54,769 nt of DNA from Gammaproteobacteria bacterium (GTDB lineage Bacteria > Pseudomonadota > Gammaproteobacteria > Pseudomonadales > Azotimanducaceae): contig JAPPAV010000008.1 of the NCBI GenBank assembly GCA_026705345.1, positions 1-54,769 on the forward strand, in the 5' to 3' direction. The notes under the pieces were generated by a model that had not been told where the DNA came from, did not search any database, and saw only the letters and a list, made by a program, of their open reading frames with translations. Below are positions 1 to 54,769 of this stretch, in pieces. A program made the position numbers and the translations under genes. Positions within the stretch are counted from its first letter, which is position 1, and each line of letters starts with the position of its first letter.

Positions 1-2
1 CG

Positions 3-842
3 TTCGAACCGGTCATCGACGACCCAGCAATCCGTCGCTCGTTCAGCGAGCATATCGACGAACTAGAGGCCGCAGCATCCCGGGAACTCGGCATCTCGCC
101 GGCCTTGGGCGAGCCGGGAACCGAAACCGCCGTCGCCTACATCGGCTCGCTGCTTCGGACCGGTCCGACGGAGCGTTTCTTCCGCAACGCCATCGTCACG
201 TTCACCGCCATGAAGGCGGACGAACGCGTCGTGGGTCTGAACATCGTCGCCCCCGAGGACCACCCCGCCTCCCGTCGCCAGTTCGACGACCAGATGAAGA
301 TCCTCGATTTCCTCTGGGAGCGCTTCGACAAACCCGCCATCACCCTGCATGCGGGCGAACTGACCTTGCGGTATGCGCCGGTGGCGTCGATGTGGGACCG
401 CATCCGGCGCAGCATCGACGAGGGCCATTCCCGGCGCATCGGCCACGGCATCTCCATTGCCTGGGAGCGCGATCTCGTGGGCTTGCTTGACCGGATGCGC
501 AACGAGAAGATCCTCGTCGAGATCAACCTGACCAGCAACGAGAGCATCCTGGGCGTGCGCGACGACGCCCATCCCTTCGAACTCTACCGCCGCGCCGGCG
601 TGCCCGTGTGCCTCACCACCGACGACGAAGGCGTCAGCCGTTCGAACCTGACGATGGAATACGTCAAGGCCGTGGAGCGCTACGACCTCGGCTACGACGA
701 CATCAAGACGATCTCGCGCGACTGCCTGTCGCACTCCTTCCTGCCGGAGGATACGAAAACCGAGCGCTTGGCCATGCTCGATGCGGCATTCGCGCGGTTC
801 GAGGAGTCGCTGGCGACCGGCTACCGGGAATCCACCGACTAG
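3..842 (+). CDS. adenosine deaminase family protein, 5' partial
   Basis: The reading frame is open from the window edge, so the N-terminus is missing. The visible 279 residues carry the metal-dependent deaminase signature of the adenosine deaminase family: an LHAGE motif near base 345 (zinc-site His and catalytic Glu), RIGHG near 440 (metal/base His), and LTTDDEG near 615, the Asp pair that follows the last strand. These enzymes hydrolyse the amino group of adenosine, or related purines, to give inosine and ammonia. The expected TDDP is TDDE here, so the substrate may not be adenosine itself. The gene ends 8 bases before the next ORF on the same strand, which suggests co-transcription. Family assignment is firm; substrate is inferred. 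Confidence 0.85.
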   Translation, partial: FEPVIDDPAIRRSFSEHIDELEAAASRELGISPALGEPGTETAVAYIGSLLRTGPTERFFRNAIVTFTAMKADERVVGLNIVAPEDHPASRRQFDDQMKILDFLWERFDKPAITLHAGELTLRYAPVASMWDRIRRSIDEGHSRRIGHGISIAWERDLVGLLDRMRNEKILVEINLTSNESILGVRDDAHPFELYRRAGVPVCLTTDDEGVSRSNLTMEYVKAVERYDLGYDDIKTISRDCLSHSFLPEDTKTERLAMLDAAFARFEESLATGYRESTD

Positions 843-850
843 GGCAGCCG

Positions 851-1876
851 ATGGACGAAGATCGCAAAGACGCCGACGATGCCCGCGGGCAGGAGTTGGT
901 CGAGTCCGACGAAGCGCCCAGTCCGTCGAGCATCCGCGACTACCTGCTCTACGGCCTGTCGCTACCCGAGCGGGCCATCCGCGGCACCGCAGGCGTGGTC
1001 GGAGGAACACTGCGCGAATCCGCGGTGCTCCTCGTGCCGCAGTCGTTCCGCAACGCAAAGACCTACCAGGTCTTTGTCGGCCAGATGCTCGACTTCATGG
1101 CGGAAGACATGGCCGGTGTCGATCCCGAACACCGCCCGAGCCCGCCGCGCGTCGACAACTTCGTGGCAAGAAAGACGGTCGGCAATTTCGTCGACCTCGC
1201 CACGCTGGCCACCTTCCACGTCTCCCCCATGCTGCTGCTCGCCCTCGTCGGCGACATCGCCTACGGCTCCAAGGCCTACTTGAAGGAGTTGGCGAAGGAT
1301 CTCGAGGCACGCGGGGTCATCGACGATGCCAGCGCCGTCCAGGGGGCCGACGATCTTCTGGACGCAGTCGCCTCGGCCAGTCAGAAGACCGCCCAGTCCC
1401 TCGACACGCCGCCCCTATCGGTGGACGGGCTGAAGGAGACCATCCGACAAACCCGGGAGTCGGTCTCAGAGATCGATCCCTCGGTGGTCTTGTCCAGGGA
1501 GGACTTGGATCGCCTTTGGGAGCGCATCCGGTCGACCGCCGAGGGCGAAGGCGTGAGCCCCCTGGCGATCTCGGGACTGATGACCCTCGGGACGCTTGAG
1601 AAGATTGGCAAGCTCGGCACCGGGACGCTGTCCACCGTCCGCGTCGCCGGGTCCCTCGTCAACCGCCACGTCCTCGACCACTACCGGGAAGCGCTCGGCG
1701 ACATCAACCGCGACGGCTTCTACCGCACGCTGTCGACATCGAGCCGGCCCTACGTGGACGCGCTTTGGCGCAACTTCTCGTCGGAGCGCGGCACCTTGAC
1801 CGAGGAGTTCATCAAGAGCGGCGGCGTCGGCCGAACCTGGCGACGGGTGCAGGGTTGGGTCAAAGGGTCGGAGTAA
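851..1876 (+). CDS. hypothetical protein, 341 aa
   Basis: I do not recognise this protein. It starts at an ATG eight bases after the deaminase stop, with a purine-rich AGGGCAG just upstream. The first 30 residues are acidic and polar. A moderately hydrophobic stretch near residues 120-140 (LATFHVSPMLLLALVGDIAYG) could be a single membrane segment or a buried helix. The rest is predicted helical and charged. The C-terminal third has a TLSTVRVAGSLVNRHVLDHY segment and ends in KGSE. Its position suggests a two-gene unit with the deaminase, but no role can be inferred from that alone. Confidence 0.7.
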   Translation: MDEDRKDADDARGQELVESDEAPSPSSIRDYLLYGLSLPERAIRGTAGVVGGTLRESAVLLVPQSFRNAKTYQVFVGQMLDFMAEDMAGVDPEHRPSPPRVDNFVARKTVGNFVDLATLATFHVSPMLLLALVGDIAYGSKAYLKELAKDLEARGVIDDASAVQGADDLLDAVASASQKTAQSLDTPPLSVDGLKETIRQTRESVSEIDPSVVLSREDLDRLWERIRSTAEGEGVSPLAISGLMTLGTLEKIGKLGTGTLSTVRVAGSLVNRHVLDHYREALGDINRDGFYRTLSTSSRPYVDALWRNFSSERGTLTEEFIKSGGVGRTWRRVQGWVKGSE

Positions 1877-1894
1877 TCCACGTGGGGGAACACC

Positions 1895-2096
1895 GTAGGG
1901 GACGGGCTTGTCCCGTCCTGTTTCGTGGCAACGGCAACGTCCAGCGCGGGCGGGGACAAGCCCCGCCCCTACGGGGTTGCCACGTGCCGAGCCATCCCGT
2001 AGGGGACGGGCTTGTCCCGTCCCGTTGCCGAGCCAAGCGGAAATTCGGCACGGGCGACGGCGCGCCCTGTCGGGCCCGTTAGCGTCGCCCCTACGA
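1895..2096. repeat. cluster of GTAGGGG hairpin repeats
   Basis: Four hairpin elements lie in the gap between two genes. Two read GTAGGGGACGGGCTTGTCCC followed by GTCC (1895-1919 and 1999-2024), with inverted GACGGG/CCCGTC arms around a CTTGT loop. One lies in the opposite orientation (about 1949-1972, GGGGACAAGCCCC core). One is a longer variant, GGCGACGGCGCGCCCTGTCGGGC...GTCGCCCCTAC (about 2054-2094). Every unit has GTAGGGG or its complement CCCCTAC at one edge. They look like non-autonomous palindromic repeats and could also terminate transcription. Confidence 0.85.
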
Positions 2097-2110
2097 TTTC
2101 ACTATGCGAT

Positions 2111-2653
2111 TCAATGTGTTGCGGATCCCTGGGATTTCCTCACCATCCTGAGTATTGACTCCTCGTTCGTCACCGACGCAACGTCATCGAGAAGCACCCA
2201 CCGCAACGCGAGTGACTCGTGCGTCACGTGGAGTGATCCCGGCCGTTCGACCCGGAGCAGGAACCGTACGTCGTAGTGGAAGTGGGCCGGGTCGGGGTCC
2301 CGGGCCGGAATCGCGTGGATGTCGAGATCGAGGATCTCCTCTTGGATCGGCACGACCGACAAGCCCGACTCCTCCGAGGCCTCGCGGCATGCCACCGCCA
2401 GCGGGTCGGGGTCGCCGTCGGCGTGGCCGCCGAGTTGCAGCCAGCGGCCGAGCTTGGCGTGGTGGGTCATCAGCATCGAGGTGCCGGCGCGGTCGAGGAC
2501 CACTGCGGAGCCGGTGACGTGGCCGTCGTCCCAGCAGTCCCGCTCGAAACAGCGTGGCTGGCGTTCGACGAAGCGCCGGAACCGGGAGATGTCCTCGTCG
2601 GGATACCGGCCGGCGTATCCGGCGAGCAGGCTGAGGAGCTTGTCTCGGTGCAT
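2111..2653 (-). CDS. Nudix hydrolase
   Basis: This 180-aa protein contains a Nudix box variant, GGHADGDPDPLAVACREASE followed by ESGL, at about residues 70-95. It has the REAxEESG core that binds Mg2+ for hydrolysis of a nucleoside diphosphate linked to another moiety. The first conserved Glu of the classical box is replaced by Asp/Pro, as in a common GGHxDGDxDP subgroup. The substrate cannot be read from sequence. I start it at the ATG at 2653, preceded by GGAAGGA; the frame stays open further upstream but reads into the neighbour's leader. It is divergent from the ABM-domain gene at 2722, leaving about 70 bases for both promoters. Confidence 0.85.
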   Translation of the reverse strand: MHRDKLLSLLAGYAGRYPDEDISRFRRFVERQPRCFERDCWDDGHVTGSAVVLDRAGTSMLMTHHAKLGRWLQLGGHADGDPDPLAVACREASEESGLSVVPIQEEILDLDIHAIPARDPDPAHFHYDVRFLLRVERPGSLHVTHESLALRWVLLDDVASVTNEESILRMVRKSQGSATH

Positions 2654-2721
2654 TCCTTCCGGTGACTGGCGCGGTCGGGTTATGCTGCCGCACCCTCTCG
2701 TCGATTTGGAAGAGCCCATAC

Positions 2722-3003
2722 ATGATTGCGCTACTCGCAAGGTTGAACGTCGCCGCCGGCAAGGAAAAGGAGTTCGAATCCGTGATGCTGGAACTCGCGG
2801 CGGCCGTCCGCGCCAACGAACCCGGCAACCAGCTCTATACGCTGGTCAAGGACGACGAGGGCTACGCCGTGATGGAACTCTACGACGACGACGCGGCATT
2901 GGCCGCACATGGCGCGAGCGATCATTTCAGGGCTGCAGGTGGCAAGTTCCGCGGACTGATGGCGGGGCCTCCCGACCTCAAGCGGTTCGAAGTTATCGGC
3001 TGA
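2722..3003 (+). CDS. antibiotic biosynthesis monooxygenase (ABM) domain protein
   Basis: This 93-aa protein has the layout of the dimeric alpha-beta barrel ABM family. It begins MIALLARLNVAAGKEKEFE, has a central strand NQLYTLVKDDEGYAVMELYD, and then AALAAHGASDHFRAAGGKFR, where the AHxxSxHF pattern is typical. Members are small quinol or aromatic monooxygenases, haem-degrading enzymes or non-catalytic barrels. No substrate can be assigned. The start is the ATG at 2722, preceded by GGAAGA. Confidence 0.85.
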   Translation: MIALLARLNVAAGKEKEFESVMLELAAAVRANEPGNQLYTLVKDDEGYAVMELYDDDAALAAHGASDHFRAAGGKFRGLMAGPPDLKRFEVIG

Positions 3004-3028
3004 CGCCGAGCTGTACGGGCTGGTCGAG

Positions 3029-3055
3029 CGGGACGCCACAAGGGCGTCCCCTACG
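3029..3055. repeat. GTAGGGG-type hairpin repeat
   Basis: GGGACGCCACAAGGGCGTCC followed by CCTAC: arms GGACGCC/GGCGTCC around ACAAG, with the CCCCTAC edge on the right. It sits between the ABM gene and the AlkD-like gene, which read in the same direction. Confidence 0.8.
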
Positions 3056-3083
3056 GCGGTGCCCGTCCCGCGATCCGGGCCAG

Positions 3084-3821
3084 ATGAAGTTCCCGCAGTA
3101 CCACGACGAAGTGCTCGAGGCGCTGCAGGCGCTGGGCAGTCCCTCGTTGGGCCGCCACATGGCCAAGGACCGCGGTTCGTCCCTGAAGTACGTCGGGATC
3201 CGCGTACCGGCCCTCCGGCGTCGCGTGAAGCAGGGATTTTCGTTCTACGATCTGGACCATGACACGGTGCTCACCGTCTGGGACGCCCTGTGGATGGAGA
3301 GCGAGTGGGGCGACGTGCTGTTTGCCGCCATGGAGTACTACCAGCCCGTCGTCCGCAAGCAAGTCGACGACTCCTACTGGCCGGTGATGCGGAATTGGAT
3401 CGACCGGGTTGACAACTGGTGCCATGCCGATGGATTGAGCGGTACCTATTCGCGGCTCCTAGCGGCAGACCCCACCTCGGTCATGCCCGTTCTCGAGCGC
3501 TGGAACATGGACGAGGCGCTCTGGCCCCGGCGAGTATCCATCGTCAGCCTCATCCACTACACCGGCAAGAACGCGGTGTTCCTCCCCCCGGAGGTGGTGT
3601 TGCCGATGGTCGACCGCTGCGTCGAGGACCGCCGCCAACCCATGCAGAAAGCCGTCGGCTGGGTTCTGCGCGAAATGTGGCGGGCGTATCCCGAGAAGAT
3701 CGAGGACTACTTGAAGAGCAACGCAGGTCGGATAGCGCCATCCGCGTTCACCCGCGCTATCGAACGCATGGATGCTCCTTCGCGGCGGGAAATGCGGTCA
3801 ATCCAAAGCGCGTTGGCTTAG
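3084..3821 (+). CDS. DNA alkylation repair protein (AlkD-like HEAT repeats)
   Basis: This 245-aa all-helical protein matches the DNA alkylation repair family: an early KYVGIRVPALRRRVKQ (the 'GV..P.LR' turn), EWGDVLFAAMEYYQP, NWIDRVDNWCHADGLSGTYS (the W-x2-x-D segment lining the active cleft), then WPRRVSIVSLIHY and MQKAVGWVLREMWRAYPE. AlkD removes alkylated purines by gripping the DNA backbone with HEAT-like repeats. The start is the ATG at 3084; the frame is open much further upstream but that part is shadow sequence over the ABM and Nudix genes. Length is typical. Catalytic activity is inferred. Confidence 0.85.
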   Translation: MKFPQYHDEVLEALQALGSPSLGRHMAKDRGSSLKYVGIRVPALRRRVKQGFSFYDLDHDTVLTVWDALWMESEWGDVLFAAMEYYQPVVRKQVDDSYWPVMRNWIDRVDNWCHADGLSGTYSRLLAADPTSVMPVLERWNMDEALWPRRVSIVSLIHYTGKNAVFLPPEVVLPMVDRCVEDRRQPMQKAVGWVLREMWRAYPEKIEDYLKSNAGRIAPSAFTRAIERMDAPSRREMRSIQSALA

Positions 3822-3830
3822 ATCGACGAC

Positions 3831-6215
3831 TTAGGTCAGTACATCCGCTGCCTTGAGCGCCGCGATCCACTTGTCATCGTACCCAAGGATGTCGCGTAGC
3901 GCGTCCTCGGTGTCAGCGCCTAGGCAGGGCGCGGGGAAACGGACGCCGTTCGGTCGCCGACTCAGCCGCCAGGGGATTCCGGCATGCGCCCTTGATCCCG
4001 TTTCCGGGTGGGCCAAGCGTTCGATGTAGCCCCGGGCGTTTAGATGCGGGTCTTCGACGATGTCCTTGCAGGTAAAGGTCGGAAAGGCCGCGATACCCTC
4101 GCTTTGCAGGAGTGCCGTGATCTGCCAGCGGTCCTGGGTTCGGGTCCAAGACGAGACCGCCGCCTCCAGGGCGTCTTCGTTTGCCTTGCGGGCGGTGAGC
4201 GATTCGAAGCGCTTGTCGTCGCAGAGCGACGAGTCGATCAGGGCGGCGAGCGCTCGCCATTCGTCGTCGTTCGCGCAGGCGATGGCGATCCAATCGTCCT
4301 CGCCAAGGCAGGGGAAACAGCCGTGGGGTGCCATGTGGGAATCCCGGTTTCCCGTCCGCTCCGGCTGCGTGCCGTTCAGGGCGTACTGCATCCAGGCTTC
4401 GACGCCGTAGGCCGCGCTTGCTTCGAACAGCGTGACATCCAGGTGGTCGCCTTCGCCGGTTTCGTCCCGGCGTTCGAGTGCCGAGACGATCGCCAGCGCC
4501 GCGGTGATGCCGGCATTGGGATCCGGCATGGAGACGCCAACCTCCTCCGGTCCGCCGCCGACGTAGCCGGTGGTGTCCGAGGTGCCGGTGAGCGCCGACG
4601 CCGCCGGGCCGTACCCGATGTAGTCCCGGTACGGTCCCGATTGGCCGTAGCCGCTGATGCTCGCCAGGATGATTCCCGGGTTGATCTCGCGGAGCACGTC
4701 GTAGCCGAGGCCCAGGCGCCCCATGACGCCGGTCGCGAAGTTCTGCGTGACGACGTCGCTCACACGCACGAAATCCTTGACGATCTCGATGCCCTGCCCA
4801 GAGCGGAGATCCACGGCGACCCCTCTCTTTCCCTGGTTCCACTGGTTGAACATACCGGACCGGTTGAGGTCCGGTGGATCGCCCGCGACGGATGTCGTTG
4901 TGCGACGGTACAGGTCGGGTCGTTTCTCGGACTCGATGTGGAGGACGTCCGCGCCCAGGTGGGCGAGGTTCATCGCACAGTAGGTGCCCGCCCAGACCCA
5001 GGTCAGATCGACCACGCGCACGCCATCGAGGGGGAGGCTCGGCGTTGTGGGTTCGACCGGCGCGCGAGGCGAGACACGGCCAAGCACTTCCTCGTTGTGC
5101 TCGCCGAGTCGCGGCGAATGGCGCCTGATCGCCGACCGCCCCGTCCTCGTCAGCGTCGGCGACGCGAGATGCTCCAGGCGTCCGATGCCCGGCTGGTCCA
5201 CCGTCGCGAAGAATCCTCTCGCTCTTAAGTGTTCGTTCGACGCGATTTCCCGGTAACTGGACACCGGCGCAAAGCAGATGCGCTGTTTCTGCGCCTCGCG
5301 GTAGAGATCCCACGCGTTCCACTCGCCGATGAACTCCTGCACGAACTGGTGCACGAGATCCTGGTTTTCGGCACGGCTCGCAACATCCGCGAACACGTCG
5401 AGGGCCGCCCAGTCGGGGTTGCCCATGAACGCGACGAGCCGCTCCCATTGGTCCTGCTCGACGCAGACGAGGAAGATCGGCTTGTCCTTGGCCTGGAATA
5501 TGCCCCACGGAATGAGCCCGCGTTCGTGGAAGCGCTTCAGCACCGCGCCACGGTAGGAATAGACCGGGATGCCCGCCTCGAGCGCCGATGCCACGTAGTC
5601 CTGCTCCGACAGGTCGATATGGTCGCCGACGCCCGAACGCCGGGCTTCCCGCGCCGTGGCCAGTGCCGCCATGGCACCCGCGGTGCCTGCCATCATCGCG
5701 CATTGGTGACCGAAGACCTTGAGCGGGGGAAACTCGGGATCCGGATGCGTCCCCGGACAGAAGTTGGCCCAGCCGCCCGCATTGGCCACGATCAACTCCG
5801 TCGCCCGGTAGTCCCGGTACGGGCCCGTGATGCCGAACGGCGTGATGGAGAGCGTCACGAGTTGCGGGTAGTCGGCTTCGAGTCTTGTCGGATCGATTCC
5901 GAGTTCCACGGCCGTCAGTCGAGGCACGTTGTGGACCAGGATGTCCGCCCAGCCGAGCAATCCGTCGAGTTTGCCTCGACCTTCCCGGGAAGCCGCATCC
6001 AGACAGACCCCGCGCTTGTTGACGTTGAGCGCCAGGAACGTGCCACTCGTCTCAGGATCGACGCCGGCGCTGGGGAATGGTCCGAGCCGGCGGGCCGGGT
6101 CGCCTTCCGGGGGCTCCACCTTGACCACGTCGGCACCGTGATCGCCTAGGAGTTTCGCTGCGTAGGCGGCCGAGACGCCGCCGCCCAGCTCAAGGACGCG
6201 CAACGGCCGGCTCAT
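3831..6215 (-). CDS. two-domain CaiB/BaiF (class III) CoA-transferase
   Basis: This 794-aa protein carries two complete CaiB/BaiF-type CoA-transferase halves. Half one begins RPLRVLELGGGVSAAYAAKL and includes GADVVKVEPPEGDPARRLG and LNVNKRGVCLD. Half two starts near residue 395 with LDGVRVVDLTWVWAGTYCAM and includes GADVLHIESEKRPD, NQGKRGVAVDL, ASISGYGQSGPYRDY and a GxxxMPDPNAG loop. The catalytic aspartate normally follows the GxG.R.. stretch and is hard to place by eye in each half. Class III transferases move CoA between carboxylic acids. Single-domain members act as dimers, so the fusion probably makes a pseudo-dimer. The start could also be the ATG at 6239. It converges tail-to-tail with the AlkD-like gene, 9 bases apart. 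Confidence 0.85.
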   Translation of the reverse strand: MSRPLRVLELGGGVSAAYAAKLLGDHGADVVKVEPPEGDPARRLGPFPSAGVDPETSGTFLALNVNKRGVCLDAASREGRGKLDGLLGWADILVHNVPRLTAVELGIDPTRLEADYPQLVTLSITPFGITGPYRDYRATELIVANAGGWANFCPGTHPDPEFPPLKVFGHQCAMMAGTAGAMAALATAREARRSGVGDHIDLSEQDYVASALEAGIPVYSYRGAVLKRFHERGLIPWGIFQAKDKPIFLVCVEQDQWERLVAFMGNPDWAALDVFADVASRAENQDLVHQFVQEFIGEWNAWDLYREAQKQRICFAPVSSYREIASNEHLRARGFFATVDQPGIGRLEHLASPTLTRTGRSAIRRHSPRLGEHNEEVLGRVSPRAPVEPTTPSLPLDGVRVVDLTWVWAGTYCAMNLAHLGADVLHIESEKRPDLYRRTTTSVAGDPPDLNRSGMFNQWNQGKRGVAVDLRSGQGIEIVKDFVRVSDVVTQNFATGVMGRLGLGYDVLREINPGIILASISGYGQSGPYRDYIGYGPAASALTGTSDTTGYVGGGPEEVGVSMPDPNAGITAALAIVSALERRDETGEGDHLDVTLFEASAAYGVEAWMQYALNGTQPERTGNRDSHMAPHGCFPCLGEDDWIAIACANDDEWRALAALIDSSLCDDKRFESLTARKANEDALEAAVSSWTRTQDRWQITALLQSEGIAAFPTFTCKDIVEDPHLNARGYIERLAHPETGSRAHAGIPWRLSRRPNGVRFPAPCLGADTEDALRDILGYDDKWIAALKAADVLT

Positions 6216-6295
6216 CCAAAGTTCCGTCGGAGACCGCATGGGCACCGCGCCCGTGGCCCGTATCGGGAGGCTGTACGACTTCCGGTGGCGGGGCG

Positions 6296-6324
6296 CGGGC
6301 GACCACAAGGGTCGCCCCTACGGG
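6296..6324. repeat. GTAGGGG-type hairpin repeat
   Basis: GGGCGACCACAAGGGTCGCC followed by CCTAC, a GGCGACC/GGTCGCC stem with an ACAAG loop and the CCCCTAC edge on the right. It lies between the PhyH gene and the start of the CoA-transferase gene, both on the minus strand. Confidence 0.8.
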
Positions 6325-6344
6325 CCGTTTCCAAAGCTGGTGTC

Positions 6345-7232
6345 TCAGTCGTACAGACCGCGTGGCATCAGGGCGAACTTGCCGTAGTCCGGCCCGCTCT
6401 TCTGCCAGCCGTAGGGTTGCTTGGCCCCCAGCAGGTTGAGGAATCGCGTGTCGTTGGCGTGGCGTTCCCGAACGTCGTCAGGCACGACGTCGCCGTGGCG
6501 TTCCTGGGTCTGGATGTACTGGCGGTTGAAGTACACCGCGAGATTCATGCGGATGCCCGGTACCTGGCGAACGAAGGAGCCGTGCCAGCTGTTGCCATGC
6601 CAGATCACCGCATCACCGGGGTCGATGTCCATCGCGAGGGCATTGGGATTGCCATCGTCGCCGAGACCCATTTCGTCCAGCCGCGGCCCCCGCCCCAGTT
6701 TGTGGCTGCCGGGAACGAGGGCCAACGCCCCACCCTCCCGGCTGTAGGGCGTCAGGGCGTAATTCACGTTCGCGACTTGGGAAAACGCCGCGAACGGTGC
6801 GGGAATGCCGTTGCCGTTGTCCGAGTGCAGCGGCAGCGGCATGCCGCCCGGTCCCTTGAAATGGCAGCCCATGCTCGATAGCAGGCAGCTTTCGCCGAGC
6901 AGGTAGGTGATGAGCGCAAGCGGCTTAGGCTCCATCAGGATCTCTTCGAAAATCTCGTCGTCGTAGAGCAGGTAGGGGACGTACGTCATGCCCGCGAAGT
7001 CCTCGGCCGTCGCGCTCTCGAGATCGATCTCGCGGCCGAGTTGCTTCTCCACCCGGGCGAGGATCGCCGATTTCGCCCGTTCGATCTGCGCCTCGGACAA
7101 GACGCCTTTGACCGTGGTGAAACCGTGGGCCTCCAACTCGAGGATGTTGTCCTTGAGGCCGTGTTCGTCAATCGCGTCGAGCACGCGACGCAGCGCGTCC
7201 GACTCGGCGGGGATGGTCTGGGCCTCTGCCAT
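6345..7232 (-). CDS. phytanoyl-CoA dioxygenase (PhyH) family protein
   Basis: This 295-aa Fe(II)/2-oxoglutarate oxygenase has the expected iron facial triad: His136 and Asp138 in LHSDNG, and a distal His in WHGNSWHGSF (His212 or His217). Arg228 in GIRMNLAVYF would hold 2-oxoglutarate. PGSHKLGRGP before the distal His is a typical PhyH turn. Members hydroxylate CoA esters or small molecules. The gene lies just upstream of, and co-directional with, the CoA-transferase, separated by one hairpin repeat. That makes a shared acyl-CoA pathway possible but unproven. Confidence 0.85.
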   Translation of the reverse strand: MAEAQTIPAESDALRRVLDAIDEHGLKDNILELEAHGFTTVKGVLSEAQIERAKSAILARVEKQLGREIDLESATAEDFAGMTYVPYLLYDDEIFEEILMEPKPLALITYLLGESCLLSSMGCHFKGPGGMPLPLHSDNGNGIPAPFAAFSQVANVNYALTPYSREGGALALVPGSHKLGRGPRLDEMGLGDDGNPNALAMDIDPGDAVIWHGNSWHGSFVRQVPGIRMNLAVYFNRQYIQTQERHGDVVPDDVRERHANDTRFLNLLGAKQPYGWQKSGPDYGKFALMPRGLYD

Positions 7233-7454
7233 GGCTACTCGGTCGTCGTGTGAAGGAACCGATCAGTTTGCCGAAACGAAGTCGCGGTGGAAAGCCGCCG
7301 TCCGGTACGAGCCCGTCCCGTCCCGTGTTGACAAACCTTCGTGTCCTATGGCGGCGACTTGCAGCCGTGGTCGGAAGACCGTAAAGGGGGGCCAAACGGC
7401 CTTGTCGACCCATCTCTAGGTAAACAGCACGATTCCGTCGACCAAGAAACATCG

Positions 7455-7979
7455 ATGCGAAATGCCGAGAAGATGCTTGCGCGCTGGTATCTCGACGAGC
7501 GGTCGACCATCGCCGGCGCGCTCAATCAACGTCTCGGCCACTCGCCGGACCTGGAGGACCTCGCGCAGGAGGTCTACCTGCGCCTGCTGCGGGTCAATCG
7601 GCCGGAACTGATCAAGGATCCACGCTCTTACATCTACCGGGTTGCGATGAACGTCGCCGAAGAGTGGCGATTGCGCGCGCCCCAGGCGCGGAGCCACAGC
7701 GCCGAGGCACTTGCCCGACTGGAGTCCGTAGACGACCCAGAAGAGTCGGCGTCTCGGCGGGAGGGGCACGCGGCCATGCGGCGAGCCATCGAGTCCCTCC
7801 CGCCGATGACGCGCGACGCCATCCTGCTCCACGTCTCCAAGGGCATGACCTACGAACAGGTTGCCGAACACATGGATGTCAGCCGACGAGCAGTCAAGCG
7901 GTACATCGCCAATGGGTATGCGGCACTGCGAGTCGCGCTCGAGGAGGGATCCGCGCAATCCAAGGACGGTCAGTCATGA
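7455..7979 (+). CDS. ECF-type RNA polymerase sigma factor, FecI-like
   Basis: This 174-aa protein has a sigma region 2 (LGHSPDLEDLAQEVYLRLLR, then DPRSYIYRVAMNVAEEWRLR at about residues 30-75) and a region 4 helix-turn-helix (LPPMTRDAILLHVSKGMTYE, then VAEHMDVSRRAVKRYIANGY, about 115-155). It directs RNA polymerase to promoters of surface-signalled genes. The neighbours confirm the class: the stop overlaps the fecR-like start in an ATGA, and a TonB-dependent receptor with an STN signalling domain follows. The start is the ATG at 7455; upstream in-frame codons look non-coding. Signal identity is unknown; no Fur box was recognised. Confidence 0.92.
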   Translation: MRNAEKMLARWYLDERSTIAGALNQRLGHSPDLEDLAQEVYLRLLRVNRPELIKDPRSYIYRVAMNVAEEWRLRAPQARSHSAEALARLESVDDPEESASRREGHAAMRRAIESLPPMTRDAILLHVSKGMTYEQVAEHMDVSRRAVKRYIANGYAALRVALEEGSAQSKDGQS

Positions 7980-9040
7980 GCCACGACGTTCCGATCGAAG
8001 TCACCGAAGCCGCCGCGGAGTGGGTTGACCGGCTCTCCCGCCAACCTTCCGCAGCCCGGGTTCGCGAATTCGCCCGTTGGTTGCTGCGCTCCCCGGTTCA
8101 CGTCGAGGAGTTCCTTCGCGTGACGGCGTTGCGCGAGGAACTCGAACAAGCCGCGCTACCGGAATGGGTCGCGGACATCCTCGCGCGCCGCGACCCGGGA
8201 ATCGCTGAAATTCCCATACATTCGCCACTTGGGACGGCTCGACCCCACCGGCGGGCCCACAGGCCCCGGTTCCTCCCGGTGGCGGGAGGCGTTGCGGCAG
8301 CCGCGCTATTGGCCTGGGTGGTCTGGTTCGTATCACCCGCCAGTCCGCCGGACGGCCATGCCGCCTCCTCGGTAACAACCGAGGTTGGCGAGCAGCGTTT
8401 TCTGCCGCTTGCGGACGGCTCCACCATCCAACTCAACACCGACTCCAGTGTCGACATCCGTCTGGGCACCACCGAACGACAGGTCGACCTGCGGCACGGC
8501 GAAGCGCTGTTCGATGTTGTCGTCGACCCCGAGCGTCCCTTCCGTGTTGTCAGTCACGACGTGATTGTCGAAGCCATCGGCACCCGTTTCTCCGTGTTTC
8601 GTCGCGCCGAGGACACCCGGGTCACCGTCGTCGAGGGACGCGTCTCGGTAATCCCGAATCGCGCTGCCCCCTCGGCGGCCCCGACCTCCCCTAACACGAC
8701 CGAAACGCCCATCGAGTTGATCGCTGGGCAGCAAGCCTTCTGGAGCCCCGAGCAGGTGCCGCTGCCGGCACCGGTCGACCCGGCAAAGGTCACCGCGTGG
8801 ACCGAACGGCGCCTCGTGTTCGAAGACGAGCCCTTGGACGGGGTCGTGGCGGAATTCAACCGCTACAACGTGTCCCGACTTTCGGTCGGCGATCCCGCCT
8901 TGTCGAAGCGACGCATCACGGGCGTCTTCGACGTCAATGATCCCGACCGGTTCATCGAGGTCTTGAACGAACTAGAGCCCATCCGTGTGCTCGAGTCAGG
9001 TGACGGTCACCGGACACTGCACCCGGCGACCGAGGGCTAG
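7976..9040 (+). CDS. FecR-family anti-sigma/sigma regulator
   Basis: This 354-aa protein has an N-terminal FecR cytoplasmic segment (AAEWVDRLSRQPSAARVREFARWL with HVEEFLRV), one membrane segment near residues 100-120 (GGVAAAALLAWVVWFV), and a periplasmic FecR domain (QRFLPLADGSTIQLNTDSSV, RQVDLRHGEALFDVV, IVEAIGTRFSVFRR, VTVVEGRVSV). A C-terminal STN-like tail carries WTERRLVFEDEPLDGVVAEF. It relays a signal from the STN domain of the outer-membrane receptor to the sigma factor encoded immediately upstream, with which it overlaps by four bases. Confidence 0.93.
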   Translation: MSHDVPIEVTEAAAEWVDRLSRQPSAARVREFARWLLRSPVHVEEFLRVTALREELEQAALPEWVADILARRDPGIAEIPIHSPLGTARPHRRAHRPRFLPVAGGVAAAALLAWVVWFVSPASPPDGHAASSVTTEVGEQRFLPLADGSTIQLNTDSSVDIRLGTTERQVDLRHGEALFDVVVDPERPFRVVSHDVIVEAIGTRFSVFRRAEDTRVTVVEGRVSVIPNRAAPSAAPTSPNTTETPIELIAGQQAFWSPEQVPLPAPVDPAKVTAWTERRLVFEDEPLDGVVAEFNRYNVSRLSVGDPALSKRRITGVFDVNDPDRFIEVLNELEPIRVLESGDGHRTLHPATEG

Positions 9041-9042
9041 CG

Positions 9043-12000
9043 GTGGCGATCCATCGTGAGAAAACGTCGGGTCCATCGACGTGCCGATTTCGCCCGATCC
9101 ACCCAGCCTCTCGGGTCAATCACGCTCTCGCCGCGCGTTTGCGCCGGTTCGGAGCCGCGGCCGCCCTGGCGGTCGTTTCCACGGCGGCAGCCGCGGAAAA
9201 AGCCCTCGACCTCGACTTGCCGGCCCAGACCCTCGCCGAATCGCTCAAACAGGTCGCGGAGCGATTCGGTCTCAAGATCGCGTTCTACACCGAATTCACG
9301 GACGGGCTGGAAGCGCCCGGGCTGTCGGGGACGTATACCGCGTCCGAAGCCTTCGACGCGCTTCTGCACGACACCCCCCTGGAATACACCTACGTCGTAC
9401 GGACGACCGTCGCGGTAAGACCGCGATCATCGAACGAAACCCCTGGAGAAACCGCAATGAGTGATCGAGACAAAGCGCAGCGGCCGAGGCGACCGGTGAT
9501 TGGGCGTGTCGTAACCGCGCTCGCCGCCGCGTTGGTGGCGGGACCGACCTATGCGGCCGAGGCGAACGGCGACAATGGCGACGACGCCAAAGACGACGTC
9601 GAAACGCTGGTGGTCACTGGAACACGGTTGGCGCGCCAGATCACCGGCGCGCCGGTCCATGTCATCACCCGCGAGGAGATGGCCGCGCGAGGCATCGCCT
9701 CGATCGAGGACGCGGTGCGCTCGATCCCTCAGAACTTCAGCGACGTCAACGCAGCCGGGACCCTCGACAACTCGCTGAACTCGGTGGGCACGATCGGCCA
9801 GTCGGCCATCGACCTCCGCGCTCTCGGGCGCGGTTCGCTGGTGCTGGTCAACGGCCGGCGGTGGGTTCAGTCCTCCACCTTCGCCGACGGGACGGTGAAC
9901 CTGAACGGCATCCCGTTCAACGCCGTGGAGCGGATCGAGGTGCTGGCCGACGGCGCGTCCGCCATCTACGGCGCGGATGCCCAGGCGGGCGTCATCAACT
10001 TCATACTGCGCTCCAACTTCGTGGGCGGCGAGACCAGCCTGCGCCAGGACATCGGTGCCAACGACGGCGATGTCCTGAGGTTCGATCAGACCCTCGGCGT
10101 GACCTGGGACGGTGGCCAGGCCATGGCAGTGGTCGGCTACCAGGAGAACGAGGCCGTGAACCGCCAAAAGGCAGGCTTGACCACGCTCGATTTCAGACCC
10201 CTGGGCGGCGCAGACCAGCGGGGCACGTTGACCACCCAGCCTGGCAAGGTCGGATACGGTTTTCCGGGGAGCTTCTTCCAATTCATCACCCTGGGAACGC
10301 TGCCTGCGGGGGATGACGGGACGCAGGGAGTCGCCGGACGCCTCTCGCCCGCGAACCTGGTCCCGTACGACTCCGCCCTGAACGGCGCGACCGCCGTGTC
10401 GGACAGCTTGACCGCATACCTCCAGGTCAGCCAAGCGCTCAGAGACGGCACCGTCGAACTCTATGGCGAACTGAACTATGCCGAGAGGAATTCCCACACC
10501 ACGGGAACCCCGCTCGCGGGCGTTTTCACGGTTCCACACACCAACCCCTACAACGACGTGCCGCCGTTCCCGCCTTTCGCGGTCACCGTCGGCTACGTCT
10601 TCGAGGCGGAGACCCTGGCGGGCCTGATGCCGCCTCGGAGCAACGAAGGCAGCCAGAACAACACCACCGCCACGCTCGGCGCAACCGCCGAATTGCCGTG
10701 GGCGGACTGGAGTCTCGACTATTCCACCACCTACGGTGTCGAGGACGCCTATTTCGGGTTCGTCGCGGGCAACACGGAGCTGTTGAACCAGCGCCTCGCC
10801 GGCGTGGATGCCAACGGCAACCCGCTGCCGATGGACGAAATCATCAACCCGTTCGGGGACGGCTCGGCGCAGAGCCCCGCCGCCGTTGAAGGATTGATCG
10901 AACTCATCGTCTCGGACGCCCCCGGCGGCGCCAACACGAACACCGCGAGCCAGCGAGGCCACCTGCTCACCCTGGACGGCGGCCTGTTCGATCTGCCGGG
11001 AGGCGCCTCGGAGATCGCCCTCGGCGTCGAGGTCCGCACGGAGACCCTCGACTACACCACGGACCCCTCGCGCCGAACCCTGATCATCGTCTTGAAGCCC
11101 GAACGCGAAGCCACGTCGGTATTCGGCGAGTGGAGCTTTCCGATCGTGGCGGAACACAACGGAATCCCCGGCGTGCACTCGCTCGGCGCGAAGCTCGCGA
11201 TCCGTGCCGACGACTATGCTTTCTCCGGTCCATTCGATGGCCCGGACGCGCCGTCGCGCGGGAAGTCCTTCAGCCACACCTCCCCCAAGGTGGATCTCGC
11301 CTGGCATCCCGTCGAGTCGTTGAAGATCCGGGCATCCTGGGGCGAATCCTTCGTCCCGCCGCTTACTCGCAACCTTTTCTCGTCCACGAACGGTCCGTTC
11401 AACTTCGTCCGGGTCGTGGATCCCGAACACCCGGGGGCCGGGTTGCAGTTCCCGGATGCCTATTTCGCCGGAAATCCCGACTTGACCCCGGAAGTCGCCG
11501 ACAATCTGTCCGCCGGTTTCGACTGGGAACCCGGCGGCTTGTTCGAGGGGCTCTCGGTGGCGGCGACCTACGTGGACATCGACATCTCGGACCGCGTCGG
11601 AAGCGGCACCCTCATCGCATTCCAGAACCCGGAACTGCTTTTCGAGATTCCCGGTATGGTCGAACGAGCGCCTGATGGATCCATCGCACGCCTCAATTTG
11701 CTACCCGTCAACATCGCCAGCCGACAAAGCCGCTCGGTCGACTTAACGATCAGCTACCGCTTTGAAACCGCCTTGGGCGCGGTCCGAGTTGGTCTAGATG
11801 GCACCTATACCGATTTTCTGCGCGACACCGCGCTGCCCGGTGGGGACCCGATGCATCTGCACGGCACGCCGGCCGGGCCGGAGCGCATCAAGGGTCGCGG
11901 ATTCGTCAACCTCGCCCGTGGCGATCTGACCGTGAACGTCAATGCCAACTACTCGAGCAGCTACTACAACACCTCGTTCTCCGCTCCCCACGACGTCGAC

Positions 12001-12201
12001 AGCTACCTGACCTTCGATCTCACCGGCTCCTACGAGTTCGGAGACTCGGGCTGGCAGATACACGCCGGTAGCCGAAACCTGTTCAATGCGGATTTCCCCT
12101 TCTTCAACGGGGCCGGGACCCCTTGGGACCCCCGGCGTGTCGACACGCGGGGCCGAATCATCTACCTGCAGGTCAGGAAGTCGTACGACCTGCCGTTCTA
12201 G
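9043..12201 (+). CDS. TonB-dependent receptor with N-terminal STN domain and an internal second signal-peptide-like segment
   Basis: One open frame of 1052 aa starts at a GTG two bases after the fecR stop. Residues 30-50 form a signal peptide (RLRRFGAAAALAVVSTAAAA). Residues about 53-125 are an STN signalling domain (LDLDLPAQTLAESLKQVAER). Then comes MSDRDKAQRPRRPVIG with VVTALAAALVAGPTYA (residues 139-170), which looks like a second complete signal peptide. A TonB-box-like ETLVVTG follows, then a plug domain (APVHVITREEMAARGIASIE, RIEVLADGASAIYGADAQAG) and the beta-barrel, ending in KSYDLPF with the expected terminal Phe. An ATG at 9457 preceded by GGAG could start a separate receptor lacking STN. 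The ligand is unknown. Confidence 0.9.
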   Translation: MAIHREKTSGPSTCRFRPIHPASRVNHALAARLRRFGAAAALAVVSTAAAAEKALDLDLPAQTLAESLKQVAERFGLKIAFYTEFTDGLEAPGLSGTYTASEAFDALLHDTPLEYTYVVRTTVAVRPRSSNETPGETAMSDRDKAQRPRRPVIGRVVTALAAALVAGPTYAAEANGDNGDDAKDDVETLVVTGTRLARQITGAPVHVITREEMAARGIASIEDAVRSIPQNFSDVNAAGTLDNSLNSVGTIGQSAIDLRALGRGSLVLVNGRRWVQSSTFADGTVNLNGIPFNAVERIEVLADGASAIYGADAQAGVINFILRSNFVGGETSLRQDIGANDGDVLRFDQTLGVTWDGGQAMAVVGYQENEAVNRQKAGLTTLDFRPLGGADQRGTLTTQPGKVGYGFPGSFFQFITLGTLPAGDDGTQGVAGRLSPANLVPYDSALNGATAVSDSLTAYLQVSQALRDGTVELYGELNYAERNSHTTGTPLAGVFTVPHTNPYNDVPPFPPFAVTVGYVFEAETLAGLMPPRSNEGSQNNTTATLGATAELPWADWSLDYSTTYGVEDAYFGFVAGNTELLNQRLAGVDANGNPLPMDEIINPFGDGSAQSPAAVEGLIELIVSDAPGGANTNTASQRGHLLTLDGGLFDLPGGASEIALGVEVRTETLDYTTDPSRRTLIIVLKPEREATSVFGEWSFPIVAEHNGIPGVHSLGAKLAIRADDYAFSGPFDGPDAPSRGKSFSHTSPKVDLAWHPVESLKIRASWGESFVPPLTRNLFSSTNGPFNFVRVVDPEHPGAGLQFPDAYFAGNPDLTPEVADNLSAGFDWEPGGLFEGLSVAATYVDIDISDRVGSGTLIAFQNPELLFEIPGMVERAPDGSIARLNLLPVNIASRQSRSVDLTISYRFETALGAVRVGLDGTYTDFLRDTALPGGDPMHLHGTPAGPERIKGRGFVNLARGDLTVNVNANYSSSYYNTSFSAPHDVDSYLTFDLTGSYEFGDSGWQIHAGSRNLFNADFPFFNGAGTPWDPRRVDTRGRIIYLQVRKSYDLPF
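9445..9459 (+). promoter_or_regulatory. possible internal ribosome binding site and start inside the receptor ORF
   Basis: GGAG lies about 9 bases before an in-frame ATG at 9457, exactly where the second signal-peptide-like segment begins. Initiation here would give a 914-aa receptor with a normal signal peptide, leaving the STN part as an N-terminal extension made only from the upstream GTG. Confidence 0.45.
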
Positions 12202-12214
12202 GAGACCAAGACCA

Positions 12215-13492
12215 ATGATCAGAAACATGATGTGCAGTCTAGCGGCGCTGGTGGCGTTGTCGTCGCCGGCTGCGGGGATAGAGTTTTTCGAAGGCAGTTG
12301 GGACGACGCTTTCAAGGCAGCCGAAGAGAACGGCCAGCTCGTCTTCGTGGATATCTACACCGAGTGGTGCGGGCCCTGCAAGCTGATGGACGCCAACGTC
12401 TTTCCCACGGACGCGGTCGGCGACTATTTCAACGCCCGTTTTGTCAACATCAAGCTCGACGCCGAAGACGAGGATGTGAACGGTCCCGAGATCGGCGATC
12501 GCTACGACGTCCGTGCCTACCCCACCCTGCTGTTCCTGAACCCCGACGGGTCCGAGCTTGGGCGCGGCGTGGCGGGCCTTGAGGTCGAGCAGCTGATCCA
12601 GCTGGCCAAGGAAGCCACTGGCGAGGCGTCGAGTGGATTCGCCGACATGGCCGCAAGGTACGACGCCGGGGAGCGGGACGCCGCCTTCGTCCAAGCCTTC
12701 CTGGAGACGGCGCAGGTCGCCGGGGCGAAGCTCCACGACGATGTCGAGGCAATGGTCGCCCACCGGCAACGGATGGCACCGGTATTCAACGAGTACTTCG
12801 CGAGTCGGGACAAGGAATCCCTCATCAACGCCGGCGACTTCGCGGTCATCGGTGCCTACAAGAGCAAGGTCGTGCGCGGCGACCCGGCGGTCGAGTTCGT
12901 CATCGACAACTACGACGCCTTCGCCGCGGTCGCACCGGAGAACGCCGTCGCCGCGTTCGTGCTGGAATCCAACTACTACACCGTCCAGGGCCTTGCCAGC
13001 GCTGGCGACGACGCCTATCTCGACCAGCTCGACATGCTCGACGGGCCACTACGTCGCGCGGCCGAATTCCAGCGCGACCTCGAACCCGACAGCCCGTTGC
13101 TTCGGGAGTTCCAGGAGGAGAACTTCCGCAACGGGTACCTCGCCCAACAGGGTCGGTGGGCGGAGCTCAAGCAAGCCGTCGAGGCCCGCCTCGCCAAGCC
13201 GGGCGCCAACCGGGCCCGGATATACACCTCCGCCAGCAACGACTTCCAGCGCGCCGAAGCGGCGGAGTACCGACTGCTCGCCCGCGAATACGCCGAACGA
13301 GGCTACAAACTCGATCCCTCGGCCCCGTTCGCGGCGGTGACCTACGCGAGATCCCTTGAACAGGATGGCCGGAATGCCGAAGCCATGGCCGTCCTCGAAA
13401 GGGCCCTCGCCGAAATCACGGACCCCGGAAGCGCCCTCGCGAATGTGCTCAAGACCCAATTGGCGAACCTGAAAGAACCGACGACCGATTAG
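12215..13492 (+). CDS. periplasmic thioredoxin-fold protein with helical C-terminal extension
   Basis: This 425-aa protein starts at an ATG with GGAG overlapping the receptor stop codon region. It has a signal peptide (MIRNMMCSLAALVALSSPAA), then a thioredoxin domain with the active site EWCGPCK at about residues 52-58 and the cis-proline loop AYPTLLFL. The 280-residue remainder is helical with TPR-like pairs such as FAAVTYARSLEQDGRNAEAM. It probably reduces or isomerises disulphides in the periplasm. Position directly behind the sigma-FecR-receptor genes suggests it is part of that operon; what it acts on is not evident. Confidence 0.88.
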   Translation: MIRNMMCSLAALVALSSPAAGIEFFEGSWDDAFKAAEENGQLVFVDIYTEWCGPCKLMDANVFPTDAVGDYFNARFVNIKLDAEDEDVNGPEIGDRYDVRAYPTLLFLNPDGSELGRGVAGLEVEQLIQLAKEATGEASSGFADMAARYDAGERDAAFVQAFLETAQVAGAKLHDDVEAMVAHRQRMAPVFNEYFASRDKESLINAGDFAVIGAYKSKVVRGDPAVEFVIDNYDAFAAVAPENAVAAFVLESNYYTVQGLASAGDDAYLDQLDMLDGPLRRAAEFQRDLEPDSPLLREFQEENFRNGYLAQQGRWAELKQAVEARLAKPGANRARIYTSASNDFQRAEAAEYRLLAREYAERGYKLDPSAPFAAVTYARSLEQDGRNAEAMAVLERALAEITDPGSALANVLKTQLANLKEPTTD

Positions 13493-13627
13493 GCCCTTGG
13501 GGCCGCAGCTCGCGGCGCAGCGGCCCATTTTGCGAGATATCGCACACCAACTGGTGCTAATCTCCGGCATAAAGCGCCGTTGCGGTCAGGCAAAGTACCA
13601 CCGCAACCACATCGGGAAGTCGAAACG

Positions 13628-14014
13628 ATGGCCGGCGGCGACAACAAGCAACCGGATACCGAAACCTCAAGGGGGCCGCAGCGGCGCACCTTGTCACTTC
13701 CATCGTGGCTGGACGGACGCACCATCGCCATCTTGACCGGGATGGTGTCCATAGCCGCCATGGTGCAGACGTCCCATTCAGGGCTCAGCGACGACATCCA
13801 TCGCCTTCGCGACGAGATGTATGCGATGCGAACCGAGTTGCGGCAGGAGTTTCGAGGGGAAATAGGTGGCCTGCGGTACGAACTCACCGCGAGGATCGAG
13901 AAGCTCGACGAACGACTCCGCAAGGTGGAGATCGATCTCGCTGCCATCCGCACCCACCTCATGGGCTTTGACGCTCGCCCACCCCACGACGAGCCGCAAC
14001 ACGAACCGTCGTAG
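13628..14014 (+). CDS. small membrane-anchored coiled-coil protein
   Basis: This 128-aa protein has one hydrophobic segment (TIAILTGMVSIAAMVQ, about residues 32-47) followed by a heptad-rich coiled coil (DDIHRLRDEMYAMRTELRQE, then RIEKLDERLRKVEIDLAAIR). It resembles the two coiled-coil genes at 22606 and 22920 in design and in its short tail. Its stop codon TAG lies within the GTAGGGG edge of a hairpin repeat, so the natural C-terminus may have been altered by repeat insertion. Function unknown. Confidence 0.7.
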   Translation: MAGGDNKQPDTETSRGPQRRTLSLPSWLDGRTIAILTGMVSIAAMVQTSHSGLSDDIHRLRDEMYAMRTELRQEFRGEIGGLRYELTARIEKLDERLRKVEIDLAAIRTHLMGFDARPPHDEPQHEPS

Positions 14015-14036
14015 GGGACGGGCTTGTCCCGTCCCG
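14011..14036. repeat. GTAGGGG hairpin repeat supplying a stop codon
   Basis: GTAGGGGACGGGCTTGTCCC followed by GTCCCG. The TAG at 14012-14014 is the stop codon of the coiled-coil gene that ends here. Confidence 0.85.
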
Positions 14037-14208
14037 TTTTCGAAAGAGTCGGCCTCCAAGCGTCTCGCCTCGCGGTGGCACCGAGAACGGCATAGCTAGT
14101 CGGTATCGTCCAACAGTACCTTGAGGCGCACTGGTCGGGACAACCCACTCTCGCGTTGCAAACTGTGGTCCGACCCGAGAATCTCCGGTCATTCGACAAG
14201 CGGGAGGC

Positions 14209-15792
14209 ATGAACATGCGTTGCTTGATTACGGTGACCGCACTCACCATCGTGGCAGCCGGCTGCACGGCGACCACGGCTGTCGACGATGGGGACGATCC
14301 GTTCGAACACTACGAACTTGCCACGTCGCCGGCGAAGCACCAGACGCTCCTCTTCGGATCGTTCGACGGGCAGGCCCCGCTTGCGGTCGTTCGCGTGGAC
14401 GGAACGGGACAGCGGCACGTTCACCTGCTGGCATTCGACGGCGGCAACTGGATGGAGAAAACCAACCTTGCCCTCGAACCGGGCGTGCTGTTCGTGGACG
14501 TCGCGCGAATCGACGGCGACGATCGCCTCGTCACCTATCGGTCCACCGGCGTCCACGGGCTTGACCCGGACACGGGGACGGAACACCCACTCGTCAACGC
14601 GACGACCGACTTCCACGCACCCGAGGGCGCCGGCATTCCGCACCTCGACGTGATGCGGGATCTCAACGGCGACGGGCGCGATGACCTCTGTCTGCCCGAC
14701 ACGGACGGCTTCTGGATCGCCCTTCAGTCGAGCGATGGTTCGTTTGCCGAGGCGGTGAAGATCGGTGTCCCGGAGCCGTTTCTCGACGCGAAGGCGTACG
14801 GCGACGAGCGGACCTACGGCGAGGTGGGAATCACGCCGCAGAACACGCCGTGGTACCTGCGCAGGGTGCATCGGCTGGACTTCGACCGGGACGGCCGTCA
14901 AGACCTCGCGTTCTGGAACGACGACCACTTCCTCGTCTACCGCCAGGACGACGCCGGCGGATTCTCGCGACCACCCGGCAAGTTCGGGACCGACGTGCCG
15001 TTCCACTTCGACGGACCCTATTCCCTCGCCTTCCAATACGGCGATACCGGGGTGGCGTCGATGTTGCTTGGGTTTGCCGAGCGGAAGGATCTGACGATCC
15101 TGAACGGATTCGAAGACCTGAACGCCGACGGCGTCGCCGATCTCGTGACACTCACCCTCGCCGGTCGGAGCCCGCTGCGCCTCGGCGGTCGCTACGACGT
15201 GCACTTCGGCCGACCAGCACCGGGCGGCACGACTTTTGCGGCTGAACCCGACACCTCGGCCACCGCGCCCGGCAGGTCAGCCGGCGGCACGGCATGGGGC
15301 TACGCCTCGCAGATGTACCTGGATTTCAACAACGACGGGGCGACCGACATGGGACTGGCCGCCGTCAACACCAGCCTCGGCGGCATGGTCCGGGCGATCG
15401 CCGCCAACTCCATTTCGATGGAACTCGCGCTGTACGGGCTGCGAGACGGGCAATACCCCGCCCGGCCCGACTGGACCCGCACGGTGCGTACGCGGTTCGC
15501 GCCGTTGGACAAGCGCGGACCGATGTTCCCGACCGTACTCGTCGGCGACGTCAACGGCGACGGCCGCTCGGACCTTTTGACCGGCGAACGATGGGACGAA
15601 CTCAACGTCTTCCTCGGCACACCGGGCAAAGACCCCGTGGCCAGGCGGCCCATCAAGGTAGCCGTCGACCTCCCCGGCAACGAACTCAATGCACGGCTCG
15701 CGGACCTCGACAAGGATGGCAAGGAAGACCTCGTGATCCAACATCCGTCGGCGGGGGAGCCGGGTCGGTTGTACATCCTGATGGCGCAATAG
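14209..15792 (+). CDS. VCBS/FG-GAP repeat lipoprotein
   Basis: This 527-aa protein begins with a lipoprotein signal (MNMRCLITVTALTIVAAGC, lipobox IVAAGC, lipidated Cys at residue 19). It carries at least six calcium-loop repeats of the D-x-[DN]-x-D-G-x-x-D type: DLNGDGRDDLCLPD, DFDRDGRQDLAFWN, DLNADGVADLVTL, DFNNDGATDMGLA, DVNGDGRSDLLTG and DLDKDGKEDLVIQ. This points to a beta-propeller exposed on the outer or inner membrane and stabilised by Ca2+. Ligand or enzymatic activity cannot be inferred. The reading frame has two nearby ATGs (14209 and 14215). Confidence 0.88.
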   Translation: MNMRCLITVTALTIVAAGCTATTAVDDGDDPFEHYELATSPAKHQTLLFGSFDGQAPLAVVRVDGTGQRHVHLLAFDGGNWMEKTNLALEPGVLFVDVARIDGDDRLVTYRSTGVHGLDPDTGTEHPLVNATTDFHAPEGAGIPHLDVMRDLNGDGRDDLCLPDTDGFWIALQSSDGSFAEAVKIGVPEPFLDAKAYGDERTYGEVGITPQNTPWYLRRVHRLDFDRDGRQDLAFWNDDHFLVYRQDDAGGFSRPPGKFGTDVPFHFDGPYSLAFQYGDTGVASMLLGFAERKDLTILNGFEDLNADGVADLVTLTLAGRSPLRLGGRYDVHFGRPAPGGTTFAAEPDTSATAPGRSAGGTAWGYASQMYLDFNNDGATDMGLAAVNTSLGGMVRAIAANSISMELALYGLRDGQYPARPDWTRTVRTRFAPLDKRGPMFPTVLVGDVNGDGRSDLLTGERWDELNVFLGTPGKDPVARRPIKVAVDLPGNELNARLADLDKDGKEDLVIQHPSAGEPGRLYILMAQ

Positions 15793-15821
15793 CGCCGTTG
15801 ATCGGCCATCACGCCTCCCAC

Positions 15822-16817
15822 ATGGCAATCGACCAGGTTCCAGCAAACCGTCGGCTAGTCGAGGAGCTCTACGCCAACGGCTACCTCACTGCGGCGGCCC
15901 GGCAGGCGGCCCTCGAGTTCCTTAAACCCCACGATCAGTGGAGCCTGTGGATATCCCGGCTGTTGCTCATCGTCGGAAGCGCATTGGCGCTTTCCGGCGT
16001 CGTCTACTTCTTCGCATTCAATTGGAGCCAGATTCCGCCGATAGCCAAGTTTGCCTCCATCCAGATCGGGATCGTCGCCGCGGTCGGCGCCGCGTCCGTT
16101 TGGGGGTTCACGCGGACACACGGTCAGGTGCTGGTGGTCGGCGCGAGCGTCCTGGTGGGCGTGTTCCTGGCCGTCTTCGGCCAGGTCTACCAGACCGGTG
16201 CCGATGCGTTCGAGCTGTTCACCGCCTGGTCCGTGCTCATACTCGGCTGGAGCGTGATTTCGAATTTCGCACCCCAATGGGCGTTGTGGCTGGCCGTCAC
16301 CAACGTCGCGCTGGGCCTGTGGTGGCGGCAAGCGGCCCTGCCAAGCGAAGAGATGGCGTTTTTGATCTACGCCTACCTGGCACTCTTGAACGGCATGGCA
16401 CTCGCTGTGCGGGAATGGGGCGCCCTGCGCGGTGTCGATTGGATAGCACGGCGCTGGACGCGCGTGTTGCTCACCATCGCTACGCTCTTGGCTCTTTTGG
16501 TTCCGGCGTCGACCTTGGTCATGGCCGATGACCCCACGACGTCGATGCTCGTGGCCGGCATCATGGGGTTGATCGGCCACGTCGTGCTCTACAGCGCCTA
16601 CCGGCATCTGTTGCCCGACGCCTGGGCCGTCTCGGCGACGGTATTGTCGGGTTGCCTGGTCCTGGACGCGGCGGCATACCGGATCTTAAGCAGTGCGCTT
16701 GGCGACAACACCGCGGCGACCTGGTTGAGCCTCGGCCTCGCGACCTTGGTCATCTTTGCCACCGCGATGGTGTACCTGCGTTCCATCGCGCCGAAGCTGA
16801 AGGCGGCGCATGACTGA
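15822..16817 (+). CDS. DUF2157-type integral membrane protein
   Basis: This 331-aa protein has a soluble N-terminal stretch (RRLVEELYANGYLTAAARQA) followed by about eight to ten membrane helices, the first being LLLIVGSALALSGVVYFFAF at about residues 46-65. That order, with a YFFAFNWSQ-like turn after helix one, is the DUF2157 pattern. It overlaps the next gene by eight bases, and the three genes 15822-18370 form the recurrent DUF2157-DUF4401-GDYXXLXY set. The biochemical role of the set is not known to me. Confidence 0.8.
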   Translation: MAIDQVPANRRLVEELYANGYLTAAARQAALEFLKPHDQWSLWISRLLLIVGSALALSGVVYFFAFNWSQIPPIAKFASIQIGIVAAVGAASVWGFTRTHGQVLVVGASVLVGVFLAVFGQVYQTGADAFELFTAWSVLILGWSVISNFAPQWALWLAVTNVALGLWWRQAALPSEEMAFLIYAYLALLNGMALAVREWGALRGVDWIARRWTRVLLTIATLLALLVPASTLVMADDPTTSMLVAGIMGLIGHVVLYSAYRHLLPDAWAVSATVLSGCLVLDAAAYRILSSALGDNTAATWLSLGLATLVIFATAMVYLRSIAPKLKAAHD

Positions 16818-17883
16818 TCGGGCGACCATGCACCGCGTACCGGCATTACTCGATGCGCTTGCCCGGGACGGCCACATCTCGGACCGGCAGGCAGTCGAGG
16901 CGTTCGTGCTGGCGCGCCAAGGCGAAACGGAGTTGCCGCTCCACATCCGGGTTCTTGCCGGCATCGCCGCCGTGATCGCCTGCGCCTGCTTTGTCGGTTT
17001 CCTGTGGAAGCTTGGACTGATCGACTACGACGAGCCAGCCGGAATGCTCCTCATCGGACCGGCATTCATCGTCGCCGCGATCGTCTTGAATCGAATACCC
17101 GGAGTGTCCCAGACGACCGTTGGCAGCTTTTTGCTTCAAGCATCGCTGGCCATGATGGCGACGGGGAAACTCCTGTTCATCATCGGATTCAATGAATCTT
17201 TCTCCACTCCCTGGGCGTGGTCGTTGGCCGCTCTGATAGTCACGGCGGCGACGTACCATCTTTTCCCGATGTCGATCGATCGTTTCCTTTCATCGTTCGT
17301 CGTGTTGCTCTCCGTCATGGTCACCACCGTGGTTTGGGGCGAGGAAACGACGCTACCGCACGAACTTCTGATGACTGGCTTTTTCGGACTCCAACTGACT
17401 GTTGGCGCCGTGCTCCTGACCCACGGGCGGATCAGACGCGAGCACCTGCCGCTCGGCTACGCGATCGCCTTCTCGTTGTGTGTAATCGGGCTCACCTCGC
17501 CCGCGTACGTGGCGACCTATCCCATGGTGGTGAACGGGATGCTCGCCGGCGGATTGATCGCCCTTTTCGCGTGGGCTGGCGGCGGCGTCGATATCCTCAA
17601 GCGGCCACCGATGGTACTGGCCTCGCTCGGCGCTGTGCTTCTCGCACTGATCTCGGCGCCCGCTCTGATGCTGTCGATCGGGGCGATGATCATCGGCTAC
17701 GCCAAGCACGAACGGCGGTTGCTGATCCTCGGTGCGCTGCTGATGCCGGCATTTCTCTGGACCTACTACTACGATCCGGAGGTCTCGCTGCTGATGAAGT
17801 CGGCGATCCTCACCGTCACCGGCGGCGCCCTGCTCGCGGGCCGCTTCTATATGTCCTACACGGGAAAGAGCCGTGAAGCTTGA
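16810..17883 (+). CDS. DUF4401-type integral membrane protein
   Basis: This 357-aa protein has a short soluble N-terminal region (LLDALARDGHISDRQAVEAF) and about ten membrane helices (VLAGIAAVIACACFVGFLW, LLIGPAFIVAAIVL and so on). It ends in a GRFYMSYTGKSREA tail. Its start ATG lies inside the end of the DUF2157 gene, and its stop overlaps the GTG start of the GDYXXLXY gene, so the three are almost certainly translated as a coupled unit. Confidence 0.8.
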   Translation: MTDRATMHRVPALLDALARDGHISDRQAVEAFVLARQGETELPLHIRVLAGIAAVIACACFVGFLWKLGLIDYDEPAGMLLIGPAFIVAAIVLNRIPGVSQTTVGSFLLQASLAMMATGKLLFIIGFNESFSTPWAWSLAALIVTAATYHLFPMSIDRFLSSFVVLLSVMVTTVVWGEETTLPHELLMTGFFGLQLTVGAVLLTHGRIRREHLPLGYAIAFSLCVIGLTSPAYVATYPMVVNGMLAGGLIALFAWAGGGVDILKRPPMVLASLGAVLLALISAPALMLSIGAMIIGYAKHERRLLILGALLMPAFLWTYYYDPEVSLLMKSAILTVTGGALLAGRFYMSYTGKSREA

Positions 17884-18370
17884 TCCCAGAACCACGGTCG
17901 CGATCGGCTTGACGTTGGCCATTCTCGTGCTGTTCAACATCTCGATCATCGACCGCGAAAAGACGATTTCGACCGGCAAGACGCTGTTCCTGGAACTGGC
18001 ACCGGTGGATCCGCGTTCGTTGATGCAAGGCGACTACATGCGACTGCGCTACGTCGTCGAAGACTCCGTTCCGGATGGCGTTTTGAAGGAATACGAAAAG
18101 CGCGGCTACCTGGTGCTGCGCGGCGACTCGGCGAACGTGGCCCGGTTCGTTCGTGTGCATGACGGCGAATCCCACAGGCAGGACGAAAGGCTCGTGAGGT
18201 TTCACCGGCAGTTTGGTCGGATCCGGATTGTGCCGGACAGCTTCTTCTTCCAGGAAGGCCACGCGGAACTCTACGAGGATGCGCAATACGGCATGTTCAG
18301 ATTCGACGAACGCGGTCGCTACCTGCTCGTCGGGCTTGCCGACACCAACCGGGTGCCGATCGAACCGTGA
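17873..18370 (+). CDS. GDYXXLXY-motif protein
   Basis: This 165-aa protein starts at GTG and has one N-terminal membrane segment (TTVAIGLTLAILVLFNISII). The name-giving motif appears as MQGDYMRLRY at about residues 51-60, after ELAPVDPRSL. It ends GRYLLVGLADTNRVPIEP. The remainder is predicted to lie outside the cytoplasm. It is the third member of the overlapping membrane-protein trio. Family identity is clear from the motif and context; molecular role is unknown. Confidence 0.88.
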   Translation: MKLDPRTTVAIGLTLAILVLFNISIIDREKTISTGKTLFLELAPVDPRSLMQGDYMRLRYVVEDSVPDGVLKEYEKRGYLVLRGDSANVARFVRVHDGESHRQDERLVRFHRQFGRIRIVPDSFFFQEGHAELYEDAQYGMFRFDERGRYLLVGLADTNRVPIEP

Positions 18371-18428
18371 CCGGCCCAGCGCCCCCATGGGACAATCTGG
18401 CGCATAGGTACGAGCACGGGAGAACCCT

Positions 18429-19316
18429 ATGTGTGACGAACGAACACTCCGGGACGCGGAGGACGTCAGTCGCGGAGCGGCCGGTGGCGGCTGGATAACC
18501 CGGCGCCAGCTTGGCATTGCCGCTGCCGGTGCTTCGCTGGCGGCGCTGGTTCCCGAGGTGCGTGCGGCGCAGTCGGTATCGAGTGCCGACGTCAGCGTCG
18601 CGACGCCGGACGGCGAAGCGGACTGCTATTTCACCCACCCGGAAACGGGAAGCCACGCCGGCGTGATCGTCTGGCCCGACATCCTCGGCCTGCGACCCGC
18701 GTTTCGCGGCATGGGCGACCGGTTGGCGGCCTCCGGCTATTCCGTCCTCGTGGTGAATCCCTACTACCGCCAAGCGCGGTCCCCCGTCGTCGAAGCGGGC
18801 GCGAGCTTCGCCGACCAGGCCACGCGCAGCAAGGTGATGCCGCTCGCGCGATCATTGACGGCGGAGACGAACGTCACCGACGCAATGGCGTTCGTGGCTT
18901 TTCTGGATGCCCAGGGCGCGGTGGACACAGACCGACCGATCGGGACCACGGGATACTGCATGGGGGGTCCGATGGTCATGCGAACGGCGGCCGCAGTCCC
19001 CGAACGAATCGGCGCGGGTGCATCCTTCCACGGCGGCAGACTCGTCACGGGTGCCGAGGACAGTCCCCACCTGCTCGTGCCCATCATGAAGGCGAGCTTC
19101 CTGTTCGCCATCGCGGACAACGACGATGAGCGCGATCCGAACGCCAAGGACGCCTTGCGCGAGGCCTTCGACGCCGCCGGGCTCGACGCCGAAATCGAAG
19201 TCTACGAGGGAGCGATGCACGGTTGGTGCCCGCCGGATTCGGCCGTCTACAACGAACCCCAGGCGGAACGGGCTTGGGCACGCCTCCTGGCGCTGTTCGA
19301 GAAAGCGCTCGCGTAG
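18429..19316 (+). CDS. dienelactone hydrolase family protein with Tat-like signal
   Basis: This 295-aa alpha/beta hydrolase has a twin-arginine leader (TRRQLGIAAAGASLAAL near residues 24-40). The catalytic set of the dienelactone hydrolase family is present: nucleophilic Cys in GYCMGG (about residue 176), Asp in FAIADNDD and His in GAMHGW. These enzymes open lactone rings or hydrolyse small esters. The natural substrate is unknown. Export by Tat is inferred from the leader. The stop TAG at 19314-19316 is the TAG of a GTAGGGG repeat, so the true C-terminus may once have been different. Confidence 0.85.
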   Translation: MCDERTLRDAEDVSRGAAGGGWITRRQLGIAAAGASLAALVPEVRAAQSVSSADVSVATPDGEADCYFTHPETGSHAGVIVWPDILGLRPAFRGMGDRLAASGYSVLVVNPYYRQARSPVVEAGASFADQATRSKVMPLARSLTAETNVTDAMAFVAFLDAQGAVDTDRPIGTTGYCMGGPMVMRTAAAVPERIGAGASFHGGRLVTGAEDSPHLLVPIMKASFLFAIADNDDERDPNAKDALREAFDAAGLDAEIEVYEGAMHGWCPPDSAVYNEPQAERAWARLLALFEKALA

Positions 19317-19576
19317 GGGACGGGCTTGTCCCGTCCCGTTCTCTGGAGCCGACGCCACCAGCGCGGGCGACCACAAGGGTCGCCCCTACGGAGCCGTTCG
19401 AAAAACCCCTCGTAGGGGACGGGCTTGTCCCGTCCCGCCCGGGACCGCACAACGTCGGAGACGGGCGACCACAAGGGTCGCCCCTACGGAGAGCCGGTCG
19501 TCCGATCTACGCCGTTCGTGGGAACGGGCGACCACAAGGGGTCGCCCCTACGGGGACGGGCTTGTCCCGTCCCGGC
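19312..19576. repeat. dense array of six GTAGGGG hairpin repeats
   Basis: Six units in about 265 bases: two forward GTAGGGGACGGGCTTGTCCC units (19313 and 19411), three reverse GGCGACCACAAGGG..CGCCCCTAC units (about 19366, 19465 and 19528), and a terminal GGGGACGGGCTTGTCCCGTC sharing the CCCCTACGGGG junction with the last reverse unit. The alternation of orientations and the ~50-base spacing suggest repeated nested insertion. No gene lies in this gap. Confidence 0.88.
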
Positions 19577-19601
19577 GTGCCCTTTGGGCGCGCTGGCGTC
19601 G

Positions 19602-20693
19602 TTAGGGTTCGGTCGAAGACGCGATTCGCGTCACCACCGCCTGCATGTCCAGGCGTCCGTCCCGGTTGGTCTGCACGGCAATGGTCGTCCCAGTCGAGGC
19701 GTAGTGCGTCACGTGGGTGCGGTAGCCGGGCCAAAGGCCGCCGTGGCCGAACGTCTCCCCGCCGTCATACACGAACAATCCGAAGCCGTAGTGCCAGTCC
19801 GGCGCTTCGGGGTTGTGCCAGCCCGATTCGAGCATCGTGGCGAGGCTCTCGGGCTTGACGATCCGCCCTTCGGTGAGGGCTCCGTAGAACTTCACGAGCA
19901 TGGTCGGGTTGGTCGTGAGACCACCGCCGGTCCACTCTGAGGACGGATCGATCTTCATGGTGCCGTCCTTTCTCAGGTTCCGGGCACCCATCATGTAGCC
20001 GGTGGTGATGTTGGGCAGGACCGATCGATCCTGCAGCCCGATCTCGTCCAAGCCCTGCGGCTCGAGGATGCGCTCGCGGACCAGGTCGTAGTAGGTCCGG
20101 CCCGTCGCCGCCTCGATCACGCGCCCGAGCACCAGATAGCCGGCGTCCGTGTAGGCGTAGCCCCGCCCCACCGGGTAGAGCGGCCTGCGGTTGATGAAAC
20201 CGATCAACTCCTCCGGTTCGAAACGGATGCCGCCATCGCGGATGGCGCGAACGATGGATCCCATGCGGTAGCGTGTCGTCGACGGGTAGTCGCCGAGCCC
20301 CGCCGAATGGGAGAGCAGGTGGCGCAGGCGAATCTCGTCGTCATTCGGCAAGCGCTTGAACCAGCGCTCGCCACCGACCCACTTCGATGCGTGGTCGTCC
20401 AGCGACAGCACGCCGTCTTCCACCAGGAGCATCGTCAACGCGGCCACGAACGTCTTACCCGTGCTACCGCCCGGCATCCGCACCGTGTCGTCGAGGGCGA
20501 CGTTCGCCTCCCGGTCCGCGAGTCCCGTCGCGGCGCGGACGATGCGACCGTCCGGGAAACGCACCGCCGCGCGCAGACCCGGCATCCTCATCTCGACCCG
20601 AGCTTCCTCGAGCAGCGCGGCGAGCTCGGCCTGGTCAAGCGCCAAAGCGCTCGGACAGCACGCAAGCAGCGCGATGGACAAGCATTTCCCCAT
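19602..20693 (-). CDS. serine beta-lactamase-like hydrolase (class C fold)
   Basis: This 363-aa protein has a signal peptide (MGKCLSIALLACCPSALAL) and the class C serine hydrolase motifs: S-T-G-K in PGGSTGKTF (catalytic Ser/Lys), YTD in GYAYTDAGYLVLG at the place of the usual Y-x-N, and GHGG near the C-terminus for the K-T/H-x-G motif. The Asn-to-Asp change in motif two is a variation seen in esterase-type members. It likely cleaves an ester or peptide in the periplasm rather than acting as an antibiotic-resistance lactamase, but that is inference. Confidence 0.85.
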   Translation of the reverse strand: MGKCLSIALLACCPSALALDQAELAALLEEARVEMRMPGLRAAVRFPDGRIVRAATGLADREANVALDDTVRMPGGSTGKTFVAALTMLLVEDGVLSLDDHASKWVGGERWFKRLPNDDEIRLRHLLSHSAGLGDYPSTTRYRMGSIVRAIRDGGIRFEPEELIGFINRRPLYPVGRGYAYTDAGYLVLGRVIEAATGRTYYDLVRERILEPQGLDEIGLQDRSVLPNITTGYMMGARNLRKDGTMKIDPSSEWTGGGLTTNPTMLVKFYGALTEGRIVKPESLATMLESGWHNPEAPDWHYGFGLFVYDGGETFGHGGLWPGYRTHVTHYASTGTTIAVQTNRDGRLDMQAVVTRIASSTEP

Positions 20694-20710
20694 TTTCGTT
20701 CTCCCGTTGT

Positions 20711-21079
20711 TTACCCCGGTTCATCCCGCTCCCGGACGACCTCGATGTCGAGCCAACCCTTGGCGAGGTCGACAATCTCGATGCGCCAAGTAAAGCGAGG
20801 GGCCCCGAAACTCAGCGCCTGGCCAGTCACCCGCCTGCCATCGGCCGTGAAGGACAGCGCCGCGTACCGGCCACGGAGCGTGACCGGAACGTACTCGCCC
20901 GTGGCACCCGCTGCCAGCTCGCCGAACGACTCGCCAGCCACCTCGATGTCGGTGAAGTCCAGCTTCGACGCGTTGTGGATCCGGATCTCGGTTACGGAGG
21001 TGCAGGCGGTGAGAGCGAGAAGCGCAAACCCGAAAACCAGGATACGTGCGGATCGGCCTTTGTCCGGCGGGGCAGGCAT
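20711..21079 (-). CDS. small lipoprotein
   Basis: This 122-aa protein has an N-terminal lipoprotein signal (ILVFGFALLALTAC, lipobox LTAC), then a beta-rich domain with VTEIRIHNASKLDFTDIEVA. The start at 21079 is chosen because it gives a normal-length signal. It lies just upstream of, and in the same direction as, the serine hydrolase, 17 bases apart, so the two are probably co-transcribed. Function unknown. Confidence 0.78.
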   Translation of the reverse strand: MPAPPDKGRSARILVFGFALLALTACTSVTEIRIHNASKLDFTDIEVAGESFGELAAGATGEYVPVTLRGRYAALSFTADGRRVTGQALSFGAPRFTWRIEIVDLAKGWLDIEVVRERDEPG

Positions 21080-21186
21080 GGCGGTGTGCAAATAGGCGAT
21101 CGAGGCTGGAATCGCAATCGGTCTCACCCGGGTACCGCCATTCGAAGTCACGCGGTACCGCCTGACGACACTGGAAGGGGTCGCCT

Positions 21187-21234
21187 TCGGGCCGACCGCG
21201 CGCCCTGTGGGCGCGTTAACGTCGCCCCTACGCC
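21187..21234. repeat. long-form GTAGGGG hairpin repeat supplying a stop codon
   Basis: A unit with CCGACCGCGCGCCCTGTGGG then CGCGTTAACGTCGCCCCTAC; its CTA at 21228-21230 is the complement of the TAG stop of the ankyrin gene on the minus strand. It is the same long variant as at 2054 and 25244. Confidence 0.75.
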
Positions 21235-22295
21235 AATCGCTCCGCCAACTCAGGGTGCCCGTAGAAACGCGCCCAGCCCGCCGGTGTGCCGTGGTGCAGG
21301 TCGTCCTGGATCGACGCATCCGCACCGGCCTTCTGTAACCGCTCGATGACCTCGTCGAGACCGTCGGCGGCCGCCAAGTGGAGGGCAGTCACGCCCTTGG
21401 CATGGCCACCCAGCCAGCCCGTCCCGTTGGGATCGGCACCTTGGTCCAGCAGCCAGTCGACCATTTCGATGCGGTTGCGGAAGGTCGCCCGGAGTAGCGG
21501 CGTCGTTTCGTACGCCCGACCGTCGATCCGGGCACCCTTGGCAACAAGCAACCGGGCCGTCTCCAAGTGGCCGTTCGTGGCGGCCAGGATTAGCGCTTCG
21601 TCGAGGACCTCCTGGTCGTCGTCGCTCGACTCCCAAGGGAACCAGCCGTAGTTGGGACGGTAGTACGCCCGCTTCGCCTTCGCGGCGTCCGTCAATGCAC
21701 CGTTCGCGTCGAACGCGTCCTCGATGGCGTCCAGATCGTTGAGCCCCGCTGCCACGCGCAGGTTGTACGGCGCCCGATCCGCCGCGGCGATGACAGCGGC
21801 GACATCCGGCCAGCCCCAGATGATCGCGTGCAGCAACGCGGTTCCGCCCGACAGCATGGTCTCGATGCATGGGTCCGCACCGCGTTCGAGCAGCAATTCG
21901 GCCATCTCGGCGGAGCCGACGCTGTGCAGCGCGGACTTCTGGGTGGACGCCACCGCGTTGACCAGTTCCGGCTCCGCGTCGAGGTGTCCCGCCACCGCGT
22001 CTAGATCGGCACCCTCGACCGCGTGGAAGAAATCGATGGAACGTTCGTCGACTCTCCCGGCGCGCACGTCCCGCATCCGGATCTCCATCTCGCGCCAGTT
22101 TTCGAAGCCGTGTTCGATCGCGCTGACTTCCAGTGCCTCCACGAGGGACGCGCGGGAAGGATCCAGGTCGGCGAAGCGAGGAATCCGCTCAAATCGTCCG
22201 CGAGCTTCCGCGAACCCCCTGGCGGCTTCCTCGGCAAGCATCGCCAAGTAGGGCGTGTGGAAGGCGATCTCGTGGCTGTAGAGGCGGAAAGGCAT
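21228..22295 (-). CDS. ankyrin-repeat protein
   Basis: This 355-aa protein has a helical N-terminal third (MPFRLYSHEIAFHTPYLAM) followed by ankyrin-type repeats: QKSALHSVGSAEMAELLLER with GADP, DEALILAATNGHLETARLLV with AKGA, TPLLRATFRNRIEMVDWLLD with QGADPNG, VTALHLAAADGLDEVIERLQ with KAGA, and TPAGWARFYGHPELAERLA. It is likely a protein-binding scaffold in the cytoplasm; no signal peptide is visible. The start at 22295 has GGTGGAG upstream. Its TAG stop is contributed by a GTAGGGG repeat. Confidence 0.85.
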   Translation of the reverse strand: MPFRLYSHEIAFHTPYLAMLAEEAARGFAEARGRFERIPRFADLDPSRASLVEALEVSAIEHGFENWREMEIRMRDVRAGRVDERSIDFFHAVEGADLDAVAGHLDAEPELVNAVASTQKSALHSVGSAEMAELLLERGADPCIETMLSGGTALLHAIIWGWPDVAAVIAAADRAPYNLRVAAGLNDLDAIEDAFDANGALTDAAKAKRAYYRPNYGWFPWESSDDDQEVLDEALILAATNGHLETARLLVAKGARIDGRAYETTPLLRATFRNRIEMVDWLLDQGADPNGTGWLGGHAKGVTALHLAAADGLDEVIERLQKAGADASIQDDLHHGTPAGWARFYGHPELAERLA

Positions 22296-22605
22296 GGCAA
22301 GTCTCCACCGCGCGTCGCCGGCAGATGTCCCGGAACCCACGCGCGGTCGGCGAAGTCTCACACAGATTGCAGGCCAACTCCTACGCTGGATTGGGCAGTC
22401 GGCCATATCGCCAGCGGCCCCTCCACCGCACAATCAACGGCGTGTGTGGCGCCACAAGCTCCCGCCGTTGACAATTCGCCTCGCGGCGACGACGAATTCG
22501 GGTGTATGGTAGCGAGACTCAAAACCACCCGCGTCAAGACGGCTGTCGGAGCTTTAGCTGGCCTACCGCGCAACCCCGTCTTGGTCAACGCAGGGAGTAG
22601 TAGTC
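22296..22605. other. intergenic region, no gene recognised
   Basis: This 310-base gap separates the divergent ankyrin and coiled-coil genes and so must hold both promoters. I see no clear -35/-10 pair, no hairpin repeat and no plausible coding frame. Confidence 0.5.
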
Positions 22606-22917
22606 ATGGGTTTAGAGGCAATCGCCCTAGGCATCACCCAAATCACCGCAATCGTCGCGATGGGCGTGTTCCTTTGGCAGGTCTTCAACCGGCGGTTCGA
22701 AGGGGTCGATGCTCGTTTCGACAAGGTCGTGGCCGACATGGACACCAAGTTTGAACGGGTCGACGCCAGGTTCGACAAGCTGGAAGCGAGGGTCGAAGAT
22801 CTAGCCAAGGACCACCAGAGCCTCGCGCGGGAACTGTCGGAGTTCCGAGGCGAGATGCGCGGTGCGTTCGGACGCCTTGCCGAGGGCGCCGTCGGAACCG
22901 AACCCAGGGAGTCGTAG
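22606..22917 (+). CDS. membrane-anchored coiled-coil protein, copy 1
   Basis: This 103-aa protein has one N-terminal membrane segment (ALGITQITAIVAMGVFLWQV) and a coiled coil (FDKVVADMDTKFERVDARFD, then KLEARVEDLAKDHQSLAREL). It is a close paralogue of the next gene. The first copy has about 21 extra residues (three heptads) in the coil. The CAGGGAGT leader before the ATG is also shared by copy 2, showing that the duplication included the ribosome binding site. Function unknown. Confidence 0.8.
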   Translation: MGLEAIALGITQITAIVAMGVFLWQVFNRRFEGVDARFDKVVADMDTKFERVDARFDKLEARVEDLAKDHQSLARELSEFRGEMRGAFGRLAEGAVGTEPRES

Positions 22918-22919
22918 TC

Positions 22920-23153
22920 ATGGGTCTAGAGGCAGTCGCCCTAGGCATCACGCAAATCACCGCGGTCGTCGCGATGGGCGTGTTCATTTGGCAAGTCTTC
23001 AGCCGGCGGTTCGACGCAGTCGACGCCAAGTTCGACAAACTGGAAGCGAAGGTCGAAGACCTGGCCAAGGATCACCAGAGTCTGGCGCGGGAGCTGTCGG
23101 AGTTCCGAGGCGAGATGCGCGGGCGCCTGGACGCCTTGCCTCCCATCGAGTGA
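22920..23153 (+). CDS. membrane-anchored coiled-coil protein, copy 2
   Basis: This 77-aa protein starts two bases after copy 1 ends. It repeats the same membrane segment (LGITQITAVVAMGVFIWQV) and the coil LEAKVEDLAKDHQSLARELS, then ends earlier with RLDALPPIE. Differences from copy 1 are mostly synonymous or conservative, which suggests both are maintained as genes. The stop lies 5 bases from the end of the convergent TPR gene. Confidence 0.78.
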   Translation: MGLEAVALGITQITAVVAMGVFIWQVFSRRFDAVDAKFDKLEAKVEDLAKDHQSLARELSEFRGEMRGRLDALPPIE

Positions 23154-23157
23154 CCGG

Positions 23158-23733
23158 CTACGTCAGCCGTTCGATCCAGCGGTCCGCTTCTTCGACCCCC
23201 TCGGCGATGTCCACCGTCGCATAGAGTTCCTTGGCCTTCCGCCACAGCGCCAGCGCTTCTTGGCGTTCGCCGAGGTCCGCCTTGAGGATCGCCATCGGAC
23301 GCAGAGCGTTGGCGACATCGAGCGTTGGGGCCGCCGCCTCGCTGCGGTAAAGGTTCAGCGCCTCGTCGTAGCAACCCTTTGCCTCTGCCCGACGCCCGGC
23401 ACTCCGATGCACGTCTCCTAGGTGTCGAACCGCGTGGGCGAGCTGCATGGCATCGCCGCATTCCCGCGCCGCGGCCACCGCCTCCACGTAGCAGGCGAGC
23501 TTGGCTTCGGCATCCTCGACGACGTGGCCAAGCTTGCCGAGGGCCATGGACAATTCGCGCTTGGCGCCCACGTCACGGCAGATTGCCACCGCCTTCTCGA
23601 GGTCCGCATGCACGCTTGCAATGACGCGTTGAAGGTCCTCCTCCGAGTCAGGCCGCTGTTGGAACGCGCGATAGCGGGCACGCCAGGCGCGATCTATCAG
23701 ATCCAAGGCTTTTTTGACGGCGGGATCGGACAT
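23158..23733 (-). CDS. tetratricopeptide-repeat protein
   Basis: This 191-aa helical protein contains TPR-like helix pairs: LSMALGKLGHVVEDAEAKLA, AHAVRHLGDVHRSAGRRAEA with KGCYDEALNLYR, and LRPMAILKADLGERQEALAL. It is probably a cytoplasmic adaptor with no catalytic part. The start at 23733 is an ATG; no signal peptide is present. It follows the sulfatase on the same strand, with one hairpin repeat between. Confidence 0.8.
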   Translation of the reverse strand: MSDPAVKKALDLIDRAWRARYRAFQQRPDSEEDLQRVIASVHADLEKAVAICRDVGAKRELSMALGKLGHVVEDAEAKLACYVEAVAAARECGDAMQLAHAVRHLGDVHRSAGRRAEAKGCYDEALNLYRSEAAAPTLDVANALRPMAILKADLGERQEALALWRKAKELYATVDIAEGVEEADRWIERLT

Positions 23734-23759
23734 GGCAGATCCTGTTTCAGGCGCACGTG

Positions 23760-23784
23760 GGAGACGGGACAAGCCCGTCCCCCG
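23760..23784. repeat. hairpin repeat, GACGGG type
   Basis: GAGACGGGACAAGCCCGTCC followed by CC, the reverse-orientation form of the GACGGG/CCCGTC hairpin; the GTAGGGG edge is degraded here. It lies between the sulfatase stop and the TPR gene. Confidence 0.7.
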
Positions 23785-23789
23785 CGGCG

Positions 23790-25382
23790 TCAGTCTGCTC
23801 CGCGAAACTCGGGACTGCGCAACCAGTCCGCAGGATACAGCTCCCGGATCTCGTCCATCGCCGCCTGCGATCTCGGGTATTGGCCCTTGTCGCCGGTGTC
23901 CTCGATCCAGCCGGCGAGCGCCTCGCGCATCTCGTCCAGCACGGCGGCGTACTCGGGATCGCCCGCCAAGTTCACCACCTCGTCGGGATCGTTCTCGAGA
24001 TCGTAGAGCTCTTCCGCCACCCGCGGTCCGTACGGCGCGGCCTGGGCCGGCGTCAGCTTCCCCGCTTCGGCCAGTCGGCGGATCTTGAGGAAGCTGCTGT
24101 CCTCCTGGTTCCGTGCCAGGGCGACCATCTCCCGGTGGCCCCAGTTGATGAGCGGCCGGTCGAGCAGGAAGTTACGGATGTAGTGGAAGCGCGGGCCCAC
24201 CACCGAGCGTACGCGGTCGATCATGTTCGCGGAACGGTCGGTCGAGGTGAACACGTAGTCGCGGTGGTAGTCCGGATCGAAGACGTTCTTCGCGTCCATG
24301 AACGCGGGCACGTCGAGGCCGGCGAGCGCCAGCGACGTCGCGGCGATGTCCATCAGGCTGACGAGATCCTCACGGCGCGTGCCCGGTTTCACCACGTCGG
24401 TCATCCCGGGCGCCACGACGATGAAGGGAATCCGCAAGCCTTCGTCGTAGTTGAACTCCTTGCTCCGCGGCAGATCGGAACCGTGGTCGGAGTAGAGCAT
24501 GATGACGGTGTTCTCCCAGAGCCCATCCGCCTTCAGTTCCGCCACCACCTTGCCGACCTGGTGGTCGGTTCGCAGCATCGAGTTGTAGTGGTTCGCGACG
24601 TGGCGGCGCACCTCGGGGATGTCGGGATACTGCGCGGGTACCCGAACCTCCTCCGGACGAACCGGTGTCAATCCGAGGGCCGTGACCTCGGCGTCGATGT
24701 TCGCGACCCCCTTGCCGCCCGCCACCTTTCTCTGTCCGAAGAAGGGCCTCCCCACGTCGCGCCAGTGCCCGCCGCCCTGCGGGCCCTTGTAGGACGGAAT
24801 CTCCGTCGGCGTGGGGCCGACCGTGTAGAGCTTCGAGCGGTCGTAGGTGAAGTTGTAGTCGTCCTTGCTGGCGTTGTAGGTCTCGTAGCCCGCCGCCCGG
24901 AACAGTTCGGGAACCGTCACCACGCCTTCCGGCAGGTGGATCTGGTTTCCCGGAACCCGCCCCGAGCGATGGTCGTGCACGCCGATCCGGATGGCGTAGC
25001 TGCCCGTAATGAACGACGACCGGGTCGGGCTGCAAATCGGCGTCGGCGCATACGCCCGCTCGAACAACACGCCTTCCCGCGCCAACGCGTCGATGTTGGG
25101 CGTCTCGACGAGGTCGTTCCCGTAGCTCGAGTACCACGGCGATTGGTCGTCGATGTCGATCCAAAGGACGTTGGGCCTTGTGTCGGTTGGTTCCTCCGCC
25201 AGGGCCGTGCCTGCCAGCAACGCAAAGAGCACGAAGACGGCCCCGTAGGGGCGACCGCGCGCCCTTGCGGGCGCGTTGTGGTCGCCCGTTCTGGGGCCGA
25301 GGGTCCGCCAATGCGGGCCGCCACAAGGGCGGCCCCTACGACCCGTGGCTGCTCGGTCTCGTGTATTTCTCACCGGACTCAT
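23790..25382 (-). CDS. sulfatase family protein
   Basis: The protein has the sulfatase fold: [20 protein letters not shown] (metal-binding Asp pair) and the formylglycine-forming motif CSPTR in [15 protein letters not shown], where the Cys is oxidised by the maturase. Further sites are HDHRSGR and [14 protein letters not shown] (metal Asp/His). It should hydrolyse a sulfate ester outside the cytoplasm. The start is uncertain. The ATG at 25382 overlaps the cobT stop (ATGA) but puts 48 residues, largely encoded by hairpin repeats, before the signal peptide. A GTG at 25232 gives a short signal ([11 protein letters not shown]). Confidence 0.88.
25242..25342. repeat. two hairpin repeats within the sulfatase 5' coding frame
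   Basis: A long-form unit at 25244-25290 (GTAGGGGCGACCGCGCGCCC then TTGCGGGCGCGTTGTGGTCGCC) and a short unit at about 25315-25341 (GGCCGCCACAAGGGCGGCCC then CTAC). Both lie between the two candidate sulfatase starts and are translated in-frame if the upstream ATG is used. Confidence 0.82.
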
Positions 25383-27205
25383 ACCCTCACCTTCGGCGCT
25401 TCGGTCTCGAACAACGCCGCCAGTTGCTCCGTCATCGCGCCCCCCAACTGCTCCGCGTCGGTGATCGTCACTGCACGTCGATAGTGGTGGGTCACATCGT
25501 GGCCGATGCCGATGGCGATCAGTTCCACCGGCGATTGGTTCTCGATCGTCTCTATAGCGTACTTCAGATGCGCTTCGAGGTAGCTGCTCGGGTTGACCAG
25601 GAGCGTCGAGTTGTCCACCGGCAGGCCGTCTGAGACCACCATCAGCACCTTGCGCTGCTCGTGCCGGACCACCAGGCGGTTGTGCGCCCAGATGAGCGCC
25701 TCGCCGTCGATGTTCTCCTTTAAGAGCTCCTCGCGCATCATCAGCCCGAGGTTGCGCCGGGCATGGCGCCACGGATCGTCGGCGGACTTGTAGATGATGT
25801 GCCTCAAGTCGTTCAAGCGCCCCGGGTTCGCGGGCTTGCCGGCGTTGATCCACTCCTCCCGGGACTGCCCACCACGCCACGCGCGCGTCGTGAAGCCGAG
25901 AATCTCGACCCGCACCGAGCAGCGCTCCAGCGTGCGTCCGAGGATGTCCCCGCACACCGCCGCGATGGTGATGGACCGACCACGCATCGAACCCGAACTG
26001 TCGATCAGCATGGTCACCACGGTGTCGCGGAACTCGGTCTGCTTCTCCTGCTTGAAGGCGAGCGGGCTCATCGGGTCGATAACGACCTGCGGGAGCCGCG
26101 ACGTATCCAGGATGCCCTCGTCGAGATCGAACTCCCAGGACCGGTTCTGCTTCGCGAGCAGGCGACGCTGCAGGCGGTTGGCAAGTTTCGAGGTGGCGTG
26201 CTGCAGCGACACGAGCTGCTGATCGAGAAGCTGGCGCAGACGTATTAGTTCGTCCGATTCGCAAAGATCCTCGGCCTTGATCACCTCGTCGAATTCGTCG
26301 GTATAGGCCGTGTAGTCCTTGTCCACGCGGATACGGCCCAACTCGTCGGGGCTGAAGTTCGGCGCGTCTTCCGGCTCGGCCTCGGCACCGAGTTCCGAGA
26401 GGTCCATGTCGGCGTCCATCTCGACCATGGTCGCCTCGCCGTCGCCGTCCTCGTCGCCGAGCGAGTCCTCGTCGAGGGCGACATCCTCCGGCGCGTATTC
26501 CGCCTCCGGCTCGCCGGCGTCCTCCATGGACTCGGTTTCCTGGTCGGTATCGTTGTACTCGGGCTGATCGTCGAGATCCGCCGCGAAACCGAGGTCCGCG
26601 AGAATCGACCGTGCCCGGCCGGCGAACTCCTTCTGGTCAAGCACGAAGTCCGCAAGCGCTTCGATATGCTCGCCGGCGCGCTCCTCGACGAAGTCCCGCC
26701 AGAAGCGCACGACGTTCTCCGCCGAGGGCGGCAGCTCGCGTCCGGTCAGGCGCTGGCGGACGATGAGGCCGACGGCGACCGACAACGGCGCCTCCGTCTC
26801 CGCGGTGACCGTGTCGAACGCCGCCTGCTTGCAGATGGCCTCGAGCGACGCTTCTAGGTTCTTGGCAACGCCTTCCATGCGCAGCGAACCGATGGACGCG
26901 ACCCGCGCATCCTCCACCCACTCGAACATCTCCTGCGCCGGCCCGGCGCGGGGCAGGCTGCGGCGGTGCACGGACTCGTCGTGATAGCGGAACTTGAGCG
27001 CGAACTCGTCGCCGACGCCGCGCAGCGCGTTCAGCTCTTCCTCGCTGCACCCGAGATTCGGCAGCGGCACATGGATGTTGTTGCCGCGCACGCCCGCGGC
27101 GCCCTTGCCGAACGTGACGTCGAGCTCGTCGTTCTCGGCAAGTGCGCGCAGCGTCGCGCTGGTCGCCCGCTTGTAGACCTCGAGCGTTTCGTCGGGTTCA
27201 GTCAT
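25379..27205 (-). CDS. cobT: cobaltochelatase CobT-like subunit with VWA domain
   Basis: This 608-aa protein matches CobT: an N-terminal helical region, an acidic linker (residues about 215-290, with runs such as [20 protein letters not shown]), and a C-terminal von Willebrand A domain with the MIDAS motif [12 protein letters not shown]. CobT works with the AAA+ CobS to drive CobN in cobalt insertion into hydrogenobyrinic acid diamide, the aerobic vitamin B12 route. CobS is encoded 1.8 kb upstream on the same strand; no cobN is in the window, so a different metal or client cannot be excluded. The sulfatase start overlaps the stop. Confidence 0.9.
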
Positions 27206-27325
27206 ACGACTCTCAGACCTTGATGCGTGCTACCGGGTGGCGCGTCCCGTGTGCACGCCCATGCAGCGGCGAACCATAGCGGTTAGCGGGGTGTACGACA
27301 AACCCTTGGCGGGGCTACACCTCAT

Positions 27326-27421
27326 TCAGTCTCGAGCCGCCAACGCGGCATCGGCACGCGAGTCGTCTTCGTCGTCGAGGAGCCACGCCACCACGACGGA
27401 CGCGTCGGGCACGAAGCTCAC
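27326..27421 (-). pseudogene. truncated VapC-type PIN toxin relic
   Basis: A GTG at 27421 overlapping the antitoxin stop (GTGA) begins MSFVPDASVVVAWLLDDEDD, the classic start of a PIN-domain VapC RNase with its first acidic residue (Asp6). The frame then ends at a TGA after 31 residues, where an intact toxin needs about 130. The gene is therefore dead. It is too short to be noticed in a normal ORF search. Confidence 0.65.
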
Positions 27422-27540
27422 CAGCGGCGGCCTTCGCGAATCAGCTCAAGAGTCTCCTCGGTCGTCATTCCCGCCGGACGCCGCTGTTTCCGCCACGATC
27501 GAAACCGTTCCACCGCCGCTCTTCGCGCGGTTCCGCCATC
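27418..27540 (-). pseudogene. truncated VapB-type antitoxin relic
   Basis: A reading frame ending at 27418 encodes a C-terminal antitoxin-like tail: RSWRKQRRPAGMTTEETLEL then IREGRRW. The TTEE.LELIREGRR ending is typical of VapB partners of PIN toxins, and its stop overlaps the toxin GTG. The N-terminal DNA-binding part is absent; the frame runs directly into the end of the Rpn fragment. Deletion probably joined the two. Confidence 0.55.
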
Positions 27541-27541
27541 G

Positions 27542-27847
27542 TCACCCGGCGGCGAGGCACTGCCGGTTCGGGGCGAACACCTCGTCAAGGGCGCCTGCGA
27601 CCATCAGGTTCTCGGTCCAGGATTCGAGATCGGGCGCCGATGCCCGATCCACGCGTTCGTCCGTTTCGGGCGGCAGGGGACCGAAACGCTCCCGGAGCAA
27701 CAGCAGCAGGAGATCCCGCAGCATCTCGCGACCACCCTCGTCGCGGGCCTGTTGGAGGATTCTTCGCAGCCAGAGCCGCCGCAACTCGAACCCGTCCTCG
27801 CCGCCGGTCCTGCAGATGATTCGCCATACGACCATGCGGTTCTTCAT
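27542..27847 (-). pseudogene. C-terminal fragment of a second Rpn-type nuclease
   Basis: This 101-aa frame resembles only the last third of the neighbouring Rpn protein: RFGPLPPETDERVDRASAPD then LESWTENLMVAGALDEVFAP match RFGRLPPEAAARVARASSPD then LESWAENLLDAGTLDEVFAP. The N-terminal nuclease domain is missing, so it is a partial duplication or the relic of a tandem copy. It may still be translated. Confidence 0.7.
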
Positions 27848-27884
27848 TGCCGTTCCTCGGTAGCGAATGGCGACCCTACCGGAC

Positions 27885-28823
27885 TCATCGGTCTCCGGCG
27901 GAGCCGCGCCGGCGGTTCGGGGCGAACACCTCGTCGAGGGTGCCCGCGTCGAGCAGGTTCTCGGCCCAGGACTCGAGATCAGGCGACGACGCCCGGGCCA
28001 CGCGCGCGGCCGCTTCGGGCGGCAGGCGGCCGAAGCGCCGCCGCAGCTGTCGCTGAAGCAACGTCCGCTCCCCCTCCGCGCGGCCCCGGTTCAGGCCCTG
28101 CTGCATGCTTTCCTCGCGTGCCGTCTGGAACATTCCTGCCATGGTCGTGGCCTCCTGTGGGTACAGCTCCCGGTAGCGCCGACGCTCATTGTCGTCGAGA
28201 TCGGCGTAGGTGTCGATGAAGTCTAGGTACTTCTCCCGCCTGCCGGGGTCGGACTCCAGCTCGAACAGGCCGCGCACCGACGCCGCGTACGTTGGGATCC
28301 GGCGCGCCTGGTAGCCGCCCATGTTCGGCAGGTTGACCCGCGCCACGAGGTTTCGGCTGTCCATCCAGTCCTCGCCGGGCATCTCCGCGAGCTTGCACGC
28401 GACGTACTCGAAGGTCAGGTAGGCGCGGCGCTCGGTGCCTAGGGCCAGCGACGCGGGCACCCGTCCGGCGCGGCGCAGGAAGACGACGACCGGCACCACG
28501 CGGTCGGTCTTCAGCATGTCGGCGAGGTCGAGGCAGTAGTGCGCCAGCCGGTGCGGCGAGAACCGGCTCGGGTCGGACTCCTCCTCCAGCGCGAACACCA
28601 CCGCCTCGCGGCGGCCGTCGGCCCACGTCACCCGGAGGGGCACGTCGAGCTCCCGGAAGCGGTCGCCGAGACGCGCCTTCAACTGCTCCTGGCGCACCGG
28701 GAAGAAGGTCGCCTCGTCGTCTGGTTGCGGCGCCTCGCCGGGCGCGCAGAACTCGAGCGCCTCGCGCGGGTACTCGACGAAGAGGTTCTTGAAGTTCTGG
28801 TCGTGGCTGACGGCGTCCGCCAT
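27885..28823 (-). CDS. Rpn-type recombination-promoting nuclease / PD-(D/E)XK transposase-like protein
   Basis: This 312-aa protein begins MADAVSHDQNFKNLFVEYPR, the start typical of the Rpn/YhgA family, with nuclease-core acidic residues likely in the TWADGRREAVVFALEEESD stretch (D, E-x-E). A charged helical C-terminal part (EGERTLLQRQLRRRFGRLPP) follows, as in DUF4351-type members. These proteins nick DNA and promote RecA-independent recombination. It lies between cobS and cobT, genes that are usually adjacent, which suggests insertion of a mobile gene module. Confidence 0.82.
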   Translation of the reverse strand: MADAVSHDQNFKNLFVEYPREALEFCAPGEAPQPDDEATFFPVRQEQLKARLGDRFRELDVPLRVTWADGRREAVVFALEEESDPSRFSPHRLAHYCLDLADMLKTDRVVPVVVFLRRAGRVPASLALGTERRAYLTFEYVACKLAEMPGEDWMDSRNLVARVNLPNMGGYQARRIPTYAASVRGLFELESDPGRREKYLDFIDTYADLDDNERRRYRELYPQEATTMAGMFQTAREESMQQGLNRGRAEGERTLLQRQLRRRFGRLPPEAAARVARASSPDLESWAENLLDAGTLDEVFAPNRRRGSAGDR

Positions 28824-29023
28824 ATCCGCGCCCTGCGGTTGTAGCGGTTGGATGATCGCCGAGACCCCTGGTCGGGCACTGTGAGCGATGTCCGCAATTC
28901 GTGTCAGCGATCACTGAGATTCGCGAAGGAAATCTCGGGCGGTTCCGATCGCCAGCCTGACATCTGGCGCGCGAGGCCGCCTCCCGGGCACTGCCCCCGT
29001 CTATGTCTGTCGGCGATCCACCG

Positions 29024-30022
29024 TCAGACCTTGAGGGTAATCCCCCGCGTCGCATCGCCCAGATCCTCGCCCATGCAGCGCTGGTAGTACTCGGCGACGA
29101 TCGGCCGTTCCAGCTCGTCGCACTTGTTCAGGAACGACACCCGGAAGCCGAATCCCACGTCGTGGAAGATGTCCGCGTTCTCCGCCCAGTGCAGCACCGT
29201 GCGCGGCGACATTACCACCGAGACGTCGCCGTTGACGAAGCCTTTCCGGGTGAGGTCCGCCACCGCCACCATGTTGGAGATCGTGCGCCGGCCTTCCTCG
29301 TTGTCCTGCCACGCCTTGGCCTTGCCGTAGACGATGTCCACCTCCATGTCGTGGGGCAGGTAGTTCAACGTCGTCACGATGTTCCAGCGGTCCATCTGGC
29401 CCTGGTTGATCTGCTGGGTGCCGTGGTACAGCCCCGTCGTATCGCCAAGGCCCACCGTGTTCGTGGTGGAGAACAGGCGAAACGCATCGTGCGGCCGGAC
29501 AATCCGGTTCTGGTCGAGCAGCGTCAGCCGCCCCTCCACCTCCAGCACCCGCTGGATGACGAACATCACGTCAGGCCGGCCGGCGTCGTACTCGTCGAAT
29601 ACCAGCGCGGTCGGGTGCTGCAGCGCCCACGGCAGGATGCCCTCCTTGAACGACGTGATCTGCATGCCGTCCTCGATGACGATGGCGTCCTTGCCCACCA
29701 GGTCGATCCGGCTGATGTGGCTGTCCAGGTTCACCCGGATGCACGGCCAGTTGAGCCGCGCCGCCACCTGCTCGATATGCGTCGACTTCCCCGTGCCGTG
29801 GTAGCCCTGGATCATCACCCGCTTGTTGTGCGCAAACCCCGCGAGGATCGCCATCGTCGTCTCCGGATCGAACCGGTAGTCGTCGTCGACATCGGGCACC
29901 AGGTCCGTGCGCACGCTGAACGCCGGCACCTGCATGTCTTGATCGAGCCCGAAGTTCTCCCGCACACTGACGGTGGTGTCCGGCAGCATGTCGGGCGAAA
30001 GCGACGAGTCATGGACGTTCAT
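29024..30022 (-). CDS. cobS: cobaltochelatase CobS-like AAA+ ATPase
   Basis: This 332-aa protein has a Walker A (GYHGTGKST, residues 73-81), a Walker B in [10 protein letters not shown] and sensor-type RLFSTTNT. The N-terminal segment has [20 protein letters not shown]. It forms hexamers that, with CobT, remodel the CobN chelatase using ATP. Full length for the family. It is the upstream member of a minus-strand group with the Rpn gene and cobT. The divergent histidine phosphatase begins 125 bases away. Confidence 0.92.
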
Positions 30023-30146
30023 TCTCGGTCCTCTTGGTCGGAGGCTAGGGGGTTCTGGGCCTATTGCCTGGTAACCGGCCCAGCATCGGACAGATCAGTG
30101 TGAGCTACAGATCGCGACCGCGTATTTAATCAAGGAACATGACCCC

Positions 30147-30701
30147 ATGCCAACGATACTGCTAGTCCGCCACGGCCAAGCCGCGGCGGGATTCGGGAGC
30201 CACCGGGATCCTGGTTTGGACGATGTGGGGCGGGCTCAGGCGGAGGCGACGGCAGAGGAGCTGGCGGCGCGGTTCGAGGAGCCGGTGCCGATCTACTCGA
30301 GTCCGTTGAAGCGGGCGCAGGAAACGGCGGCACGGTTGGCTAGGAGGTGGGAGAGCGAGGTGATCCTAGAGCCTCGGGTAGCGGAGATTCCGTCGCCGAC
30401 GGAGGACTTGAGGGAGCGGGCTCGGTGGTTGCGGGGGGTGATGGCGGGGAAGTGGACGGACTTGCCGGCGGAGTTGCTTCGGTGGCGGCAGGAGATGATT
30501 GATTGTGTGTTGGGGTTTGAGTCGGATTCGGTGGTGTTCTGTCACTTCATTGCGATCAATGTTGTGGTTGGGGCGGCGACGGGGGCTGAGGAGTTGATTG
30601 TGTTTCGGCCGGACAACGCTTCGGTGACGGAGGCTCGAACAGAAAGCGGCAGTCTTAGGTCGACTGCCATGGGTACCGAGGCGACTACTCGCGTGAACTG
30701 A
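30147..30701 (+). CDS. histidine phosphatase superfamily protein
   Basis: This 184-aa protein begins MPTILLVRHGQAAAG, with the phospho-accepting His in RHG, an SSPLKRAQETA arginine site at about residue 50 and the second catalytic His in VVFCHFIAIN. It belongs to the phosphoglycerate-mutase-like phosphatases; substrate unknown. RBS AAGGA lies upstream. Its codon third positions are dominated by G and T (many GTG, TTG, GGG, CGG), unlike the C-rich third positions of neighbouring genes, which suggests a different origin or mutational history. Confidence 0.85.
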   Translation: MPTILLVRHGQAAAGFGSHRDPGLDDVGRAQAEATAEELAARFEEPVPIYSSPLKRAQETAARLARRWESEVILEPRVAEIPSPTEDLRERARWLRGVMAGKWTDLPAELLRWRQEMIDCVLGFESDSVVFCHFIAINVVVGAATGAEELIVFRPDNASVTEARTESGSLRSTAMGTEATTRVN

Positions 30702-30774
30702 GGCTTGGACGCTGATATGAACAGGGACAGTCTGGCCTTTGACGACGTTCGTTGTTAGCTAACGTTGTATGGAC

Positions 30775-30794
30775 GTCCCGGTAGCTCAATCGGC
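30775..30794 (+). other. possible tRNA 5' fragment
   Basis: GTCCCGGTAGCTCAATCGGC resembles the acceptor and D-arm start of a tRNA (TAGCTCA-TCGGY). No anticodon arm, T-arm or matching acceptor strand follows. It sits at the left edge of the defence island, where integration scars are expected, but may be chance. Confidence 0.25.
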
Positions 30795-30942
30795 GCCACG
30801 ACACACGCCCTGATCTACATGCTTCCGGTGTTGCCGACCCGATCTGCTCGCGTATATTTGCGTGCGAGGTCCAGGGTCCGCGACGAAGTTCCTCCTCCTG
30901 AACGAGGCTCTTGCCGCCCTGGCTATCAAACGGAGGCGAGCC

Positions 30943-31848
30943 GTGGCGTGTGGTGACTACTTAGAACAATTCCTCCAGCTAAAGGTCAATCGAGCCGACC
31001 CGCCGGAGAAGGTACACAAGCCTTGCATGTTGCTCGCGGTAATCGACCTTGCCGAACGCCGCGTCTTTATGGACAACAACATTCGCTACGACGACACCCT
31101 CGAAGCGTTCGCTGAATATGCCGAGGCGGTTCGCCCGGGCGAGAACCTCAAGCCGAACTGGCCTTTCTTCCACCTAAGATCCGAACCCTTCTGGCAACTT
31201 CAACCTAGCCGCGAGCCTCAAGATGAGCACCTCCGCTCGCACGCAGCGATGATGGGACGCAGCGCGTCGCTTTGCGACGAACTCTACCGGGACATGGTCG
31301 CCAGCCCCAACGCTCGCGCCGTGATGCGCGAGACCCTGATCGGACGCTGGTTTCCCGAGCGACGCGATACCGTTGAGGCCTTGGTCGCCTCGCGGCGCCC
31401 CTCGAACGAATACGAGACCCGGCTTCGCGACAAAGATGCCAAACCCACCGAACGACCGGATGGCGACAGCCGGAGTCAAGCCTTCAGGAAGCTCGTCCTC
31501 CAAGCATACGATTACCGGTGTGCCGCCACGGGTTGGCGAATCATTGTGCCACCGGTCGGTTCACTAGTAGACGCTGCCCACCTAGTACCGTTCAACCTAT
31601 CCAAGGACGACCGGCCCAGCAACGGGATTGCCCTCTCGCCAACCTTCCATCGGGCGTTGGACCGACACCTGATCGCCCCAGGGCCGAACATGAAATGGCA
31701 AATCTCAGAAGCTGTCGACAGGCGCATACCAGACAACCGACCGTTGACCGAGTTAGAGGGCCAGCGAGTCATCTTCGACGGGAAGCGACAACATCGCCCC
31801 GCGCCCGACGCTCTCCAGTGGCGGGTCGATCACCTGCTGACGCCGTAA
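30943..31848 (+). CDS. HNH endonuclease (restriction-type)
   Basis: This 301-aa protein has an N-terminal region with LQLKVNRADPPEKVHKPCML then LLAVIDLAERR, common in McrA-type and restriction HNH enzymes. The C-terminal HNH nuclease domain has YDYRCAATGWRI, DAAHLVPF and then PSNGIALSPTFHRALDRHLI, in which the H of AAHL, the N of NGI and the H of FHRALD form the H-N-H core. I place the start at GTG 30943 because GGAGGCGA precedes it; the frame remains open for 27 codons upstream. It probably cleaves incoming DNA. No methylase is adjacent, so modification-dependent or alternative control is likely. Confidence 0.85.
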   Translation: MACGDYLEQFLQLKVNRADPPEKVHKPCMLLAVIDLAERRVFMDNNIRYDDTLEAFAEYAEAVRPGENLKPNWPFFHLRSEPFWQLQPSREPQDEHLRSHAAMMGRSASLCDELYRDMVASPNARAVMRETLIGRWFPERRDTVEALVASRRPSNEYETRLRDKDAKPTERPDGDSRSQAFRKLVLQAYDYRCAATGWRIIVPPVGSLVDAAHLVPFNLSKDDRPSNGIALSPTFHRALDRHLIAPGPNMKWQISEAVDRRIPDNRPLTELEGQRVIFDGKRQHRPAPDALQWRVDHLLTP

Positions 31849-32247
31849 CTCCCCAAGGCCCGAGCCGACCCCACCCTGCACGCCTTCATCGGCGAACACG
31901 TCGCCGCCGGCGCCGAGGTCTACACCGACGAGGCCAGAGCCTCCATGGGCGTGCCACACCGCCACGCGGTCAAGCACTCGGTCGGCCAGTACGTCGACGG
32001 CCACATCCACACCAACGGCATCGAGTCGTTCTGGTCCATGCTCAAACGGGCCCACAAGGGCGTATTCCACAAGATCAGCCCGAAGCACCTGCAACGATAC
32101 GTCAACGAGTTCGTCGGTCGGCACAACATCCGCGAACTCGATACGATCGACCAGATGGTGAAGGTCGCGCTTGGGCTGATCGCCAAGAAGCTGTCCTACA
32201 AGCGGCTCATCGGGCCGAACGGGTTCGCGTCAGCAGCGCAACACTAG
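31849..32247 (+). pseudogene. 5'-truncated IS1595-type transposase
   Basis: The frame directly after the HNH stop codes for the C-terminal part of an IS1595/ISXO2-like DDE transposase: VYTDEARASMGVPHRHAVKH, then HTNGIESFWSMLKRAHKGVF and LQRYVNEFVGRHNIREL. The second catalytic Asp (YTDEA) and the Glu of NGIES are present, but the N-terminal half with the first Asp and zinc-binding part is missing. No terminal inverted repeats were found. This is a relic, possibly left by an insertion that joined the HNH gene to the ubiquitin-like cluster. Confidence 0.85.
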
Positions 32248-32318
32248 ACGCCGACAATTGGTATCTCCTTAGTGCGAGTGCTACGCTTGGGGTGTTATGC
32301 GGCACATTGGGGGGGTGT

Positions 32319-32765
32319 ATGTCAAGAGGGCTATCCGAACGTTTGGCGCAGGCGGCAGGACTACAACTGTCGCCCGATGCCGACCAAGACATCGTTCCCG
32401 AGTTCTTGAAAGGCTACGCTCCGGATCCAGAAGAGATGGAACCAGGGAAGATCTACATCGGTTTGCAATGGGGGTGGTCTGGGCACCTGTGCCCGTGCGG
32501 GTGCGGAAAGCCCGTCAACATCAGCCATCAAAGGGAAGGCAGAACGCTTCTCGTCGAAGCCAACAGAGTGACGCTGTGGCCGTCCATCGGACTTCCCAAC
32601 CATGCTTGCCGATCCCACTACTTCATCGTGAACAACAAAGTGGTGTGGGCCGAACCGCTGGAGGAACAGCACACGACCGCTATGCCGGCGGCCAGTTCAC
32701 CATTGCGTTATGGCGGAGAACGTAGCGAGTCACGACCTCGTTTCCGTTTCGGTAGACGCGCCTGA
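32319..32765 (+). CDS. DUF6527-family putative metal-binding protein
   Basis: This 148-aa protein starts at ATG 32319 behind a G-rich sequence. It has the DUF6527 pattern: PGKIYIGLQWGWSGHLCPCG followed by CGKPV (Cys58, 60, 62), TLWPSIG, then ACRSHYFIVNNKVVWAEP (Cys97, His100). The Cys-x-Cys-x-Cys and C-x-x-H arrangement suggests one zinc site. In other genomes this family is a partner of ThiF and ubiquitin-like genes. Here it is convergent to them, and its last 86 bases overlap the 3' end of the ThiF gene. The last 25 residues are basic, read from the ThiF antisense strand and may not be native. Confidence 0.8.
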   Translation: MSRGLSERLAQAAGLQLSPDADQDIVPEFLKGYAPDPEEMEPGKIYIGLQWGWSGHLCPCGCGKPVNISHQREGRTLLVEANRVTLWPSIGLPNHACRSHYFIVNNKVVWAEPLEEQHTTAMPAASSPLRYGGERSESRPRFRFGRRA

Positions 32766-33360
32766 TCTTTTTCCACTTCACGACCGCCATCGCGGCGTTC
32801 ATGGCGTTCAGTTCGGCTGACTGATTGTTGTCTACGGCGGGGTCCGCCGCTGCCGCGTCCAATCCGACGTACTTCTCGAAGTGGTCCCAATGGCCTGGAT
32901 AGCCGACCGTGACTCCGACCACGCCGTCCAGCGCCTGAGAATCCGCTGGCGAGAACAAACCCATCCCGACGTGGACGAGCAGAATGCCTTTGGCCCTGCA
33001 AATCTGGTAGATGCGGCGCTTGACGGGATCTCTGCCAAGGCTCGCGAAAACCGTTGTGCAGTCGGCAAGAAGCCCGTCGGCGTTCTGCGTCGTCAGGCGT
33101 TCGGTGGTGTACGCCACACCATACCGTTTTCCGTGGAAAGCGGCCTTTCGCGACCCCAAATCGCCATGTGCGACAGGTCCTGGAGTTCGACGTACGTTGT
33201 GCTCTTGAAGCGTGTCGCAATCGAAGATGTGCACGTCGCTAACGCCCGCCGACTTGGCCACGAAGTCCAGAATGTATGACCCCGCGCCGCCGACTCCTAC
33301 AATCGCAATCCTCTCCGACCCGAGGCGTTTTCGTTCCAGATCTGTGATTTCACGGGTCAT
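32680..33360 (-). CDS. ThiF/E1-like adenylyltransferase
   Basis: This 226-aa protein has the E1-like Rossmann core: ERIAIVGVGGAGSYILDFVA (nucleotide loop GVGGAG, residues 22-27), VHIFDCDTLQEHNVRRTPG (acidic residue for Mg-ATP plus the N-x-x-R contact) and SLGRDPVKRRIYQICRAKGI then LLVHVGMGL. It would adenylate the C-terminus of a Ubl protein. A dedicated catalytic-cysteine domain is not obvious; Cys residues in LLADCTTV and QICRAKG are candidates. Its start (ATG 33360) overlaps the stop of the next upstream gene in ATGA. It is short for an E1 but usual for the bacterial family that accompanies Multi_ubiq-type genes. Confidence 0.87.
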   Translation of the reverse strand: MTREITDLERKRLGSERIAIVGVGGAGSYILDFVAKSAGVSDVHIFDCDTLQEHNVRRTPGPVAHGDLGSRKAAFHGKRYGVAYTTERLTTQNADGLLADCTTVFASLGRDPVKRRIYQICRAKGILLVHVGMGLFSPADSQALDGVVGVTVGYPGHWDHFEKYVGLDAAAADPAVDNNQSAELNAMNAAMAVVKWKKIRRVYRNGNEVVTRYVLRHNAMVNWPPA

Positions 33361-33962
33361 CGGGATTCCCTCAACCTCTTCGCCTGCAATCTGACTATGC
33401 CGACGTATTTTCCGACCTTCCGGACATGGTTTAGGTAGCCTCCAGGCGGGTCCAGTGACAAGATGAAGATGTCCCGGCTGACGAGATCGATATTCTGGAC
33501 AAGGCCACGCCGCAACTCCGGGACGGTCTTTAGAGACCGTGCCCATTCCAACGGCGTGTAATCTTCGAGAGCCGGGCGCACCCAACCGGCGGGCCGAAGA
33601 ATACGCAATCCCTTGGCCGTGATGAAGGTCATCGGCTTGCCACATGCAGTCCGCGGGTGCTTGCCGTTCCAAACGACCCAATGGCGAGGAGGTCTTGTCA
33701 CAGCATCGTCCGTTGGCCTGATCGGCATAGTCATCGAGCCGTGCAGGAATTCCTGGGACTGGACACCATCAATTGTTCGGGCGGCGACGTACTCGATGTC
33801 GTCCACGGTTAGCCATAAACCGGCATGGGAGTCGCCCCACTTGTCCCCCAGACTCCGCGCAAGCAGCGTTTGAACGGTCGGGGTTAGCCAGTCCGGAGCA
33901 CGCGAAATACGATGGTTGAGGTGCGCAAGCTCGTCGAAACGATGATCATGTGTTGGTGTCAT
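33357..33962 (-). CDS. uncharacterised protein in the E2 position of a ubiquitin-like operon
   Basis: This 201-aa protein lies between the Ubl and E1-like genes, overlapping both in translation-coupled fashion. In related operons that slot holds an E2-like or metal-binding protein. I cannot see a canonical E2 motif (no HPN tripeptide followed by a Cys). There is one suggestive segment, WVVWNGKHPRTACGKPMTFI near residues 110-130, with the only obvious His-Pro/Cys pair. The N-terminal 90 residues include LWLTVDDIEYVAARTIDG. The C-terminal 60 residues are basic (HVRKVGKYVGIVRLQAKRLR). Real gene, function open. Confidence 0.7.
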   Translation of the reverse strand: MTPTHDHRFDELAHLNHRISRAPDWLTPTVQTLLARSLGDKWGDSHAGLWLTVDDIEYVAARTIDGVQSQEFLHGSMTMPIRPTDDAVTRPPRHWVVWNGKHPRTACGKPMTFITAKGLRILRPAGWVRPALEDYTPLEWARSLKTVPELRRGLVQNIDLVSRDIFILSLDPPGGYLNHVRKVGKYVGIVRLQAKRLRESR

Positions 33963-34194
33963 CAACGACAGTGAAGGCGGTGCCGTCCTTGACACTGACT
34001 TCTCCATCTGGGTCGAGTTGCTGCGGAGTGTTCGGATCTCCCGGCCCTAGTGAATCCGTGTAGGTCACGGTGTAGACCACCTCTGGATCGCCACCGAACA
34101 GTTCGACCACTCTCCAGTAGGGGACGGGGTTCATTCCGGGTTTGTGGGGCGTGCCGTTGATCGTGATTTGCGGATAGGGATCCAACTCGACCAT
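33946..34194 (-). CDS. single-domain ubiquitin-like protein (Multi_ubiq-related)
   Basis: This 82-aa protein starts at ATG 34194 behind TAGGAGT. It resembles one repeat of the bacterial multi-ubiquitin family: PQITINGTPHKPGMNPVPYW, RVVELFGGDPEVVYTVTYTD, then a loop and DGEVSVKDGTAFTVVDDTNT at the end. The VYTVTY strand and the VKDGTAFTV strand are the family hallmarks of the beta-grasp fold. Only one domain is present and the C-terminus has no Gly-Gly. It could be processed, or conjugated through another residue. It is the first gene of the unit; the last 17 bases overlap the start of the next gene. Confidence 0.8.
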   Translation of the reverse strand: MVELDPYPQITINGTPHKPGMNPVPYWRVVELFGGDPEVVYTVTYTDSLGPGDPNTPQQLDPDGEVSVKDGTAFTVVDDTNT

Positions 34195-34529
34195 ATGTCT
34201 TACTCCTATAAAGGACGCAAGACGTGGTTGCACGGTGGCCATGGCGTGTCATAGACTGCCACGCGACCCTTCAAGGTCTCGCGCGATTTGAATGGCTCGG
34301 CCCCATGCCGAGCCATTCGCTTGTCTAGCCTACCACTTTCGCGGTTCGTCCACGAGAGTCATACGGTCCGGATCGGTTTCGAAGGCAACGTTTTGACCAT
34401 CTCCTCTTCGGCATCTCGGCGGCGTTTCGACGACTCCGAAGTCCCGCCAGCGACTGCGCGCAACACTTCCTGCTGGCATTCGTAGTCGCTCTTGAGTCTC
34501 TTAGGACCGGGATCAGCATCCCCGATGCC

Positions 34530-34710
34530 GGTTGCCCTCCGCTAGCCTTCTTGTCGACCCGCGGCATCGCGGCTGACCAGTATTCCGAACGGTCCGAACA
34601 GAAACCCGACGAGGAACCATGCCGCCGACCACGGCTGACAGCCAACACGGCGCTGAACACGCCGAACAAAGCCAGAAGATCAGAGCGATCTTTCTCAAGG
34701 GAAAATCGCC
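34530..34710 (-). pseudogene. possible frameshifted small membrane protein
   Basis: Read across three frames on the minus strand, this stretch gives KIALIFWL, then LLALFGVFSAVLAVSRGRR, then FLVGFLFGPFGILVSRDAAG. Together these look like a common two-helix small membrane protein (helix, SKGR-type loop, WFLxGFLxGPxG helix). No single frame is intact, so it would be a decayed gene. Recognition is by eye only. Confidence 0.3.
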
Positions 34711-34731
34711 ACGCGCCGCGTGGCGATTTCC
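34698..34731. repeat. 34-base near-perfect inverted repeat
   Basis: GGGAAAATCGCCACGCG faces CCGCGTGGCGATTTCCC, giving about 16 paired bases with one bulge and almost no loop. It lies between divergent units. There is no T-tract on either side, so an intrinsic terminator is doubtful; an operator or recombination site is possible. Confidence 0.65.
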
Positions 34732-35268
34732 CGTTGACACGACTCGAGGATGGTCGCTAGGTTCACCCGCAGCCCATTGAGGGTTGCCGTACGCCGGGAG
34801 CGGACGCTTGATCGTTCGACGACAAGCGCCAGCCGCCCCGGCACCTCTGTCTCGACCGCGACTCGATCCAGAAACGGCGCCGGGTTAATTGTGACCAACG
34901 CCCAGAGACGGTGGTGGGGTTCACCCGCGGTCGTCAACCTTTGTAAGTAATCCCCAAAGGACGAGATAGCGGTTCGGCCGCCTCATTCAGAGTCTTCGAC
35001 ACGCCTAAAGGAACGCTCGGGCTGCAGGTGCGGCGACTGACAACCGCAGCAACGACCCCGGTGCGCCATCGCCATGCTCCAAACCGCCCGTCGCTGTGCG
35101 CCGGAGCGATTCACGCCACCTACGACCGAGTTCCTGCTAGGATTGGCGCACCCTTCCTCGGACTGTCAACTGACCAAGCCATTCGGCGAAGGAACGCCAA
35201 CGTTGAGCAAGACAGGCACCCGACAGGATCACACCGTCCAGACCCAAACCGACGAGTACAGCGGCGGG

Positions 35269-36183
35269 ATGTCCCTCCAACCGGAGAGAGTCTCCTTCGG
35301 CCGCCACGAGTCGTTTCCGCTTCGCTTCGGCTGGATCGCCAAAGGTCTCGAAGCCGTTCGCAGCGACCCGACAGTCTTCGTCCGGGAAGACGCGACCGTG
35401 CGCCTCGGTGTTGGCAAGAACATGGTCACGGCTATCCGTCATTGGTTGCAGGCCGCCCGCCTTATACGGCCTTCCGCTCGCGGGGAGTACGTGGAGACCG
35501 AAATCGGCCGGATCGCATTCGGTGAGGACGGGGATCCATACCTTGAGGACGACGCGACGATTTGGCTTGTCCACTGGCTGCTCGCCGCCAACCCGTCCGT
35601 CGCCACGACCATCTACTGGTTCTTCAATCACTTCCACAAGCCCGCCTTCGCCAGCGACGAGGTGGCTGCCGCGCTCGCTACCTTTGGCGACCGCGAAGTG
35701 TCAGCTCGGATCTCGCGGGCAACACTCCAGCGCGATGTCGCGATGCTCCTGCGCATGTACACCCGCACTCCGGCGGGTACGCGCTTGACTCTCGAGGACG
35801 CCCTTGACTCCCCCTTGTCGCTACTCGATCTCGTCGACCGCGTTGATGCACACCATCACCGGTCTCCGCTCGCCGAGCGCCCAGACCTGCCGCTACCGAC
35901 CTTCGCGTTCGCTGTAGCCGAACTGTTCCGCAACCGAGACGCGCCGCACGTCGGAGTGACCGACCTGATGTACAGCGACACGATCCACTGCGCCCCTGGG
36001 GCCGTGTTCCGCATGACCGAGGAAGGACTCGTTCGCAAGCTTGAGGAACTGTGCAATGCGGCACCGAACGCATACCGCCTCGACAGGACTGCTGGCGTGG
36101 ACCAGCTCTACAGCCAAGGACGCTCCAATCCACTAGCCGTTCTCGCAGATAGTTACGTCGGGAACGGGAGGGCCGCAGCATGA
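35269..36183 (+). CDS. sspB: DUF4007 protein, SspB-like nickase of phosphorothioation
   Basis: This 304-aa protein has the DUF4007 opening: FGRHESFPLRFGWIAKGLEA, then DPTVFVREDATVRLGVGKNM. The core continues with WLVHWLLAANPSVATTIYWF. SspB is the DNA-nicking component of the SspABCD single-strand phosphorothioation system; it nicks one strand so that sulphur can be built into the backbone. The start is uncertain: ATG 35269 puts HESF about 12 residues in, usual for the family, but TTG 35203 has a better GAAGGAA. It is the first gene of an eight-gene plus-strand operon and overlaps sspC in ATGA. Confidence 0.82.
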   Translation: MSLQPERVSFGRHESFPLRFGWIAKGLEAVRSDPTVFVREDATVRLGVGKNMVTAIRHWLQAARLIRPSARGEYVETEIGRIAFGEDGDPYLEDDATIWLVHWLLAANPSVATTIYWFFNHFHKPAFASDEVAAALATFGDREVSARISRATLQRDVAMLLRMYTRTPAGTRLTLEDALDSPLSLLDLVDRVDAHHHRSPLAERPDLPLPTFAFAVAELFRNRDAPHVGVTDLMYSDTIHCAPGAVFRMTEEGLVRKLEELCNAAPNAYRLDRTAGVDQLYSQGRSNPLAVLADSYVGNGRAAA

Positions 36184-39100
36184 CACTCGCGGACCGGATC
36201 ACTGTCAACGCACGCTATACCCGTTCCATCAACGTCGAGCGCGACCGGGGCTCACACACTATCGTCCAAGCCTACCTACCGAGTGCCGCAGGCGCAGAAC
36301 TGCTCCACAGCATTGCCGACACGTTCGGCAACCCGGACACCCCGCGCGCTTGGAGTCTCGTGGGTCCCTATGGCTCCGGCAAGTCCTCGTTCGCTCTGTT
36401 CCTCCACGAACTCCTAGGTACAGGTAGGTCCAGAACCGCGGCCCGAAACGTCCTTGCTCGCGAGAACGGCGACCTCGCGCGACGGTTCGCCCGACAGCGG
36501 CCTTGGTGCCGAGTCGTGTTGTCGGGCAGCGACGAGTCTTTGGCGGAACGGCTTATTGCGGCATTGGACGACGCGGCAACGGGTTATTGGGCAGGAAGGC
36601 AGGGGCGCAGGCCCGCCGTCCTTCATCGGATCCGCCAAGCAAGGGCGAAGGGCCGAATTCCCGACAGCCACCTGCTCGGCCTCGTAGACGACTTGCAGTC
36701 AGCCCTAGAGCAGGCAGGAGCGGGCGGCTTGTTGCTGCTCGTGGACGAGTTGGGCAAGTTCCTCGAATACGAGGGCCGACATGGCGGGTCGGGGATCTTC
36801 CTTCTCCAACAGCTCGCGGAACATGCGTTCCGCGGCCGCCGCGCCAACCTCGTCGTCGTAGTGCTCCTGCACCAAGCGCTGGACCTCTATGCCCGTGGTC
36901 TCGCCGAGAAACTGCGGAACGACTGGACCAAAATACAGGGACGCTTTCAGAGCGTCTCCTTCATTGAGCCGCCGGAACAGACCCTGCGAATCCTGGCTAC
37001 CGCATTCTCAAACACGCTTACCGCCACGCAGTCCAAGGAAGTGCGCCGCCGGACCGCACGGCTCGCGAAATCCCTCAACGCGGCTGGAGCACTCCCCGCA
37101 GCTCTGGATGTGGACGCAGCCGCCGCCCTCTTCGCAGCCTGCTATCCCGTCCATCCTGTGACGCTCCTACTGCTGCCCGATCTCTGCCAGCGCTTCGCGC
37201 AGAACGAGCGGACCTTGTTCAGCTACCTCGGAAGCCGCGAACCGCATGGCTTCCGTGACGTTCTCGCGTCGCTCCGCAAGCCAGGCGATTGGCTCCACCC
37301 TGCCTCGGTGTACGACTACTTCGTACGTAACCAACCTGTGGTGCTTTCGGATCCACTCACGTACCGGCGCTGGACTGAAGTGATCACCGCAGTGGAACGC
37401 GCCGACCGGCTTGACACACCCGCGAACCAACGCCATGCCAGCGGCTCCCCGTCATCGCTTGCCAAGGCAGTCGGCCTCCTCAACCTAGTTTCGCGTGCTG
37501 GCGGGTTGAAGGCCTCGGAATCCGTGCTCCAACTGCTCTTCCCGCGTGGCCCGTCCTTCCAGGTCGCCCTGGACCGACTGCTGGAGGGCTCGGTAGTCCA
37601 GTACCGAGGATTCAGCGGCGAATATCGCGTCTGGCAGGGCACCGATTTCGACGTCGAAGAACGGACCGCGGCGGAGGCGCAGAAACTCGGCCCATTCAAT
37701 CTTGCGGAGATCCTGCACGGGCGCCTCGAAAGCCGTGCCATCGTGGCGCGGCGCCACTCTGCCGAGACTGGCACACTTCGCTATTTCGACGTCACTTTCG
37801 CGGACCCCGAGTCGCGCCGCATCGCCAGTGGCGAAGCCCTGACCGCACCACGCATCGTGTTTTTCTTGGCAGAGCGCGGTGACCACGAAACCGACTTCCA
37901 TGCAATGCGTCGCCGTACGGTCGCGTCCGGCGAAGTTTGGGCGCTTCACCGCGAGGGCGCCGCGGTTAGAGCCGCGGTCGTCGACGTCCTCGCCCTCGAG
38001 GCGGTCCGCCGAGACGCCCAAGAGCTAGCCTCGGACCCCGTTGCCTCGCGGGAAGTCCGCGAGCGCCTCGACGCTGCCCGTTCCGCAGAACGTGCGGTGG
38101 TGCGACGGCTCATCGGCGATCCGGCCAGTTGCGAGTGGTACAGCAACGACTGCCTCCTCCACGTCGTCGATCGTCGCGGCCTGCAGCGCGTGTTGTCGGA
38201 TGTCATGGACCACGTCTACAACAAGACCCCCGTGATCCGCAACGAACTCGTTAACCGCAACCGCTTGTCATCGCAGGCCGCAGCCGCGCGGAACAAGCTA
38301 TTCAAGTGCATGCTCGAACAGGAGCTCTATCCAGACCTCGGAATAGAGAAGTATCCGCCGGAGCGGGCGATCTACCGCTCGTTGCTGCTAGCAGGGCGGC
38401 TGCATGTCGAAACCCCGGAGGGATGGGCGTTCGTCGCACCGGGAGATGACGATCCTCTAAGGCTCCGTTCGGTTTGGTCTCGCATCGACGAACTCTTGGC
38501 CGCGTCCGAAGCAGAGCCGATTCCGTTCAGCAAGTTGGCCGACGCTCTGGCCGAGCCACCAGTGGGCCTGCGGCGCGGTGTGTTTCCTGTGCTCTTTCTG
38601 CACTACTATCTCCTGCATCGGTACGAGATCGCGTTCTACGACGAGGGCATCTACTCACCGACGCTGACCACCGGCCACCTGGACCGGCTGATGCGGAGGC
38701 CCGACCTGTTCGCTTTCCAGCGGTTTCGCATCGAGGGCGTCCGGGCGGACCTGTTTGCCGAATACGGTCGCGCCCTGTTCGATCGTGAGGTGGACAGCGC
38801 GGACCCGCTGCCGCTAGCCCGCGCACTCGTTCAGTTCGTCGGCGGGCTGGATGACTACACGCGCAAGACGCGCGCGCTTTCTCCTCAGACACTTCGCGTT
38901 CGAGAGGCGCTGTTCTTCTCGAAGTCGCCGCAAAGGCTCCTCTTCGAGGCGCTGCCACAGGCCTGCGGGTACAACCTTGACAGTGACCTGTCCGGATTTG
39001 CGGCGAAACTGCAAGGCGCACTACGCGAACTCAAGCACGCCCAGTCCGAACTGGTCGATGCCTTACGCAGAGCCTTCGCCGATGCCTTCAGTCTCGATCT

Positions 39101-39656
39101 GGACGTGTCGCTGCGCGACCTAAGGGAGATCCTCCGCGGTCGCTCACAGGGCCTCGACCGCTACACGATCGACGCCGAGGGCCTCCGGAGCTTCGTACGC
39201 CGGCTCGCCGACCCGGGGCCGACCGACGACGACAGGTGGTTCGCCGGCATCCTGTTGTTCCTGGGACGAAAGCCGACCGCGAAGTGGACCGACCAAGACC
39301 GCGCAACCGGCGAGTACCGCCTAGCGCAGTTCGCGGCCCGAATGCTCGACCTTGAGAAGCTAAGGCTTCACTTCGACACTGCGGCCCGGCGTGACACCCC
39401 GCAGGAGACCGTTCTCGTAAGAGTCGTGAGCGAAGCCCACGGAGAGATCGAGCAGGTCGTCCTGCTCAACGAGGACAAAGACAGGGCGGTCAAGGCTCCC
39501 CTTGGGAAATTTCTGCGGATGCTCGCTGAGGTCGGCGATAGCGATCTGCAACTCGCCCTCATCACCCGCTTGACGGGCAAATTCCTCGCCGACTACCACG
39601 AGGCACGTCTGTCCAGAAAAAGGAGCCACGAGCATGAACTCCGACAAGTCCAGTAG
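36180..39656 (+). CDS. sspC: large P-loop ATPase, SspC-like
   Basis: This 1158-aa protein has a Walker A, GPYGSGKS (residues 62-69), and a Walker B, LLLLVDELGKFLEY (from about residue 184). The remaining 900 residues are largely helical and charged and contain no other motif I can name. Its place between DUF4007 and PAPS-reductase-like genes is that of SspC, the ATPase required for phosphorothioation with SspB and SspD. The large size fits a motor or scaffold ATPase. Its last 23 bases overlap the sspD start. Confidence 0.8.
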   Translation: MTLADRITVNARYTRSINVERDRGSHTIVQAYLPSAAGAELLHSIADTFGNPDTPRAWSLVGPYGSGKSSFALFLHELLGTGRSRTAARNVLARENGDLARRFARQRPWCRVVLSGSDESLAERLIAALDDAATGYWAGRQGRRPAVLHRIRQARAKGRIPDSHLLGLVDDLQSALEQAGAGGLLLLVDELGKFLEYEGRHGGSGIFLLQQLAEHAFRGRRANLVVVVLLHQALDLYARGLAEKLRNDWTKIQGRFQSVSFIEPPEQTLRILATAFSNTLTATQSKEVRRRTARLAKSLNAAGALPAALDVDAAAALFAACYPVHPVTLLLLPDLCQRFAQNERTLFSYLGSREPHGFRDVLASLRKPGDWLHPASVYDYFVRNQPVVLSDPLTYRRWTEVITAVERADRLDTPANQRHASGSPSSLAKAVGLLNLVSRAGGLKASESVLQLLFPRGPSFQVALDRLLEGSVVQYRGFSGEYRVWQGTDFDVEERTAAEAQKLGPFNLAEILHGRLESRAIVARRHSAETGTLRYFDVTFADPESRRIASGEALTAPRIVFFLAERGDHETDFHAMRRRTVASGEVWALHREGAAVRAAVVDVLALEAVRRDAQELASDPVASREVRERLDAARSAERAVVRRLIGDPASCEWYSNDCLLHVVDRRGLQRVLSDVMDHVYNKTPVIRNELVNRNRLSSQAAAARNKLFKCMLEQELYPDLGIEKYPPERAIYRSLLLAGRLHVETPEGWAFVAPGDDDPLRLRSVWSRIDELLAASEAEPIPFSKLADALAEPPVGLRRGVFPVLFLHYYLLHRYEIAFYDEGIYSPTLTTGHLDRLMRRPDLFAFQRFRIEGVRADLFAEYGRALFDREVDSADPLPLARALVQFVGGLDDYTRKTRALSPQTLRVREALFFSKSPQRLLFEALPQACGYNLDSDLSGFAAKLQGALRELKHAQSELVDALRRAFADAFSLDLDVSLRDLREILRGRSQGLDRYTIDAEGLRSFVRRLADPGPTDDDRWFAGILLFLGRKPTAKWTDQDRATGEYRLAQFAARMLDLEKLRLHFDTAARRDTPQETVLVRVVSEAHGEIEQVVLLNEDKDRAVKAPLGKFLRMLAEVGDSDLQLALITRLTGKFLADYHEARLSRKRSHEHELRQVQ

Positions 39657-40449
39657 CGCGGCACATCCAGTGACAGTTAGGGAGACGCGCCACATTCTCG
39701 GCCTTTCAGGTGGCAAGGACAGCGCCGCACTCGCCATCTACCTAAAGCAGCAGGACCGCGCGAAGCGCATCGAGTACTTCTTCTGCGACACGGGGGCCGA
39801 GTTGCCGGAAGTCTACGAGTACTTAGACCGACTTGAGGACTACCTCGACAAGCCGATTGTCCGGCTGAGCAGCGGGCGCGACTTCGACCATCATCTAAAG
39901 CGGTTCAACAACTTCCTCCCGGCTCCGCACGCTCGGTGGTGCACTCGGGTAATGAAGTTGGAACCGCTCGAAGCCTACGTCGGCGACGACCCATGCGTGA
40001 GTTACATTGGCATCCGCGCCGATGAACAGCGGGGTGGCTACATCAGCCACAAGCCGAACATCAAAGCCGCGTACCCGTTCGTCGAGGACGGCATCGTTCG
40101 GGCGGACGTGTTCCGGATCCTAGAGGACACGGTGGGGGTTCCTGAGTACTACAGGTGGCGCAGCCGGTCCGGCTGCTACTTCTGCTTCTTCCAGCGTCGC
40201 GACGAATGGCTCGGCCTGGCCGACAACCATGAAGAGCTCTTCGAACGTGCGAAGCAGTACGAGAAGATCGATCCGCAGACGGGCAAGCGGTTCACTTGGG
40301 TTCAAGGGGCGACGCTCGACGAGGTTCTCGCGCAGCGGGACCAGATCGAACGGACCGCAGCAGCGAACAGGAAGAACGACGGAGTGGCCACCTGGCAGAA
40401 TGCCATGCTCGACGACGACGAGCGGACCTGCTTGATCTGCACGCTGTAG
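39634..40449 (+). CDS. sspD: PAPS-reductase-like ATP pyrophosphatase, SspD/DndC type
   Basis: This 271-aa protein has the PP-loop SGGKDS (residues 25-30), FCDTGAELPEVYEYLDRL, and WCTRVMKLEPLEAYVG typical of the phosphoadenosine phosphosulfate reductase family. Cysteines in ARWCTRV, GCYFCFFQRRDEW and RTCLICTL could bind an iron-sulfur cluster, as in DndC. It should activate the DNA phosphate and accept sulphur from a cysteine desulfurase. No desulfurase (SspA) is encoded nearby, so a housekeeping IscS-type enzyme would have to serve. AGGAG precedes the start. Confidence 0.87.
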   Translation: MNSDKSSSAAHPVTVRETRHILGLSGGKDSAALAIYLKQQDRAKRIEYFFCDTGAELPEVYEYLDRLEDYLDKPIVRLSSGRDFDHHLKRFNNFLPAPHARWCTRVMKLEPLEAYVGDDPCVSYIGIRADEQRGGYISHKPNIKAAYPFVEDGIVRADVFRILEDTVGVPEYYRWRSRSGCYFCFFQRRDEWLGLADNHEELFERAKQYEKIDPQTGKRFTWVQGATLDEVLAQRDQIERTAAANRKNDGVATWQNAMLDDDERTCLICTL

Positions 40450-40479
40450 ACCCAGAACGACAAGGATTCCCGACCCCCT

Positions 40480-42654
40480 ATGCCCGTACAGGAGTCGCGG
40501 CGAAATGCACCGCCGCAAACGTTGAAGGACGCGCTTTCCCCGGCTGACTCCCTATACGTGCTTCCGAAGGATCCGCTGTTCTCGCACGTTCTGGTTCCAG
40601 CGCTCGGCTCTTCGACGTCCGTCGACATAATGATGGGCTATTTCGCAAGCAGTTCGTTCGCTGCGGTCGCGCCGGGGCTTGCGACGTTTCTCCGGAATGC
40701 GCGCGCACCGCTGCGAGTCGTCGTTAGCCCCTTCCTTACCGACACCGACTTCGATGCCGTCACGCAGGACGAGTCGTATCTTGCGGACCTCGCAAGGCAA
40801 CTCCTAGTAGACGAAACGCCGACCGAACAGGATCTCGCACGCCATACCCTAGAGTGTTTCGCCTGGCTGCTCGTCCAAGGCAGGCTGGTTCTTAAAATAG
40901 CGGTCATGCGCCACGCCTTGTTCCATCCCAAGGTGTGGCTCTTCCGGGACGCGGACAGCTCTGCAGCGCTCCACGGGTCCACGAACCTGACCAAGTCGGG
41001 CTTGGTGCTCAACCGCGAGCAGCTGACACTGTCGCGCGACTGGACCGGCGAGGAGTCCACCTACGCGATCATACGGCTCCGTACGGAGTTCGACGACCTT
41101 TGGGCTGGCGGCGACGACGACTGTTGCGTCTTGGATCTACCTGAAGCCGTCGCAAGGAATGTCGTGGAAACCTACAAGACCGACACGATGCCCGACGAGG
41201 CCCGTCTCCAAACCTTGTGGAACAGAGCACACAAGCTGCCCGAGCCGGTTGCCCGGGAAGAGTTCTCCCGGCCTGCGGCGATGTCCATTCCGTCGCACCT
41301 AAACTACGAATCGGGAGACTTCGCGCACCAAGGCGAAGCCGTGCGCGCTTGGGAAGCCGCCGGACGGCGCGGAATACTTGAAATGGCCACAGGATCCGGC
41401 AAGACAATCACAGCCATGATCTGTGCTGCACGACTGCAAGACCAGCGGAATGGCTTAATTGTTGTCGTTTCCGCCCCTTACAGACCCTTGATTGAGCAAT
41501 GGTGCGATGAGATCCGCCAGTTCGGGGTGGATCCCGTCAACCTCACGGCCGTCGGTGGTCCCCGCGCCCGGGCTAGAGAGATCGCGCAGGCCGGTCGGCG
41601 CATGCGTACCGGCTTGTCTCGGGCAGAGGTCCTCGTGCTAAGCAACGACACCCTCTGCACCGATGACTTCAACCAGCGTATGGGTGCTCTTTCCGCCGAA
41701 AAGCTCCTGGTCGCCGATGAATGCCACAACCTCGGTGCAGACTCCTTCGCTACCAACCCGCCCGAGTATTTCGACTACCGCATGGGCCTCTCAGCAACGC
41801 CGGAACGCCAGTACGACGACGCGGGCACTCAGGCCTTGCGCGCGTATTTCGGAGACACATGCTTCACGTTCACGCTTGAGCAGGCAATCGGCAACTGCCT
41901 GACAGAGTACGACTACCACGTCCATTTCGTCGAACTGTCCCCATCCGAGATGGAGGAGTGGAACGATCTCACACGGCAGATTGGAACACAGGCGTGGCGC
42001 CTAGAGGCGAAGGCGGACAGCCCTTATCTGGACAACCTGCTTCGTCGACGCCGACTGGTCCTCGAAACCGCGAGCAGCAAGATCGATGCCCTCGCGTCGC
42101 TAATCGACGCACAGAACCCCAGAGACCTGCGTCACGCCCTTATCTACGCCACCGACAAAGATCCCGAGCAACTAGAAGCCGTCAACGGTCTTCTGTCGGC
42201 CCGCCGTCTCCTTTTCCACCAGTTGACGCAGGACGAGACTGCCAGCCGACCTCGAACGAACCGCATCCTCTCCTCGTTCCAAGAGGGCGTAATCCAGATT
42301 CTCACCGCCAAACGCGTTCTCGACGAGGGCGTCAACATTCCGCAGATCAGGCTCGCCTACCTGTTGGCCAGTACCACTGTGCGTAGGCAATGGGTGCAGC
42401 GACGTGGCCGTCTGCTCCGTACGTGCAGCGTGATCGGCAAAACCCATGCGGACATTCACGATCTCGTTGTCCTACCGCCACTGGCGACCGTCTCGGATCA
42501 GCCGCTTGATCGCGACGCGCGCCGCCTAGTACGCTCTGAACTTGATCGTGTTTGGGAATTCGCGCGGTTGAGCAGGAACGGTCCGGCACCCGACGGCCCC
42601 TACCGCGCCGTCGAACATCTCCAAAAACTGGCCAACGACATGGAGCCCGGGTGA
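40480..42654 (+). CDS. PLD-like nuclease fused to superfamily 2 helicase
   Basis: This 724-aa protein has an N-terminal phospholipase-D-like half with FHPKVWLFRDADSSAALHGS then TNLTKSG (H-x-K plus downstream residues), and a helicase half: EMATGSGKTITA (motif I), VADECHNLGAD (motif II, DECH), GLSATPERQ (motif III) and WVQRRGRLLR (motif VI). It would track on and cut DNA. It occupies the place of the first gene of the SspFGH restriction module. I do not assign a letter because I am unsure of the exact SspF/G/H order. Its stop overlaps the next start by one base. Confidence 0.83.
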   Translation: MPVQESRRNAPPQTLKDALSPADSLYVLPKDPLFSHVLVPALGSSTSVDIMMGYFASSSFAAVAPGLATFLRNARAPLRVVVSPFLTDTDFDAVTQDESYLADLARQLLVDETPTEQDLARHTLECFAWLLVQGRLVLKIAVMRHALFHPKVWLFRDADSSAALHGSTNLTKSGLVLNREQLTLSRDWTGEESTYAIIRLRTEFDDLWAGGDDDCCVLDLPEAVARNVVETYKTDTMPDEARLQTLWNRAHKLPEPVAREEFSRPAAMSIPSHLNYESGDFAHQGEAVRAWEAAGRRGILEMATGSGKTITAMICAARLQDQRNGLIVVVSAPYRPLIEQWCDEIRQFGVDPVNLTAVGGPRARAREIAQAGRRMRTGLSRAEVLVLSNDTLCTDDFNQRMGALSAEKLLVADECHNLGADSFATNPPEYFDYRMGLSATPERQYDDAGTQALRAYFGDTCFTFTLEQAIGNCLTEYDYHVHFVELSPSEMEEWNDLTRQIGTQAWRLEAKADSPYLDNLLRRRRLVLETASSKIDALASLIDAQNPRDLRHALIYATDKDPEQLEAVNGLLSARRLLFHQLTQDETASRPRTNRILSSFQEGVIQILTAKRVLDEGVNIPQIRLAYLLASTTVRRQWVQRRGRLLRTCSVIGKTHADIHDLVVLPPLATVSDQPLDRDARRLVRSELDRVWEFARLSRNGPAPDGPYRAVEHLQKLANDMEPG

Positions 42655-42881
42655 TGGCCTACAACGACCGCAAGATTCTCGGCGTCCTCCTCGGCGAACT
42701 CGCCGCCGTTCCCGACCGGTACGAAGACTACCGCGAAGACATGACGCACCTTGTCACAGAAGTGCTCAATCTTGAGCAGAAGCATGCGATTGGGCGTATC
42801 GACATAGTCAAGCGGATTGGAGATCAAGTGAACACTGTAGGCATGTCCCTATACAAGTCCCGGCGGGAAGACGGGCCGTGA
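42654..42881 (+). CDS. 75-aa DNA-modification-system-associated small protein
   Basis: This helical, charged protein (MAYNDRKILGVLLGELAAVP, then MTHLVTEVLNLEQKHAIGRI) is translated from an ATG overlapping the helicase stop (TGATG), and its own stop overlaps the GTG of the DndD-like gene (GTGA). Tight coupling on both sides argues for a subunit made in fixed ratio to its neighbours. No motif is visible. It may correspond to the small component of the SspFGH module. Confidence 0.72.
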   Translation: MAYNDRKILGVLLGELAAVPDRYEDYREDMTHLVTEVLNLEQKHAIGRIDIVKRIGDQVNTVGMSLYKSRREDGP

Positions 42882-44995
42882 AGCTCCTGCGAGCCCATAT
42901 CGAGAACTTCCGGCTGCTACGCGATCTAACCATCGAGTTCGCCACCGATCGTACCCGCAACGTCACGGTGATTCGCGCCGCGAACGAGAGCGGCAAGACC
43001 ACATTGCTAACGGCCTTGCAGTGGGGTCTGTTCGGCGACTCGGCGCTGCCGAATCTCGGCGCGGACTATCGTCTGAGTCCCCTCGACATCACCGGCGACT
43101 CGTCGGTCACCGTGCCCATATCTGTCGAAATTGACTACGAGGTCCCAACCCGGGCGGGCCAAGTCCAGCAGTACCGAATCATACGTTCGGCACTTGAGAC
43201 TCCCCGTACAGGTGGCACTTGGGAGCGTCACCGGGCGAAAGTTCGCCTAATCAACTTCACGCCTGCCGGTACAACGCCGCTCGACAATCCCGAAGCCCAC
43301 ATCCGACCGCATCTTCCCAACGACTTGCGGGAGGTCTTCTTTACCGACGGCGACCGTGCCTTGAGTTTCATCGAGGGCAGCCGAGCAGACCAGATGAAGC
43401 GCGTCGCGGGCGCTATCCAGTCGCTGCTGGGGTTTGAAACGGTGGAGAACGCCCGCGAGCATGCACAGCAGGTCGGTTCGGCGCTAAACCGACGCGTGCG
43501 CAAGGATCTCGGTAGCCGCGACGAACTGCAGAAGATCGCGGACAAGCTGGCATCCTTGGAACAGCGGCTTCCGCTCCTCGAAGCCGACATCAGGGACTCA
43601 AAAGAAGCCCTAGACCGGCTCGAGGAACTCGAACACCAAGCGGACAAGACGCTCACCGAAGCTCTACGCCAGGGCAACAAGGACGAGCTCATTCGGGGGC
43701 TTGCAGATACCAAACGCAAACGCGAGGTAGCCCAGCGGGAGGCCGCACAAGCCGCCCGCGACCACGCCAACCTCTTTAGGAGCGAACTTCTCGCGAAGCA
43801 TCTACTCGCCACCCCGTTCGACAAGGCGAGGGCGCTCCTCGAGACGCTTCACAACCAGCGGCAGATCCCGAGCCAGACGATACCCGTGCTCGAGGATCGC
43901 CTAGACTTCGCTTCGTGCATTTGCGGAGAGAGTCTCGACGACGCCAGTCCCGAGGGACGGCGTCGACGTGGACACATCGCTGGACTGATCGAGGAAAGCC
44001 GCGCGGCCGACGAGAACCGCGAAAAGCTGACCGCCCTGTATTACGGTTCGCAGGATCTCCTCAAGCCACCGCTCGAACGTATTTGGAAGGACGAATACGC
44101 CGATGTGTTCCAGCGCCGGGTCGCTGCCAACAAGCGCACAAAGGACTACGGCGAACAGGAGGCAGAAATCGACGCTCAGATCGCCCGGCTGCCCGACATC
44201 GACATCCGGCAACTGCGGGCGGCACGCGACCGCTACCGTTCGCAGGCCAAGGAGGAACAGGCCAGACATTTCCGGGCCACGAACAACCGCGACACCGTCC
44301 GCGAAGAGATGGCCGACGCCGAATCTCAACGCGAAAAGCAGCTGTCCCGCGACCAACAGGGTATGAAGCTCGCCGCCGAACTGCAGGTCGCCAAGGATCT
44401 CCAACACATCCTAGCAAAGACCCTCGACACCATGCGCACGCGCGAACTCGAGCAGGTCAGCGAACGCATGAACGCGCTATTTCTCGACATGATCGGCGCT
44501 GATGCAGCGGAAAAGGCAATCATCCGTCGTGCGGCCATCACCCCCGATTTCCGCATCGTAGTTTCGGGTCCGTACGACCAGCCCTTGGATCCCTCCCAGG
44601 ACCTTAACGGTGCCTCGCGACGCGCACTCACGATCGCATTCATTCTCGCGTTGGCCCAGGTAAGCGAGGTTGAAGCCCCCAACGTCATCGACACGCCGCT
44701 CGGCATGATGAGTGGCTACGTCAAACAAGCCGTCTTGCAGCTGGCTTCGCAACATAGTGGGCAGCTCGTTCTGATGTTGACCCATTCGGAGATAAGCGAG
44801 TGCGAAGACATACTCGATCGCCGAGCCGGACGGATCTACACGCTCACCAATCCCGCCCACTACCCCAACATCCTAGTCAACGATCCGGGCACCGCCGACT
44901 CAAGACTGCTAGTTTGCGACTGCAACCACCGTCGGCACTGCTCTGTTTGCGAGCGGCGGGAATCCCCCGAACGATTGGACGGGGAGGCGGCATAG
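42878..44995 (+). CDS. DndD-like SMC-type ATPase
   Basis: This 705-aa protein starts at GTG. It has a Walker A (ANESGKTT, residues 35-42), FFTDGDRALSFIEG, long coiled coils on both sides of a Cys-rich turn FASCICGESLDD (zinc-hook-like), and the C-terminal Walker B and ABC region NVIDTPLGMMSGYVK with LMLTHSEISECED. Resemblance to DndD and SMC/Rad50 ATPases is clear. The C-terminal tail is unusual: VCDCNHRRHCSVCERR, a compact Cys/His cluster that could bind zinc. Its place suggests a component of the restriction arm rather than modification. Confidence 0.85.
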   Translation: MKLLRAHIENFRLLRDLTIEFATDRTRNVTVIRAANESGKTTLLTALQWGLFGDSALPNLGADYRLSPLDITGDSSVTVPISVEIDYEVPTRAGQVQQYRIIRSALETPRTGGTWERHRAKVRLINFTPAGTTPLDNPEAHIRPHLPNDLREVFFTDGDRALSFIEGSRADQMKRVAGAIQSLLGFETVENAREHAQQVGSALNRRVRKDLGSRDELQKIADKLASLEQRLPLLEADIRDSKEALDRLEELEHQADKTLTEALRQGNKDELIRGLADTKRKREVAQREAAQAARDHANLFRSELLAKHLLATPFDKARALLETLHNQRQIPSQTIPVLEDRLDFASCICGESLDDASPEGRRRRGHIAGLIEESRAADENREKLTALYYGSQDLLKPPLERIWKDEYADVFQRRVAANKRTKDYGEQEAEIDAQIARLPDIDIRQLRAARDRYRSQAKEEQARHFRATNNRDTVREEMADAESQREKQLSRDQQGMKLAAELQVAKDLQHILAKTLDTMRTRELEQVSERMNALFLDMIGADAAEKAIIRRAAITPDFRIVVSGPYDQPLDPSQDLNGASRRALTIAFILALAQVSEVEAPNVIDTPLGMMSGYVKQAVLQLASQHSGQLVLMLTHSEISECEDILDRRAGRIYTLTNPAHYPNILVNDPGTADSRLLVCDCNHRRHCSVCERRESPERLDGEAA

Positions 44996-45454
44996 ATGAA
45001 CGAGTTCGGCGGCGTCGACATAAATCTCCCCGAGGAGTATCGCGAGTACTTCCACGCGTACTGCCTGACGCGTAGCGATGGAACACGCAACAATCCAGAG
45101 GGAAGTCCTTTTCCCCGCATGGTAGACATGTGGTTCCTTGCCGTTTGCATCGCAGCAAAAGAAGGCCTGTCGCCCGATTTTGACCGCAACGGCAAGACCT
45201 ACAAGGCCATCGAAGGAGCAGTATTCGGCAGCGACCCTTGGCGCTCGAACGCGCTTATGCTGTTGGCCATCGCACACACGGGCGACGCCGCCGTCGCCAG
45301 CGATCCCCACGAGATGATGCGAGTGGCCAACGCTTACGCACTCGCTGGCCTGCCACGCCTCATAGGCATCCTCAACGAGCGGGGAGAGGAGGCCGCTCTA
45401 GACTACCTCTCCGACTTCGTCGAGGTGGCCTGCCGCAGTCGGGCCTCTCGTTGA
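44996..45454 (+). CDS. conserved 152-aa protein of the phosphorothioation cassette
   Basis: The start codon follows the DndD-like stop with no gap (TAGATG). Sequence: NLPEEYREYFHAYCLTRSDG, PFPRMVDMWFLAVCIAAKEG, AVFGSDPWRSNALMLLAIAH. It is mostly helical. I recognise the pattern as one that recurs beside phosphorothioation genes but not a defined domain; it could be a DndE-like or regulatory subunit. It ends 10 bases before the SspE-like gene. Confidence 0.72.
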   Translation: MNEFGGVDINLPEEYREYFHAYCLTRSDGTRNNPEGSPFPRMVDMWFLAVCIAAKEGLSPDFDRNGKTYKAIEGAVFGSDPWRSNALMLLAIAHTGDAAVASDPHEMMRVANAYALAGLPRLIGILNERGEEAALDYLSDFVEVACRSRASR

Positions 45455-45464
45455 GGACGGCGAT

Positions 45465-47795
45465 ATGGTCGGTCCCAAGAACCTGTTCGAAGCCAAGGCA
45501 GAGAGCCTTGCTGCCACGATGGGCAGCCACATGGCTACAGCCGGTTTCATGGTCCCCGAATACCAGCGCACATACGATTGGAAGCGGGAGAACATAGAAC
45601 GGCTTCTCGAGGATTGTCTCGCCGGTTTCGACAACTGCTGGCGCACAACCGAGTCAGCCTCCTACACCTTTCTGGGCACGATCATCCTCGTCAATGACAA
45701 GAACTCCAAGGAGCACTCATTCGACGGCACCTCCTTAGCTGTCGTCGACGGACAGCAGCGTCTCACCACGCTCAGTATCATGTGTTGCGTCCTGGTCGAG
45801 GCACTGATCCGCCATCAGCACGATGGCGATTCGCTCAAGGAAGCCGCTAGACAGTGGCTGAAGGAGGAAGTGAACTTCCACATGGGTGCCCTGTTCGATT
45901 GCGTGATTGGGCAGCTCCGGGAACGGGGCACAAACTATCCTTTTCCGCGGATCGTCCGACATACCGACACGCGAGGCCCCAATCCCCGCGATGCGGAATA
46001 CCGGTCTGTGGTGGCCCGGTTCCTGCAGGATTTCGCGAGGTTCTTCAAGAACGACACACCTAAGTTCGAACCCACGCGGCAGCCCGACGTCAACGAGTCG
46101 ATGCGACTATTCAGCAACTATGACTTCATCAAGGAACAGCTCGACCTGGCTCTCCTGCGGGTTGGTGATGACGGTTTCAAGCTCGACTTTGACCGCAGCG
46201 ATCGCAATGAATTCCATCGGCGCAGCGTGAAAGCACTGTTCGAGAAGCTCACCACGGATGCCAACTCATCCAACAAGATCCTCGCGGATCTTCGCAACAC
46301 GCCCTCTGTTGCACCGCTCGTCCGATTAATCGCGTTCGCATCCTACATCACAAAATGCGTGATTCTGACGCGTGTCGAGACTGAAGACGACAGCTACGCC
46401 TTCGACATCTTCGACGCTTTGAACACGACCGGCGAGCCCCTGACTGCGATCGAGACATTTCGTCCTAGGGTCATCCAGTTCGAGAACCAACGCGACGGAT
46501 TCCATGGTTCCGAGTCGCAGCAACACCTAGACATGCTGTCTACACACCTCGACGAAGTCTTCCCCAAGACCGAAGACAGGCAGAAGGCTACGAAGGAGCT
46601 TCTCGTTTCGTTCGCCTTGTATCTCAACGGTCGGAAGTTGGGGCTTCCTCTAAAGGCCCAGCGTTCCTATCTGCGCAGTAGATTCGACAAATACTCGGAA
46701 GACGCCCAAGGCGAGCACCACCGCCGACGATTTGTTAAGGCTCTCGCCGACGTTGCGGAGTTCAGAAACCGCTACTGGGCGCCAGGCGACATTCGCACCT
46801 TGGACGCCGTCCATACGCCAGATGCTTCTGACACCATCAAACTATGTTTCTCATTCATTGGGGCAATGAACACGAGCCTCACGCTTCCGTTGCTCGCACG
46901 ATATTGGGTACGGTTCCGGAATAAGGAGATTCCCGAGTCCGAGTTCCTTGAAACAGCCAAGGCGGTCACGGCATACATCGTTCTGCGGCGCGCCGTTACC
47001 GGCGGCACCGAAGGGATTGACTCAGAATTCCGACGCATGATGCACGATCGTCCCAAAACAGAGGGGGATCCCTTTTGCGCCGGTGAGGACCAGAAGAACA
47101 CGCTGCCGTCTTCCTCGACCCTGAAGGCTGAAATCCGCCAACGATACTTGAAGCTCAAGTCTTGCGATGCCACCGACAGGACTGCGTGGGTCAGCCGGGC
47201 TCGCTCAAAACCGCTCGCGTACCACTCTCGTCCACTCTGCCGGTTCCTCATATTGTCCGCGTCCCACAACGCCATGCCGGACAATGCCAAACCTGGACTG
47301 CTCACGCGATGTGGTGTCGTGCCTAGCGAGGCACTCGACTACCTCAGCTTCGCCAGGTGGAAAAGCGAGCTCTATGCCACTGTAGAACACGTAGCACCGG
47401 ACTCGAACACCAAAGGCCTATGGGATTCAACCATATACGGCGACGACACAAAGCACTCTCTCGGGAACCTTGTCCTCCTGCCACATGCCGAGAATACCAT
47501 GATCGGCGATGCCGAATGGGCCAAGAAGAAGCTGTTCTACCGTGCTTTTGCCGCCGAGACCGAGACCAAAAAACGTGATGCCCTTCAAAAGGCAAAGACC
47601 AATGGTCTTTCGTTCAGCAAGAAGACTATGGACCTGCTCGACGGCAACCAACAACTGCCCATGCTGAAGTCTCTCAATGCTGTGTCCGATTGGGATCGAA
47701 CGTTCATCGAGCAGCGCTCGCAACGCTTGCTCGAGCTCGCATGGGATCAGATATGGCCGTGGTTGGACCAGACGGGTGTCTCAAAGGGACAATAG
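45465..47795 (+). CDS. sspE: DUF262-DUF1524 (GmrSD-type) restriction enzyme, SspE-like
   Basis: This 776-aa protein has an N-terminal DUF262 nucleotide-hydrolase half (MVPEYQRTYDWKRENIERLL, then FLGTIILVND and VVDGQQRLTTL, residues about 30-103) and a C-terminal DUF1524 HNH nuclease (VEHVAPDS at about residue 640, then HSLGNLVLLPHAENTMIGDA with AEWAKKK). SspE has this architecture and cuts phage DNA after sensing host phosphorothioates; GmrSD uses it against modified cytosines. Adjacent to sspBCD, an SspE-type role is the likelier one. It is the last gene of the operon. Confidence 0.82.
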   Translation: MVGPKNLFEAKAESLAATMGSHMATAGFMVPEYQRTYDWKRENIERLLEDCLAGFDNCWRTTESASYTFLGTIILVNDKNSKEHSFDGTSLAVVDGQQRLTTLSIMCCVLVEALIRHQHDGDSLKEAARQWLKEEVNFHMGALFDCVIGQLRERGTNYPFPRIVRHTDTRGPNPRDAEYRSVVARFLQDFARFFKNDTPKFEPTRQPDVNESMRLFSNYDFIKEQLDLALLRVGDDGFKLDFDRSDRNEFHRRSVKALFEKLTTDANSSNKILADLRNTPSVAPLVRLIAFASYITKCVILTRVETEDDSYAFDIFDALNTTGEPLTAIETFRPRVIQFENQRDGFHGSESQQHLDMLSTHLDEVFPKTEDRQKATKELLVSFALYLNGRKLGLPLKAQRSYLRSRFDKYSEDAQGEHHRRRFVKALADVAEFRNRYWAPGDIRTLDAVHTPDASDTIKLCFSFIGAMNTSLTLPLLARYWVRFRNKEIPESEFLETAKAVTAYIVLRRAVTGGTEGIDSEFRRMMHDRPKTEGDPFCAGEDQKNTLPSSSTLKAEIRQRYLKLKSCDATDRTAWVSRARSKPLAYHSRPLCRFLILSASHNAMPDNAKPGLLTRCGVVPSEALDYLSFARWKSELYATVEHVAPDSNTKGLWDSTIYGDDTKHSLGNLVLLPHAENTMIGDAEWAKKKLFYRAFAAETETKKRDALQKAKTNGLSFSKKTMDLLDGNQQLPMLKSLNAVSDWDRTFIEQRSQRLLELAWDQIWPWLDQTGVSKGQ

Positions 47796-48297
47796 GCTTC
47801 CTTTTCTGCTGGCTTGACGCCGCACGGCAGCCAGATAGTGATCTTTTGGTGCTCCCCCACCACCGCTCGGCAAGCGCGTTTTCCACGTCGAATGGTCGCC
47901 GTTCAACAAACATCCCATGTCCTTCACAGCGGGGCATCGCATTGGTCGAGTTAAGATTCCGATGGCGAGGTCTCGGTGTCCCGTATGCCAGTTCCTTCGC
48001 AAGTAAGGGGTTTCATTGTGACGTTGAGTCCTCAAGCCAAATCCATCTGCCAATCCGCCCTGATGTGCAAGTCCTTCAAACCAGGCCATCCGTGGACATC
48101 CCGTCTAGGCCCATCAACAACGATCATAGGCGCGTGGTCGCCAGATGCGTTACCGGGTTGTTCTAGGGCCTTCTGGCCGGCTATCCAGATGTTCAATAGT
48201 CAGCCTTTGTCCAAACAAGGGATTACAGTCGCCCATCCGCTTCGGCGTCGCTACAAGGCATTGGCTTTCCCTTTGCCAGTCCTACTCCGCGCGGTGT
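47796..48297. other. 500-base gap between convergent units
   Basis: This stretch lies between the SspE-like gene and the convergent minus-strand pair. Small open frames on both strands show no family-like features. I see no hairpin repeat and no clear terminator. Confidence 0.45.
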
Positions 48298-48708
48298 TCA
48301 TTCGCTTCGAGCACCTTTTGCCACTCTTTGGTACATCCCAACGTCGCTTATCTCCCTGGCGGCAAAGTCGATCAGGTTTGCCTTGTCACGAGGTGAGGGA
48401 CGTATGTCAAACTTCGACAACAAATTCAGGAGTTCGGTCCTCGAGACTTTTCTATCCCTCAGATAGTCGACGAGATCTTCACAGCCCATCGCCAACAAAT
48501 GTTCCGGTGTCTTATCAATCCTGACGGACTTTCCATTTACGAGCTCGATGATGATTTCACTTCTTTTCGTTTTGCCCTCTACGGTTAGACCATGACGTGA
48601 CGCCAACTCATAAAGATCCACCACCTTAAAGTTGCTCCTTTCTAGTCCTGCAATCGCACCATCCGGCCCGAGCCATTCAATCAGCTTACCGATGTCTATG
48701 TCGCTCAT
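48298..48708 (-). CDS. small partner of the ParA-like ATPase
   Basis: This 136-aa protein (ATG 48708; a GTG at 48714 is also possible) overlaps the ParA-like stop as ATGA, so translation is coupled. It is helical, with IAGLERSNFKVVDLYELASR and a basic C-terminal half (RDRKVSRTELLNLLSKFDIR). It is where a ParB/adaptor gene would be expected but no ParB motif is visible. Function unknown; sequence around it is relatively AT-rich. Confidence 0.7.
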   Translation of the reverse strand: MSDIDIGKLIEWLGPDGAIAGLERSNFKVVDLYELASRHGLTVEGKTKRSEIIIELVNGKSVRIDKTPEHLLAMGCEDLVDYLRDRKVSRTELLNLLSKFDIRPSPRDKANLIDFAAREISDVGMYQRVAKGARSE

Positions 48709-49589
48709 GGACACTTCCCCAGAAACTCGAGAGTCAACGCCCGTAACTGTTGCGCTTGCCTGCCGGCGTTGTTGCCGCTGACATCAAACACCGGATTCCT
48801 TTCTAAGAGCGCCCTTCGTAGGCCATCGCCCTCAGTAACGTAAGTGTCGAATACGCTCCCAGTCCGTCGTAGTCGATTGCGCTCCAAGTACTCCGTCTGC
48901 TTCAAATCTCCGCCCCATTCACGAGCCATCATTCCCATTGAGCCCGAGAATACTGTGTCAGCGTACTCGAGATCACCATCCAGACTATTTCTTATGAGCT
49001 CCACGTCTGCGTTAACGTTGTTTATCTCTCCCATCACGGTAGCTACGCCAATTGAAGACTGCCGGTCGAACTTTACTGGTGAGACGCAGTAGTCCGATGA
49101 ATAAACGACGGAACGCAAAACATCAGATACTTCAGGATGGCTGTCGATGAGAATGTAATCATAGTCCTCCTTCACGGCACCAAGGACATAGTCGACTACC
49201 TGGAGGTGCTTCAAAAGAAGCCTATTGTTCTCTCGTATATTGTGAGTGCTTGGTAGTTTATCTTCTGTAACGGTCGAAAGACGGGGATCGGAGACAATAA
49301 CGTCGATACAATCCCTCCAGCGAAGAACGTCTACTTCAGGCGATCGTTCTCCAGCGCTATATAGTTCCTGGAATTTGTGGAACATTGTCGTACCGCTCAT
49401 CTCTCCCGAGCCGAATCGTTCTACTAGCTCGGGGAAAAATCGTCCGGTGATCCCGCCCCTCTGGTAGTCAGCGTCGACTATCAACACACGCTTGTCGTGG
49501 TAACGCTGAAGTGCCACAGCAATGTGGTAGCAAGCGGTAGTCTTGCCCGTTCCGCCTTTTTCGCTAATGAACCCAATTACCTTTGCCAT
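48705..49589 (-). CDS. ParA/Soj-family ATPase
   Basis: This 294-aa protein has the deviant Walker A KGGTGKTT (residues 11-18), the switch motif VLIVDADYQRGG and YDYILIDSHPEVSDVL as the Walker B. GGGAGAG lies before ATG 49589; the frame stays open far upstream into DNA with no protein-like character. ParA ATPases bind DNA and position plasmids, chromosomes or protein complexes. Here, beside a small partner in a defence island, it may be part of a mobile-element partition pair or of an uncharacterised system. Confidence 0.88.
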   Translation of the reverse strand: MAKVIGFISEKGGTGKTTACYHIAVALQRYHDKRVLIVDADYQRGGITGRFFPELVERFGSGEMSGTTMFHKFQELYSAGERSPEVDVLRWRDCIDVIVSDPRLSTVTEDKLPSTHNIRENNRLLLKHLQVVDYVLGAVKEDYDYILIDSHPEVSDVLRSVVYSSDYCVSPVKFDRQSSIGVATVMGEINNVNADVELIRNSLDGDLEYADTVFSGSMGMMAREWGGDLKQTEYLERNRLRRTGSVFDTYVTEGDGLRRALLERNPVFDVSGNNAGRQAQQLRALTLEFLGKCP

Positions 49590-50812
49590 CTCTCCCGTGT
49601 ATGCCTCTGTCGTCGCCAATTTGGTCTGTAACAAACCCTGAGCTTGCTTCCCTTGACCCGACAGTGTGACACAGCTTCGGTTGGATGACCATTGGCGAGC
49701 TGCTCTACGACTCTGCTCAAGGTCGCGTCGGCTAAATGGCTGCGTGCGATCCCGCGACTTTTGGCGCGCTGAGGGGTCTGCTTCGCGACGACCCAATGCA
49801 ATGTCGGTCGACCTCTTGCGTTCGTTCAGCCGGCGCGTGGCGCAAGTCTCGATGCGGCGCCGCGCCAGCGCGCGACCTCGCCGTCCGCTGCACGCGAGAT
49901 AGACGCCTTTGCCGCGCCAGGGTCGTTGGGCTCCGGCTTCTTCGCCGGCGGATTCCACGGCGTCCCGGCAGGTCTCAACACCGAATGCCCCGGTCAACAT
50001 CACGATCCCTCGAATCACGGGCTGCGGCTGCCCGGAATAGCGATGGTCTACTGCTGCGATCACACACACTAACGAATCGAGAGCGTCAGCGCGGCTCCGA
50101 GCTGTGTGGTGGCAACTGATGGCCACCTCGACGTCGGGCAACCCGCCAAGGATTGTTCCACGCCTCTGTCCATGCTCCTTTGACCTTCTTGTCCCTTGTA
50201 CTCTGACACGGCAGACCGTGAACTCTTAGGGTTGCAGCTGGATAGTCCTTCGGTCACTTGGGAGCCCCGGATACCTTCATGCATCCATTGCGAGCGGATT
50301 GCGCTCGCCGGCGTCACGCCGTAGAAGCCTCTATACCTGACAGTGCAGCACCCGCGGTGTGCGCAATCCGATCGGCACCCACGGCGAGGCGTCGCTGGCC
50401 TGTCTCCTCATAGATGCATCGGTCGGTCGTGCGACGGAAGAGCGAATTCGAACGTACGTCAGTCGGTGGACCGGCGGTGCGCCGTGGTCATCAGTTCGCG
50501 AAACGTGAATGGCTCGGCGTGGCCGGGACGCCGTTGTTCAGGAAGCCGCGGGAGCTGATCCGAGGGTGCACGCGGAAGGCGCGGTGACCCGTGGACCGCA
50601 ACGTACACTCGGTGCCGTGGCGGCTGATCGGCGAACGGTCCGGACGTGTGCCAGCGGATGCCCGTGCGAAATGGTGTCACGCGGGTAAAGGTGACGGGCA
50701 CGTGGTCGGCGGGATCGATGGCACGGCCCTACGAGGCGGCTGATCACCACGACCGGTAGGTTCACCTAGGGCGGTTCACAGTGCCGAGTAATGTACTGCC
50801 GTGCGAAATCTC
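49590..50812. other. 1.2 kb without recognisable genes
   Basis: Several open frames occur on both strands, including an upstream in-frame extension of the ParA gene to 50141, but none has a convincing domain, start signal or codon pattern. No hairpin repeats of the GTAGGGG family appear. It may be decayed mobile DNA. Confidence 0.45.
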
Positions 50813-52198
50813 CTAGATTACGCTGTGCTTGCGAAATAGGTCGTCCAAGAACGAGGCGACGAGTTGCTTGCCAGTCTCTCCGCATAGTTCGGAGGCTCCG
50901 AATCGATATACGTCGTAGCCGCACAGCTTCAGGTCTCGGTCAGCTTGGACGAGCTCGGCATACCGCTTGGGTGCAGGCCGACCATCGTCGGCGTAGTGGT
51001 GCTGGCCGTCGACCTCCAGCACGACTCGGACACCGGCTGGCAGCAGCATCAGGAAATCCATGCGCTGGCGGAGTAAGGCGTCCTTGCCCCTTTGGCGGAT
51101 GGTTCTCGGATCGTAGTGCAACCAGACCTCAGGGATCAGTGCAGGGAGGCTCGGGACTTGCGCTCTGTAGTGCTCGAAGAAGGCTCTGAACAGTAGACGC
51201 TGGGGAGGGGAAGACTTGGGTAGGCTAGCCAACAGTCGCTGATAGAGTGACCGTTTGGCGCGGTCAGGGTCGTCGATACTCTCTCGCCGTGCCCACCAGG
51301 ACTGCAGATCGCGCCAGCGCAGGGTGTCGCCTATTGGCTCGTCAAACACGAGGACCTTGTCCGCGTGGGTTACGATCTCAATGTCATTGTCCACCGCATC
51401 GAGGAAACGTAGATCCGGCTTTGCCGAGGATGCGAATATGAGGTTCTTCGGCCTGCCTCGCGAGGGGTCACCCGGTCTGATGAAGGAGAACCACGGGTAG
51501 CCGTCGACCTCGCCGGATTCCACGAGTTCGAAGCCGTGCGCAGTGAGCACCGAGTTTGCCGCCGTCACGAACGCCCTTTGGCTAGCTTCGTCGGGGCGCG
51601 CCTCGGGTCCAGCGAGGGCTTCGATCAGCTGTCGGAATCGTTCGCTGCTGCATTGAAGCGCGCCGAGCTGGTGCCAGAGTTCGGCCACCGACCAGTCTTC
51701 CGGGTTCCGGACGACGTGCTGCTGGATGTTCCAGCGTAGTGAATTGCGGTCTTCAAAGAAGATGATGCTGTTCGCGTCAAGCACGAATCGCCTTGCCAGC
51801 AACTCGACAAACGCTTCTGGTTCCGTGAATAGCTCAACTCCGTCAAGGCACGCTGCGAGTTCTCGCCTCACGCGCGGAGAGACGACCGGTTCTCGTGCTT
51901 CCCAAAGCAATTCCTCGAGGTCGTACGTTCGATCATTGCCATAGCCGCCAAGCGGATAGCAGGTGACATACTTGGCGGCAACGCTACGTACTTCGTCCTC
52001 CCGTCCCAGTTTCGCTAAGCGACTCTTGATGTACTGAGCTTTGGTCAGCTCTTCGTCATCAGGGGCGTCGGGAAGGCCGATCTCGTCACAGAGTGCAGGC
52101 AAATCGACCCTGCGATGCGGCTGCAGCTTCTCCTCCACTATGGGGCAAAGTTCGTTCAGGAGCTGGTTTTGAGGGGTGTGGGGTCGTTTGCCTTGCAT
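50813..52198 (-). CDS. AbiJ-NTD3-type abortive-infection nuclease
   Basis: This 461-aa protein has an N-terminal domain resembling the AbiJ-NTD3 group (ELCPIVEEKLQPHRRVDLPA, then WSVAELWHQLGALQCSSERF with RQLIEALAGPEARPDE) and a C-terminal DUF559/Vsr-type endonuclease: RMDFLMLLPAGVRVVLEVDG with QHHYAD, then KRYAELVQADRDLKLCGYDV and YRFGASEL. The D-x(n)-E-V-D-G-Q-H arrangement is the likely PD-(D/E)XK catalytic site. Such proteins are abortive-infection effectors. Its start lies inside the end of the membrane-protein gene upstream, so the two form a unit. Confidence 0.78.
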   Translation of the reverse strand: MQGKRPHTPQNQLLNELCPIVEEKLQPHRRVDLPALCDEIGLPDAPDDEELTKAQYIKSRLAKLGREDEVRSVAAKYVTCYPLGGYGNDRTYDLEELLWEAREPVVSPRVRRELAACLDGVELFTEPEAFVELLARRFVLDANSIIFFEDRNSLRWNIQQHVVRNPEDWSVAELWHQLGALQCSSERFRQLIEALAGPEARPDEASQRAFVTAANSVLTAHGFELVESGEVDGYPWFSFIRPGDPSRGRPKNLIFASSAKPDLRFLDAVDNDIEIVTHADKVLVFDEPIGDTLRWRDLQSWWARRESIDDPDRAKRSLYQRLLASLPKSSPPQRLLFRAFFEHYRAQVPSLPALIPEVWLHYDPRTIRQRGKDALLRQRMDFLMLLPAGVRVVLEVDGQHHYADDGRPAPKRYAELVQADRDLKLCGYDVYRFGASELCGETGKQLVASFLDDLFRKHSVI

Positions 52199-52917
52199 GT
52201 GTGTGGAGTCGAGTTAACGCACAAGGTGACGAATAGGGCATCGCCGGTCCCGCCGACATCGAATGGATGACCGCTTTCGACATTGAAACCGCCTCGTGGT
52301 GGCCCGCCAAACCGATCCCCGAGCCCTGTTTCGCGTGGTGGTTCGCCCACGTCGATTCCCCAATTGGACGCATGTTTATCGTGCCTCCTGTCGTCGATTT
52401 CCCAATCTGGATGGTGCTTGTCGTGCATCCTGTGGCTGATGGCCCAATCGGGTTCCGGCCTCTGCGTAGTGATACCGGGACGTCGGTGCGTGTACTCGGG
52501 TACATCAGGCTCCCTGCGCAGTCTCGTCCATGATGGACGCCACTTCTTGTCAGGACGCATCTCGGTGGGGATATCGGGACGAATCTCCGGTCGTTGGGGG
52601 ACAGGTTTCAACCAATCGGGCAAACCGGGCTGCCTCGGTGGCGCATCAGGCACGAAGACCGGAACAACAACCCTCTCGACCTCTTTGACGACCTTGACCG
52701 TCTTTTCTACGACGAACGGCACGATGACCGTTCTCTCTATGCCAATGGTGATCCAATTCACGACCGTGAGTGTTGGCGGCAGCGCGTCTATACTTTCGCC
52801 GCGCGCCTTGAACCGAGCCACTAGCCACTTACCGCCGCTGTATATAGCCGACAAGACGCAAATCAGGCCGGAGGCCATTCCGACTATGGCAGACACCAGC
52901 ATGAATGCTTCCACCAC
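52156..52917 (-). CDS. single-pass membrane protein, putative sensor partner
   Basis: This 253-aa protein starts at GTG 52917 with AAGGAGG six bases upstream. It has one or two N-terminal hydrophobic stretches (MLVSAIVGMASGLICVLSAI), a basic strip (KWLVARFKARG), then TVVNWITIGIERTVIVPFVV and a Val/Lys-rich segment. The second half is low-complexity, rich in Pro, Arg, Asp and His (MHDKHHPDWEIDDRRHDKHA). Overlap of 43 bases with the AbiJ-type nuclease gene points to a two-gene cassette with a membrane-bound component. Confidence 0.7.
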   Translation of the reverse strand: MVEAFMLVSAIVGMASGLICVLSAIYSGGKWLVARFKARGESIDALPPTLTVVNWITIGIERTVIVPFVVEKTVKVVKEVERVVVPVFVPDAPPRQPGLPDWLKPVPQRPEIRPDIPTEMRPDKKWRPSWTRLRREPDVPEYTHRRPGITTQRPEPDWAISHRMHDKHHPDWEIDDRRHDKHASNWGIDVGEPPRETGLGDRFGGPPRGGFNVESGHPFDVGGTGDALFVTLCVNSTPHTCKANDPTPLKTSS

Positions 52918-53389
52918 ATATACCTCCTTGTACTTGAGCGGTCGACTATAGCGCAGCTGCTGTCGTTTGGCTGGCAGGGTGCGGGAGATTTCGGAGCTAA
53001 ATACCCGGCTGGACGCCGTACACCACATCAAGAAGCACGTCGAAGCGAGGGCGGGATGGAGACCCTATCCGAGGGAGAGAAGAAGGCTTTGACCGACATG
53101 GCCAAGCGGAAGCAACGGCCCAACGAGTCCGTCGCGAGGATCGGAAGAGAAGCGACAGGCAACCGGCTTGGCGGGCATGCTTGTGTCGATGGAAAAGCCG
53201 GACCGGCGCTAGTCCCACGGGGAGGGAAGTCAGGCTGCGTTGACGGGTCGGCTGGCGCAGGCTACGGTGCCCGGACCTTGACAGGAAGGACAGCCCCGAA
53301 GATGGGCGAAACCCAACCCCGCCACGAGGTCCGATACTCCAGTCCGTGGAGAATCAAGAATCAGGGACGCGGGAGGATGAAGTTCGTGT
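52918..53389. other. 470-base gap, no gene recognised
   Basis: A 135-aa open frame on the plus strand (from 53056) is rich in Gly and Arg and has no recognisable domain. The gap probably carries the promoter of the membrane-protein/nuclease pair. A decayed integrase begins at its right end. Confidence 0.45.
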
Positions 53390-53557
53390 CTAAGGTGGGG
53401 AAAGGATCTGTTCCCGTCGAAGTCGTTGCACCAAGTTCGATGAGCGGGCGCCGGACCGCTTGACGTAAAGCATGAGTCCGTAACCGTCGACGTAGCGCCC
53501 CGGCCGTGCATGGCGGACTTGGGGGGCGCAGAGTTGGTTTCTGACGACGCGTGGCAT
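53390..53557 (-). pseudogene. N-terminal remnant of a tyrosine integrase
   Basis: The 55-aa frame MPRVVRNQLCAPQVRHARPG then RYVDGYGLMLYVKRSGARSS matches the opening of phage/island-type tyrosine integrases (L-x-x-x-x-V-x-x-A-x-PG-R-Y-x-D-G-x-GL-x-L-x-VK-x-SG-A-R). The frame then loses the expected W-V-x-R-x-x-x-x-G-x-R and stops. Only the arm-binding start survives. It marks the probable right edge of the defence island. Confidence 0.65.
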
Positions 53558-53695
53558 CGCCAGGTTCGAAATCCGGTGAGCACTGCGAGTGGCTGTCGTC
53601 CTTAGCATAGTGCCAAAAATGCTTTTCCTTATCAGTTTGTTGAAGACACTCGGGCACGCGTGATGGCGCATGACGCGTGCACCGTGCCTGAATTG

Positions 53696-53778
53696 GATGG
53701 GACCGGGCTTGTCCCGTCCCGTTCCCAGACCGGGTGGTTGTCCGGCGCGGGCGGCGACCACAAGGGTCGCCACTACGG
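53696..53778. repeat. two GTAGGGG-family hairpin repeats
   Basis: A forward unit GGGACCGGGCTTGTCCCGTC at 53699-53720 and a reverse unit GGCGACCACAAGGGTCGCCA followed by CTAC at about 53753-53776, both with one or two mismatches. They are the first members of the family I find after 25.3 kb. Confidence 0.75.
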
Positions 53779-53804
53779 GGCCTTGCGATTCGGTGGGCAA
53801 GGGA

Positions 53805-54767
53805 TCATCCGCGCGGGTTGAACACCGGTTCCACACTTCGCAGTTCTGCCAAGTCGATATGGCACCAGATTCGGTGCCCCTCCGGTTCACCGCGGCAGGG
53901 AGGCGTCTCCTGTTCGCAGATCGGCCCGATCTTGCGGGGACAGCGGGTATGGAACCGGCAGCCTGTCGGCGGGTCGAGGGCGCTCGGGACTGCGCCCGCT
54001 AAGCGGATGCCGGTGCCTGTGAGCGCCGGGTCCGGGATCGGGACGGCGGTCAGCAATGCCTCGGTGTAGGGGTGATAGGGCGGCTCGAACAGCGCCTCGA
54101 CCGGGCCCGTCTCGCAGATCTGGCCCAGGTACATCACGGCCACGGTGTCGCATAGCTGATAGACCGCGCTTAGGTCATGGGAAATGAACAGGATCGTCGT
54201 TCCGTATTCCCGCTGGAACTCCTGCAGCAGATTCATGATCGCCGCCTGCACGGATACGTCCAGGGCCGACAGCGGTTCGTCGCAAAGGACGAGGGCGGGC
54301 CGGGCCGCGAATGCCCTCGCGAGCGCCACACGCTGCTTCTCGCCGCCGCTGAGCTGTGTCGGCAGGCGGTCGTAGTATTCCTCGCCCAGCCTCACCGCCT
54401 CGAGGAGGCGCAGCACCTCGCTTCGGATCGCGGTCGGCGGGACGGTCCCGAACAGTTGCAGGGGACGCGCAATCGCTTCGCCGGCCGTTCGCTTGGGGTT
54501 CAGCGTCGAGTCCGGGTTCTGGAAGATCATCTGCAGCTCTTTCAGCGTCGTGACCGGGCGCTCCTCGACGCTCCTCGCCGCCTCGACTTCCCCGAATGCC
54601 ATCGACCCGTCGTTGGCCGGCACCAGGCCGGCAATGCACTTGGCGAGCGTCGTCTTGCCGCATCCCGATTCGCCGACAATACCCAGCGTGGAGTTGCTGT
54701 CCGCCGCCAGGCTCACATTCTCTTTTTGGAACAACTCTTGGCAACACTGACTCCGAAGGAAACGGCA
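53805..54767 (-). CDS. oligopeptide/dipeptide ABC transporter ATPase, 5' partial
   Basis: The frame runs off the window edge. Visible parts: Walker A GESGCGKTT, Q-loop MIFQNPDSTLNP, signature LSGGEKQRVALARAF, Walker B LVLCDEPLSALD, H-loop FISHD, and the C-terminal Opp/Dpp-type Cys cluster GCRFHTRCPRK..PICEQETPPC. It energises uptake (rarely export) of peptides or similar solutes. The N-terminal region before the Walker A is incomplete here, so start and any fused upstream ATPase domain cannot be judged. Confidence 0.9.
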   Translation of the reverse strand, partial: CRFLRSQCCQELFQKENVSLAADSNSTLGIVGESGCGKTTLAKCIAGLVPANDGSMAFGEVEAARSVEERPVTTLKELQMIFQNPDSTLNPKRTAGEAIARPLQLFGTVPPTAIRSEVLRLLEAVRLGEEYYDRLPTQLSGGEKQRVALARAFAARPALVLCDEPLSALDVSVQAAIMNLLQEFQREYGTTILFISHDLSAVYQLCDTVAVMYLGQICETGPVEALFEPPYHPYTEALLTAVPIPDPALTGTGIRLAGAVPSALDPPTGCRFHTRCPRKIGPICEQETPPCRGEPEGHRIWCHIDLAELRSVEPVFNPRG

Positions 54768-54769
54768 CT

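Follow-up and report, generated by a model that had tools for sequence, protein, structure and literature searches.

What kind of system is encoded by a compact cluster of four genes for a ubiquitin-like (Ubl) protein, a 201-aa protein, an E1-like enzyme and a DUF6527 protein, and which of its features set it apart from its relatives? The cluster lies in the window, by which we mean the whole 54,769-nucleotide stretch of DNA analysed, and a preliminary description made from the sequence alone had suggested that it may be an unusual or reduced version of a bacterial ubiquitin-like system. The four open reading frames named there were confirmed by ORF analysis, Pfam, profile matches and codon scores, the last of which favoured the annotated frame for all four genes, and the statements that the Ubl has a single domain without diglycine and that the genes occupy two strands were correct as description. 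Feature positions are given in Table 1.

Table 1 Features of the cluster and its immediate neighbour in the window.
Feature	Coordinates	Strand	Length	Basis
IS1595-type transposase, truncated (C-terminal part)	31850-32247	+		PF12762 1.7e-17 over 31945-32244; phmmer 1.3e-28
DUF6527 protein	32319-32765	+	148 aa	Pfam PF20137
E1-like ThiF adenylyltransferase	33360-32680	-	226 aa	Pfam PF00899
Standalone DUF6791 protein	33962-33357	-	201 aa	Pfam PF20590
Ubl, single Multi_ubiq beta-grasp domain	34194-33946	-	82 aa	ORF and profile matches

The genes are tightly packed. The Ubl, which ends in FTVVDDTNT with Thr as its last residue and for which an alternative start at 34242 (giving 98 aa) is possible, overlaps the DUF6791 gene by 17 nt. 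Three codons before the DUF6791 ATG, at 33971–33969, stands a CTG where relatives have ATG. The E1 ATG overlaps the DUF6791 stop in the sequence ATGA, E1 and DUF6527 are convergent with 3′ ends overlapping by 86 nt, and the stop of the transposase fragment lies ~70 nt upstream of DUF6527.

Matches to Pfam exceeded the curated cut-offs for the DUF6791 protein (5e-8), the E1 (8e-11) and the DUF6527 protein (1e-15), and fell just under the cut-off of 24.5 for the Ubl (Multi_ubiq PF14452, E 1.4e-4, 22.4 bits). The 201-aa protein, previously left as of unknown class, is therefore a DUF6791 protein, and fused DUF6791-ThiF proteins carry its homologue as their N-terminal half. Profiles built from ten plasmid relatives (nine for DUF6527) with the window left out, using the canonical last-domain profile for the Ubl, scored 35, 31, 142 and 79 bits on the window Ubl, DUF6791, E1 and DUF6527 proteins, so that family profiles match all four genes and the assignment to Ubl/E1 clusters of the Multi_ubiq kind holds. 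The Ubl and E1 folds are assigned by sequence homology: a Ubl profile (21 rows, window first) matches residues 145–222 of the solved chain 9cd2, named ‘ZDHYS365 multi-ubiquitin domain protein’ in the PDB, to its last residue (E 1.5e-24), the window E1 alone gave a best E of 0.0028 against solved chains, and the window Ubl alone gave no significant match (best E 0.43). Neither the DUF6791 nor the DUF6527 protein, each searched alone, reached a significant E-value against solved chains, nor did a DUF6791 profile match any. The AlphaFold2 model of DUF6791 (pLDDT 68) had no Foldseek match at E 0.001 and the DUF6527 model (pLDDT 76.5) no significant fold match. DUF6791 may be called E2-like only from its position before the E1 and from an H-x9-C motif of the family that resembles the active-site spacing of E2s. 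The Cys/His pattern of DUF6527 is of metal-binding type, with HLCPCGCG...CRSHY kept in the window.

Departures from the usual arrangement were assessed against 71 genome loci that the window E1 retrieved from one-genome-per-species contigs, by a scan for exact 8-residue patterns of that E1 which could miss remote split relatives, and ten plasmid loci that we picked from 122 and 114 plasmid records, the window E1 matching 122 such records at E up to 0.01. DUF6791 and E1 share one frame in 68 of the 71 genome loci and all ten plasmid loci, the genome exceptions being two frameshifted copies (L090, L091) and a fragment (L093). DUF6527 lies on the E1 strand in 70/71 genome loci, no DUF6527 being found beside the remaining one, fragment L093. 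In all ten plasmid loci a multi-ubiquitin gene, a fused DUF6791-ThiF gene and DUF6527 (annotated in nine, found by profile in L011) run in one direction, and an opposite-strand DUF6527 was seen in none of the 81 loci. The Ubl and the fused gene were both seen in 75 loci, and in 74 of these (64/65 genome, 10/10 plasmid) they overlap by exactly 26 nt. Where a Ubl stands beside a fused enzyme, it is short enough for a single domain (≤125 aa) in 7/65 genome and 2/10 plasmid loci; such short Ubls occur in Actinomycetota, Acidobacteriota, Bacteroidota, Pseudomonadota and Campylobacterota. Distinct Ubl C-termini end in Ser in 52 of 55 cases and in Ala in two, the other being the Thr of the window. 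A single Ubl domain and a missing diglycine are thus ordinary for such operons, and what is truly unusual in the window is that E1 and DUF6791 are two separate genes and that DUF6527 is present on the strand opposite and convergent to E1. The window DUF6791 also carries an insert and has lost the conserved linker F-x-Y-x-D-T. The word ‘unusual’ therefore stands for the split and the convergent DUF6527, not for the single domain or the missing diglycine, and ‘reduced’ is not the best word for an arrangement in which DUF6791 has extra sequence and which occurs in three other genomes.

These other genomes emerged from a search of 200 host-family genomes with the window E1, which gave a match in 12, the window's own included. 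The window layout was found in L173 (genome G1065) and L174 (G967), both of the same genus, and in L175 (G1076), from another genus of the family. G1001 has a split DUF6791 and E1 with DUF6527 on the same strand (L172) as well as a second locus (L181); four genomes (G1027, G985, G983 and G1016; L176–L179) have both domains in a single frame, two (G943 and G1049; L180 and L183) have frames as long as a fused gene, with E1 as the one domain detected, and L182 of G1103 encodes a general MoeB/ThiF-like protein. Within the host genus, 6 of 16 genomes have an E1 match, three split and three fused. Pfam recognised DUF6791 in L173, L174 and L175 (1.4e-15, 1.6e-15 and 4e-12), and profiles made without the window found DUF6791, E1 and DUF6527 in each. 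As for the Ubls, Pfam detected no Multi_ubiq at E up to 0.01 in the L173 and L174 proteins, which scored 33 and 50 bits with profiles made without the window, and that of L175 is weak (13 bits, E 0.0047, with such a profile), being a 61-aa frame missing the N-terminal part.

Several details of organisation and sequence are common to the split loci. The stop–start junction of DUF6791 and E1 reads GTGA in L173 and, as in the window, ATGA in L174, the first E1 ATG of L175 lying 11 nt past the DUF6791 stop; the 3′ ends of DUF6527 and E1 overlap by 42, 36 and 74 nt in L173, L174 and L175. L174 keeps ATG at the usual DUF6791 start. All four share the DUF6791 insert with conserved Trp residues, their Ubl frames all end in Thr (six other family-locus Ubls end in Ser), and their E1s read S/T-P-G-P where 55 distinct fused rows have Ala for the last Pro. 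A tree of E1 sequences places the four split E1s on one side of a branch with SH-aLRT 85, which is moderate support for a single origin, and the group adjoins L172 and the fused L179 (SH-aLRT 90); in an earlier tree without the new loci, the window had the longest branch, at 2.7 changes per column. The four split loci probably form one lineage, and the split variant is real and recurrent, so far in one bacterial family within the collections searched.

Searches of wider collections returned no further split loci. The DUF6791 protein query matched 1 of 274 genomes of the class sample, the window's own, and the E1 query 4 of 293 of the order sample (own, two fused and one frameshifted), with no other split locus. 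A DUF6527 query matched 19 of 398 genomes of the phylum sample, and the regions fetched around these matches contained fused clusters, E1s of another type or, by profile, no E1 at all, and no split locus. Among plasmids the window DUF6791 query gave no match and that of L174 gave 48 records, 15 of them among the matches listed, all within ThiF genes. The E1 query had no match in phages, five matches on four viral contigs were all fused, and a DNA-level search of Escherichia coli genomes found no match. Literature searches located no publication on DUF6527 by name and no paper on the split form, the primary papers on Bub (bacterial ubiquitination-like) systems being outside their scope.

On this evidence, the reading we favour, with rather more confidence than doubt, is that the cluster is a split and diverged version of the multi-ubiquitin operon of the DUF6791 type, that is, of type 6e of Iyer and colleagues, and probably of what is now called Bub. 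Homology, gene order, stop–start coupling, convergence, recurrence and, for one pair of loci, selection were observed directly; from these we infer the catalytic steps and the biological role. The E1 would bind ATP and adenylate the single Ubl at its C-terminus. The stand-alone DUF6791 protein would take over the function that the N-terminal domain has in fused enzymes and pass the Ubl on, and DUF6527, a small Cys/His-rich protein, might trim or remove the Ubl or help to choose targets. The split arrangement may mean that the Ubl is attached by different chemistry.

How far such chemistry is plausible depends on the residues kept and lost, which were counted over 85 fused rows, many of them near-identical (a 95% filter applied to a somewhat smaller set left 55 distinct rows), with seven partial or frameshifted loci omitted (L025, L038, L087, L090, L091, L093 and L096). 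In the E1, D205, D207, N213, R216 and K232 are present in 85/85 fused rows. D273, an Asp in 82/85, is Gly in the window, L173 and L174, and is kept in five fused family rows and L172. D294, an Asp in all 85 rows, is changed in two split loci (His in the window) and is His, His and Ser in three fused host-family loci, and the Asn of the HN..R motif is lost in L173 and L174. These changes make adenylation by the split-lineage E1s doubtful, and since D273 is also changed in 3/85 fused rows, its loss alone is no proof of inactivity. The leading alternative, to which we assign an appreciable minority chance, is that the split lineage has ceased to conjugate, E1 and DUF6791 forming an inactive or purely binding complex with the Ubl as a sensor or scaffold. 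The losses of D273, D294 and the HN..R Asn speak for this view, but GxGG, both nucleotide-strand Asp residues, Arg58, Lys72 and the block N-x-Q...ELNA.NA..AV..WK are kept in all four split E1s, which argues against it.

Turning to DUF6791 within the favoured reading of a split conjugation operon, the Cys of the H-x9-C motif is present in 80/85 fused rows and in one of ten host-family rows (L176). The four split loci have R, H, H and I in its place (the Arg being that of the window), L172 has Y, and the fused L177, L178, L179 and L180 have N, N, F and V; a nearby Cys lies three residues on in the window and one residue on in L173. Because the residue is lost in the fused L177–L180 and the partly split L172 too, its loss is widespread in the host family and does not single out the split loci. 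By contrast with the Cys, Ser105 (fused numbering; Ser169 in the window) is found in 85/85 fused and 10/10 host-family rows, a smaller alignment having left the Ser of L172 unaligned, and may be the better candidate for a shared role; His65 is found in 85/85 and 9/10. As the Cys is absent from nine of ten family loci and Ser169 is kept in every row, transfer in the host family probably uses no thioester at that Cys. A bolder version, which we put forward only tentatively, is a cysteine-free conjugation in which a family DUF6791 lacking the Cys, in the split lineage also freed from the E1, would hand over the Thr-ended Ubl either through an ester formed with the invariant Ser or directly from the adenylate, and convergent, overlapping transcription would let DUF6527 be regulated from the opposite strand. 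The Cys is dispensable in fused cousins as well, an observation that counts neither against the split variant nor for an ester step in particular.

A third possibility is that the cluster is a decaying remnant of a fused DUF6791-E1 operon in which a gene broke, an inversion took place close to an insertion sequence and active-site residues were lost. The residue changes in E1, the truncated IS1595 fragment adjoining DUF6527, the CTG in place of the usual DUF6791 ATG, the existence of frameshifted fused-gene copies (L090, L091 and L096) and the incomplete Ubl frame of L175 would all fit such a history. However, the four frames have stayed open despite high divergence: the window cluster has no stop in 657 codons, whereas 300 simulated runs with 0.3 neutral changes per site averaged 10 stops, each run having at least one. 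The same layout in three other genomes, the stop–start coupling in three of four split loci and the DUF6791 insert common to them also weigh against decay, as does the comparison of L173 with L174, in which dN was below dS for Ubl (0.29/1.8), DUF6791 (0.50/2.2), E1 (0.37/4.3) and DUF6527 (0.30/4.1), a result that rests on the NG86 method, with saturated dS, and on one pair of loci. Given one probable lineage of split loci and purifying selection in the two closest of them, simple decay is unlikely.

The idea that an IS1595-type transposon carries the cluster as a passenger is very improbable and was not supported when examined: an IS1595-like transposase frame does lie beside DUF6527 in three of four split loci (window, L173 and L175) and in none of 101 other loci scanned (including nine host-family stretches, L172 and L176–L183), but the L175 element has its own inverted ends (5715–6984) with the cluster outside them, the transposases of L173 and L175 share 37% identity, no cluster-bracketing ends were found in L173 or the window, and no IS1595-like frame occurs in the 10.5 kb fetched around L174. 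At the DNA level, the window fragment and the L175 element are 66% identical over 209 bases.

The surroundings of the cluster in the window, at 30.9–52.2 kb, include an HNH protein, SspBCDE with Pbe genes and an AbiJ-like protein. Third-position GC is 0.63–0.71 in the four cluster genes versus 0.59–0.81 in these neighbours; CobS and CobT have 0.92 and 0.87, and the gene at 2319–3821 has 0.75. The SspBCDE-Pbe/AbiJ-like neighbourhood is compatible with a defence island, and the link to an antiphage role is one of association. Six frames between the Ubl and SspB had no Pfam match, so that this interval showed no HTH/ImmA-IrrE or WYL regulator of the kind present in four plasmid relatives.

Together, the split lineage and its fused cousins offer a natural experiment for studying a ubiquitin-like pathway that is still poorly understood. 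The retention of the Ser and of the E1 nucleotide site while the Cys (and D273 in three of four split loci) was dropped points to the residues that bear the chemistry, and the two enzyme halves, fused in nearly all relatives, can be purified and tested apart.

Among described systems, the closest counterpart is type 6e (Iyer, Burroughs and Aravind 2006, PMC1779556), in which, in the passages drawn on here, the Ubl has one to three beta-grasp repeats and the non-JAB domain before the E1 is left without assignment. Going by these passages, type 6e and the window have in common a Ubl, a ThiF/E1, a non-JAB domain before the E1 (in a 6e subset) and a small metal-binding protein; in type 6e the non-JAB domain is fused to the E1, whereas the window has this domain as a gene of its own, with the metal-binding gene on the other strand. 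DUF6527 is likely to be the metal-binding protein of type 6e, with the difference that the signature given in those passages runs C..C..H..C and that of DUF6527 C..C..C..H. Among the NCBI models of PRK06153 (NF004802–NF004806), the fused L013 is a member by NF004802 (690 bits, above cut-off), and the window E1 matches the same models, but the separate E1 and DUF6791 proteins score far below the cut-off of 352 of the best model, NF004805, at 140 and 21 bits. The Bil operon (BilABCD), as presented in the portion of PMC11354881 used here, likewise combines a Ubl and an E1, but BilD has a Cys domain and the window E1 is a single 226-aa ThiF domain without one. The cluster proteins had no JAB/JAMM peptidase match, and two JAB-family matches in the host genome lie on other contigs (C133 and C40). 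With Bub operons (Gong 2025 and Ye 2026, as cited in the part of PMC13373217 consulted), the Ubl fold is common, through the match of the Ubl profile to 9cd2. Fused relatives match Citrobacter BubCD (9ea5) with their E1 part only (profile positions 170–303), and by this comparison BubCD looks like a more distant type.

An IS1595-type transposase frame adjoins the DUF6527 gene in three of the four split loci, in which DUF6791 and E1 are encoded separately, as against 0 of 101 other loci in our scan. DUF6527 accompanies more than one type of E1, since it also occurs near longer E1-like proteins with, by eye, the look of JAB-E1 fusions, either adjacent to them (L119-L122) or about 1.4 kb away (L124). 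The host-family genome G1001 carries, in addition to a split cluster, a single frame (L181) in which an E1-like part and a DUF6527 part are directly joined, an apparent E1-DUF6527 fusion.

Positions of features in the window and in related loci
Locus	Position	Strand	Feature
Window	31850-32247		IS1595-type transposase frame adjoining DUF6527
L173	3331-4278		IS1595-type transposase frame adjoining DUF6527
L175	5911-6801		IS1595-type transposase frame adjoining DUF6527
L181	3376-4410	minus	E1-like and DUF6527 parts, single frame
L136	4271-6248		Fused operon with single Ubl, and second, convergent Ubl gene
Window	35074-47795	plus	SspB, SspC, SspD, PbeA, PbeC and SspE homologues
Window	50813-52198	minus	Protein with a Pfam match to AbiJ_NTD3 (1e-35)

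Among the relatives with DUF6791 and ThiF/E1 in one frame, nine (L017, L019, L037, L056, L088 and L177-L180) lack the DUF6791 Cys of the H-x9-C motif; three of these, L017, L019 and L056, come from Actinomycetota and have short Ubls of single-domain size. The fused locus L136 (IMG/VR 3300027566_000342) has an additional, convergent Ubl gene, whose product ends in NNA and not NRS, and its contig bears a TFB-like frame of archaeal look, as judged by eye.

In the window, the gene of the AbiJ_NTD3 protein is a possible additional abortive-infection gene, and the Ssp and Pbe homologues adjoining the cluster form a putative phosphorothioation-type defence island.
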